The notes under the pieces are model-generated. The model did not search any database, had not been told where the DNA came from, and saw only the letters and a list, made by a program, of their open reading frames with translations. DNA of 64,000 nt from Panopea generosa. Its lineage: Eukaryota > Mollusca > Bivalvia > Adapedonta > Hiatellidae. Shown piece after piece: positions 1-64,000 of the stretch (positions are counted from its first letter, which is position 1; the number at the start of each line of letters is the position of its first letter). The DNA lies in NCBI GenBank assembly GCA_029582155.1, contig CM055897.1:4571001-4635000 (forward strand). Direction: 5' to 3'. The translations under genes were made by a program, and so were the position numbers.

Positions 1-115
1 GTATCTGTATTCTGCAGACAATGCACACCAACATATCATTCACACACCTATACTTGTATCTGTATTCACCAGACAATGCACACCAACATATCATTCACAT
101 ACCTATACTTGTATA
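1..115. repeat. 54-bp tandem repeat, about two copies at the window edge
   Basis: The block gtatctgtattctgcagaca... to cctatactt is repeated with few changes starting at 1 and at 55. It probably continues outside the window. Confidence 0.8.
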
Positions 116-1452
116 TAGCAGATATCTTCTTAACAACCAGGTAAGCAGTTTTGTATAAAGTTGTAACCATCATTCACCATGCATCATTGAATAACTGCTA
201 CTTCTTTAAAGCTATGGTGAACTTGCTTTATAAATAGCCCATTGGACATCCCTCTACTTTGTATCAACATCGGTATTTTTTTTCTGCAAGTATTTTTCCT
301 GTATCTGTAATGTAACAATAAAATCCTCAATTGACCTTCTGAATGATGACTAATTGGAATCAAGTCGATCTATAACAAACATGTTGAGTCTATAATAAAT
401 TTTAAAGATCTTCTATATATAAAATGTATTCCGTGCTACATGTTAAGACCATAATGCACTTGTAATCCTGATGTAAGCTCCTTTCAGGTAAAACTATGAC
501 AATGGCGCTTCAGAAGAAATATATGGAATAGAAGGACACTTTGATGCCGGTATTATTACATTCCGTTATTGTCAGCAGCGAAGTTGAAGCCCTATATTCG
601 TCTTACCTATATATGACTCCTGATTACAACTGGTATCCAGTAATGTAAATCAGGGCCGCTCATAAACACTCACCCAATTGTCCAAGACAATTAAATATCA
701 GATACAGGCACTGACAAAGTCCTGGATACTGCCTATTGCAAAAGAGTGGAATAAGTCAATGTGCAGCCTTAGATAAACATCTGTAGCCAATTTCTATTAT
801 AATTTTTTTTTTCTCATATGTGTTTACCGGTGACACCCGGGCTGCGTTCAGCACTGTTGCACAGCAAACGTGTTTAATGTCTGGTTCCCTAAAATTATTG
901 CATACTGTGTGCTTTTTTTGAGGTTAAGCTCGTGTCAAACATGTTAGCTAATGGTTACTAAGCAAATATTACAGAACTGAACACTGCCCTGAAAACAGTT
1001 TTGCATTTTGCAGGGTAAAAAAAAAGAGTTTAAGAGTTGCAGTTTAAGAATTTTCAAAATACAAGTAAGTGTCTCGTCACCTTTCTCGCTCCATGATTTC
1101 GAAGGTGCCCCCTCTCACAGTATGGCATCAGAAAACGGGGCACACACACTGCGCGTCATAAATTGACAGTCAGTACGTCTTACAACAATTTTGACATCAG
1201 TTTTCGTTTGTTCAAGCGCATTATTTAAAAGTTTCTTCTTTTTGTACAAAGACAACCCAGGACAAGAACTGTAAAGATATTTCATTTTTACAATTTTTCA
1301 CAACTCTTCCCGCACAAAATATGACCGGTTTATGTTTAATTCACTTAAACGTGATAATAGCACAGCGTATTGGACACACGTCAGATTCGTTGGTAGGTAG
1401 ACATATAAACTTGTAGATCTACAAGTAATCAAGTCATTTTAAAGTTCATATA

Positions 1453-3770
1453 TAATATCTACACTAGCCTGACATTATATGTATAACATTTATACTTATC
1501 TGACATTCTAGATATAACATTTATACTAACCTGACATTCTAGATATAATATTTACTCTAACCTGATATTCTAGATATAATATTTACTCTAATCTGATATT
1601 CTAGATATAACATTTATACTAACCTGACATTCTAGATATAACATTTACTCTAACCTGACATTCTATATATATATACTGAACCACTTTCGCTTAGTTTGAA
1701 TGTGAATTTTTTTTTAATATTTAACTAAATTTGACTGAAATCTTCAGTTTGTTGTATAATTATGTCTTATCAGTATACTGAAATAGCTAAATTGGACAGA
1801 AATATTCAATTTTATTGATTGATTTGAATTTAAAATCGGAAGGGATGGATTTCAAAATCAGGTTATCAGTAGCATTTGTGACCGCCGCGTGCGATGTTGA
1901 CTGCTTGACAGCCATGTCGCATGAGAGCACAAGCTTGTTTATGTCTAACCTGACATTCTATATAACATTTACTCTAACCTGGCATTCTAGACATAACATT
2001 TACTCTAACCTGACATTCTAAATATAACATTAAAACTAACCTGACATTCTAGATATAACATTTACACTAACCTGACATTCTAAATATAACATTAAAACTA
2101 ACCTGACATTCTAAATATAACATTGAAACTAACCTGATATTCTAGATATAACATTGAAACTAACCTGACATTCTAAATATAACATTTACCCTAACCTGAT
2201 ATTCTAAATATAACATTTACTCTAACCTGGAATTCTAAATATAACATTAAAACTAACCCGACATTCTAGATATAACATTTACTCTAACCTGACATTCTAG
2301 ATATAACATTTACTCTAACATGACATTTTAGATATAACATTAAAACTTACCTGGCATTCTAGATATAACATGACTCTTACCTGATATTCTATATATAACA
2401 TTAAAACTAACCTGGCATTCTAGATATAACATTTACTCTAACCTGACATTCTATATATAACATTAAAACTAATCTGACATTCTAAATATAACATTTACTC
2501 TAACCTGACATTCTAGATATAACATTAAAACTAACATGACATTCTAAATATAACATTTACTCTAACCTGGCATTTTAAATATAACATTTAAACTAACCTG
2601 ACATTCTAGATATAACATTAAAACTAACCTGACATTCTAGATATAACATTAAAACTAACCTGACATTCTAGATATAACATTTACACTAACCTGATATTCT
2701 AGATATAATATTGACTCTAACGTGACATTCTAAATATAACATTTACTCTAACCTGACATTCTAGATATAACATTAAAACTATCCTAAAATTCTAGATATA
2801 ACATTTACTCTAACCTGACATTCTAAATATAATATTTACTCTAGCCTGGCATTCTAAATATAACATTAAAACTAACCCAACATTTTAGATATAACATTTA
2901 CTCTAACCTGACATTCTTGATATAACATTTACTCTAACCTGACATTCTAGATATAACATTAAAACTTATCCGACATTCTAGATATAACACTTTACTCTAA
3001 CTTGACATTCTAGATATTATATTTACTCTAACCTGACATTCTAGATATAACATTAAAACTAACATGACATTCTAGATATAACATTAAAACTAACCTGTCA
3101 TTCTAGATATAACATTTACACTAACCTGACATTCTAGATATAATATTTATACTAACCTGATGTTCTAGATATAACATTTACTCTAACCTGACATTCTGGA
3201 TATAATATCTTCTCTAACCTGGCATTCTAAATATAACATTTACTCTAATCTGACATTCTATATATAACATTTACTCTAACCTGACATTCTGGATATAATA
3301 TCTTCTCTAACCTGGCATTCTAAATATAACATTTACTCTAATCTGACATTCTATATATAACATTTATTCTTACTAGGCATTCTAGATATAACATTTACAC
3401 TAACCTGATGTTCTAGATATAATATTTACACTAACCTGATGTTCTAAACATAACGTTTTCTCTAACCTGATATTCTAGATATAATATTTACTCTAACTTT
3501 GCATTTTATATATAACATTTACCCAAACCCGACATTCTAGATATAACATTTACTCTAACATGACATTCTAAATTTAACATTTACCCAAACCCGTCATTCT
3601 AGATATAACATTTACTGTAATGTGACATTCTAGATTTAACATTTACCCAAACCCGACATTCTAGATATAACATTTACTCTAACGTGACATTCTAGATGTA
3701 ACATTTACCCAAACCCGACATTCTAGATATAACATTTACTCTAACCTGACATTCTAAATTCTAAACATTC
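1453..3770. repeat. ~31-bp satellite array
   Basis: About 65-75 diverged units built on taacctgacattctagata followed by taacatttactc. Variants aaaac or acac replace the last bases. The array is interrupted at about 1677-1930 by unrelated sequence. It lies downstream of the trh gene. Confidence 0.95.
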
Positions 3771-4104
3771 TTGATTAAACTATTTGTGCGGTTACTACGA
3801 AGCAACCCACCTGCTTCTTTGGTTTTTCGTCGTTACATTCTTTTCGTTTTGTGAGGCCCTTAAAAATAAATAGTGAAACGCTTATAATTATGATGTTCAT
3901 GCCGTCTATTGGCAAGCACAATACATCAAGCGTTTATATATAAAATCATGGGAGTTATCATGACTTGTAAATATTACAGTTTTCTTTATTTACATAATCA
4001 GAAGTGATATTAGCACTGACCAAATATTTTTATTAAGTAAATTAAGAGACATGCCACATATGGCAATTTATGATAAAATTGTTTTTTTAATAAATGTTGA
4101 TGTG

Positions 4105-4615
4105 ACTCTAACCTGACATTCTAGGTAAGTATAGCATTAAAACTAATCTGACATTCTAGATATACTTTTTATTATAATCTGATAATCTAGATATAACATT
4201 TACACTAACCTGATATTCTAGGTATAATATTTAAAATAATCCGACACTCTAGATATAACATTAAGAATAATCTGATATTCTAGATATAACATTAAGAATA
4301 ACCTGACATTCTAGATATAACATTAAAATTAACCTGACAGTCTAGATAGAACGTTGAAAATAACATGAGATTCTGGATATAATATTAACAATAACCTGGA
4401 ATCCTAGATATAACATTTACAATGACCTGACATTCTATATATAACATTTACAATGACCTGACTTTCTAGATATAACATTCATACTGACCTGACATTCTAG
4501 ATATAACATTTATACTGACCTGACATTCTAGATATAACATTTACACTGACCTGACATTCTAGATATAACATTTATACTGACCTGACATTCAAGACATTAT
4601 ATTTCACTAACATAA
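4105..4615. repeat. second block of the ~31-bp satellite
   Basis: The same unit (cctgacattctagatataac) returns after about 330 bp of unique AT-rich sequence, with more divergence at the left side and cleaner copies at 4440-4600. Confidence 0.9.
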
Positions 4616-4684
4616 GATGTCTATTGTAGAAGCAAATCCATTCACATTTTCCTTACTATGCATATCAGATATAATATTTCAGAC

Positions 4685-4860
4685 TCGGAGCATGTGACCC
4701 GGTGGTAGAGTACTAAATCCAGGATTCGAGTGTCTTGAGATCGATCCTCTCCCACGGCTGCGTGTGGTGCATATGCTTAGTGCTGCTTCTATCCAGGGAG
4801 ACGTCGAGCGTGATTTGGTACACGTTGTTGAATTGAAATAAATTAGTTTAAACTAACTTG
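4685..4860 (+). mobile_element. tRNA-derived SINE-like element
   Basis: A tRNA-like head (cccggtggtagagtactaaa) with a B-box-like GATCGATCC is followed by a unique body and an A/T-rich end (aattgaaataaattagtt). Similar in style to the other SINEs here but with a different body. Confidence 0.5.
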
Positions 4861-5273
4861 ACTTTTTTACCACTTACTTGAAACAGAGAAACGTAAACAG
4901 AGATTGCAGACAGCAGGACATTGTCTAAATTTCGGATGTTTTCCAAATCTTGAAAACACAACAACTCCTTTCGGTATCAAAAGGAAGAGCTAACTTGTAA
5001 CTAAAGTTCTAACACTTCTGAAATAGGACACATACTTATAAATAGAGTTTCTTACACTCATTGTGGACGTCTCTATGAACTTCATTAGCCGAGGGGGTGG
5101 GGGGCGTTTTTTTGGTGTTCTTCTATGGACAATTCTCCATACTTTTGGTGTTAGCTAGGTTTATAGACCACGTGGATATTCGAAGCTGTGCCAGCTTACC
5201 TGGTTTTGCCACGGAAGACGGATTGGTTCGTATTTGATGATCAAAAAAATTCGTCTAGTGACCCTTTTCTGTA

Positions 5274-5550
5274 TATCCGATTAGCGCAGTCGGTAACACG
5301 TCTGACTATCAATCCAGGGGTCATTAGTTCAAATTCCTGCCCGGCTTCTGTCCTCGTGATGATTGATATACGGCATTGCGTTTCATTGTCATTCGTCGAA
5401 AGTAGGAAAGTTACCAGTTACTTGCGGAGATGGGGTGTGCTCCAGAACTTGTTAATCTTCCAGGATCCCAGGAAACCGAGGTTAAGTTAACTGATCGTCT
5501 GTTAGCCCTCTATTGCATAAAATGACGCTAAATATTCATTCATTCGTTCA
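5274..5550 (+). mobile_element. tRNA-derived SINE, family A
   Basis: The tRNA-like head (gattagcgcagtcggtaaca, B box gttcaaattcc) is followed by the body gtgatgattgatatacggca, shared with the copies at 39835 and (reverse) 50842. The 3' end is cgctaaat followed by an (attc)n tail. Confidence 0.8.
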
Positions 5551-7182
5551 TTCACTCTGTCTACACTAATTTTATATGACTTAACACGCTGTTGATTTAT
5601 ATTTTGTTGTATTTGTACAATTACATTTTATGTGTCTTGTATGTTATATTTTTTTCTTCCGACTTCTCTTTTATCTAATTTTTAACGTATATTACTGTAC
5701 TACATTCTTTGTAAAGTCACACTCCGGTGCTGTGGAAAAGTATAGAAAGGTGAACATGTCAATTTTTTGTTATCGTGGTATTGACAAAATAATGGAATGA
5801 AATAAAAAAGTGAGACTCTTTATCCATTGTTGTCACATATTTATTCATTAGCTTGGTCCATGTTTACATATCATAATTAATACCCATTTAATGAGCACAG
5901 AAGAATATATTCAAATACGTATAGGACATGTTATAACATTTATCACACAATTTAAAACTTCCAATTAGATTGGAAATAACTAGTTCATTGAACAAAACAT
6001 ATTCAATTAACTTCTGACTTCAGATTGTAGCATTTTGGCGCTCATTTTAGACAACAAACTTCTTTCATTTCGATTTCGCTAAGTATTTTTAAACATGATA
6101 ACTGCAATTTTAGTTGAAACCTTTTAATAAAACAGAGTGGAATTAGATTGATACAGACATCTAGAATATCAAATATACACATGTTTCTAAGGAAACAAGG
6201 AAATACAGTGCAAATTCCGCCTAATAAAAGTAGGAACTTTTAAAGTAACAATTTTAAAATAATTATAAGATATTGCTATATTTCTTCCGCGACGACCTTT
6301 TCGTTTTGTTACAATCCAATAAGGCGGTAAGCATTCTTGCTCCAATACCCAGAAGTCCCCAGATTGATTTCCGGTGGGTCCAGGGTTTTTCAAACGCACC
6401 CCCACAGTGCCTTAATCGGACAAAGTACTGTGAAAGCATGCAAATCCTTCGGAGGGGATTTAAAGCAGTCTGCCCCGTGAACAGGGAGATACATACCCAG
6501 TGCACGTAAAATATCTCGCTGAACTTCAGTGTTAATCAGTGATTCAAATCATTTAAACCTGTGCACTTTGTGCCTTCACATAACTCTCGTGAGAGGGTGT
6601 TGCAGTATCAATAGGCAGGCAGATAACTATCAGATATGTCCGTTTGATTCATAGATTAATAGTTCTCACTTTAAAACAAAACTGACGTAGTTAGGTGCTG
6701 GAGAAACTGCACTAGATCAAATGAAAGCACCGACTCACGCATGCGTCAAAACATTGAATATCGTTTCCTTATGGTGGGATGGGAAAAATCCTGTTTTGCC
6801 GCCTGGTCTCCGATGAAGATCACGCAGACAGTCGGATTAACAATAAGATAACAATTTGAGTTAAGAAAATGAAATTCTAGTAGAGCCCCTTTGTTGGACC
6901 CTTCTATATAGGTAATGCTCAAGTGTATGTATGACTGATAACAGGATCCCACGGCGACACAGTAAACAATCAAAAGATGAAACTAGCAGACTTGGTTCCA
7001 AGTCTGTTAAGAGGGCGATAGTCTCTAGAACGTATACAGCTCTCACGATTGGATCCTATAAATAGCAATTTTGGGAAACCCGTATTTGAGCATGTTGATT
7101 GGTTAGTTGTTTCAACTGAAAAGTTTGATGACGTCACAGTTTAGTAAGCGTTTAATTGCTGCGAATTGTAGGACATGCATTG
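5551..7182. other. intergenic stretch, nothing identified
   Basis: AT-rich unique sequence. Overlapping short frames near 6190-6510 lack any family match or splice support. I see no repeat or RNA gene. Confidence 0.5.
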
Positions 7183-7655
7183 AAGGTGTTACACCATTGA
7201 TTTTTGTTCTTTATTCTATAGTAAATAATAAAAGTTTGAAGGCTTGTCATTCATAGAGGGTCCCAAATGAAAGAAGTGAAACCTACATTTTACTGTTTGT
7301 CAACCTCTGCACTATCAAAATATGATGAGAAAAGTAGGGGCCATGTGTCATATAAGAGAATTTTTTTCTGCTGAGTGTGTACACTGGTGACAAAGTGAAA
7401 GTAGACTTCCGAAATCATGAATTCATACCCCAATTTCCAAGCATCATTTTTTTTTTCTAAATTCACAATTCAAACATGACAATGCTATCAAAATGTTCAA
7501 AATACATCAATAATGCCATTCAAATAAAAAAATGAGCATTAATAGGAAAATGCATTTTTAAAGAAGAAGAATTGAGGATTATTTACAACCGCCATTATGC
7601 GACTACCCCACGGAAGCACTTCCTTTTTGCAATGGTGGCACTATGCCTTAAACAC
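7183..7655 (+). repeat. dispersed repeat copy 1
   Basis: Shares long blocks in the same order with 59381-59795: gttctttattctatag, gccatg-----cataa-agag, gtgtacact--tgacaaagtg, and aaaatgcatttttaaagaag. No terminal inverted repeat was seen, so the class is unknown. Confidence 0.6.
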
Positions 7656-8107
7656 CGAGGTACAGATCTCCTTCATTATTAACTTAACACATGAGGGACA
7701 CATGCTGTCAAGTGTCTGTGACTGCCATCATTTGCAACTGTCAACACAGCTGTTCTATCGAATATTAAATACCGAGGTACCAATATTCTTCATAATTAAC
7801 TCAACACATGAGGGACACGTGCTGTCAAGTGTCTGTGACTACCGACATATGATAGCGCCTAATTGCAACTGTCAACACAGCTGTTCTATCGAATATTAAA
7901 TAACGAGGTACCAATATTCTTCATAATTAACTCAACACATGAGGGACACGTGCTGTCAAGTGTCTGTGACTACCGACATATGATAGCGCCTAATTGCAAC
8001 TGTCAACACAGCTGTTCTATCGAATGTTAAACACCGAGGTACCAGTCCCTCATTATTAACTTTACCCACGGAAGCACTTCCTTTTTGCAATGGTGGCACT
8101 ATGCCTG
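7604..8107. repeat. tandem units of about 110-136 bp between two copies of a 47-bp flank
   Basis: The unit contains caccgaggtaccaatattct, acacatgagggacacgtgct and caactgtcaacacagctgtt, repeated about three to four times. The flank cggaagcacttcctttttgc occurs at 7611 and again at 8069, so the block may be a duplication inside the dispersed repeat. Confidence 0.8.
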
Positions 8108-8109
8108 AA

Positions 8110-10239
8110 TTCCGTGCTTTTTCATTGGTGGTTTATAGACCCGATTCGGGATGTATCAGGTTCTGGGATAGGCTATGAGGGCTATGAGGGTGGTGATGAA
8201 ACATAGCACCGTCTTAAAGCGGTACTGTATGTCTAGTTGACACTGAATGGGATTAGTAAGAATAGCACCACCGAGTCAAACTACGGGGCGGCTTTTAAAG
8301 TAACTAATATAAAAAGGAGCACGCATCTAAGTTGTATAAATCATTATCCTGAACAAACATGCATATAACTGATGTACTCTTTGAGCAAAATGAAAACTAA
8401 AACAGAAGAAAGAGCAAGAACTTGATGTAGAAATAAGACGGTACAACTAACGATCATGAAATAATGCCAAACGCAGAGTTGTATGCGTAAAGAGGCCTGG
8501 TCTATATTTTCCCCGACATTCTAGACTGTTTCTTACATAAGCAATATAGATCTTTGTATTTTTTATATTAAAATGGCATTTTAAAACTATTATGTTTAAT
8601 AACGTATATGTATGCTTTATTATGTTTATACTAAACTGGTGATCTGCATTTACTAACAAATATCACGACCCACGATCTAGTCTCACAGAATGATCTACTA
8701 AAACATTAACGAATAAAACGTGAAAAAATGAAAACGTCGACCTGTTGATTCATGATTTTCTCATACACAAGATGAAATGCATTGACTAACTGGTCTAATT
8801 TCGTGCATCTTTTTGTGATTTATTAATCTGAAACGCATATACTATCACAAAGTTATAGGCAACGCCTCTTTAAGTACAATAAAATAGTCACATTAGAGAA
8901 GGTAGGATTGAAGAGCACGTTATGTGAAAAAGAAAAAAGCGTCAAAGCGAGGAGATATTAATTGATGTTACAATTTTTAAAAATGCTATTTTATATACAT
9001 ATATATATCTATGTCACGTAAAATGACATTGTTATGTCAAATATGTAAACATCGCTTAATTATAAACTATTTGAATCAGACCCCAATCAATGTGTTGTAA
9101 AAACAAACAATCGTACAGGGCCACCAGATAGTTATAGAAAACTGAGGATGTGCCAATTGCGTTACCAGAACAGCAATTACAAACCAATGCACAGGGTCAT
9201 CTAAATGTAGTTAATTATTGATTATACTCCAGTACGTTATACAGCACATTTCTGGCACAATTAAAATGGACAAAACCTTGTTTTAGTTTCCGCCATTTTC
9301 TGATTTATAACAATACTTCAACCTCGATTTAGTGGTGAACATGTAACGCTTCTGTTCATAATAACGATATAAGCCCTATAGGATTGACCGTGTGTGTTAG
9401 TGTGTATTTTTCATCAAAACTCGTTTACATTGGCAATATTCCACAATAAAGCTTGCACTAAAGTCTTTAACTGATCAACAATTGTAGAATAATCGATAGT
9501 ACCATATCCATATAAATGTATCATATATTTTATTTCCATCATTTATCTGTTTGTTAATAGATAAAATGAAATAAAAATATTATTGTTACCTATTTTAAGA
9601 TTTTTTCTCATATGAATTCACTAGTTTATATAAGAAACGTTAATACTATCTCAAATATAGTAATACTTGAAGGGGGGGGGGGGGGGGGTGTCATGTCCGT
9701 CGGTCTAAATCTTAGCATGAGTAAAAAGCGATTTCAACATTGCCGGATGCGTCTACTTGAAAACTAGAGAACAAACATTGGCATATAACATTAAAATGTA
9801 AAAAAAAACACTTTTCTAGATACAAGCCTTAATGAAAAGGTTTGTTATTTATTAGTTTATAATTATGTTATTGATGTTTCAGCATACAGTTATCTTACTT
9901 TAAATGATTTTATGAAAACAAAACAATGCATACCACAGTTCATGTGATATTTTCCTATACATTTATACCATTATTTCCTTAATATAATATATCCAATTTT
10001 CTATATATTTTATATTTATAACCGTTGCATGTTTTAAATAATTTGAAAAACTTGAAAACGACATTTAGTATTTTATATGAGGATAATAAAACACAAGATA
10101 TGTGTGCTATATATATGATTCATCTGTGTATTTCATAAATCTTTCATATTTTTATAACCTGGGCTTAAATCTATCAAACATTTGAGTCTGAGAATTGAAC
10201 TTAAATCATGTAAACATAATTTTTTTGATAAGAAATGTT
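8110..10239. other. downstream flank without identified genes
   Basis: AT-rich sequence with no coding frame of substance. A run of about 15-17 G lies near 9674. The segment from 10246 to 10577 is presumably the 3' UTR of the trh-like gene. Confidence 0.5.
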
Positions 10240-10245
10240 TTTATT
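10240..10245 (-). terminator. possible polyadenylation signal of trh
   Basis: AATAAA on the minus strand about 335 nt beyond the stop codon. It is the nearest canonical hexamer downstream; others occur near 9847 and 9528. The region is AT-rich, so chance occurrence is likely. Confidence 0.25.
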
Positions 10246-10577
10246 TTAACATTTACTGTTAAATAATCATTAAAATTACTCGTTTCCGCAAGTAAATATA
10301 GTAATTTCTTTGTTATTTTGGTGTTCTTCGAATCTTAAACTTGCAAAGGTTTGAAAAAAAATTGGTAAATAATTTAGGTCCTGAACTAAAATAGACGCCT
10401 AGTCCTAACATCATGGTGATAATTATATGAAACATGACATTTATGGTAAATACGCATGATTCACCTCGGCGATTCTATAGGATTTTTATGAATATTTATA
10501 AGCTATTTGGTCCGGTAGAGTACATCTCGATGTGCATTGATCCTCACATCACAGATTCGTACATAATGGAACAGACA

Positions 10578-11857
10578 TCATGACGTGTAGGCTGAACCGT
10601 ACCACATGCTGTGATCGGGCGGACGAGATTCGTACAAACCGCCGCCAGATGGAGGCAGTGAATGCGAGAAATGGTTCGTTTCTAAGCTGTGATATTGAAA
10701 GTTTGGCACTGAAAGATACGATGGCTTTGGTAAAATATCACTACTGTTTGTATCAACAATAGCGGAAAATTGTTGTAGTTTTGCTGACGTCGCTGTCCCT
10801 TGACCGCCTTGACCAATCCGCATATTTAAACACTCGCTAGTAATATCACCGTCCTGAAACGGCGACGCCATTTTGTCTTGCGGGGAGACGGACGATGGTG
10901 GCGTCATGTTGAATTCTTCATTTGTTGAAGTTAACATAGAGACAGGGTCCTTGTGTGCTGCAGTGAACAGATTCTTCGATTGCACTGCAATATGTGGTAT
11001 ATTCAAATGTAACTGATCTTTACAAACGTCCGTACTCGGTGGGGTCAGCATATTTAAAGCATTGACCTCCGTACCATTATAACAATGTGGACGGCCGTTG
11101 CTACGAATGACCGACTCCCTGCTAGTATACAAATGTCTAAGAAAAGCGGAAGCAGCCAAAGAGTCGTTGGCTATTGGCGAAACAGCAACCGCCCCTGACC
11201 ATTGTATTGAAGACTTTTGAGCGTCCGAGAACTCCTTGGCCATGTCCTCACTGTCGACTGAATGATATGCGCCAGTTGAACGAAGCGGAAGATGACGGTT
11301 CATGACCTTTTCAAGTTCCTTCACAGAGCTTGTCATAATGTCATCCTTATTTGCAACTAAATGCTGGTCCTTTCCGTCGCAATCAGATGCATTGTGCTTA
11401 TCAACAATAGGTCGGAATGACAGGTCCTCGGGAAGTTGAGGTGACGTCATATCCGATGGTCGATCTATGGAAGGACTATTAGGAAGACTGGTATGATGAG
11501 ACGATAAGTTAAGTATATTTCCATCTAAGTTATCAATAGATACACTTGAAACTGTTTCTAAGTTAACACAGGTCTCTTCATCTGCATTTTCTACAACAGG
11601 TGCGTTATCGAACGAATCTCGCTTCCGTTTCCGAGGACGGTCTGTTTTCCGTCTGGATAACTTGTTATCATGTTTTAGCGACTCTTCAGCGTGTTCGTCT
11701 AATAAAAAGTCGTTTTCAACATTATCAGGAAAAATGCTCAATGTTTCACTTGATTCACAAATGGATGCGCTAGATTCCGGTTTTGAAGTGAGTTTTGTCT
11801 CAGTGTCATGGAAGTCGGTTTTTTGTAAGGGACTTTCTATCGGTGTGGTGTCGTTTT
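10578..11857 (-). CDS. trh: trh exon 11: C-terminal regulatory region and stop
   Basis: 425 codons plus TGA at 10578-10580; the acceptor is ttttaattttag/AAAACG. The tail is Ser/Asp/Asn-rich and probably mostly disordered. It carries a basic cluster [12 protein letters not shown] (about residues 480-491, probable nuclear localisation signal), [10 protein letters not shown] (near 595), SSIQWSG and [14 protein letters not shown] (about 625-660), [11 protein letters not shown] (near 730) and the terminal [13 protein letters not shown] recall similar short motifs in the same order in Drosophila Trachealess, which favours the Trh assignment and suggests retained transactivation or partner-binding motifs. 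Confidence 0.93.
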
Positions 11858-14800
11858 CTAAAATTAAAAAAAAAACACAGAATAATTACATTTTTATACT
11901 ATAAGTTATTATATCACACGTATCATTTTAATGTTACTAAAACAACAATGGTTCAAGAAATAATGATGCCAAATTCGCCCTGAATGTTAACTATAATCAG
12001 TGCGAACATTAGTTGTACAATGTTAAAATCATATACATGTATTTATTTCTCCAATTTCGTCAACGTTAAAAATACACATTGTAAGATATGTTCATGTCCA
12101 AAAGAGATTAAGCATGTAAATAATCGAAATTTGATATTTATCTGAAATTGGATAACAAATGACATCTGAAACAATGATGCATTGAACGCTACAGTTAAAT
12201 ACTGCTGAAGATTTGCTCCAGACAATCAAATATAACCAAAAACAAAGTACGAAAGCGGAGATAATTTCGTCATTATTCAAGATAGAGTTATGGTTCTTTC
12301 GTTCAGCACTTTCACACATTGCCTTCTATCCATGTTCCAATTCACGTTGGAGTACTTCACATATTATTGAAGATATGCTCCGAATATGCAAAAATAATAA
12401 AAATAAAGTACAAAAGAGTAGATAATTCTGTTAACATGCACAGACGAAGAAACGTACGCACGGACGGTCGGGCAGACAAAGTGGCAGCTTTATGCTTTTC
12501 CTTTGAGGAGCATAAAAATATATCAACCTTGTAACACTATGCAAAAGTTTCATGGTGTAAATTCCTGTATATTACCTTGTTCACAATTGCTGTCACGTGA
12601 CTGAGGACTGTTTATTGGAGTATCCAAGTGACTAGCGTCCATCACTACACCCCGATGCTCAATACTGCTGAAAACGTGCACAACGTCAGAATAAGAGAGT
12701 GTGATAATCAGAAAAAGAGACTGTGCTCGTCATAGTAAGAGACTGTGATCTTTATAATAAGAGTAAGAGGCTGAGCTCGTCATAATAAGAGACTGTGATC
12801 TTTATAATAAGAGTAAGAGGCTGTGCTCGTCATAATAAGAGACTGTGATCGTTAGAAAAAGAGACTATGGTCGTCATATTAAGAGACTGTGATCATAATA
12901 ATAATAGACTGTGATCGTCATAATTAAGAGACTGTGATCGTCATAATAAGAGACTGTGATCGTCATAAAAAAGACAGTCATCGTCATAAAATGATACCGT
13001 GATCGTTATGATAAGAGACTTTGATCGTCATAATAAGAGACTGTAGTGGTCGTAAAAAAGACAGTGATCGTCATAATAATGAGACTGTGATCGTTATAAT
13101 AAGAGACTGTGATCTTCATAATAAGAGACTGTGATGGTCATAAAACAGAGACTGTGATCGTCATAATAAGATACTGTGATCGTCATAGTAAGAGACTGTA
13201 ATGGTCATAAAAAGAGACGGTGATCGTCATAAAAAAAGACTGTGATCGTCATAATAAGAGACTGTGATCATCATAAAAATAGAATGTGATCGTCATAATA
13301 AGATACTGTGATCATCATTATAAGAGACTGTGATCGTCATAATAAGACACTGTGATCGTCATTAAAATAGACTGTGATTGTTTAATATGAAACTGTGATA
13401 ATTAGAAAATGCAACTGTGATAATCAGAAAAAGAGACTGTGCTCGTCATTATAAGAAACAGTTCGTTAGAAAAAGAGACTGTGCTCGTCACAATAAGAGA
13501 CTGTGATCGTCATAATAAGAGTAAGAGGCTGTGCTCGTCATAATAAGAGACTGTGATCGTTATAATAAGAAACTGTGATCGTCATAATAAGAGTATGTGA
13601 TGGTCATAAAAAGAGACTGTGATCGTCATAATAAGAGACTGTGATCGTCATAATAAGATACTTTAATGGTCATAAAAATAGACTGTTATGGTCATAATAA
13701 GAGACTGTGATCATTATATTAAGAGACTGTGATGATCATAAAAAGAGACTGGGATCATCATAATAAGAGACTGTAATAATCAGGAAAAGAGACTGTGCTC
13801 GTCATTTAAAGAAACTGTTCGTTAGAAAAAGAGACTGTGCTCGTCATAACAAGAGACTGTGATCGTCATAATAAAAGTAAGAGGTTGTGCTCATCATAAT
13901 AAGAGACTGTGATCATTAGAAAAAGAGGCTGTGGTCGTCATAACAAGAGATTACAGCCGTCATGATAAGAGACTGTGATCGTCAATATAATAAACTGCGG
14001 TCGCCATTATCACAGACTGTGACCGTCAATATTATAAACTGCGGCCGCCATAATCGCAGACTGTGACCGTCAATATAATAAACTGCGGCCGCCATAATCA
14101 CAAACTGATCGTCAATATAAGAGGCTGCGACCGCCATAATCACAGACTGTGATCTTCAATATAAGGGGCTGCGATCGTCATAATTAGAAACTGTCATAAT
14201 GGTACATAGAGCCAGAATGATTTAACTGTAGAATTCCATGAGGTAAGTGTAAAATTTTACAATTAATATTCCAGTCTGCATACATGTTGAAAAACTAAAA
14301 TATGTCGACTGTTAAACGAATTCCTATCAGATGTACCAGTAACGAATTACGAAACAAAATTTTGCCGAATAGAATGTTTATAATATGAAATGTTTAAACG
14401 ACTCCATACTAGTAGAACAAACCGTATAGATACATTAACAAACCTGGCCGCTCACGCAAGAGTTTATGGGTTCGATCCTCAGCTGATATTATTGTAGCTT
14501 TTGGTTTATCATGAAACATTTGTTTTGCTTGATTTGTGTCTGCTTGCTTATATAAAAAATGATATTCTACGAATAAAAACTAGTCCCTGTCGTGTATGAT
14601 CATTTTGGAGGCGAACCAAGACTCCAAAGCTTCATCATGAAGACATGAGCAGGGCTTGTCCTTGGCACTAATAACACATTCGGTAATGGTATAAACGTAA
14701 TCAACAAACCTTATTGTTTGGAAAATGGCAAGAACGGTCTGGTCATCCGATGTTTTGGAGTTATACAGAGAGGTCGCACACATCTGTACCCAAATGAACC

Positions 14801-17800
14801 CGCCACCTTTATTGAGGATTCGCAACGATGGCGACATTACCTGACCCTTAGATAGCACTGTATGGAATAAAATGAGAAGATAATATAGCGATGTCGACAT
14901 GACCTGACCCTTAGATAGCACTGTGTGGAACAAAAGGAGAAGATAATATAGTGATGGCGACATAACCTGACCCTTAAATAGCACTGTGTGAAATAAAATG
15001 ATAAAATAATATAGTGATGGCGCCATAACCTGACCCTTAAATAGCACTGTGTGAAATAAAAGGAGAAGGCAATAAAGTGATTGCGACATTACCTGACCCT
15101 TAGATAGCACTGTGTGGAATAAAATGAGACGATAATATAGTGATAGCGATATTACCTGACACTTATATAGCACTATGTGGAATAAAAGGAGAAGATAATA
15201 GAGTGATGGCGATATTACCTGACCCTTAGATAGCACTGTGTGGAATAAAAGGAGAAAACAATATAGTGATGGAGACATTATCTGACACTTAGATAGCACT
15301 ATGTGGAATAAAAGGAGACGATAATATAGTGATTGCGACATTACCTGACCCTTAGATAGCACTGTGTGGAATAAAATGAGACGATAATATAGTGATAGCG
15401 ATATTACCTGACACTTATATAGCACTATGTGGAATAAAAGGAGACGATAATAGAGTGATGGCGATATTACCTGACCCTTAGATAGCACTGTGTGGAATAA
15501 AAGGAGAAAACAATATAGTGATTGAGACATTATCTGACACTTAGATAGCACTATGTGGAATAAAAGGAGACGATAATATAGTGATTGCGACATTACCTGA
15601 CCCTTAGATAGCACTGTGTGGAATAAAAGGAGACAATAATATAGTGATTGCGACATTACCTGACCCTTAGATAGCACTTTGTGGAATAAAAGGAGACGAT
15701 AATATAGTGATTGCGACATTACCTGACCCTTAGATAGCACTGTGTGGAATAAAAGGAGAAGATAATATAGTTATGCCGACATTACCTGACCCTTAGATAG
15801 CACTGTGTGAAATAAAAGGATAAGATAATATAGCCACGGCGACATTACCTGGCCATTAGATAGCACTGTATGGAATAAAAGGAGAAGATACTATAGTGAT
15901 GGCGATATTACCTGACGCTTAGATAGCACTGTGTGGAATAAAAGAAGACGACAATAGAGTGATGGCGATATTACCTGACCCTTAGATAGTACTATGTGGA
16001 ATAAATGGAGACGATAAAATAGTGATGGCGACATTATCTGACCTTAAGATAGCACTATGTGGAATAAAAGGAGATGACAAAAAAGTGATGGCGATATAAC
16101 CTGACCCTTAGATAGCACTGTGTGGAATAAAAGGAGAAGATAATATAGTGATGCCGACATTACCTGACCCTTAGATAGCACTTTGTGGAATAAAAGGAGA
16201 CGATAATATAGTGATGGCGACATTACCTGACCCTTAGATAGCACTGTATGGAATAAAAGGAGAAGATACTATAGTGATTGCGACATTACCTGACCCTTAG
16301 ATAGCACTGTGTGGAATAAAAGAAAAAGACAATAGAGTGATGGCGATATTACTTAACCCTTAGATAGCACTGTGTGGAATAAAAGGAGAAGATAATATAG
16401 TGATGGCGACATTACCTGACCCTTAGATAGCACTTTGTGGAATAAAAGGAGACGATAATATAGTGATTGCGACATTACCCGACCCTTAGATAGCACTGTG
16501 TGGAATAAAAGTAGAAGATAATATAGTGATGCCGACAGTACCTGACCCTTAGATAGCACTGTGTGGAATAAAAGGATAAGATAATATAGTCATGGCGACA
16601 TTACCTGACCATTAGATAGCACTGTGGGGAATAAAAGAAGACAATACAGTGATGGCAATATTACCTGACCCTTAGATAGCACTGTGTGGAATAAAAAGAT
16701 AAGATAATAGAGTGATGGCAACATAACATGACTCTTAGATAGTACTGTGTGGAATAAAAGGAGACGACAATATAGTGATGGCGACATTATCTGACCCTTA
16801 GATAGCACTGTGTAGAATAAAAGGAGACGACAATATAGTGATGGCAACATTACCTGACCCTTAGATAGCACTGTGTGGAATAAAAGGAGAAGAAAATATA
16901 GCCATAGCGACAGTACCTGACCATTAAACAGCACTGTGTGGAATAAAATGAGAAGACAATATAGTGATTGCGATATTACCTGACCCTTTGATAGTATTGT
17001 GTGGAATAAAAGGAGACGACTATTCAGTGATGGCGACATTACCTGACCCTTAGATAGCACTGTGTGAGTTTGAAAGGAGACGACAATATAGTGATTGTGT
17101 GGAATAAAGGGAGACGATAATATAGTGATGGCGACATTACCTGACCCTTAGATAGCACTATGTGGAATAAAAGGAGACGATAAAATAGTGATGGCAACAT
17201 TACCTGACCCTTAGATAGCACTATGTGGAATAAAAGGAGACGACAATATAGTGATTGTGTGGAATAAAGGGAGACGATAAAATAATGATGGCGACATTAC
17301 CTGACCCTTAGATAGCACTATGTGGAATAAAAGGAGACGATAAAATAGTGATGGCGACATTATCTGACCCTGAGATAGCACTATGTGGAATAAAGGGAGA
17401 CGATAAAATAATGATGGCGACATTACCTGACCCTTAGATAGCACTTTGTGGAATAAAAGGAGACGATAATATAGTGATTGCGACATTACCTGACCCTTAA
17501 ATAGCACTGTGTGGAATAAAAGGTACGACAATAGAGTGATGGCGACATTACCTGACCCTTAGATAGCACTGTGTGGAATAAAAAAAATCGATTATTTAGT
17601 GCACAATAACAAGAGTTTACATTCCAATCAAATGTAGCCGATAAATCATTGTTATAAAAGTCAAAATGCATGTCAAGGCTAAACAAAGAATATGAGGAAA
17701 AGGTACGTGTTAGATATTTACAAAAGTATGAGGAATCTTAATATCGAGTATACGTACAGTCTGTATGTGTTTTTCTGAGATGGCAGACGTCACCAGGATG

Positions 17801-20800
17801 ACAAAACGTGTAGAGATTTTTAGCAGCCAAATCCTCACATTTCCAGTCCGTTAATGATGACACCCTGGATTATATGAAGATACAAACACAATTAAGAAAC
17901 ACCAACTAAATGTCCAAATGGAGACTTGGTATACAAAAGAAACGGTCACCACAACAGAGTAAACAAACAAAACACAATAAATTGATTTTTATCAGTCGAT
18001 CGCTGCAAACATATTACTCGTACAGACATTGCCACATACGTTGCCGTTAAGAAAAGTGGGGGGTGGGGGGGATGCCACTGAAGAATTCAAACCGGGATCT
18101 AACAACCCCGCACGTTCCCTATCCGTCACATTATGAAACAATATGTAGTAGTAAAAAAACACTACGGTGCATAAAACTTATCCTGTTAAAAACATGGCAT
18201 CAGCTTTACAACTGTTGTATGAAATTAACTGATTTCTTACGAGTATTTCTTTTTTATTATTTTAATGAAAGCAAAACGAAAGAGAGTGGGTAAAATACAA
18301 ATGTCTTGATTTCATGGAACATAAACGTTTATAACTTCAATGTCATTCGATACATATATGAAAAATACCCCACTAAGAAAAGGTCGCTACTCTTTTATGA
18401 ACATACAGTTCATGGCTATACCTAATTGTCGCGGTGGTTCATCCCTAACAATAACTACAAGTAGAGTTCAACCCAGAAAATATTGCGCAGTATTTGGTTA
18501 GGTTGAAGAACTTGTTTCGATGTAAAATAAGAAGGTTTAAATAAAAATTAGTCGTCTATACATATATTGGGGGAAAACGGTAGTGAATGTAAGTCTATAG
18601 GTGATGTATTGCTCAGGTTAATTTATTTTTAATTAGTAATTGATGACACTCGCCACAAACTCATAAGTCGTCTGTGAATTATCAACAACAAATAGCATGA
18701 AAGTATTATAATACATACATAATTGATATATAACGTTCAACGGTTCAACGTAATTTGTAACTGTAATCATAAGATATAAAAAGTGCACATAAAATGTATA
18801 AATGTGAGAACGATAACTTGAATATGAAAGTCGGGTATCCAAGGAAATGTCAAGCAATATATTAACTCACACATTTTCACAATAAATGATTTTGAACTGC
18901 GTGGTGAGCCGCATTATGAACGTATCCGCCTCTATCCGGAGTTCCGTTACGCTAGGTGGCGGAAGTGCTATAGCGACAGCTGTGAGACCCAGCATTGGCG
19001 CCTGTCCCTTCCTGCCAAGACCAAAACTCATCTGGTGTCTGAACTGACCACAGATTTGTAGGACCTAAAACAAACAAAATATAAAAAGAAATATTGTAAG
19101 AACTGTAAATTATAACGAATTGCTCATTTTTGTGCGGAGAGATGGGAAGATATCCTAATTCTACACAATATGCATTTTGTTATGTGGACTTCTTTGAGTG
19201 CATTGCATATATACTGTACAATAACTCTGTATTTAATTCATGTGTTTAGGGATTTTGCTTTCAGGGAAGAATATCCAATTATATCAATACCAACTGTTTG
19301 CAGGCCAAAACAAATTCCTTTATTTTGTTTCTACTACAAAACAATCAATATCAGAAATACCTATGTCGTGTTAATACATCTGTCAATACACAATTACAGT
19401 CAAACCTGTCTTAAACAGCCAATCAAGGGATGGAGCAAAAGTGTCCTATTAAGTCATGTTGTTGCTTAATACAGATTAATTTGCTCTTAAAGTTTAGAAA
19501 TGGGAAATAGCTAATGTGGCTGCTTAAGACAAGTGGCTGCTTAATAGAGTTGACCACTTACACAGGTTTGACTGTACGGTATGACCATTTACAATTTATA
19601 TTAAAATAAATATGGCATATACATCACTAAAAATATATAAACACAGGTAATAAACATAAAACAGTCCCACATTGTAAGACATCATATCTAGACATTACAT
19701 TGTTCAATGATTTAATTGGTTGAATATATTTAAGAATCAGTAATAGTATAAACGTATAAAAGCCTCCGATATATATCTTGATATACTAAAAAAGTTAGAA
19801 TGTGTCTTGGAATCCAAATCAACAGAAGATGAGAATAAAATATGTTATAGACGCCTACACTTGTTTCCGGTAAAAATACACCAATGTGTCCAGGGCTCTT
19901 GCTCGCACCTGGGAATGTGGTTGGGGCCACTAACTATGGAATATTGACGATATTCTTAAAGTAATTAGGAAAATTGCACAGCACAGGTTCCCTCGATATA
20001 AGTAACAAGATGTAATATATGTGTTATATATGTGTAGTATTTATTAAATGTATAAAAATGTGATGTTCTTGTAGAAGACTACAATAAAATCATAATATAA
20101 AAAAATCTCCAAATTTTCCTCTCGATAATTGCTTTAAGTTTCTTTGCATTTTGAAATTGAAATTTGTCATTTTGTTTGGGGAAAAAATATACTTTTTTTT
20201 TGCTATTGGGAATAGGGCAGAATAAAGGCCTCTAAAATCGGCAAACGAGAGCCCAGGTGTCGATTGGTCACCTTTGCTACAAATGTTTAACAATAAAAAC
20301 ACCGACAAACCCTGTATCCAGACGACCGTATGTGAACTCCTCGTTTGGTTAAAGTTGACTTCATCCGTAAACAGAATGTTATATCTGGGCCATTTTCTAG
20401 ATTTGGTGTCATCAAGGGTACTGAAAGAAACACACATTGATGTATACAGAATGTTATATCTGGGTCATTTTCTAGATTGGGTGTCATCAAAGGTACTGGA
20501 AAAAACACACAGTGATGTAAACAGATTGTTATATCTGGGTCATTCTCTAGATTTGGTGATCATCAACGGTACTGAAAGAAACACACATTATGACGATGAT
20601 TTCTTTGTGACGGGCATGTTATATGTAAATATATTGTCCCATCAAAATATAATATCATGTTGTTCAACAGTCTACCAATAACTCGTAAATAAAATATTCA
20701 GGACAATGATATCAATTGATATATTGCAATGACCTCACTATTTAAAGGGACTGTAAAATATACATGGTTAATAACAACATCATGGCGAAGTATTTGAAAA

Positions 20801-23800
20801 GAACTATATTTTATTTTTGTAACGGATTTCGGAAGTAGTTCTAGGCTTGTTGATTGACTGTTTCACTCATATAGTTCTCGGCGTGTTGATTGACTGTTTA
20901 ACTCATATAGTTCTCGGCGTGTTGATTGACTGTTTCACTCATATAGTTCTAGGCTTGTTGATTGACTGTTACACTCATATAGTTCTCGGCGTGTTGATTG
21001 ACTGTTTCACTGATATAGTTCTAGGCTTGTTGATTGACTGTTTCACTGATATAGTTCTAGGCGTGTCGATTGACTGTTTCACTCATATAGTTCTAGGCTT
21101 GTTGATTGACTGTTTCACTCATATAGTTCTCGGCGTGTTGATTGACTGTTAAACTGATATAGTTCTAGGCGTGTTGATTGACTGTTTCACTGATATAGTT
21201 CTAGGCTTGTTGATTGACTGTTTCACTGATATAGTTCTCGGCGTGTTGATTGACTGTTTAACTGATATAGTTCTCAGCGTGTTGATTGACTGTTTAACTG
21301 ATATAGTTCTAGGCGTGTTGATTGACTGTTTTACTAATATAGTTCTAGAGGTGTTGATTGACTGTTTCACTGATATAGTTCTAGGCTTGCTGATTGACTG
21401 TTTCACTCATATAGTTCTCGGCGTGTTGATTGACTGTTTAACTGATATTGTTCTAGGCGTGTTGATTGACTGTTTCACTAATATAGTTCTAGACATGTTG
21501 ATTGACTGTTTAACTGATATAGTTCTAGGCGTGTTGATTGACTGTTTCACTAATATAGTTCTCGGCGTGTTGACTTGACTGTTTAACTGATATAGTTCTA
21601 GGCGTGTTGATTGACTGTTTCACTCATATAGTTCTAGGCGTGTTGATGTAATGAATCATTTGAATGTATTATATAATCCGTCTCATTTAAATGCTATGAC
21701 TCCTGTTGGATTCTTTTAATTAACAGTATTATTAACAGAATTAACCATCATCTTTTTTACACAAATGCAAGGGAGATAACGCCCTAAATGATTAAAAGGT
21801 TTATTTCCCTGGATTAAAGAAAAGGACGTATTATGACATAAAATATTGGATTAATAAGTTTTAGTTTGATTTATGTAAATCTTGCGTTCGGTGGTGAAAA
21901 ATGGGACTATGTATAGCTTTCAGTTTTGATATAGAACATGTAATAATTTAGTATTGTGCTCCAAAAGGATCCTATGTTTATTGTCTTTCACAACAGCAGC
22001 GTTATGGCCGCCGTATAATGTCGCCCTTGTTTCATTTCAGTGATGTTATTATCTGTTATATTTGGGACCATGGAGTTTATTCGACGGACTTGATAAAATA
22101 CTACTATTTAAGCCTGTGTTAGAGTTGGGGGTCATGAGACGTGTTGCAGTTCAACCCCTGAAATGCGCCAAAGCATTAGGTCTGTTGTTTTCTTGGTAGC
22201 GTTCTATGCTTCCCCGATGATCACATTGTCACATGTTATTTTGTAGCCACCTGTTAATGGAGCGCGTGGTCCAGAAACAGATCAGTTATAGAGGATCAGG
22301 GGGTTCGCGGGTTCAATTGTATGCAAATGTAGATCAAACACTTTGCTGAAGGACAGAACACGCAGTCCTGCTGAAGATGATTCTCGAAGATGTTAATGCA
22401 TTTCACCAATTTTATCAACTCTTTTTATCTATTTTTAGACGTGCTTTATGCCAGAGTCATTGCCCTGCTTATGTCGGCGTTATTATGCTTTGTAGTCTTG
22501 AGCACCGCCAGGGACTACATTTTATTCGTCGAATTCATTTTTCATATTTATTTTATACAGTCAAACCTGTCTTAAGCAGCCAGTCAATGGAATGAGCAAA
22601 ATTGGTCTTTTAAGACAGGTTGTTGCTTATACAGGTTTATTTGTCATGAAAGCGTAGAAATAGCTAATGTGGCTGCTTAAGACAAGTGGCTGCTTAATAG
22701 AGGTGGCCGTTTACACAGGTTTTACTGTATATGCAATATATCAAACAATGAAGTGTACTGTAGACATTTTATTATGTCAACTTAAAAAAATGTTGCACAA
22801 CATAAAATATACGCTACAATACTATCAACCAAATTAGAATGGCGTATGTATATTTATCAACGCCCGGCTGTATGTACTTAAAGTTAGTACATTATTAATC
22901 TGACGTTTACAACGAACACTGCAGTGTGAAACACTAGCCCTTAAATGGACTAGATATACCAACACCTTACGTGCTAGAAAATAGACCACTCCCAGTAATC
23001 TTTACTTAAAATGAACAACAAGCACAGCAAACATAGACGCTGTCCTTTGACAAACCTATACTCTGCTATATACATGAATTAACAAAACCGTTAATATACA
23101 TGCATGCCAAACGGGCCGACTGCCTACCTTACTGCCAACCACTAATTTTGTCAATATGTATGCCACTTAGAACATTAAAGAACATAAAAGACCAATTAAA
23201 AGAGTTTTACGACATACTGAAAGTGACAGTGTCCCATATCAAGCGACGGTTTACTGAATATAATTAAAAACATTTATTCATTTAAAAGACGGATTATCGT
23301 TCTATTTTAGATGTGAATTTTTATGTTGTATTAAAATATTTACTCTGTACATGATGTCTAATCGTTATAGTAATCTGTCTTTATGATATTTCATTAATCT
23401 CACTTTACCTCTGTCATTTATAGGAGGCGTTATGGATCTTGTTGAGTTGGGTGGCTCTACTGCAGGGGATGCCGGGCACATCATTGTACTTTGAACACCT
23501 GAAACACGAACAAAAATCTTACATTAACATTATATAGGGAAAAATTATTTAGAAGCAAGATTGTTTATATTGATGTTTAGCTCGATGTCGATGTAAGGTA
23601 AGATCTGTACGAATCGCACTTGGAATCTTTTTTGGATCTTGGTTAACGGGTGCACCCAAGCTCGCTCCTTCCCCGTCGTCACATCAAAGGACAAGAGGGT
23701 GTAAATAAAAATATCCGCTTTAAACGTGTCTCTTATTTATACGGCAGCATGCGCATGTGTATGGTCTCTAACACAGAACTGCTCAGGTACATACATATAT

Positions 23801-26800
23801 ATATATAAACAAAAGTGATACTACTATATGCGGGTGTACTCAGTGATTTGGCAGAAGCCTGAGCAGCAAGCTTATTCATTTGTCTGGCTTTAAAAAACGC
23901 ATACTGGCCGTATTAGTACAATGGTTAGGTTTCAGAGATAGATTAAAAAGAAATGAATGTAAGATATGTAATGCTGTACGTAGCATATCAAAGGATTGGC
24001 CCACATTGCCTAACACTATTGTGCAATACTGTTCCGTGTGATGGTTTGAAAAGATACACATTTTTTACCTTAGTAATCTCTGAAAACCTTTGACATGACA
24101 ATTTTGTCAACTTTATCGTGTTAGTACAAAATTGAAAATCTGACCCTCGAGAAAGAACTCTTTTGAAAAACATCCTTTTATCCGAATACAGAAAAGTGTA
24201 TTAGATTTAATCTTACATAGCTCATCATCATATACGATTAACAATGTACAGTATACACGCATCGCAACTCATAGTCAATCAGTTATGAACGAATGAAGTA
24301 ATTAATATTTAGTCATGTTTGTCAATGAAAGTGATTTAAAATATGCACAGGCATATGATATGGAGCATAGTTTACTTTGCATTTAAAAACTTTGTCTAGG
24401 TTTCAAGGCTTTAATTATCAATGATTGCTATATTTGTGGTATTCAACAGTTCAATAAGCTTGTACATATTTGGTATTTTATAATAATATTTCCCAATGTG
24501 CCATTTATCACTACACGTAGTTTAAACGATAATACGGGACTAGACAGCGCCTTTCTAAGAATAAATTCAGCTGTTTTTGTTTGCAGGCAGGTACACTCAA
24601 TCACAAACAGCCGCGCTTATTCAATATGCTGACTCACCTGTGTACATTTAAATACACTACCGTTAAGTCTCGCAACAAACCCATAACTCATTTTAAATAC
24701 TCGTCCTCTGACAAACTACACGGTACGATACATTGTTGTTTATAGATACGACATTTAATATCAAACATAAAACAGCAGACGTACTTTTTGAATTACTTTA
24801 TTTTTTATTATTTACGGATGTTTCAGTGCTTCGGAAGAGCAAAGTCTGTGTAACCTCAACAGTTAAATATAAAATGATAATTAATGTCATTGTATAGATA
24901 CATTTTTTTAATTAACGCACCTGTAAACGAATTGATCTTAATTAACAGAGCAATTAAAAATACACCAACGTCAGGTCGAGATATCAAATGTGTATATATA
25001 CATAGCGAAAAAGATTATATACAATATGCAATGGACAATGTATAAATGCGGAAGTTCTTAATTGTTTAAACGAAATACATGTATGTGTATTGTGAATATT
25101 TTCTATATAATATTATGTAGTTTATCAAAAATGAAAAATAACACACTACTGGTTGAATAATGTATTTAAACACGTTCATTATGAAAGATAGTTTTGGTAT
25201 AAATGAATATATATGCGTTTCTTTTGCTGACTCTAGGTCATTCATCAACAATAAATTGACTATCGTATTCGCTTTCTAATGTAAGAGCAACCAGAAACTA
25301 TATTTTGGTTTAATACAAAATAACTTATCAAGCATTTTTTATTTCTTCCTTATCGATATTTGAAAAGAACACGTAAATCTGCAAATAATATTCTTTGAAA
25401 AATCAAATTCTAAAATGCTTGCATGCACTTAAATTGTGAAATGATAGACCTGGGTTTGCATTTCACAAAAAAACTTACGAAAAAATTAGATCGTAAACGT
25501 AGAAGAAGTATCATTCATAATATTTTAAATATTAATCCAGATTAACCCAACCTCAGGTTGAATATTTCATAAAACGGTGTGTTTCTGACAATAAAATCTT
25601 ATATTCATTCGGATGACCATGAACATTAGTTTGAAAGTGTCTTACTTCACGTTTACGACTGATTATTTTTCTGAAATGCAACCCTGGCCCCGAGGTTATA
25701 AAACTTAATTCATGCTCAATTCAAGTTCGTACTCATAAAATGTCAAAGATTTATTAGAACGCAGACACTTGACTTGGTTTCAAATATGAAAGTATTTCTA
25801 CATTGTACTGTTTTGTGATACATAGTTACAGGTATTTGTATATATTTTGTTGTAATGAGTCAGTTCGTATTTGCGATGAGCATTAACCCGTGAGTTGAGC
25901 ATGAAAGTTATACAACCTCGGACCAGTTAGATAAAGCATCGTCGCCAAACGTTACATTTTTATCATTTAACTAATGAACACTATAATACGTATAAACCTA
26001 TATTATGAGAACATACTTGCGAGACCCAAACCAAGATGGTCAGCTAGTTCTTGGTGATCTTGACTGTGAACATAGTCGAACATACTGCTGCCTGCCATCT
26101 CTACCTATAACAAAGCAAAGGTTAAGATGATAAAACCGGACTTACATAGTAAATGTTGCTACCTGTCATCTCTACCTAGAACATAACGATGGTTGAGCTA
26201 ATACAACCGGACATATATGCTTTAAATAAAACTAAAGAGGCCTCACCTATATCGCCGATATATTTTCGATCTAAGCAGTAAAACTACATGTTTATATCAA
26301 ACATCATGTATTATTCTGTCTCTGTAGTGTAAAATTTGTTATTAAAATACAAATCGCGGCACGTGATACTAAACCGCGACCCGTGATAAAGTCTCGCATT
26401 GGCCAGTATCGGGTTTTGCTAAAACATTGACTAATTAAACGGAAAAAAGACGACCTGTGTATTAACGAATTTCTCATAAATAAGATAAACTACAAGGACG
26501 GAATCAACCATTATCCTCGAATGGGACCTTCCTCATTATGATTCAAAAATACTTTCATCATTTACTGAACAGAAAGGTTAAGGTGATGCATCTTTAGGAA
26601 AAGGTTGGTGAAACTGACGTCAGTACTACCACAATTATTTATTCTTATTCGCCCAACATATTCAAGTGTTGTCATACACACGTGTGCTTCTATTTATGCA
26701 TGAAACCGTGCGCTGTACACTACAGATTGCCGCTCTGTGCCTAAATATATTGAATCGCTAAATGGTGAAATTAAGATATAAATTTGCAAGATATTGACAA

Positions 26801-29800
26801 AAGCCGACTCGAGACCATATTGAATTAAATCCTTAAAAGACTCGTTAAGATGTTAATGACGCTGTCAACAATAACAATGGAGACCTCGTGGGCGTCCGGG
26901 GTCGCCTGTCTCCGATTGAAACTCTTCAATTGAGAGGTAAATTTTATTTAGCCGGAAGGGTTAACACTTCAATGGCATTACAGCGTGATAATGGGCAGCT
27001 AAACACGGAATGTGTTGGGTTTGATAGTTAATAATTGACTATTAACTGCATCAGAGGCAGTGTGGTACTGATTCAAATGCATAGTTCACTTCTCTCTGAA
27101 AAGGGGACCAGAATGTGATTGAAAACTGCTGTTCACAAACGTATGGTTGATATTTTCAAATATCTAAATTTTATTCTTTTCTATATTTTACTTCAATTTA
27201 CTGTAAAATTACATTTCAGTTATCACTTCAGCAAACTATAGTGTTTACTTACTAATGGGTTTATTACAAACAAATGCATGGTATCTAGAGAAAAAAAATC
27301 AAAACAGTTTGTCATTTAATCACTTAAATTAATATATATTTGTATTGTAATTGTAACATGTGTTTGGGCCGGTGACCTCTATCGCTAATAAACGATAACA
27401 TATCAATCATGGTGCACACTTCTGAGATACTTCACATTAAAATAACGCTTATATAATATACACAATATACACACACGATATATTTCATCTTATCTCTACT
27501 GTCCAGTATAGCGTGCATGGTATTGGCAGTGATATTGACCAAGTTATACCAACTTACTTGTGAAAGCCCGAGGTATATGGATACTGTTTCTGATATGTAC
27601 AAAAATCTGCCATCGTTGCTCAGTGTAAACGCAAACCCGTCCAGTGACTGTAATAAAATCAAAAGTCATTTAATTTTCAGGTGACACAAATTTGTAAACA
27701 TCACGAGTCACAGTCGTGTTACTTTATTTAGCAGAGATGAGTGACTGCAGGTTCCTGTCTAAATTTTGGGTGGTAAATCTTTGAAACACAGTTTCTCCTG
27801 AACATAGTTGTGTGATTTAGGTTTCAAAATAAAGGGCTTGATTTTGTGTGGTAATTTTTTTAAATTTAAATAAATGAAGATTTTTTACGCTTACAATAAT
27901 TTTTTTTCTGATTATTTTCTCAATTTTAAACTCAGTTTTAAATTTAAAAATAGGAGAAAAACTTCTTAAGATATCGATATGAAATGTTCGCCACCCTAGA
28001 TAACTTACTTCTTTATCTTTCTACATAATTGTTTTATTACGATGATGTGTTGTTATTTTTTTTATTTTGTTAAAACAAGTATCCTACCTTTTTGTTAATA
28101 AAAATAAATATTTTCGTAAAAATTCCAACATTTTTGTTTTCAGTCCGTTATAATTTAAATTCAGAAGAAAAATATTAATACTAGTAATTGATCATTGTTA
28201 ATAGTCAACATATTTATCAGCTCTACTTTGGTACCACAAATATTAAATTCAGACACAGGTTCAAAGAGATATTAAAGAAGTACAAACGGTTCAACCCGAA
28301 ATTTCAGTCATGTACATGTATTAGCCTGACCGCGGCGTGATCTAGTTGTTGTTTTTTTTTATTTTTTTTTTTTTTGGGTTTTTTTTATTTAATCTTTTAT
28401 TCCTTCATACAAGGAAAGCATATGGTAATAGAAGCTTCCTCGCTTGATGCTCAGCATTTAGAGGAGAGTTCTAGGTCTGATTGGCCCGGTGTCAGTATAA
28501 TGTGACTGGGTGGGGTATCATACCATGTGTCTGCGGCATGATACTGTAGTGTGACAGCGCTTAGAATACTGTCTCAAGTAGACACCGTCGCGATATGACT
28601 GAACAATTGTTGAAAACGACGCTAAACACCATACAACAACAACAATAATATTAGCCTGCCAGTCTCTGTAATTAAGTCACTGATAAGGAGAAGAAATCTC
28701 CCAACATGTTAACGGACTGTGACGTTTATTTAGTACGTGATTGTGTATCCATCCTTTACTTACTAGTTCTGTATTGCCTTGGTGTTGGGACGGATATGGA
28801 AGAGGGTGCACAATCAGAGAATCATCGGAACAAACTTAGGAATTAAGTAATTCTAGTAATTTTAAAGTTATGGAGTGTTTTTATGATGGGTATGGATTTT
28901 AAGCGAGCATAACTTTTTAACTTTTTAATTTGATAGTAAGCATACATGGTATTTAATATTCGACATAACTCAACAAAATTCAAATAATTTGAAGTCTGAA
29001 ACAAGAATAATATCTTGTTTTCTCATTTTCACGATACCAACATTGTGTTAGGCAAGAACGGGTATAACTTTTTAAAAGTGTTTGCATTGAAACGACGTTT
29101 TATTTGCAAGATAATATTTTAATTGTAGTACATATGTTCTAAAATTTGGATTACCACTAACAGTCTGCTATATCACGTTAATTTGGAGATAGAGTTGTGG
29201 CATGGCGTATTTATAAATATCATAGTTCTCAAAATAAATTTAGGACCATATTTTCTGTTCAATATTTTTGCCTTGATGTTACTCATTATCTCTAACATTT
29301 TCTATTGTCTTGTTTTGTTATATACTTTAATAATTATTAAAAAGGATCAATGCAATTAATCGGAAATGAAATATTTAATTGGATTATTAAAATTGATGGA
29401 ATTATACCAGTTAAATTCTTTTCCTCAAATTATTTGAGGAATAAATGTTTAAACAGACCCTGAATACGAAGGCATGCTTCTTGGCTTTCAACATTTGGCC
29501 TTAATATCAGGAACTTATATAAAATGTATAAAAATGCATCTCCTGGAAAAATGTTGATAGAATAATTGGCAAAGTTTTTATTCAAAATTCACAGGCAACT
29601 GATCATTTAGTTGTACATAACCTTAGGTGTTTTATAATGTGTTGGTCATTCAGAATGATTTTGAATAAAAAACAATGCTGTTTGAAATAGAATTTCGAGT
29701 ATTTTCTTTGTTGGAGCATACACGTGTTGTAATCATGATTATTTCAACATTTTGTATACACAATCTGCTGGGAATTGTCTCCTATTGTAAAGAATTTCAT

Positions 29801-32800
29801 TGTATATAGTAAAAGTGTTAGTTTTTTATCCTTAAATGAATGAAAGTAAAAATAATCGAAAACGATATTTCGTAAGAATTTACGTGAATACGCGAACGTT
29901 CACAAAACTTAACCAGTTGATTATTCTTTTTTTTTTCTTTACTTTATCATCCCTCGATTAAGCTTATAACCTTCACCCTTGACTTCTACCCTTACCCAAC
30001 AGATAACACCACTTTTCTGAAATAATAACACTCCGTCACGTCAGCAAAATCTCAGAAAATATGCCGCGCTTCATTTTATTCAGTGTTCTGTACTTTCCCA
30101 TATTGAAAGAGTCACGTGACGGTGCCCTTAATCTGGTTAAGACATTTGAATTAACGGGTTTGCCAATCTGTCTGTCTCAGAATAACAATGATGGAACAAT
30201 TTTCTGCCAGTTAGACGCCTCTTGGATGTTTGTGTCACGTTCTACAATCCCGATGACACCTCTCGGATCACGTGCGCCATGTAACGTGTCCATCACACGA
30301 CTTGTAAATTAGATTCCGGAACTGAAAGTTTTTAAGATCTCGCTCATGGCGAGATAGAAGAAATCTATATCGGTGAATAACCAGTACATTGCAGATACTT
30401 TAGTTTATTGAATTTCTAGAAGATTTCGTCCCATTAGAGCAATAAAGTACCAAGTTTATATGAAATAAAAAGGCACTTGGTGATATTTGCACAAATGGGC
30501 GATTTAAACCTTAAAACATTAAAACAGTCTCTTTCATACTGAGTTGAACAATATTATAAATAAAATCGTGCAAAAAATATAATTTTAGAACATCCGTAAT
30601 ATTTTGTCAAGGTAATTGTGCGATCCTGAAATAATGATAATGTGAAGATACTTCATTTTGAATAAATTGATACCACCGTCGATTCTACAAAATAAATCAA
30701 AACATTTTGAAATCAGTACACTTTTGACAGGAGATCATGATTTTATATAAAATATCTCAAATAGAAACTATCTGTTGTACGATCAGCAGAAACTTACCAC
30801 AACGTTTAACATGGACAAAGATCAAACATTAGTTTATATACATTTACAAAATTCATTTTCCATAAGCATATAACGAAGTACTATACTTTATGAACTATTT
30901 TAAGCATATAACGAAGTACTATATTTTATCTTAATAACTCGTTTAAACATATAACGTAGTACTGTACTTTATAAACTATTTTAGCATATAACGAAGTACT
31001 ATACATTATGAACTATTTTAAGCATATGACGAAGTACTATATTTTATCTTGATAAACTCGTTTAAACATATAACGTAGTACTGTAATTTATAAACTATTT
31101 TAGCATATAACGAAGAACTATACTTTATACACTTTTTAAAACATATAACGAAATACTATGCTTAATAAACTCTTTTAAACTAGATCAAAGTGTTACTATA
31201 ACACTTCTGTTTCGCATTTTTTAGTTTTTAATTATTTGGTGTTTTTATCATTTATTACTTGTTCTGCTATTTGAAAAAATAGCTTTTGTTACCTGCACTT
31301 ATTCTTATAACACGTGCGTTTGAAACAGATACATTCTTAAATTAAACATGAACTCTTTGATTACAGTTATTAAATAGATTTAATTACCATGATGAAAATA
31401 ACCTCTTACATTGATGTGAATATATATCTTAACCGATTATGTTTGTTATGTACAGTCAAAGTAAGCAACCATATGCTATTTTGTGCCTTACAACGCCTCT
31501 ACTAAACCGCTGGTTTTGCGGTTTCATGTATTAAATTTGTCCTTCTATTCAATATGTTCTAAGAAACAATTTTAATATACTGAAAATATGTTTAAACAAT
31601 CGACAAAAATACTTTAAATTGTGTCATCAAACAACAATTTTAATCTTCAATCAAATGTGATCTAGCTGTATTTACACTAGTTATCATAAATTGAAGCGAA
31701 GTTGCTTAATTTTCAAGATCTCTTTATTTCTCCATCAAGAACATAATTTATTCATTGAAATAGTAAAATGGATTAATGTGTTGAAAATTCGTATGATTAA
31801 TCTTTATAATAAATCCGTCTTTATCTAATGAAAATAGAAAAGAAATTAGGCAAAACTCATCCAAATGTTCCAATGCATATGGAATAAGGGCAATCCACTG
31901 CCAAGCTATGTTTGAAACTGACGGACTTAATAAAAGTCAATTTTCTGAGGATGAAAACGACTTTGAAGAAATCTCTCCCAATATCGCGGAGCTTCGCAGA
32001 ATCCGTCTTTTTACCAAAACAATTCATTATATTGCCACACATAATAAATGGAAGGTTCAAATTTGATTATAGTCTGCATTTAGTAGGGTCTCTAAAGAGA
32101 CAATCAATCACCAGTTTAATACCCGTGCCATTCACACTGCTCAGAAATGTTATTAATGCACTGGTTATTCAATATCAGAGTCCAGTCCAAATCCCCCGAG
32201 ACTTGGCGGGATTTTGTCATGTGAAGCACGTGAACGTTCCCGCCGTGACATAAATACGAATAAACAATTACAACAACAGTTTCTGTTCTACTAGACCTCT
32301 GGGGCGACATAAACACAGAGCCGACAAAAGATAAAATTTACTGTATATTAATTAAATAATTACAAGCAGAAACCGTTGACTTCTTATGGTTTATGTTAAC
32401 AGTATTTATGCAAAACAATACGATTTTATGAAAACTGTGTACATATTTCATTGCTAGAGTTGATAATAACGTATAACTGAGATGGAAGATTACGCTGAAC
32501 TACAAGTGCAAAAAGCTTTGATTCACAATGGTTACTAGAATGTACTTTCCAATTAAGTATACACAGGGTGGTATTGTAGAGCGTAGAGTGTTGGCAGCTC
32601 ACTCAAGAGGTTGCGGGTTCGATCCTCAGTTGACCCAATGCCTCTCCAAAACAATAATCAATATTGATTTTACCCAGGGAACGGGTTTGAGAGCGGTTCA
32701 TATAAGCATTGCAATTATTCGCATTTAGACTTAAAATGAATTACTATACATTAAATAAATATCAAATGTACTAAAAGCAACATGGATTATATTTTATCAG

Positions 32801-33128
32801 TACTTATACTGGTAGTAGAGGGATTTTTTGAAGCGAAAGCGATACAATAATGTCACCAGTAAAAACACTGTATCTGTTTGCTTAAAGGTAAACACGCTAT
32901 AAATGTCTTAAAGATGAACTTGTTTTTAAAATGGATAAAAAGCATCTCATTATCTTATTATCATGTCAAATTCACCAAAACGTGACAAAATCCTATTAAA
33001 ATTGATGTGGTAATTTTGAAACGAACCACACCTCCCCCCTTCTAAAAATAGACAGCACTTTAATAACGCTTGGCGATCTTACATCGTCATTCGGACTCTT
33101 TTTAAGATTAAACAATTTGTTTTATTAC

Positions 33129-33182
<54 letters not shown>

Positions 33183-36100
33183 GTTTGTGACTATGATGAC
33201 ATTTTCCTGACACAAGATGACGATGTCTAAGTAAACATAACATTGTATTTACATGGACAAACAACACCACGTGGTCAGTGGGCGGGGCGATAATCGTTCT
33301 CGCGTCAGATCAAGTATCCAGGTTCTTTGGGTACACAGGATTTGACTCCATCTTAATTCAATAGGCGAAGGAGCCAGGGGGTGGGGAGGCCCACCCCATC
33401 CAAATATCCAAATATTCAGGTTGGGGGAGCAGCATATACTTTGGGACCTAAAAGTTTACATCCTCATACAGTCTCTCCTCAGGTTGCCCCCCCCCCCCCC
33501 CCCCGCCCCCACATTCAATAACTGAAACGCTCCTACGCCCATGAATTTAACTAAATGTCGAAAGGAAATAAAGTTAAACGGAATAGTACGTGTTATGACA
33601 GCTTACAAGGGGAAAAAAACATAATAACATATATTTAGTTTTACTGATTGGGTTTCTTAAATCATGACCGACAAATATGACCAACAAAATCAATAACTTA
33701 TACTATATATAAACCGTTTTACTACCAATACTATTCTTCACCTTGAGGTAAACATGCCTGACGTTCTGCACTACTGAACTTTTAACTTATACGAATAGGT
33801 AGACAACGTACCTTATGTAAAGTATGACACAGTAATTTTGTAATGTCAAAATCTAATCCATCAAGAGGCCTCACACATAACAAAACAATAAATGTCAAAC
33901 ATTAATATTATCATTATGATTATTAAGCCATTGTCATTATTAAATTACAAATAATAAATCTATATAAACAATTTTATGCTTTAATGAGTCTGAACAAAAT
34001 AATAGAAATTGGGACGCTGATTTATAAGTAGATTTCTATTTAAAATTAAATCAGTTATAATAGAAAAGTATAATAAAAATAAATGTTCGTTTTAATCCTT
34101 TGAAACATGCCTTCATACTCAATAACACTTCCATGCTGGCCTAGTGTAATCCAAAAATACAGATATTTAAAATCATTAAATAAACAACTAGAAACTGCCC
34201 TTAAATAATTAAAAAAAGAAAGATGATGGCAAAAAAAAAAATTTTTTTATTATTTTGCAATGAACAAAAACAAGCAAATTAAAAGAAAGAAAATATTCAA
34301 TAAGAGACGACACTGACACAGCAGCACATGAACTCCTATATCAGTGTAACTGCAGAGGACTCACACTTCTAGTATCTGCCTTGGATACTCCGGATAGAGT
34401 AAAGCTTAAGTTCCATTTTTCTTCTTTTTTTTCAGGACTTTTTATTGCAGTGATTTATTTTTTCCTACCATGTGTTAAAAAATAATCAGTATTTTAGAAA
34501 TCATCAGTGTAAATTTGATGTGTAAATTTGATGCTGATTCCAGATTGCTATGCTTTTTTTGAGGGTTTATAACAGAAGTACAATGTTAAGACTATTAAAA
34601 ACTGACAAAATGGTATTGCTTATATTGTTACATAACTAGCAGGTGGCTGTCCTACTTAATTAACCTGATGTTAAAACATGTAAGTATGTGAAGATTACCT
34701 GTAGAATGTGTGCCCCCTGGTGCATTTCAAACAACTCAACAGCAAGACCGGTGTTGTTTCGCCGCCGCTGACCGCCTGTAGGTAGAGATAAAAGTGTATG
34801 GTTAGCTGGAGTCTGTTAGTGATAGGAGTTAATATCTACCGTCAACTGCTTATTTTGGTTAAAATGAAATTAAAATGAACGGTTGTTGAGAAATGTCATG
34901 TCCAGTTTAAGAGAGAATATATCAGCTAGTTACAAGCGTTAATATCTCCCGCTGACCGCTTGTTTGGTTGAGATAAAAGTGTACCGTTTAGTGAGAATGT
35001 TATGTCCAGTTAAATGGAATATATCAGCTAGTTGAATGTGTTTATATCTCCCGCTGACCGCTTGTTTGGTTGAGATAAAAGTGCACGGTTAGTTGAGAAA
35101 TATCATGTCCAGTCAAAGGGATTATATCAGCTAGTTGCATGCGTTAATATCTCCCGCTGACCGCTTGTTTGGTTGAGATAAAAGTGTACCGTTTAGTGAG
35201 AATGTTATGTCCAGTTAAATGGAATATATCAGCTAGTTGAATGTGTTTATATCTCCCGCTGACCGCTTGTTTGGTTGAGATAAAAGTGCACGGTTAGTTG
35301 AGAAATATCATGTCCAGTCAAAGGGATTATATCAGCTGGTTGCATGCGTTAATATCTCCCACTGGCCGCCTGTTTGGTTGAGATAAAAGTGTATGGTTAG
35401 TTGAGAAATGTTATGTCCAGTTAAAGGGATTATATCAGCTAGTTACATGCGTTAATATCTCCAGTTGACCGCTTGTTTGGTTGAAATAAAAGTGTACGGT
35501 TAGTTGGGAAATGCCATGTCCAGTTAAAGGGATTATATCAGATGGTTGCATGCGTTAATATCTCCCGCTGACCGCTTGTTTGGCTGAGATAAAAGTGTAC
35601 GGTTAGTTGAGAAATGTTATGTCCAGTTAAATGGAGTATATCAGCTAGTTGCATGCGTTAATATCTCCCGCTGACCGCTTGTTTGGTTGAAATAAAAGTG
35701 TACGGTTAGTTGGGAAATGCCATGTCCAGTTAAAGGGAATTATATCAGCTGGTTGCATGCGTTAATATCTTCCCGCTGACCGCATGTTTGGTTGAGATAA
35801 AAGTGCACGGTTAGTTGAGAAATAGCATGTCCTGTCAAAGGGAATATATCAGCTAGTTGCATGCGTTAATAGTCTCCCACTGGCCGCCTGTTTGGTTGAG
35901 ATAAACGCGTACGGTTAGTTGGGATATGGCATGTCCAGTTAATGGAAACATATCAGCTAGTTACAGGTCTTAATATCTCCAGCTGACCGCCTGTTTGGTT
36001 GAGATAAAAGTGTACGGTTAGTTAGGACACGTTCATGTCCAGTTAAAGGGAATATATCAGCTAGTTGCAAGCGTTTATATCTCCCGCTGACCGCTTGTTT

Positions 36101-38668
36101 GGTTGAGATAAAATCGTACGGTTATTTGAGAAATGTCATGTCCTATCAAATGGAATGTATCAGCTAATTACATTGGTTAATATCTCCCGCTGACCGCTTG
36201 TTTGGTTGAGATAAAAGTGAACTGTTAGTTGAGAAATATCATGTCCAGTCAAAGGAAATATATCAGCTGATTGCATGCGTTAATATCTCCCGCTGACCGC
36301 CTGTTTGGTTGAGATAAAAGTGTACGGTTAGTTGGGATATATCATGTCCAGTTAAATGAAACATATCAGCTAGTTGCATTCGTTAATATCTCCCGCTGAC
36401 CGCCTGCTTGGTTGAGATAAAAGTGTACGGTTAGTTGGGAAATGGCATTTTCAATAAAAGGGATAACATCTGCTAGTTGCATGCGTTAATATCTCCCGCT
36501 GACCGCTTGTTTGGTTGAGATAAAAGTGTACGGTTAGTTGAGAAATGTTATGTCCAGTTAAATGGAATATATCAGCTATTTGCATGCATTAATATCTCCT
36601 GCTGACCGCTTGTTTGGTTGAGATAAAAGTGTACGGTTAGTTGGGATATGTCATGTCCAGTTAAATGGAATACATCAGCTAGTTGCATTAGTTAATATCT
36701 CCCGCTGACCGCCTGCTTGGTTGAGATAAAAGTGTACAATTAGTTGGGAAATGACATGTTCAATTAAAGGGATAACATCTGTTAGTTGCATGCGTTAATA
36801 TTTCCCGCTGACCGTTTGTTTGGTTGAGATAAAAGTGTACGGTTAGTTGAAAAATGTTAAATGGAATATATCAGCTAGTTGCATTCGTTAATATCTCCCG
36901 CTGACCGCTTGTTTGGTTGAGATAAAAGTGTACGGTTAGTTAAGAAATGTTATGTCCAGTTAAATGGAATATAGCAGCTAGTTACATGGGTTAATATCTC
37001 CCGCTGACCGCTTATTTGGTTGAGATAAATATGAACGGTTAGTTGAGAAATTTCATGTTCAGTCAAAGGGAATATATCAGCTAGTTGCATTGGTTAATAT
37101 CTCCCGCTGACCGCTTGTTTGGTTGAAATAAAAGTGTACGGTTAGTTAAGAAGTGTTATGTCCAGTTAAATGGAATATATCAGCTAGTTGCATTGGTTAC
37201 TATCTCCCGCTGACCGCTTGGTTGGTTGAAATAAAAGTGTACAGTAAGTTAAGAAGTGTCATGTCCAGTCAAGTGGAAAATATCAGCAAGTTACATGAGT
37301 TAATATCTCCCGCTGACCGCTTGTTTGATTGAGATAGTATTGGTGAAGGGGTTGTGTAGTAGGGGGGTTGGGTACCAAAAGGTAGGTCCAAGCTACTCGC
37401 CGGACGCACATAATGTGAAATAATGCACAGCTAAACATAAATGACGTTATTATAATTTCTTACTTCATGACAATTCCATATGTTGAATATATCGTTCCTG
37501 TTTTTTCTGTTCGTATAGTACCGAAGGTATAAATCTAATTTTAACTGGCAGTACATATAGATAATGTAAATTTGGTCAATACTACTCAATGAAGCTGAGT
37601 TTGAATTTTTTTTCAAATAACCATTGAATCAGGTCTATTTATTACTTATTTAAAAAAAAAACATGTTTATAAATGCTTTATAGACACAAAATGGAGAAAT
37701 GTTTTCTCAGTCACATGATTTATCAGGATTTTTCAAACTTTTAAAATTGGCTAAAATATATTTTTTTCCAATAAATCAGGCCTATATATATATTCAATGA
37801 CCACCGTATTGCCAAAATATATTTATTTTAACCTGTAAAATGATATATTAAACAGATGATTTCCTTACTTGAGCTACGCGCCTAGGTGAGACTAAAATAG
37901 ATTTCCCGTTTAGAAGTGCAACATATTTTGTGACGTATTAAATGAGTCACGTGTTTTCATTTTAATTTCAAACTGATCCATTTTAGTTTATGCTAATTTG
38001 TTTTTAGGCTCGATTGCGATGAAAGCTCAAAGCTTATATAAACCGCTCTCGAGTCCGCTTCCTAGGTAGAACCGGTACTGAGTGTTGTTTTATGAGAGAC
38101 ATCGAGTCGACCGGGGGATCGAACCCACAACCTCTGGTGTGAGCGGCCAACACTATATCCATTAGACTACCGCCCCGCATTTTACAGATGGTTGGATCCA
38201 GGATTTCGGTTTAGAGGGGCGTGCAACAAAGAATCTGAACGGCCAAAAACGTTTTCAGTAGAAATATTTTAATTCTATACATAAGATCCGTATTTGAAAT
38301 TAATACTTTTAATAGATAGACTTTTATTAATTTATAGTACCTTAGTCATTCTCACTGTAATATACAAAACTGTATATACTAGGGTATCATCTTAGTATAA
38401 TTAGTTGATAACTCACGTTGGTATGTATACCACTGTTAGTATGTTAGTATTAAACGCATTGTCAAACGTACATTATATTCGTTTACAAAAAATTGATAAA
38501 TTTCTTATGTATGTTATACTGTTATCCGTTTTGTTGTTGTGTTATTTATTATTCTTTTTATCATTATTTTATTAGTATTGTTCTTCTTCTTCTTCTTTTT
38601 CTTCTTCTTCGTTTTCTTGTTCTTCTTATTCTTCTTCTTCTTCTTCTTCTTCTTCTTCTATCATTATC

Positions 38669-38709
<41 letters not shown>

Positions 38710-41700
38710 CATTATTATTATCATTATTATTATTAGCAGGGGTCTAGGAGTAAAGCGTCCGCCTCTCATGCGGAATGTGTCGGTCATACCAAAAACTTGA
38801 AAATGATACTAGAAGCTTCCCCGTGTGGCGCTCAGCATTGAGAGGATAGTTCTAGGTCTGGTCGGCCCGATGTCAGTATAATGGCGTATCATACAATGTG
38901 TCTGCGACATGATACTCCGGTGTGGCAGCGCTAAGAATGCTGTCTTAAGTAGACACCGTCGCGATATTATAGAAAAACCTGTTGAAAGCGACGCTAAACA
39001 CCATACAACATATTACTATTTTCTGTATTGGCAAATACTCGTATATAGCAGAACATCGCTATTGTGTGCCTTTACAATGTCCATTAGAAATTAAGCATTT
39101 AACGTTCACTATAAACTTGTTTCTTTACAAAACACATTGTTATTTTTAGACTGAACTACTGAATGTTTAATTTTAAATCCAATAATTGCAGGATCGGCAA
39201 GTGTTAACAGTCCAAATTTAATGCTACCGGATATTGGCGTGATAGTTACTGGCGGTTGTTACAATTTTTTCCTTCTTCTATTTTATCTTATTTTTTTCTA
39301 GTTTGTACAATGTAGTTTTCTTTGAGCATGTTTTTATGTTTAAATATAGTTTAAAGACTTCATGGTCATGAGTCTGTAGAACTTATCAGTAAATTGGCGA
39401 TGAAAGACGCAGACTCGAGATGCTTGACACAATGCCATGTTTTAAGTGTGCCACTCACGCCAAGTTTGATATAGTTCTTTGATTCCGAGATATTGCGATA
39501 ATGCAACTGATACTTTATCGTAAACTTTAATATCTGAACAAAACAATAGTCCTTATCTACTTTTAGTTTCAAATTTGCCAAGTTAAAAAAAATATTTATC
39601 AACATGAAATTAAAAAACTTTAGTGCTCTGAAGATAATAGTTGCATTATGCAAGAAATATATGTAAAGTACAGTGAACGAGATATATATATGAAGTGCCG
39701 AAATCGTTGCTGTACAGTGTATGTAGGTCTATGTTTCCGACGGCAATATCAAACATACGTATCATTTCCAAGGTGTTTTTTTTCATGTTAAGATATCAGT
39801 TTTTAAGACAACTGAATACACATCATAACAATATGGGCACGGTCTTGTTAGCTCAGTCGGTACAGCTACCGACTACCAATCCAGCGGTCGTGAGTTCGAA
39901 TCGCGGCCCGGTCATAGTCACATTCTCCGTGATGATTGGTATACGGCATTGCGCTTCACTGTCGTTCGTCTTTCACCGCTGATTCAAGTGGGAAAGTTAT
40001 CAGTTACTTCCAGAAATGGGTGTACTCGAGTACGGGTTAACATTCCAGGACCCCAGGAAAGAATGGTTAGGAATACTGATCGCCTGTTTTAGGCCCAGAT
40101 GACATAAATATAACGCTAAATATGATAATAAACACAGCCTTATAGAAGGCTCCCTTGAGGGCAAAAACGAAACCAAAGGATGAAAACCAAATTCGTTTTA
40201 TTGTGTTTTAATGAGATATAATGTAACATACAGCATGTTCATGCCATTAACCGTGTTGTTTACATCATTAACGGTGATCGATTTTACCTTATGTCGTAAC
40301 TGTTTATACCTATAATCTTGTTTTTATCATCATTAATCGAAATTGTATTTACCATTAATCTTGATTGATTCGACCTTTAGTGGTGATTTTTATATCATTA
40401 ATATTGCTTAATATATATAATTATATATATATAATTATATATATATTTATATATAGTTTATGCCATTAATTGTAATATTTTATATCATTAAAAGTAATAG
40501 TTTAAATCATTAATCGTGATAATTTATACCTTTACTCATGTTTGTTTATATAATTATTCTTGATTGTTATTACCATTAACTGTTAATCGTGATTGTCTGT
40601 ATTATCAAGATTGTTATTACCATTAACTGTTAATCGTGATTGTCTGTATTATCAAGATTGTTTATACCATTGATCGAGAACATTAATATAATAAACTATT
40701 GAAACTGAAATTGAAACTGAATATCATTAAATCATGATTGTTTATAAAAAATTTCGTGATTATCTGTATAATTAATCTAACTGTCTATATTGTGTATATT
40801 ATGATGAGACGGAAATAAAGAAATAAATATTGTCTGTATCATTAATCGTGATTGTTTATACCATTATTCGAGATTGTTTATAAAATTAATCGTGATTATC
40901 TGTATCATTATTCGTGAATATTTATACCATTAATCGTGATTGTTTATATCATTAATCGTGATTGTTTATAAAATTAATCGTGATTGCCTGTATCGTTAAT
41001 CGTGATTGTCTGTATCGTTAATCGTGATTGTGTGTACTATTAATCATGATTGTGTGTACCATAAGTCGTGATTATTTATATCATTAATCGTGATTTTCTG
41101 TATCATGATTATCTGTATTGTGATTATCTGTATCATGATTATCTGTATCATTAATCGTGATTATCTGTATCATGATTATCTGTATCATGATTATCTGTAT
41201 CATTAATCGTGATTATCTGTATCATGATTATCTGCATCATGATTATCTGTATCATTAATCGTGATTATCTGTATCATGATTATCTGTATCATTAATCGTG
41301 ATTATCTGTATCATGATTATCTGTATCATGATTATCTGTATCATTAATCGTGATTATCTGTATCATGATTATCTGTATCATGATTATCTGTATCATGATT
41401 ACCTGTATCATTAATCGTGATTATCTGTATCATGATTATCTGTATCATTAATCGTGATTATCTGTATCATTAATCGTGATTATCTGTATCATGATTATCG
41501 GTATCATGATTATCTGTATCATTAATCGTGATTATCTGTATCATCAATCGTGAATGTTTACTTTTACAATTACTAGTCAAGTCACACAATAACAATTCTC
41601 TCAGATAGTTCATATATAGTTACACCGTTCCGTTTTTCATTAACATAGTAAACTAATTATGCTTCAGAATTTGATTAATCTCCATAATGCAGAAGGTGAA

Positions 41701-44700
41701 TTATAACCAAGTCTGTGTCTCTGCCATTAAATAAATATTATTTTAATAGTTCTAATTAATTTGCGTTCTCAATCATTTATTCATTCATTTTATTTTTATT
41801 CATCTATATAAAAATGCATATATTCATTTATGCATTAACTCAACATTTGCAAACCTACTGATTTAAGTTATAAAATCCAGTTATGAATAGTGCGATCGGC
41901 CATTTGTTTTATTAACTTGAGGTAAACCACCTTCGGGACCGACAGACACTGCATTCTAGCCACATAAATAACAAAACCCGACAAGCGCCTTTTTTGATAT
42001 AAGAATATGAAATTATTAAAGTATTAAAAAAGATATTTATTACATACATCGGCGTCACAACCCATTTTAAGCTTTCTAATTGATAATAAAATTGTATATA
42101 TTGAAAAGCCTTAAAAATATAAAACATCCCTATAAAAGTAGGCAAAAATGTTTAATATTGTATTTTATTGTAATGTAAATTGATATCTAGACTGCTCAAT
42201 ATTGTTAAACGCTTAATAGGAATATCCCGTACATTCTGCGTGATATATGGTCTTCTTATGTGAAACATTAAACGAAATAAATGGTTTTATGGTCCATTCT
42301 TCAATACGGTCCCTTTACTGTATTACGTAACACAATCATCCAATAACCTCGATAACCAAGTCTGGCAACATTCTTTTTGAAATTAATACAGCAAAAAATA
42401 AGACACACTCTCAAATCCGCCCATTAAAATCTTAATATCTTATCACGAGCGATTGAAAACAATTTGATAATTGCCATAGAAGCGGTGCCAGTAAGTAAAG
42501 GCATTGATGTTATGCCAAAGTTATGTCAAAATGGTTTTGGGTCATTGACGATATACCTCAAGTTTCCAGGGCACTAGAAGAGTTACGAGAAGCAGAAACG
42601 GGAAAGATAGACTACGATAGCCCGCTGTATGCATCATTTGTAGCGCTGCACTATCACATCAAAGATCAGATACAAAATTGGTGTAAACACGGCTCAAATA
42701 ACTGATAGACTGGAAAAAAGTTCATGTACTTTTCATAGAAATAAAACTTGACTTGAACGTTTACACACATTGTATAAATGGTACACTAAAATTACCAGTT
42801 GAAACAAGTAAAAAAGTAAGAAAACAAATAAAACCACCTTCAACGTATCCAGTATAAGTTATTATGATATACAGGAAGTAATAGGGAAAATAATAAAAAC
42901 ATCATTAAACGATGTACACAAATACACGCAGCCAGTTTAACACATACAAAGCATGCGCTCTGTCTCATCCAATTTTCGCACATTTCACTTACAGTTTGAT
43001 TCGACTATTATCAAACGTAGGCATTATGCAAACATTATCTGAACCCTTGTCAAATAAAAAAACTCTTACACGTGAATCACACAGTTTGACTAATCCCTTG
43101 TCATATAAAACCTGACACATATGGAACCTACAGCTTAACTTAACTCTTATTAGAAAAAACCTGACACATATGGAACCCACAGTTTAATTTAACCCTTGTC
43201 AGATAAAAATGTTACATGTGAATCAAACTGTTTAACTTAACCTTTGTCATATCAAACCTGATACATATGGAACTTACAGCTTAACTTAACCATTGTCAGA
43301 TAAAAAAAACTGTTACACGTGAATTACACAGTTTAACGTAACCCTTGTCAGATAAAAAATGTTACATGTGAATCAAACTGTTTAACTTAACCATTGTCAT
43401 ATCAAACCTGATACATATGGAACTTACAGCTTAACTTAACTCTTGTCAGATAAAACGGACACATACGGAACCCACAGCTTATCTTAACCCTTGTCAGATA
43501 AAAAAAACTGTTACACGTGAATCTCACAGTTTGATTTAACCCTTGTCAGATAAAACGTGACACATACGGAACCCACAGCTTAACTTAACCCTTGTCAGAT
43601 TAAAAAACTGTTACACGTGAATCAAACTGTTTAACTTAACCATTGTCATATAAAACCTGATACATATGGAACTCACAGCTTAACTTAACCCTTGTCAGAT
43701 AAAACCTGACACATATGGAACCAACAGCTTATCTTAAACCTTGTTAGATAAATACCTGACATATATGGAACCCACAGCTTAACTTAACCCTTGTCAGATA
43801 AAAAACTGTTACACGTGAATCAAAGAGTTTAACTTAAACCCTTATCAGATAAAACCTGACACATATGGAACCCACAGCTTATCTTAACTCTTGTCAGATA
43901 AAACCTGACACATATGGAACCCACAGCTTATCTTAACACTTGTCAGAAAAAAAACCTGACACATATGGAACCCACAGCTTAACTTAACCCTTGTCAGATA
44001 AAACCTGACACATGTGGAACCAACAGCTTATTTTAACTCTTGTCAGATAAAACTTGACACATATGGAACCCACAGCTTAACTGAACCCTTGTCAGATAAA
44101 AATCTGTTACACGTGAATCAAACTGTTTAACTTAACCCTTATCAGATAAAACCTGACTCATATGGAACCCACAGCTTAACTTAACCCTTGTCAGATAAAA
44201 CTTGACACATATGGAACCCACAGCTTAACTTAACCCTTGTCAGATAAAAAAACTGTTACACGTGAATCAAACTGTTTAACTTAACCCTCATCAGATAAAA
44301 CCCTTACACATATGGAACCCACAGCTTAACTAAACCCTTATCAGATAAAACCTGACACATATTGAATCCACATCTTATCTTAACCCTTGTCAGATAAATA
44401 CCTGACATATATGGAACCCACAGCTTAACTTAACCCTTGTCAGATAAAACCTGACACATATGGAACCCACAGCTTAACTTAACCCTTGTCAGATAAAAAA
44501 CTGTTACACGTGAATCAAAGAGTTTAACTTAACCCTTATCAGATAAAATCTGACACATATGAAACCCACAGCTTATCTTAACATTTGTCAGATAAAACCT
44601 GACACATATGGAACCCACAGCTTAACTTAACCATTGTCAGATAAAACCTTACACATATGGAACCCACAGCTTCTCTTAACTCTAGTCAGATAAAACCTGA

Positions 44701-47700
44701 CACATATGGAACCCACAGCTTAACTTAACCCTTGTCAGATAAAAAAACTGTTACACGTGAATCAAACTGTTTAACTAAACACTTATCAGATAACACCTGA
44801 TACATATGGAACCCACAGCTTAACTTAACCCTTGTCAGATAAAACCTGACTCATATGGAACCCACAGCTTAACTTAACCCTTGTCGGATAAAAAACTGTT
44901 ACACGTGAATCACACAGTTTGACTTATCCCCTGTCAGATAAAACCTGACGCATATGGAACCGACAGTTTAACTTAACCCTTTTCAGATAAAACCTGACAC
45001 ATATTGAACCCACATCTTATCTTAACCCTTGTCAGATAAATACCTGACACATATGGAACCCACAGCTTAACTTAACCCTTGTCAGATAAAAAAAACTCTT
45101 ACACGTGAATCACACAATTTGACTTAACCCTTGTCAGATAAAACCTGACACATATGGAACCTACAGCTTAACTTAAACCTTGTCAGATAAAACCTGACAC
45201 ATATGGAACCCACAGCTTATCTTAAACCTTGTCAGATTAATACCTGAAACATATGGAACCCACAGCATAACTTAACCCTTGTTAGATAAAAAAAACTGTT
45301 ACACGTTAATCACACAATTTGACTAAACCCTTGTCAGATAAAACTGACACATATGGAACCCACAGCTCAACTTAACCCTTGTCAGATAAAAAAAAAACTG
45401 TTACACGTGAATCACACAGTTTGACTAAACCCTTGTCAGATAAAACTGACACATATGGAACCCACAGCTTAACTTAACCCTTGTCAGATAAAAAAAACTG
45501 TTACAAGTGAATCACACAGTCTGACTAAACCCTTGTCAGATAAATACCTGACACATACGGAACCCACAGCTTATCTTAACCATTGTCAGATAAAAAACAC
45601 TTTCACGTGAATCACACAGTTTGACTAAACCCTTGTCAGATAAAACCTGACACATATGAAGCCCACAGCTTATCTTAACCCTTGTCAGATAAATACCTGA
45701 CACATATGGAACCCACAGCTTAACTTAACCATTGTCAGATAAAACCTTACACATATGGAACCCACAGCTTCTCTTAACTCTAGTCAGATAAAACCTGACA
45801 CATATGGAACCCACAGCTTAACTTAACCCTTGTCAGATAAAAAAACTGTTACACGTGAATCAAACTGTTTAACTAAACACTTATCAGATAACACCTGATA
45901 CATATGGAACCCACAGCTTAACTTAACCCTTGTCAGATAAAACCTGACTCATATGGAACCCACAGCTTAACTTAACCCTTGTCGGATAAAAAACTGTTAC
46001 ACGTGAATCACACAGTTTGACTTATCCCTTGTCAGATAAAACCTGACGCATATGGAACCGACAGTTTAACTTAACCCCTTTCAGATAAAACCTGACACAT
46101 ATTGAACCCACATCTTATCTTAACCCTTGTCAGATAAATACCTGACACATTAGAACCCACAGCTTAACTTAACCCTTGTCAGATAAAAAAAACTCTTACA
46201 CGTGAATCACACAATTTGACTTAACCCTTGTCAGATAAAACCTGACACATATGGAACCTACAGCTTAACTTAAACCTTGTCAGATAAAACCTGACACATA
46301 TGGAACCCACAGCTTATCTTAAACCTTGTCAGATTAATACCTGACACATATGGAACCCACAGCTTAACTTAACCCTTGTTAGATAAAAAAAACTGTTACA
46401 CGTTAATCACACAATTTGACTAAACCCTTGTCAGATAAAACTGACACATATGGAACCCACAGCTCAACTTAACCCTTGTCAGATAAAAAAAACTGTTACA
46501 CGTGAATCACACAGTTTGACTAAACCCTTGTCAGATAAAACTGACACATATGGAACCCACAGCTTAACTTAATCCTTGTCAGATAAAAAAAACTGTTACA
46601 AGTGAATCACACAGTCTGACTAAACCCTTGTCAGATAAATACCTGACACATACGGAACCCACAGCTTATCTTAACCATTGTCAGATAAAAACACTTTCAC
46701 GTGAATCTCACAGTTTGACTAAACCCTTGTCAGATAAAACCTGACACATATGAAGCCCACAGCCTATCTTAACCCTTGTCAGATAAATACCTGACACATA
46801 TGGAACCCACAGCTTAACTTAACCCTTGTCAAATAAAAACTGTTACACGTGAATCACACAGTTTGACTAAACCCTTGTCAGATAAAAATGACACATATGG
46901 AACCCACAGCTTAAATAAACCCTTGTCAGATAACTACCTGACACATATGGAACCCACAGCTTAACTTAACCCTTGTCAAATAAAAAACTGTTACATGTGA
47001 ATCACACAGTTTGACTAAACCCTTGTCAGATAAAACTGACACATATGGAACCCACAGCTTAACTTAACCCTTGTGAGATAAAAAAAAAACTGTTACACGT
47101 GAATCACACGGTTTGACTAAACCCTTGTCAGATAAAACCTGACACATATGAAGCCCACAGCTTATCTTAACCTTTGTCAGATAAATACCTGACACATATG
47201 GAACCCACAGCTTATCTTAACCCTTGTCAGATAAATATCTGACCTCCATCAATCACACAGTTAAACTAAACCATTTTTACATAAAACATTGCACAGATTA
47301 ACTTAACCATCGCCATAAACGCTTAAAGCAGACAAATCTCGTATCATTGTCAGGAACAGATGATCTAACACCTACTTATTGTTTTTCTTTACCATGTCGA
47401 GAATGAATTATTCACGCGCCTGTCTCAGTTATAGCGATACAAAAGTCTAGTATATTTCATTCACGTGCCCTGACTTAAACATGGTGACATAAGTTCAAGC
47501 ACACATTATTCACACACTCTATCTTAGTCGTGGTGGCATAAAACTAATTCACATACATGTCTTATGTCTTAACAATGATTACGTAATTGTCCAGCACAAA
47601 TTAGTCATGATCTGTCTCTCATGGTGAATCAAAGTCAAGAACATTATTATTCCCATGTTCTGTCTTTACCATGGTGATAGAGGTCAAGTTCATATTATTC

Positions 47701-48744
47701 CCATGCTCTGTCTTTACCATGGTGATAGATGTCAAGTACCGTATTATTCCCATGCTCTGTCTTTACCATGGTGATATAGAAGTCAAGTACATTATTATTC
47801 CCATGCTCTGTCTTCACCATGGTGATATAGAAGTCAAGTACATTATTATTCCCATCCTCTGTCTTTACCATGGTAATAAAGAGGTCAAGTTCATATTATT
47901 CCGTGCTCTGTCTTTAACATGATGATATACAGGTCAAGTACATATTATTCCATGCTCTGTCTTTACCATGGTGATATACAGTTCAAGTACACATTATTCC
48001 ATGCTCTGTCTTTACCATGGTGATATAGAGGTCAAGTTCATATTATGCCATGCTCTGTCTTTACCATGATGATATAGAGGTCAAGTACATATTATTCCAT
48101 CCTCTGTCTTTACCATGGTGATATAGAGGTCAAACACATAATTGTCATGTGTTTTTATAGAATATTGATTGTAATGTAATGTTAGAGCATATATTATTAA
48201 CATCAATGAACTACAGAAAATTTCCTTATTTACATGTTTTATCTTAACCATGGTTATATAAATGTTGAGCAAAATAATTCACACGTTATGTCTAAAAATG
48301 TTGATTTAAAGCTAAAAAGAAAACATTATTCAGGCTCCTGCCTTAATTACGGTGATATAAAGACCAGCACACATATTTACGTGTTCTATTTAAACATGGT
48401 GAAATGAAGGTCTAGTAAACATATTTCACGAGTTGTCTTTAAAACATGCCAATATACATTATGAAGGCACTGACAATGTATTATTTGAATATATATCTTA
48501 AATACCTTTAATATTTTTATTTGCTGATGTCCCTTCCCGAGGCCATGGTGGGTCTCCATGTCCACAAAAATCTCGCAGTTTAAGGTAACTTATCGACAGT
48601 CGGATAATGGACGCTTTGTCAAGTTGGCTTGTAATGGCTGCTGGAAGGGGTAATAATTTTGCCAATTCGTAAAACTCGTAATTTTCCTTCCCCCGCCGCG
48701 ACCTGGCAGCGTCCCTTGATTTTTCTTTCCGGATTTCTAAGACA
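10578..48744 (-). CDS. trh: trachealess/NPAS1/3-type bHLH-PAS transcription factor, whole span seen (11 coding exons, 5' end missing)
   Basis: Joining the eleven exons gives 837 residues from a split first codon to TGA, with matching phases at all ten introns. Residues about 5-65 form the bHLH, about 95-250 PAS-A with its linker, about 285-395 PAS-B, and 412-837 a low-complexity regulatory tail. The basic region ([14 protein letters not shown]), the helix segment [23 protein letters not shown] ([16 protein letters not shown]) and [12 protein letters not shown] are signatures of the Trh/NPAS1/NPAS3 family rather than SIM or HIF. The tail resembles Drosophila Trachealess as I recall it ([24 protein letters not shown], final WYGS). 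Such proteins act in the nucleus as dimers with ARNT/Tango on ACGTG-core sites. The role in this animal is unknown. Introns run from 0.7 to 13.7 kb. Confidence 0.93.
12576..12667 (-). CDS. trh: trh exon 10: end of PAS-B
   Basis: A 92-nt exon reading [20 protein letters not shown] then [10 protein letters not shown]. It aligns to the segment that follows PAS-B in Trh (ISNRENENMILDCCQLEP) at the same spacing. The acceptor is cgttttcagcag, a NAGNAG pair that can include or skip one Ser codon; the donor is GAACAAG/gtaata. Only the frame beginning with one spare base is open, which agrees with exons 9 and 11. The ~22-bp satellite of the upstream intron stops about 15 nt before the acceptor. Confidence 0.88.
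12684..14190. repeat. ~22-bp satellite filling intron 9
   Basis: About 65 units built on gagactgtgatcgtcataat with insertions and length variants; the last part (13960-14160) shifts to a GC-richer variant (aaactgcggccgccataatc). It occupies about three quarters of the 2.0-kb intron and stops about 15 nt short of the exon 10 acceptor. Confidence 0.95.
14443..14530 (+). mobile_element. SINE fragment, family C head
   Basis: The tRNA-like segment ggccgctcacgcaagagttt followed by gggttcgatcctcag matches the heads at 32570 (+) and 37990 and 56722 (reverse). Only the head portion is recognisable. Confidence 0.5.
14710..14857 (-). CDS. trh: trh exon 9: PAS-B, KGQ to IWVQ segment
   Basis: After the split Leu, the exon reads [20 protein letters not shown] then [20 protein letters not shown] and onward, aligning without gaps to the family PAS-B stretch (L--KGQV-T-YYR-MNK-GGY-W-QTCAT). 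The usual YYR is SLR here. The acceptor is attccatacag/TGCTATC and the donor AATAAG/gtttgt. Reading through that donor stays open to a stop at 14580 but matches nothing, and only this donor fits exon 10. About 42 tandem copies of its acceptor and first ~31 nt fill the upstream intron. Confidence 0.9.
14821..17580. repeat. 63-bp satellite made of amplified exon 9 splice acceptors
   Basis: About 43 units including the one that overlaps exon 9. Read on the minus strand each has a pyrimidine-rich tract, ccacacag, then TGCTATCTAAGGGTCAG and GTAATGTCGCCATC, identical or nearly so to the true exon 9 acceptor and exon head. The period of 63 nt keeps frame; units from 14857 to about 15740 form one open frame continuous with exon 9. 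The array occupies about 94% of intron 8. A few units near 17080-17110 and 17250 are rearranged. Confidence 0.95.
17758..17864 (-). CDS. trh: trh exon 8: PAS-B
   Basis: The exon reads (V)[19 protein letters not shown] then [16 protein letters not shown], corresponding to the PAS-B region (SDYMDYT--ELVGK-LY-LCHAEDA--LRKSHSDL) of Trh. The acceptor is catataatccag/GGTG and the donor CAGACT/gtacgt. One base is donated to the Leu codon at the start of exon 9. Only about 165 bp of unique sequence separates its donor from the satellite that fills the rest of the intron. Confidence 0.9.
18871..19064 (-). CDS. trh: trh exon 7: end of PAS-A to start of PAS-B
   Basis: 64 codons plus two bases, starting [20 protein letters not shown] and containing [20 protein letters not shown], the family's GLVA-A-ALPPP---E-R signature, then [16 protein letters not shown], the first PAS-B strand. 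The acceptor is tttgttttag/GTC. Two overlapping donors exist (gtgtga and gtgagt). The second, at 18870, is the better match and the only one whose phase fits exon 8 with no gap against the family. Confidence 0.92.
19397..19574. mobile_element. MITE with terminal inverted repeats, copy 1 (intron 6)
   Basis: The ends are CAGTCAAACCTGT and ACAGGTTTGACTG, perfect inverted repeats, flanked by TA on both sides (19395-19396 and 19575-19576). At 178 bp with no coding capacity, it fits a non-autonomous Tc1/mariner-like element. Interior blocks (ggctgcttaagacaagtggc) are shared with the copy at 22558. Confidence 0.8.
20311..20420 (-). CDS. trh: trh exon 6: [10 protein letters not shown] segment of PAS-A
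   Basis: The exon reads [20 protein letters not shown] then [16 protein letters not shown]. The block [21 protein letters not shown] is nearly invariant in Trh and NPAS1/3. The acceptor is tgtttctttcag/TACCC and the donor TACAGG/gtttgt. It completes a Val codon split with exon 5 and ends in phase 0. Two extra tandem copies of its acceptor and first ~50 nt lie directly upstream (decoy starts 20495 and 20571), the nearer one in frame. Confidence 0.93.
20374..20600. repeat. 75-bp repeat, three copies, spanning exon 6 acceptor and head
   Basis: Copies begin (minus-strand exon-like starts) at 20420 (true exon), 20495 and 20571. Each holds a pyrimidine tract ending in CAG, then TACC-TTGATGACACC and codons like the exon's [15 protein letters not shown]. 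The first spacing is 75 nt and in frame; the second is 76 because of one extra base. Confidence 0.92.
20835..21645. repeat. 36-bp satellite in intron 5
   Basis: About 22 units of gttgattgactgtttcactg followed by atatagttctaggcgt. Because 36 is a multiple of three, both strands show long open frames (12-residue periodic peptides); these are not proteins. I found no match to a trh exon. Confidence 0.97.
21646..23408. other. rest of intron 5
   Basis: Apart from the MITE at 22558, unique AT-rich intron. A degenerate tRNA-like B-box segment (gggttcgcgggttcaattgt) near 22298 may be a SINE remnant. No coding segment was recognised. Confidence 0.5.
22558..22727. mobile_element. MITE with terminal inverted repeats, copy 2 (intron 5)
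   Basis: Ends CAGTCAAACCTGT and ACAGGTTTTACTG (one mismatch), with TA at both flanks (22556-22557 and 22728-22729); 170 bp. Same family and same orientation as 19397-19574. Confidence 0.8.
23409..23498 (-). CDS. trh: trh exon 5: variable loop of PAS-A
   Basis: A 90-nt exon completing the split codon of exon 4 (A/GT, Ser), reading [20 protein letters not shown] then SITPPINDR plus one base. This is the low-conservation Ser/Pro/Thr-rich loop that interrupts PAS-A in Trh and NPAS3 before the RMKST motif, so family matching is weak. The call rests on its good acceptor (cgtgtttcag), donor (CAGAG/gtaaag), the only open frame, and exact phase agreement with exons 4 and 6. Confidence 0.85.
23499..26016. 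other. intron 4, no other feature
   Basis: Unique AT-rich sequence. A short GC-richer block near 23630-23700 (cgggtgcacccaagctcgct) stands out but carries no recognised motif. No exon-like frame fits between exons 4 and 5. Confidence 0.5.
26017..26104 (-). CDS. trh: trh exon 4: PAS-A, FDYVH segment
   Basis: The exon reads [20 protein letters not shown] then ADHLGLGLA plus one base. It matches the PAS-A stretch VE-TGSS-FDY-H--DH-E-A-QLG of the family. The acceptor is gctttgttatag/GTAGAG and the donor CGCAA/gtatgt. A second, non-identical copy of the acceptor and exon head lies 71 bp upstream in the intron (decoy start 26175); it reads VEMTGSN, closer to the family consensus than the exon itself. 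Confidence 0.93.
26105..26213. repeat. 71-bp duplication of exon 4 acceptor and head
   Basis: Minus strand: the true site is tgctttgttatag/GTAGAGATGGCAGGCAGC at 26104. The copy is ttatgttctag/GTAGAGATGACAGGTAGC with start 26175, and the preceding ccggtt-tat-a-ct-aacc stretch is also shared. One extra copy only, about 75-80% alike by eye. Confidence 0.85.
26830..27060. promoter_or_regulatory. candidate conserved noncoding element in intron 3
   Basis: A non-repetitive, GC-richer island in AT-rich intron, with a Sox-like aacaatgg and homeodomain-type TAAT cores near 27029-27045. Conservation cannot be judged from one sequence, so this is an inference. Confidence 0.2.
27558..27647 (-). CDS. trh: trh exon 3: PAS-A core
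   Basis: Exactly 30 codons, phase 0 at both ends, reading [20 protein letters not shown] then [10 protein letters not shown], the most conserved PAS-A strand of the Trh/NPAS1/NPAS3 group. The acceptor is attttattacag/TCACTGG and the donor TCACAA/gtaagt (a perfect gtaagt). Reading past the donor is open for some codons but leaves the family sequence at once, which supports the donor. It joins exon 4 as LSQ-VEM, as in relatives (LSQVEMTG or LSQVELTG). Confidence 0.95.
28405..28645 (+). mobile_element. SINE, family B (intron 2)
   Basis: The body gttctaggtctgattggccc, tgtctgcggcatgatact and gtagacaccgtcgcgatat is shared with 38735-39005. The 3' end is cgctaaacaccatacaac with a caa/taa-rich tail. 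Confidence 0.8.
28646..30840. other. intron 2, unique sequence
   Basis: AT-rich with no convincing coding, RNA or repeat feature. The 83-codon frame at 30061 (+) has no recognised family and no splice context. Confidence 0.5.
30845..31175. repeat. ~38-43-bp tandem repeat in intron 2
   Basis: About eight units of agcatataacgaagtactat followed by an actttat--actattttaa stretch, with a longer alternating pattern of roughly 118 bp in the middle. Confidence 0.85.
31860..32330. promoter_or_regulatory. candidate regulatory element in intron 2
   Basis: A high-complexity stretch with lower AT content than its surroundings, containing aagcacgtgaacg (an ACGTG core) and ttcccgcc (E2F-like). Short frames on both strands have no family match. 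Inference only. Confidence 0.2.
32570..32735 (+). mobile_element. tRNA-derived SINE, family C
   Basis: The head gtggtattgtagagcgtaga has a B box (gggttcgatcctcag), and the 3' body gagagcggttcatataagc matches in reverse the elements at 37990 and 56722. Confidence 0.7.
33123..33182. repeat. (ATT)n microsatellite
   Basis: About 19 uninterrupted tta/att triplets. Confidence 0.97.
33183..34698. other. intron 2 proximal part
   Basis: AT-rich sequence with a poly(C) run near 33488-33504, a GC-richer patch at 33340-33500 and A/T homopolymers near 34230. No gene seen. Confidence 0.5.
34699..34775 (-). CDS. trh: trh exon 2: bHLH to PAS-A linker
   Basis: This 77-nt exon reads (G)[20 protein letters not shown] then AHILQ, matching the family segment that leads into PAS-A (basic RRR, then VELFE-HQG-HILQ). 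The acceptor is ctctacctacag/GCGGTCAGCGG and the donor CTACAG/gtaatc. The exon completes the split glycine of exon 1 and ends in phase 0. The exon head and its acceptor are the seed-like sequence of the 102-bp array in the intron immediately upstream. Confidence 0.93.
34776..37340. repeat. 102-bp satellite carrying copies of the exon 2 splice acceptor
   Basis: About 25 units. On the minus strand each reads cacttttatctcaaccaaacag or -caag, then (G)CGGTCAGCGG, matching the true exon 2 boundary (cacttttatctctacctacag/GCGGTCAGCGG), followed by non-exon sequence gagatattaacgcatgca. Spacing is mostly 102-103 nt. Most units have CAAG where the exon has CAGG. Confidence 0.93.
37990..38180 (-). mobile_element. 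tRNA-derived SINE, family C
   Basis: In reverse, the head gggcggtagtctaatggata and B box gggttcgatccccc, then a body ending agagcggtttatataagctt and gctttcatcgcaatcgag. The same body is found at 56722-56890. Confidence 0.8.
38578..38735. repeat. compound (CTT)n / (ATCATT)n microsatellite
   Basis: A ttc triplet tract is followed by atcatt hexamers. It produces artificial poly-Phe/Leu and Tyr-His frames. It directly abuts the SINE at 38735. Confidence 0.95.
38735..39005 (+). mobile_element. SINE, family B (intron 1)
   Basis: Includes the tRNA-like head (ggggtctaggagtaaagcgt) and the same body and 3' end as 28405-28645. Confidence 0.8.
39835..40125 (+). mobile_element. tRNA-derived SINE, family A
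   Basis: The head gttagctcagtcggtacagc has B box gagttcgaatcgcgg and body gtgatgattggtatacggca, ending cgctaaatatgataat. It is the cleanest family A copy here. Confidence 0.85.
40200..41570. repeat. ~22-bp satellite in intron 1
   Basis: Units of attaatcgtgattatctgta with a 15-bp sub-unit (tcatgattatctgta) amplified at 41095-41530. The left part is more degenerate (attaatcgtgattgtttata) and includes an AT palindrome at 40410-40455. Confidence 0.92.
42523..42705 (+). CDS. small open reading frame, 60 codons, unrecognised
   Basis: An ATG preceded by an in-frame TGA opens a 60-residue frame with unusually protein-like composition for this AT-rich intron ([20 protein letters not shown] at the start, a Trp- and Cys-containing end). 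AATAAAA follows about 35 nt after the stop. It lies within intron 1 of the trh-like gene on the opposite strand. It could be a fragment of a processed copy of another gene or chance. I do not recognise the family. Confidence 0.2.
   Translation: MSKWFWVIDDIPQVSRALEELREAETGKIDYDSPLYASFVALHYHIKDQIQNWCKHGSNN
42935..47240. repeat. ~49-bp two-type satellite, 4.3 kb, intron 1
   Basis: Two alternating unit types share the half ttaacccttgtcagataaaa. Type A continues cctgacacatatggaaccca, type B continues ctgttacacgtgaatcacac. About 85 units in all. A stretch of about 1.1 kb (44640-45735) is repeated nearly intact at 45736-46800. Confidence 0.95.
47635..48135. repeat. ~49-bp satellite next to exon 1
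   Basis: About ten units of ctctgtctttaccatggtga followed by tatagaggtcaagtacatat. Degenerate copies extend left to about 47400 and right to about 48440, near the exon 1 donor. Confidence 0.9.
48506..48744 (-). CDS. trh: trh exon 1 seen: bHLH domain
   Basis: This exon encodes residues 1-79 plus split codons at both ends. It opens [18 protein letters not shown], the basic DNA-contact region, followed by the helix-loop-helix ([13 protein letters not shown], then [20 protein letters not shown]) and the family linker [10 protein letters not shown]. The acceptor is tttattttcag and the donor AAAG/gtattt. It begins with one base completing a codon, so at least one more upstream coding exon ending in two spare bases must exist. 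The bHLH is complete. No tandem copy of this acceptor was seen in the intron upstream. Confidence 0.95.
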
Positions 48745-49324
48745 CTGAAAATAAAAAAATATATATATTTATTTTAAATATTAAATTAAACAATGTTCGT
48801 ATTCGTAATACATTAATTCATTCGCCTATATGGAATGTTATTGGTTCGTATCTTAGGAACACATGCCCATGAACGTTCATTTTAGGAATCATACAATATT
48901 GTTTCTATGGAAACTGCCTTACCAAGATATTGCGATATATTTCGGAACAGGACATGATGGCGTTAATGAGGTGGATTAATTAATATAAATATAAACATTG
49001 ACTTTAATTGCATGTTCATTGAATACGAGTTTTAATTTTATGCAAACTATAGGTTCATATTTCAAGAACGGTAAATTAGTAAAATCCGCTCCTTTCATAA
49101 TCCATTCCACAAAATTGATTGAAAAGACTATAATACTCTTTAGAATAGAATTTTATCCATGTTACACCTGGATATTACACAAACTGTCACTGCAAGACAT
49201 ATTAAAAGATCGTGTCTACAATCACAGAAAACATCCCTACAGTTAAAACAACCAAATAATCTAAGAATTTGTATCTGTACCGATTCCTGAGGTATTATTC
49301 TAAATATAGCTGTTGTATCATTCG

Positions 49325-49380
49325 GTCCCGATTGGCTGAATGACTATCAATCCAGGGGTCGTGGGTTCGAGTATGTTTAA
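49325..49380 (+). mobile_element. SINE family A head fragment
   Basis: gactatcaatccaggggtcgt then gggttcga equals the tRNA-like head of the family A SINEs; the body is missing. Confidence 0.5.
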
Positions 49381-49839
49381 CATATGGATATTTTATACAT
49401 AGTAACTGACTCGAGCAGTTTAAAAGCAAGTTAATGAAATGCCGCATTGTAATAGTCTATATTGCGTTTCTTTCTTTATATTAATACAATACATGCATTT
49501 AACATTTTCCGAACATTAATTAGTGTAAAATGCTAACAACATTGCAAATTTAAATGGTAGAAGAAATTTACATAATTAAATAAAGGCTTCATCACGTCTT
49601 AATCCTAAGGCGTTGATGAACATCATATTCAATTAAAGACTTGTATCATCAGCAAATAACCGAACAGTGGTATTTGGCGAATCAATATTATTACCAGCAG
49701 CCACGAGGACTTATTTTTTATTGTGTGTGCAAACGTTAGAACGGTAATTTTATAAGAGAGAAATATCCGAATTGAGTATCTTTTTATAAATACGAAGGTT
49801 CATTTTGTTGACATGTTATTCTTTTATTCGTTCTCCAGA

Positions 49840-50340
49840 GACGTCAGTACATTGCGACGGTACACTGTCGTTTATTGAAGGAACAAAAAGTTTGTGTTTG
49901 TGATTATTTGATTTCTCTTGATTTCATTATCCACCTAACGTGATTATAGAAACTACAGTCTCCTTCATAAACACAAACGTGTGTTTTTCTATATGGCGTC
50001 TCACGGGGATTCCTTAACAACTGCTTCCGTGGAAAGTTGTGCCCCTAGATCTGATTTAGTCAGATTCCTATCGCTTGGCATTAGACATTCCCTCGGTCAA
50101 TTATCTGCAACCAAATAAAGTGAACTTATGGGTTAATTTCATTTAAAATTTCCAAACACGCCGCCACGAGCAATTTGTGTTTCCTATAACACTTGTGTTG
50201 CCGTCACCGATAGAATAATTATCTATTGTAGAACCTGAACATCGTCTTTATTTGCAATAAAAAGTCCACTGGCTGTTAAGACGCCCGTCGATGAAGGCGT
50301 TGATGATGGCCAAGCGTTGTGTCGGACAATAACCATTGAA
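49840..50340. promoter_or_regulatory. candidate regulatory element upstream of bHLH exon
   Basis: Non-repetitive, moderate-GC block about 1.1-1.6 kb upstream of the bHLH exon, with agacgtcag (CRE-like) and several TAAT cores. No coding frame. Inference only. Confidence 0.2.
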
Positions 50341-50696
50341 ACAGTTCAAAAATCAAGTAATCCCAATACAGAGAAGGAGGTGTAAATCTCTTTAATTTGA
50401 CAGACAAAATGTTGTTTTTGACAGTAATTGAAATTCTCTGTGTGCACAGTCATTTCGGTCTGTAGTGTGTATTGACTGGTGGATATCTATGTTACAGACA
50501 AGTATGATGTGATTGTTAAGTTATTTTATTCCATCGAGTTCTTTCGTTGGTATACCTATTATGATTAAATATCCTTCAGGAATTATCTTTTTTTTATATT
50601 TCTTATACAATTTGAATTTTTTTTCGATAAAACAGAATACTATTGGAAAAGTTTACACATATATACAGTAGTGGGGATCACAAGTATTTGTTTGTT

Positions 50697-50702
50697 TGTT
50701 TT

Positions 50703-50742
<40 letters not shown>

Positions 50743-50838
50743 TGTGTGTTTGTTTGTTTGTTTGTCTTGTCTGTCTGTCTGTTTGTTTGTTTGTTTGTTT
50801 GTTTGTTTGTTTGTTTGTTTGTTTGTTTGTTTGTTTGG
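50697..50838. repeat. (TTTC)n-(TGTC)n-(TTTG)n compound microsatellite
   Basis: Successive tetranucleotide tracts. On the minus strand they directly follow the SINE 3' end (cgctaaatgtcc), so they look like its expanded tail. Confidence 0.95.
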
Positions 50839-50841
50839 ACA

Positions 50842-51117
50842 TTTAGCGCCATCGTCATGCCATCGAGGGAGAGCGCTAATAGATTATCAGTAAAACCTAA
50901 CCGCACTTTCCTCAGATCCAGGAAGGTTAACCGGTACTCGAGCACACCTAGCTCCGCAAGTAGCTGATAACATTTCCACTTGAATCAACGGTGAGAGACG
51001 AAGGACAATGAGACGATACGTACATCAATCATCACGGAAACTGGTCGGGCGGGGATTCGAACTCAGGATCCCTGAATTGATAGTCAGACTCGTTACTGAC
51101 TGAGCTAACCGTACCCA
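50842..51117 (-). mobile_element. tRNA-derived SINE, family A
   Basis: In reverse, the head gttagctcagtcagtaacga, B box gagttcgaatcccc and body gtgatgattgatgtacgtat match the family A copies. The 3' end merges into the tetranucleotide repeat at 50697-50838. Confidence 0.85.
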
Positions 51118-51924
51118 GCAAAATGATCTGTAGATTCTGGTTGATGACAAGAGGACAGTGTTGTGATATCTGCACAATGAAGGAGAGAATGTAAAGTGGT
51201 CAAACCAATTACAACACTTAGGAGCGTTTACCATGAACCCGAAATGCGCACCTGTACCTTTTTAATCACGAAAGTCAGAGTAAATGGCAAAAATGCAAAC
51301 ACTAAACGCCGAAACATCGCTCATTCCTGATTAATGGCGTAAGTTGAATCAATATTGATATATAGTTTGGACATTTTCAATCCAATTCAAGTTTACTAAT
51401 ATATGTCAATATATGTAGAAAGAAAGTCCTTTAATTGCTATATTATTATTTCTAAATAATTCCAAGTCTATATCTTTACAAGGATTTTAAATTTGAAAAA
51501 GAGAATACAGTTTGAAATTGTACATAAATTAAGTTTAAGTTGAAAATGCTGTCAAAATAAATGAAAAGTGTATATAAAAAAATATTTTTAAAGTACATCA
51601 ATATTTTTGTAAACAACAGTTATGTTTTAGCAATTGTTTTAACCATCGGAAAAGGTTTTTCAGCAGTAACCAGTCTGATTTTCACTAAAATAACTCATTT
51701 TTCGATTGTTTTAACCATGGCCACATCTTTATATTAATATTTTCTTCGAATATTCATTTTATGAATACTGAGGAAACGTAGAAAATAAGACAAGGCTGGG
51801 TACATGATATATTACACTGTTTACAGGTGATGTTTTGTAAGAGAATAGTCCGGTAGGGATACTTTTATTATGATGTGACGATGGGAGAAGATTGAGGCTG
51901 GGTGCCAGGTTCAAACTCCCTAGC

Positions 51925-52915
51925 AACGTTCTCCTCCTTAGTAACGTTCTACTCCCTAGTAACGTTCTCCTCCCTAGTAACGTTCTCCTCCCCTCCCTAG
52001 TACCGTTCTCCTCCCTAATAACGTTCTACTCCCAAGTAACGTTCTCCTCCCCAGTAACGTGTAACGTTCTCCTCCCGAGTAACATTCTACTCCCTAGTAA
52101 CGTTCTCCTCCCTAGTAACGTTCTACTCCCTACGTTCTACTCCCTACGTTCTACTCCCTACTAACGTTCTATTCCCTAGTAACGTTCTCCCCCCTAGTAA
52201 CGTTCTCCTCCCACGTAACGTTCTACTCCCTAGTAACGTTCTCTTCCTAGTAACGTTCTCTTCCCTAGTAACGTTCTACTCCCTAGTAACGTTCTCCTCC
52301 ATTGTAACGTTGTACTCCCTAGTAATGTTCTCCCCCCTAGTAACGTTCTTCTCCCTAGTAACGTTCTACTCCCTAGTAACATTCTTCTCCCTAGTAACGT
52401 TCTACTCCCTAGTAAGTTTCTACTTCCTAGTAACGTTCTCTTCCATAGTAACGTTTAACTCCCCATAGTAACGTTCTACTCCCTAGAAACGTTCTCCTCC
52501 ATAGGAACGTTCTATTCTGTAGTAACGTTCTCTTCCATAGTAACGTTCTACTCCCTAGTAACGTTTTACTCCCTAGTAACGTTCTCCTCCCTAGTAACGT
52601 TCTACTCCCTAGTAACGTTCTCCTCCATAGTAACGTTCTATTCTCTAGTAACGTTTTCTTCCATAGTAACGTTCTACTCCCTAGTAACGTTTTCCGTTCT
52701 CCTCCCTAGTAACGTTCTCCTCCCTAGTAACGTTCTACTCCCTAGTAACGTTCTCCTCCATATTAACGTTCTACTCCATAGTAACGTTCTCCTCCATAGT
52801 AAAGTTCTCCTCCATAGTTACGTTGTACTCCCTAGTAACGTTGTCCTCCATAGTAACGTTCTCCTCCATAGTAACGGTTCTCCTCCCTAGTAACGTTATA
52901 CTCCCTAGTAACGTG
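51925..52915. repeat. 18-bp satellite
   Basis: About 55 units of ctccctagtaacgttcta or -ctc. The 18-nt period keeps frames open and creates artificial peptides on both strands. Confidence 0.97.
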
Positions 52916-53509
52916 CTCTTACTACTGCCAGTTCCAAGACAGTGATCACTGGTGTCATTTCTTTTCTTTGTATGTAGTGTACTTGTTCTCATTATTCTGT
53001 ATATTGACTGTGTCTATGCTGTTTTTTTTTTGCAATGCTGCGGTCTCCGTTACTTATACATTATATACTTTTTGCTCTTGTCATTCTTGGTTAAAAGAAG
53101 ACGTTAATAACATATCTCACATGTATGTGTGTTTGTATGGTTCTCATACTAATGTCCCTTTGCAAGTAAGATCATGCATCTATGTTTATTCTTTATCGAC
53201 ATGCTGTACTGTATCGCGTTTAAACATGTTTTGCGGACCGGTTGACCAAACGACTAGTGTCATTCTCTATTTACATGTACATGTTTCAGGTCAAACACCG
53301 ATCCAGGCTTACTAGTTTGAAATTATGTAACTTTGTCTTACATATTCATTTGACCTCCTGCTTCATCAATACAAGGTTCAAAACAGCAATTCAATATAAA
53401 TTATATATTATTTTAAAAGGCGATTGAACTTGACTTTGTGGTTCGTATTATACATACGGTGCCTTAAAGCGTGGTTGTCTACAGCAAGTTAACACCTGCA
53501 ATATTTTAC

Positions 53510-55985
53510 ATCTTAACACTTTATGCACCAATAAAAATACACCGATACCCTTTATACACCAATATGAAGAGGCATATATACTTTAAACACACATATAAAT
53601 ACATCAATAAACTTAATACATCAATAAAACACACAGAAACACTTTATACACCAATACAAATACACGGAAACACTTTATACACCGATAAAACACACAGCAA
53701 CACTTTATACACCAATACAAATACACAGAAACACTTTATACACCGATAAAACACACAGCAACACTTTATACACCAATAAAACACACAGAAACACTTTATA
53801 TACCAATAGAGATACACCAATACACTTTATCTACCAATATGAAGGCACCGACACATTCTATGCACCAATATAAATACGCAAATACACATTATATACAAAT
53901 ATAAATACACAAATACACTTAAGACACCAATAAAAATACACAAATATAAAAAAAGCAAAAACATTTATCTGCCAATATAAATACACACATACATATTATA
54001 CACTAATATAAATACGCAAATACACTTTATATACCAATACAAATACACAAATACACTTAAGACATCAACGTTAATACACAAATACACTTTATACACCAAT
54101 ATAAATACAAAGATACACTTAAGACACCAATATAAATACACAAATACACTTTATACACCAATATAAATATACAAAAACACTTTATCTACCAATATAGATA
54201 GACCGACACATTCTAAACACCAATATTAATACACAAATACACTTTTACACTTTATACACCAATTTAAATACACAAAAACACTTTATCTACCAATATAGAT
54301 ACACCGACACATTCTATATACCAATATAAATACACAAATACACTTTATACACTAATATAAATACGCAAATACACTTTATATACCAATATAGATACAAAAA
54401 AACACTTAAGACACCAATATAAATACACAAATACACTTTATATCCCAATATAAATACACAAAAACACTTTATCTACCAATATAGATACACCGACACATTT
54501 ATACACCAATATAAATACACAAATACACTTTATACACAAATATTGATACACCGACACGTTCAATACACCAATATAAAAACACAAATACACTTTATACACC
54601 AATAAAGACATTCATACACTTTCTGTACCAATATGAATACATAAATAACGTTTATACACCAATATGAATAAACTCATACATCTTATTTACCAATATAAAT
54701 AAACTCATACACTTTATACACCAATATTAATACACCCATACACTTTATACACCAATACAGATACACCGATACACTTTGTACACGAATACAAATACACCGA
54801 TACACTTTAAACACTAATATGAATACACCCATTTACTTTATACATCAATATAAATAAACCCGATAGATTTTATACACCAATATTAATACACCAATACACT
54901 TTATACACCAATATAATACACCAATATAAATGCACATTTTACACCAATATAAATACATAAATACATTTTATAAACCAATATATATATACGTAAATACACA
55001 TTATATACAGATATAAATACACAATTACACTTAAGACACCAATAAAAAACACAAATACACTTTATACACCAATATAAATACGCAAAAACATTTATCTGCC
55101 AATATAAATACACACATACACATTATACGCCAATATAAAAATGCAAACACACTTTATATAACAATATAAAAACACGAATACACTTTAAACACCAATATAA
55201 ATACACAAATACACTTTATACACCAATATTAATACGCAAAAACATTTTTTTGCCAATATAAATACACAAATACACTTTATATACCAATATAAATACAAAA
55301 ATACACTTAAGACACCAACATAAATACACAAATACACTTTATACACCAATATAAATATACAAAATCACTTTATCTACCAATATAGATACACCGACACATT
55401 CTAAACACCAATATAAATACACAAATACACTTTATACACCAATTTAAATACACAAAAACACTTTATACACAAATATTAATACACCTACACATTCAATACA
55501 CCAATATAAAAACACAAATACACTTTATACACCTATAAAGACATTCATACACTATCTGTACCAATATGAATACATAAATAACGTTTATACACTTATATAA
55601 ATAAACCCATACATCTTATTTACCAATATAAATAAACTCATACACTTTATACACCAATATTAATACACCCATACACTTTATACACCAATACAGATACACC
55701 GATACACTTTGTACACGAATACAAATACACCGATACACTTGTAACACTAATATAAATACACCCATTTACTTTATACACCAATATAAATAAACCCGATACC
55801 TTTTATACACCAACATTAATACACCAATATAAATACACCAATACACCAATATAAATGCACATTTTACACCAATATAAAAACATAAATAAAATTTAAACAC
55901 CAATGTTAATGCATAAATTTATTTTATAAGCAAATATTAATACATAAATATATTTTATACCCCAATATAAATGTTTATTTATTAA
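53510..55985. repeat. ~30-bp satellite, 2.5 kb
   Basis: About 80 diverged units of ctttatacaccaatataaat plus acacaaatac. Longer blocks recur (54590-54880 versus 55510-55810), indicating higher-order duplication. Confidence 0.95.
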
Positions 55986-56721
55986 AATAATGTTATATGG
56001 AAATAAGTACTTGTCACGTGACTTTACATCCGGGTCATCCAACTCTTGTAAACAAATGTGTTTATACTTATGTAATGATCACGAAGACACGGCGACCATG
56101 TATATTAGATTAACATTAATTTTATCACGTGGTCGTGCCTTGAATAATAAACAAATTTACTTAAATATATTGAAGATACACACACGCAATTCTAACCTCA
56201 TGTCAACGATATATTCCTTATAGATCGTATTTTATAAAAATCCGAAACATTTTATTCATAAAAAATATTATCGAAAGTCCTTGAATCCGATTGATATAAG
56301 CATACATTACCAAAAAAAGTGGTAATAAGATTTACCGATGTTGGTTTGTAGTCATTTGAAAAACCACTAGTATAAACATGTTGCACGCTTGGTTGACCAT
56401 TAATATGTGGATTAGAACTATTTAAATTTCCTCATATTTTTGAAGGCTGAGAAAATTATTGTTCACTAAAACATGGCATTAAAATGTTTGATCGAATACG
56501 AATTTTCGTGTTTAACGAAGATTTTTATATAATGTTGCAGTAATCAGACTAATGTGCATTTAATATAAAAAAGTGTTGAGCCATTTTTGTTTTGCTCGTA
56601 GTGTCATTATAATGATTTTTCATATAAAGTTTGCATTATACTCTGTTTCCAGGGCGCGGCGAGTGAAAGTCTCCTGTTACAGTTCCTTTCAAGACATTTC
56701 TAATATTTTTCTTTGATTAAA

Positions 56722-56890
56722 TTAGCTCGATTGTGGGAAAGCTCAGAGTTTATATGAACCGCTCTCGAGTCAGCTTCCTGACTAGACTCAGAACTGAGTG
56801 TTTTAGAGGCATCAGGTCGTGCTGCAATTCGAACCCTAAACCTTTAGCGTTTGTGGTCAACACTCTATCCACTGCACCATCGCCCCGCTT
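56722..56890 (-). mobile_element. tRNA-derived SINE, family C
   Basis: In reverse, head ggggcgatggtgcagtggat, then a body ending agagcggttcatataaactc; same family as 37990-38180. Confidence 0.8.
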
Positions 56891-57282
56891 TGATTGTATT
56901 GGTACATTAATAACAACTAATCAAAATCTTTGGGAACCACAGGACTCGAGTAAGACTAGAAATGGCAGACTCTGTTTTTTTTGTCTGTCTATGAATACCC
57001 ACAACCACATAGCAACGGCTTCAATCGTAAATATATTGTCGAATAACACCGAGGTCCATAATATTAATTCCATGGGACCAAAAATGACAATAACAATAAC
57101 AGTAACATTTTATAAATATTTTATGTGTTTACAGTCAATATACTAGTATATAATATGGAATTATATATAACTTTATTATTATTACATACTTTAAGCATTT
57201 TTTGATATTTCATTAAAGAAAAAACGGCAATTGTATTCAAACTATTCAGAAAATATTATAGATTTAAATATCAACCATAGAG

Positions 57283-57362
57283 AGAGAGCGCGCAGACAGA
57301 GAGAGCGACAGACGGACGGACGGACGGACGGACGGACGGACGGACGGACGGACGGACGGATA
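57283..57362. repeat. (GA)n / (GGAC)n microsatellite
   Basis: A short agag tract is followed by about 12 ggac tetranucleotides. Confidence 0.95.
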
Positions 57363-57467
57363 AAGCAATTTATAAACGAGATAAGAAAAAAAAACTAAAT
57401 TTAAAACATTTTACAGAAAGGAACACGTGATCCACACAATTATCCAAAACCACGAGCTTGGCCTTAC

Positions 57468-57481
57468 CACCGCCACTTCAT
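57468..57481 (-). CDS. candidate start exon of trh (speculative)
   Basis: On the minus strand an ATG with A at -3 (ttcaaaATGA) is followed by AAG TGG CGG TG and a good donor (gtaagg). The two spare bases TG plus the first T of the bHLH exon give a Cys codon, so the peptide MKWRC would run into VLEIRKEK in the right phase. An in-frame TAA lies about 24 nt upstream of the ATG. Phase and a good donor can arise by chance in 15 kb, so this is a weak proposal. Confidence 0.15.
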
Positions 57482-57639
57482 TTTGAACAAAAAGTATACA
57501 ATTATAAATTACCATAACAATTCGGCGTGTACGTCTTCATACTCAGTCTTTAATTTAATTTTCTCAGTTTGAGATTTTCTTTAACTACTTTAATATCTCT
57601 CTACTCCATTTATTTCCCACCGTTTAAGCCACCAAGTTA

Positions 57640-57850
57640 ACTCCGTCGTATTTGGAAGTAAATCTCTTCAGGGGGAGATGAACAAACATAATTGCAGCTG
57701 GATTGATGGATGTTTCTCTCACCCGGTTACTGTATAATTGTGCAGGCTAGTCAAACATAGTACATTTAATGTTTGTGCAATATGTCAAGCCCAATTGTAT
57801 GCGTCTATAGCAAACAATAATGATTGGACAATATCTCATACGGCAAACCA
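57640..57850. promoter_or_regulatory. candidate regulatory element
   Basis: High-complexity stretch with tgattgatgg (PBX/Hox-like) and caataatgattgg homeodomain-type motifs, just upstream of the candidate start exon. Inference only. Confidence 0.2.
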
Positions 57851-59380
57851 AACTGAAGTGATGCCTCTACTCGATTAGAAACGTTATTGCAAATTAATTG
57901 CTAATTGTTTATTCATTTTTTGTCAAAGATATGAAAATATTTGTCACAAAAGTCCCTTAATGGAGAAAACGATACTCGTCAAATCAGTTAACTGTTGTTG
58001 TTGTTTTTTTAAATGCAAATATTGGCGTTTTGATTGCTGATCGCTCCAAGGCAGTGACCTAAGGACTGAACTTCATCAAACTTCTGAGTCGAAACCCAGA
58101 CTCAAACTCAGATTTTTAAATACCTTTCAATAACAAAATATTTAGTAAAATATGTATTTTTGGATATTGTCTGATATATTATCATTTGTAAAGGAGAATG
58201 TTGGTCATGTCTAGTATAATGGAATTAAATGCAAATTACAAAATTCATATTTTGAGTTTAAGTCTAAGTTTTATTTTTACCTTTTGATGATTTAGGTCCA
58301 GTTCCGTTGTCACTTTTTCTCTGCAAGTGAGTGCATTGTACGTATCGAAGTTTGATTAAATGTAGTTTATATGTTGCTTGTGCTTGTTCTGACTTTCAGA
58401 TTTAAGTAAAATAACCTTTATTACAATTCAATAGGCCGTAGGCCCTTGTGAACAGGTATATACATACGTACACATATACAACATGTTAATGATAAATCAC
58501 ATGTAAATAAAGAAATCTACCATTCATGAATAACCAGATATGTATGCATGTATACATACAAACCATGCATGCATACCAGATACGTGTTGATTAACTGATT
58601 TTACTTGTGAGGTTAGATACAATCAAATCCACACATCTAAATTTGGTATGAAAACCAAGCATAGGAAACACAGTAATTATGTTTTATGGAGAAACTAAAT
58701 GAATGATTTCCATACATTTTCGTGAAGTAATATTTGAACATTTTACATAAAACAGACTTTGTTGAAGACATATCATTACAATAATGTGTTAATCACAACA
58801 TTAAACATATACATCGTATTATTAGCAGGTTGCTACCCTCAAGACACAAACCACATACCGTTAATACATTAAAAATGCATTTGTAATACTATAATTCATA
58901 TTTATTCATGTGCACACATAAATCTAATATGATAACTGGTGTTAAAAACATTTTAATAAGCACTTATATATAACACATAGTGCTCTTTTCAAACTTTCTG
59001 TGTTTTAACATGTTTGTTTTCAAGTTAGTAGATCATTCTATACTTTTAGAGCATAAAGTATGTATATTACTTCATGTAGGTACATCTTGCTCAAGATTAC
59101 GATTGTGGGTAAATTTTATCATATATATAAATGTATATACTATGTAAAGTAATTTCTGGACAAAAAGGTACATGTTTTTATTATTATTGTATTTAATATT
59201 TAAATTTAAACTACATATGCTTTTATGAGAGAAATTATATATCTCAGTCTCTTGCAACTCTTAAAAAGTGACATAGGGTAGGGTTTGCTGTATTATCATT
59301 GTATTAAAGTATTGTTATATATGGCAAAACGTATGATTAAACGTTAATAAAAAGTATATTTACTCAACACAATTGTAATA
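57851..59380. other. unique AT-rich stretch
   Basis: No gene, RNA or clear repeat was recognised. Confidence 0.5.
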
Positions 59381-59795
59381 CTATGGGTGTAAACCCACCA
59401 TAGACTTTTGCTCTTTATTCTATAGAAAATAAAAAAAGTTTGCATGCATGTCATTTATAGAGAGACGGAATACATTTAATTGTATACCAGAATATGATGA
59501 GAAAAGCAAGGGCCATGCAGCATAAAAGAGATGTTTTCTGTAAGTGTGTACACTGTTGACAAAGTGAAAGTAGACGTCAGAAATCATGTATATACCTCAA
59601 TGTCCAAGCATCATGTTATTTTTCTAAATTCACAATTCAAACATCACAATGCTTTTAACATGTTCAAAACATATTTAAATAGCAAATGATCATTTAAATA
59701 AGGAAAATGCATTTTTAAAGAAGAAGAAAAAAATGAGTATTTATAACAGGCACTGTGTGGAGCATTTCCTGTTTCCAATGGCGGTACTGGGCCTG
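59381..59795 (+). repeat. dispersed repeat copy 2
   Basis: Collinear with 7183-7655 in the same orientation but with an internal deletion (missing the segment after catttatagagaga) and many substitutions. Confidence 0.6.
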
Positions 59796-61155
59796 TAACT
59801 GATTTTTTCATGTGCACGCATAAACACATTCCTTTACACTCAAACATTCTAGCGGTCTTGTAGATAATTACCATTCATTAGTTATAAGTGCTTCCGTATA
59901 TACTAAATCATTTTATAGTTAATTACTTAATAACACCTTTATAATAGTATCAATCACAATTCGTAGAAAAAAAGATGATCTCAGGTTATGTTTTGTGAAA
60001 AAATATCTATAATTTAAAGTATTAATTTTCTTTATGAGGTGTGTTTGTTTTTACTTTTTATATTGTTTTTTTACCTAATACGTCTCAAAGCAGGGCATAC
60101 AATTTAGTCTAAGAGTTTGACAAATTCAATATATGCGCTAAATATAGGGACGAATGTAATGTCATTTATCACAAAACTTATATTCGGGAAGAAAATCTGC
60201 AACGTGCCCGTTTCGCTACTTAGTTAATGATTTAGTGGTTCGCCGAATCGGTCGTGATATTACACGTGGTAACTATCCGAACTGTGACATGGGTTTATCA
60301 TGGCATGGATTAATTATACTGCTGCACCATCAATTATGTGATCAAGTAATTATTATGTAGATTTTATGTGTATTTATTTACAGTATGTGATAAAGAAGAA
60401 GGTAGATGTATTATGTTCTGTTCTGTTCTGTATCTCTGCTGTTGTTTTGTAAGTATTGGTCAATGTTAACATCTATGTATTTATTAAGAATTTGAAGAAA
60501 ATGAATACATATACGTGTAGTGTTCCGTCCAGGGTATATAGAGAACGAGAACTCGTGCGATGAAGTCGGTATATAAGTGATGCATGTGTTTCAATTCGAG
60601 GTCATTGTATTTGCCGAATAGTTACGTTGTTTACACATATTTTCATAAGATCCCCCCAAAACCCACCAAAAAAAGTCAAAGTCAAGTACATGAAAAGAAA
60701 ACATGAGGATCATATCGTACTTCAAAATGTATTTAAAATTGAATGAGGCCGATATTGTGGTTTATAAAGTAATTATATATGAAATTTGGTATACACTTTT
60801 TTTCAGATGTTGGCTATTTTTTTTATAAGATTATTAATAATTAATTTGAGTTTGTATATTGACATAAAGCCATTGTAGTACAAGGGTGATTCATGCGAAT
60901 AAAACCTCCATGGTATCAGCTGTTGCAGATCTTTATATAATGACAGGACGTTTTGCAGATAAGTTTGTTCAGATCTTTATTGTAAAAAATAATATGTTAT
61001 AACGGCAATGCAAGTGGCAGTCATATACCATGGCTTGTTCTCTTTTATTCCTTGATTTATTTTCGTTTGAGCAAAGCGAATTAAAAATAAATAAATAATT
61101 AAAGAACAAACTGTGTTTTTTTCCTTTGGTTCTTCAATGTGAAAAATTCTTTAAA
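59796..61155. other. unique stretch
   Basis: AT-rich sequence. The block 60180-60340 has clustered ATTA/TAAT cores and atgtgatcaagtaattatt and could be regulatory; nothing coding was seen. Confidence 0.4.
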
Positions 61156-61159
61156 AAAA

Positions 61160-61580
61160 TAAAATAGCATCATACTGACGCCTACGTACACCACATAACG
61201 GACGATTTAATAGCACCATACTAACGCCTACGCCCACCACATAACGGACGCGTTAATAGCATCATACTGACGCTTACGTCCACCGAATAACGGATGCGTT
61301 AATAGCATCATACTGACGCCTACGTCCACCACATAACGGACGTGTTAATAGCATCATACTAACGCCTCCGTCCACCGCATAACGGACGCGTTAATAGCAT
61401 CATACTGACGCCTACGTCCACCGCATAACGGACGCGTTAATAGCATCATACTGACGCCTACGTCCACCGCATAACGGACGTGTTAACAGCATCATACTGA
61501 CGCCTACGTCCACCGCATAACGGACGAGTTAATAGCATCATACTGACGCCTACGTCCACCACATAACGGACGCGTTATAT
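61160..61580. repeat. ~47-bp GC-richer satellite
   Basis: Nine units of taatagcatcatactgacgc then ctacgtccaccgcataacgg and acgcgt. Units are highly alike, suggesting recent expansion. Confidence 0.95.
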
Positions 61581-62084
61581 CATTATTCAATCTTCAATTG
61601 CAGCTAGATGTATCTATTCAAATTAATAATGAACAAATATTAACATACTGGTGGTACTATTTTATTAGCCGATACATTAAAAAACAATAAAATACGGGTT
61701 TTCTGACGTTTGAAGTAAAAGGTGAAAAAGACAAAGACACGGTATTTAAAATGACGACTACTCTTCCTAATAACACATTTACCTGCGATGTAATTTAATT
61801 TAAAAACAAAGAACATTTATTGTGATGTATGATTATTACATTTGGTGATAATTCTGACAGTAAAGTAATAACGTCTTTTTTCCTTTCTTAAATTGATGTT
61901 AAGATTCTATTCAGCTGCTGCCTCCCTCCGCCCCCATGATACATTACGAGAATATGCAATGAAAAGTTGGTGACATATATGCCGGTAACCAGACCAAACA
62001 GCCATCGAATTTTTACTCTACTAATCGACCGAAATTGTGTATGGAAAACAAACAAATACATGTTCAACAGGATACGCAGCCTAT

Positions 62085-62190
62085 TCAGGACACACCATCC
62101 ATAACAACACACATATATAATACACACCAACCATAACAACACACATATATAATACACACCAATTATAACAACACACATATATAAAACACA
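62085..62190. repeat. ~31-bp tandem repeat
   Basis: Three units of acacaccaaccataacaaca plus cacatatataat. Confidence 0.85.
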
Positions 62191-63215
62191 CGCACATATA
62201 ATCTAGGATTAAAGCAGCAAAATTGCATTTTTATATTATGAACTAATTTTGGCTATATGTTGTAGATTCTATTTGCTATTTTACTTGTTATCGGCTGAAC
62301 GTGTATGCAGTTAAGAAATGGTAGGGCATTTGGTGGACGTTCGTAAATTAAATTTAAATTTATTAAATGCAAAGTTAATAAAACCAGAACGGCTTCGTCT
62401 TAACTGTGTACGTCACATGTGTTCCAGTAATGTTCACAAATAAAGTCCATGTATTATGTTGATATGTTCAATGTACAGGTCTATACCGTTCCCCCCACTC
62501 CCATTTATTATCAATCCAGTATCAGAAACCGGCAAATGAATTATAATATTCATAGGTTTGTGTCGCTTAATTTGACAGTACATGCACTCCCGATCTATTT
62601 AAGTTAGGCTGAATTGTTGCAACAGAAAGGGAAAACAGATAGATCAATCGTAATATCTCTGTAGCACAGTTTGGGTTTTTATTGTAAAATATATCCAAAC
62701 CTAAAAACGATCGTTCACGGGTACTTGTCCATGGGATATGAACGACATAAAGTTATGTAATTCCATTGAAGGCGTGACATCACAAATATAAACAATATGA
62801 ATTAAAACCAGCACGCATTACCTGTTAACGCTATTTCTGCCAACAAATATGTTTACTATAAGCACGTATTATTAATACCAAGACTTATATCATAGTCTCA
62901 CTATTTCCAATAAGATGCATGTAAGGTTTTACAATACAGTTACATTTGGAGACTACCTGCAAAATATCGCTCCAATAAAAAAACATGGCTTATGGCAAGG
63001 ATTTATATGGGAGGATAGGAAACTTGCTGACTAAACGTTGATAAAATAACTTGCGAAGGCTTCCTTTATTTGTAAATAACAATTCAGTTTTCACAGGCAT
63101 CACATCTTTATACATAACATGTAAACTGTATATAATTTTAGATGTTTTACAATGTTTTGACTATGCAAAATGATCTTTAATTAAAAACATTGCGTTTGAA
63201 GTAAAGTTGCAAGTA
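62191..63215. other. unique stretch
   Basis: No feature recognised. Confidence 0.5.
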
Positions 63216-63218
63216 CTT

Positions 63219-63295
<77 letters not shown>
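63219..63295. repeat. (TTG)n microsatellite
   Basis: About 25 uninterrupted gtt triplets, giving artificial poly-Leu and poly-Asn frames. Confidence 0.97.
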
Positions 63296-64000
63296 ACAGT
63301 ATACACATCTTGCAATCATGGATATTTCAACAATTATAAGCACAATTTGCAGTGAATGGTCTGGTTTTGTTGAAAAGTTCAATAAACAGATAATTTTTTT
63401 TAATTGTATGATTTCACCACATTTTATGTGAATAGGCCGGTGATCCCAAATCTTAATCAGGTGATATTTCATCACTACATAAGTCTCCTTGTTTATCGTT
63501 ATAAAAATGAAGATAAAGATGAGTTTAGTTATTTTAAAAAAAAATAAGTATTTTACAATCTAATGGAATATTATTCTTTCTTGAGACAATTTACATTACA
63601 AGTAAGAAAAACAGATACAGAACTATATGGCAGAGTATGAGCAGGATATGAAAGTGTTATCTGTTGTCGTAGAGGAACACCCACAACTGTTCAAAGTACG
63701 AAATTGGTGACATTGATAGTGAGTGTAAAGATAAGATTAAATGTGATTTCCCGTACACACACACACACAACAGGTGTGCAGAACTGGAGAATAATTCATG
63801 GGATCGGCTATCGTACATCTACGAACTATTGAGGCGTATTCGGTAACATGAAAAGTCCTTGTTTATTTTTTTTTTAAAAATGTCCTTACTTCAATGATAA
63901 CTTGTGATTTGGCATTACTATTGCATTTGGAACATTTTAAAAGCATTGCGATGCTTGAATTGTGATTTTAGAAACAGCTGATGTCGACATACGACTTTAC

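Follow-up and report, generated by a model that had tools for sequence, protein, structure and literature searches.

The splice acceptor of exon 9 in a bHLH-PAS gene of the bivalve Panopea generosa is preceded by dozens of near-identical copies of itself, which occupy nearly all of intron 8. This raises the question of how such an intron may have been formed and which of the copies serves as the 3′ splice site. The locus was analyzed in a 64-kb window (the whole stretch of DNA, 64,000 nt; contig C4, positions 4571001–4635000) and was compared with other parts of the same genome. The array is very probably a “mirage”, i.e. a minisatellite that straddles an exon-intron junction, in which the unit next to the exon would be spliced and the remaining copies (termed decoys) would be nearly neutral.

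The gene and its exons

The minus strand of the window carries a predicted bHLH-PAS gene that is NPAS1/3 (trachealess)-like, at positions 10578–48744. The predicted model has 11 exons: exons 1–4 at positions 48744–48506, 34775–34699, 27647–27558 and 26104–26017, exons 5–8 at 23498–23409, 20420–20311, 19064–18871 and 17864–17758, and exons 9–11 at 14857–14710, 12667–12576 and 11857–10578. When joined, these give a clean reading frame of 838 residues from the bHLH domain to the stop codon. The best named full-length relatives are heterodont bivalve proteins, with amino acid identities over the whole query of 54% (Ruditapes), 55% (Mercenaria), 53% (Mactra) and 46% (Mya), which makes a heterodont host most likely; the query in this search was a gene model two exons short of the 11-exon version.

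Exon 8 encodes the first half of the PAS-B domain and exon 9 the second half, according to the gene model and the alignment of orthologues. Both exons show matches to PAS_3 and PAS_11 that are below the curated cut-off (those of exon 8 are weak).

Anatomy of the intron 8 array

Intron 8 encompasses positions 17757–14858 (2,900 bp). Matches to an anchor composed of the acceptor and the exon start are found on the minus strand from position 17573 down to 14862 and define 43 units, i.e. 42 decoys and the true exon start. The decoy array, determined by these anchor matches and by TRF, is at positions 14858–17600, and 38 of the 42 unit spacings are exactly 63 bp, the other four being 62, 97, 98 and 60 bp. 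TRF reports positions 14827–17583, with a period of 63, 43.7 copies and 84% matches. The units cover 2,743 bp, or about 95% of the intron, if the count starts 32 bases upstream of the first acceptor, at 17600, and ends at 14858. The original prediction of about 42 acceptor copies that fill some 94% of a 2.9-kb intron is thus borne out.

Each unit comprises 32 intron bases and 31 exon bases (−32 to +31 relative to the acceptor). The order within the unit is a possible branch-site sequence (recognized by eye), a pyrimidine tract, CACAG, and exon bases 1–31; the pyrimidine tract, CACAG and the exon start had been described in the original prediction. A donor-like sequence, CAG|GTAATG, is also present inside the unit at +18. 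The AG is intact in 42 of the 43 units, the GT at +18 in 38, and both are intact in 37. The period of 63 bp represents a whole number of codons (21). The 43rd unit reaches into exon 9, whose bases 1–31 it supplies with its 3′ portion. To the left of the first unit there is ordinary intron sequence, and to the right of the last unit ordinary exon sequence, as would be seen if a segment that crosses the junction had been duplicated in tandem. The array therefore consists of tandem copies that carry both intron and exon sequence across the modelled exon 9 boundary, which is the structural definition of a mirage, and the surprise that its anatomy first caused was justified.

The mean identity between units is 86%. 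Units that are four apart are at least 97% identical in 5 of 39 pairs, vs. none of the 42 neighbouring pairs; this is a sign of multi-unit block duplication within the array. A search of the 1.47-Gb genome (39 contigs) with the unit sequence gave at least 44 matches, every one of them within the array, and no match was found outside it; the search skips very common words and its counts are thus lower bounds. By the criterion set in this analysis (44 of 44 genome matches in the array), the unit is specific to the locus and is not a dispersed repeat.

Arrays of this type could be produced by faulty assembly, and one amphioxus mirage does appear to be aberrantly assembled in a draft genome, according to PMC3087553. 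An assembly artefact had also been named at the outset as a finding that would overturn the original prediction. The 86% identity and the graded differences among the copies argue against a simple artefact of this kind: read collapse or block copying would not give 43 graded variants, and distinct truncated units are present as well. The window contains no N. The same pattern is, in addition, found at other loci of the genome. An artefact is therefore highly improbable.

The acceptor of exon 9

The residues that flank the exon 8/9 join are contiguous in all eight aligned orthologues (seven bivalves and one gastropod, picked by choice from the list of relatives), and no insertion is present at the join in any of these eight. 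The last unit is thus most likely the true acceptor of exon 9. The gene model and the orthologues both support the original proposal that, among dozens of near-identical copies, the true site is the final one. That proposal would have failed if exon 9 started elsewhere; the modelled start fits, with the 838-residue frame being clean and the join contiguous.

Splice sites were scored with an approximate weight matrix. On this scale the true acceptor is placed 26th among the 43 sites, and 30 of the 42 decoys equal or exceed its score; sequence strength alone thus does not single out the true acceptor. The commonest decoy donor has a score of 7.6, vs. 4.7 for the real donor of exon 9. With the real donor, the last unit yields an exon of 148 nt, the next unit one of 211 nt, and so on. 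These lengths favour exon definition, and position may be the property by which the last unit is picked.

The high scores of so many decoys also speak for a rival reading, in which the proximal decoys serve as alternative acceptors. PAS-B variants with 21, 42, 63 or more extra residues would then be formed, and these would vary with the length of the array between individuals. The 21-codon period is in keeping with this. Moreover, the exon frame stays open in each of the 14 decoys closest to the exon, which give in-frame extensions of up to 294 residues, while all 28 distal decoys meet a stop codon or a frameshift. This open run is suggestive but weak as a possible sign of use: with eight in-frame stops among 42 decoys its chance is 0.026, or 0.064 if a duplicated four-unit block is entered a single time. 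The cut at 14 decoys, moreover, was chosen after the data had been seen.

Several observations do not agree with the use of decoys as alternative acceptors, in addition to the lack of an insertion in the eight orthologues. The mean variation at the three codon positions of the array is 0.066, 0.106 and 0.075, which is not a coding pattern. A protein search with the 396-residue frame of the array, in which only the 8000 best candidates were scored (lengths about 218–693 aa), yielded 10 proteins at E-values up to 0.01, each of which covers just 11%–21% of the query. No repeat protein that matches the array is found among these 10, as SKGQ occurs at most once in each of them and LLLLFH and FHTV are absent from all. 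Lastly, among 15 junction-spanning arrays the period is divisible by three in only 3 (63, 75 and 51), vs. 5 expected by chance, so that the frame seems not to matter. Use of the proximal decoys as alternative acceptors is quite improbable, and splicing at the unit next to exon 9 is the preferred reading. The alternative raised in the original prediction, namely that several of the acceptors are used, is weakly and indirectly supported.

Variation among the copies

A separate question is whether the decoys have a function other than as acceptors. The array could be a splicing-regulatory element, with decoys that bind U2AF or branch-site factors and thereby slow or time the removal of the intron. 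All units but one (42 of 43) retain the AG beside the pyrimidine tract; this might point to such a function, and work in elegans (PMC4039745) may be cited in its favour. Yet no more than one variant is present at 27 of the 63 columns. The quietest third of the unit comprises columns −2 to +19, and with them the acceptor AG; it displays 0.46 of the mean variation, with a permutation p of 0.02. In eight other arrays of the window, however, the quietest third shows 0.07–0.70 of the mean, and two of these arrays have a smaller p, one of them being the 103-bp mirage described below. Selection on the decoy acceptors was considered on the basis of the quiet third and was dropped, as the value of 0.46 lies inside the range of the other arrays.

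The 103-bp array also speaks against a regulatory element: on the reading adopted here, the AG at the homologous place is kept in 6 of 23 upstream copies and is lost in 17. In the three-copy and two-copy arrays of the same gene the AG is kept throughout. A function of the decoys is thus not clearly indicated by any of the tests, and a regulatory role is quite unlikely.

Other arrays in the gene and the window

With a score threshold of 40 bits, junction copies are present at 4 of the 11 acceptors of the NPAS1/3-like gene and at none of its 10 donors; the gene was examined because of its array, and 4 of 11 is thus not an unbiased rate. The second acceptor-spanning array, found by TRF and junction comparison, is at positions 34775–37336 (minus strand) and has 23 upstream copies with a 103-bp period, followed by the true acceptor of exon 2 (34775–34699). 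The third, identified in the same way, consists of three copies of 75 bp at positions 20367–20589 (minus strand) and spans the acceptor of the exon at 20420–20311. The fourth is a decayed two-copy duplication at positions 26065–26218 (minus strand), with copies approximately 71 bp apart and 79% identity over 62 bp, at the acceptor of the PAS-A exon (26104–26017).

The PAS-A exon reads VEMAGS, as in other heterodonts. The decayed extra copy upstream of it (26144–26218) reads VEMTGS, which equals the sequence in three of eight aligned orthologues.

An array of a different type is found at positions 12684–14194, where about 68 copies of a 22-bp sequence come to within 16 bases of the exon 10 acceptor (at 12667). 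This array does not span the acceptor, but occupies the expected position of the branch site. Minisatellites are dense in the 64-kb window as a whole, with at least 15 arrays, six of them over 1.5 kb; the large ones include those at 1944–3756, 34871–37336, 43035–47243 and 53515–55972.

Junction-spanning repeats elsewhere in the genome

Eighty exons elsewhere in the genome were scanned, together with flanks of 1,500 bases, for direct repeats that span an exon end (threshold 45 bits). These exons were defined by profile matches to the myosin head (50 of 81 listed matches) and to SNF2 (30 of 57), and none was dropped. The sample should be read with the understanding that it represents two families only, that several of the exons share a gene, that the ends of HMM matches only approximate the exon ends, and that a few matches cross introns and contain stops. 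Repeats were found at 4 of 80 exon starts and 7 of 80 exon ends, i.e. at 11 of 160 junctions. All 11 carry the AG or GT splice consensus as judged by eye, although in the copy at locus L077 the exon part is short. This suggests that junction-spanning repeats are common in the genome. A bias toward acceptors, which the NPAS1/3-like gene had suggested (4 of 11 vs. 0 of 10), finds no support among the 80 sampled exons (4 vs. 7).

By the same criterion, junction-type matches were obtained at 240 of 2800 (8.6%) and 289 of 2720 (10.6%) intron points, and exon ends are thus not enriched for junction repeats. In a measure of coverage by tandem-like repeats, 157 of 960 points at 200–1000 bp from an exon were covered, vs. 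4 of 80 and 7 of 80 for the two exon ends and 1 of 80 exon centres, so that exon ends are below deep intron. Such a gradient would result if repeats formed at all positions and were then eliminated from coding sequence by constraint. Tandem repeats are thus not concentrated at exon ends, nor are they excluded from them.

Two loci of the sample carry large arrays. L067, an SNF2-family exon on contig C6 (71009174–71009299, minus strand), has arrays at both ends: at least 30 copies of 49 bp at the acceptor, which run off the fetched locus, and 19 copies of 50 bp that span the donor. L044, an SNF2-family exon on contig C8 (6501143–6501313, minus strand), has an acceptor-spanning array of at least 16 copies of 97 bp with 95% matches, which runs off the fetched piece. 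This array is more uniform than that of intron 8, and is perhaps younger.

A combination of splice-junction minisatellites throughout the genome (at several per cent of exon ends) with occasional use of the 14 in-frame decoys would produce a polymorphic ladder of PAS-B insertions in a developmental regulator, set by the length of the array; this outcome is quite improbable, at about the level of alternative acceptor use itself.

Relation to known systems

Junction-spanning minisatellites (“mirages”) have been published for amphioxus Adh3 and globins (PMC3087553), and for lancelet troponin C and PGBD5 as well (PMC3902484); the founding paper on amphioxus Adh (PMC117041) is cited here after these two. 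For troponin C and PGBD5 the copy numbers vary with the sequence source, being 2 or 7 for a 60-bp unit and 3 or 6 for a 108-bp unit (PMC3902484). According to PMC3087553, the Adh3 data and RT-PCR of the globins suggest that splicing is regular in spite of the mirages.

The intron 8 array resembles those of Adh3 and of the globins BflGb6 and BflGb9, which also consist of minisatellite-like copies that span an exon-intron boundary. The amphioxus mirages are described as being at either exon end, with AG or GT in many units, and the BflGb6 units are 81%–100% alike. They differ in copy number, i.e. 2–7 copies in the counts consulted, which include none for Adh3, vs. 43 units in the bivalve array. 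They also differ in that Panopea belongs to another phylum, that four arrays are present in one bivalve gene, and that 11 of 160 exon ends are affected in the two-family sample.

The intron 8 array is thus of a known kind; its novelty, as far as the search extended, lies in the phylum, in the number of copies and in how abundant such arrays are. The original prediction knew of no described case with this copy number. That does not stand for the kind of structure, in view of the amphioxus mirages in print (PMC3087553, PMC3902484); the number of copies exceeds the 2 to 7 of the counts consulted. Within the same genome this number is not without parallel, as shown by the at least 30 copies at the L067 acceptor. 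No mollusc report of junction-spanning minisatellites was found in the open-licence literature, as judged by titles and the beginnings of abstracts.

Intron gain by tandem duplication of segments that contain AG and GT, an idea credited to Rogers in PMC3087553 and for which the potato RdRp gene is reported as a case (PMC4974935), also involves a duplicated segment with acceptor- and donor-like sites, as in the bivalve unit; the bivalve array, in contrast, lengthens an existing intron. Ordinary intronic minisatellites or VNTRs, such as the other arrays of the window, are similar in period, copy number and graded divergence, but the intron 8 unit contains a splice junction and its last copy is part of a coding exon. 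A paper on human tandem repeats that modify gene structure (PMC2812944) has no close bearing on the intron 8 array.

Proposed origin of the array

The process may have begun with a tandem duplication of a 63-bp segment that straddled the 3′ splice site, with 32 intron and 31 exon bases. Later expansion was probably by unequal exchange. Each exchange would keep one intact unit on the exon, so that the coding sequence would survive while the intron grew. The exon-proximal unit would most likely be the one spliced, since it alone gives the shortest exon, of normal length, with the real downstream donor. The decoys would be removed with the intron and would be close to neutral.

Significance

Each junction array represents a natural experiment, in which the spliceosome chooses one site among dozens of near-identical ones. 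The intron 8 locus is an extreme example, with its 42 decoys and with 30 of them scoring as high as the true site or higher by the approximate matrix. If the rate of 11 in 160 exon ends holds genome-wide, annotation of such genomes would need caution at exon ends that carry repeats, and this bivalve would offer a rich set of test cases for exon definition, for the lengthening of introns, and for the birth of new introns from duplicated splice sites.
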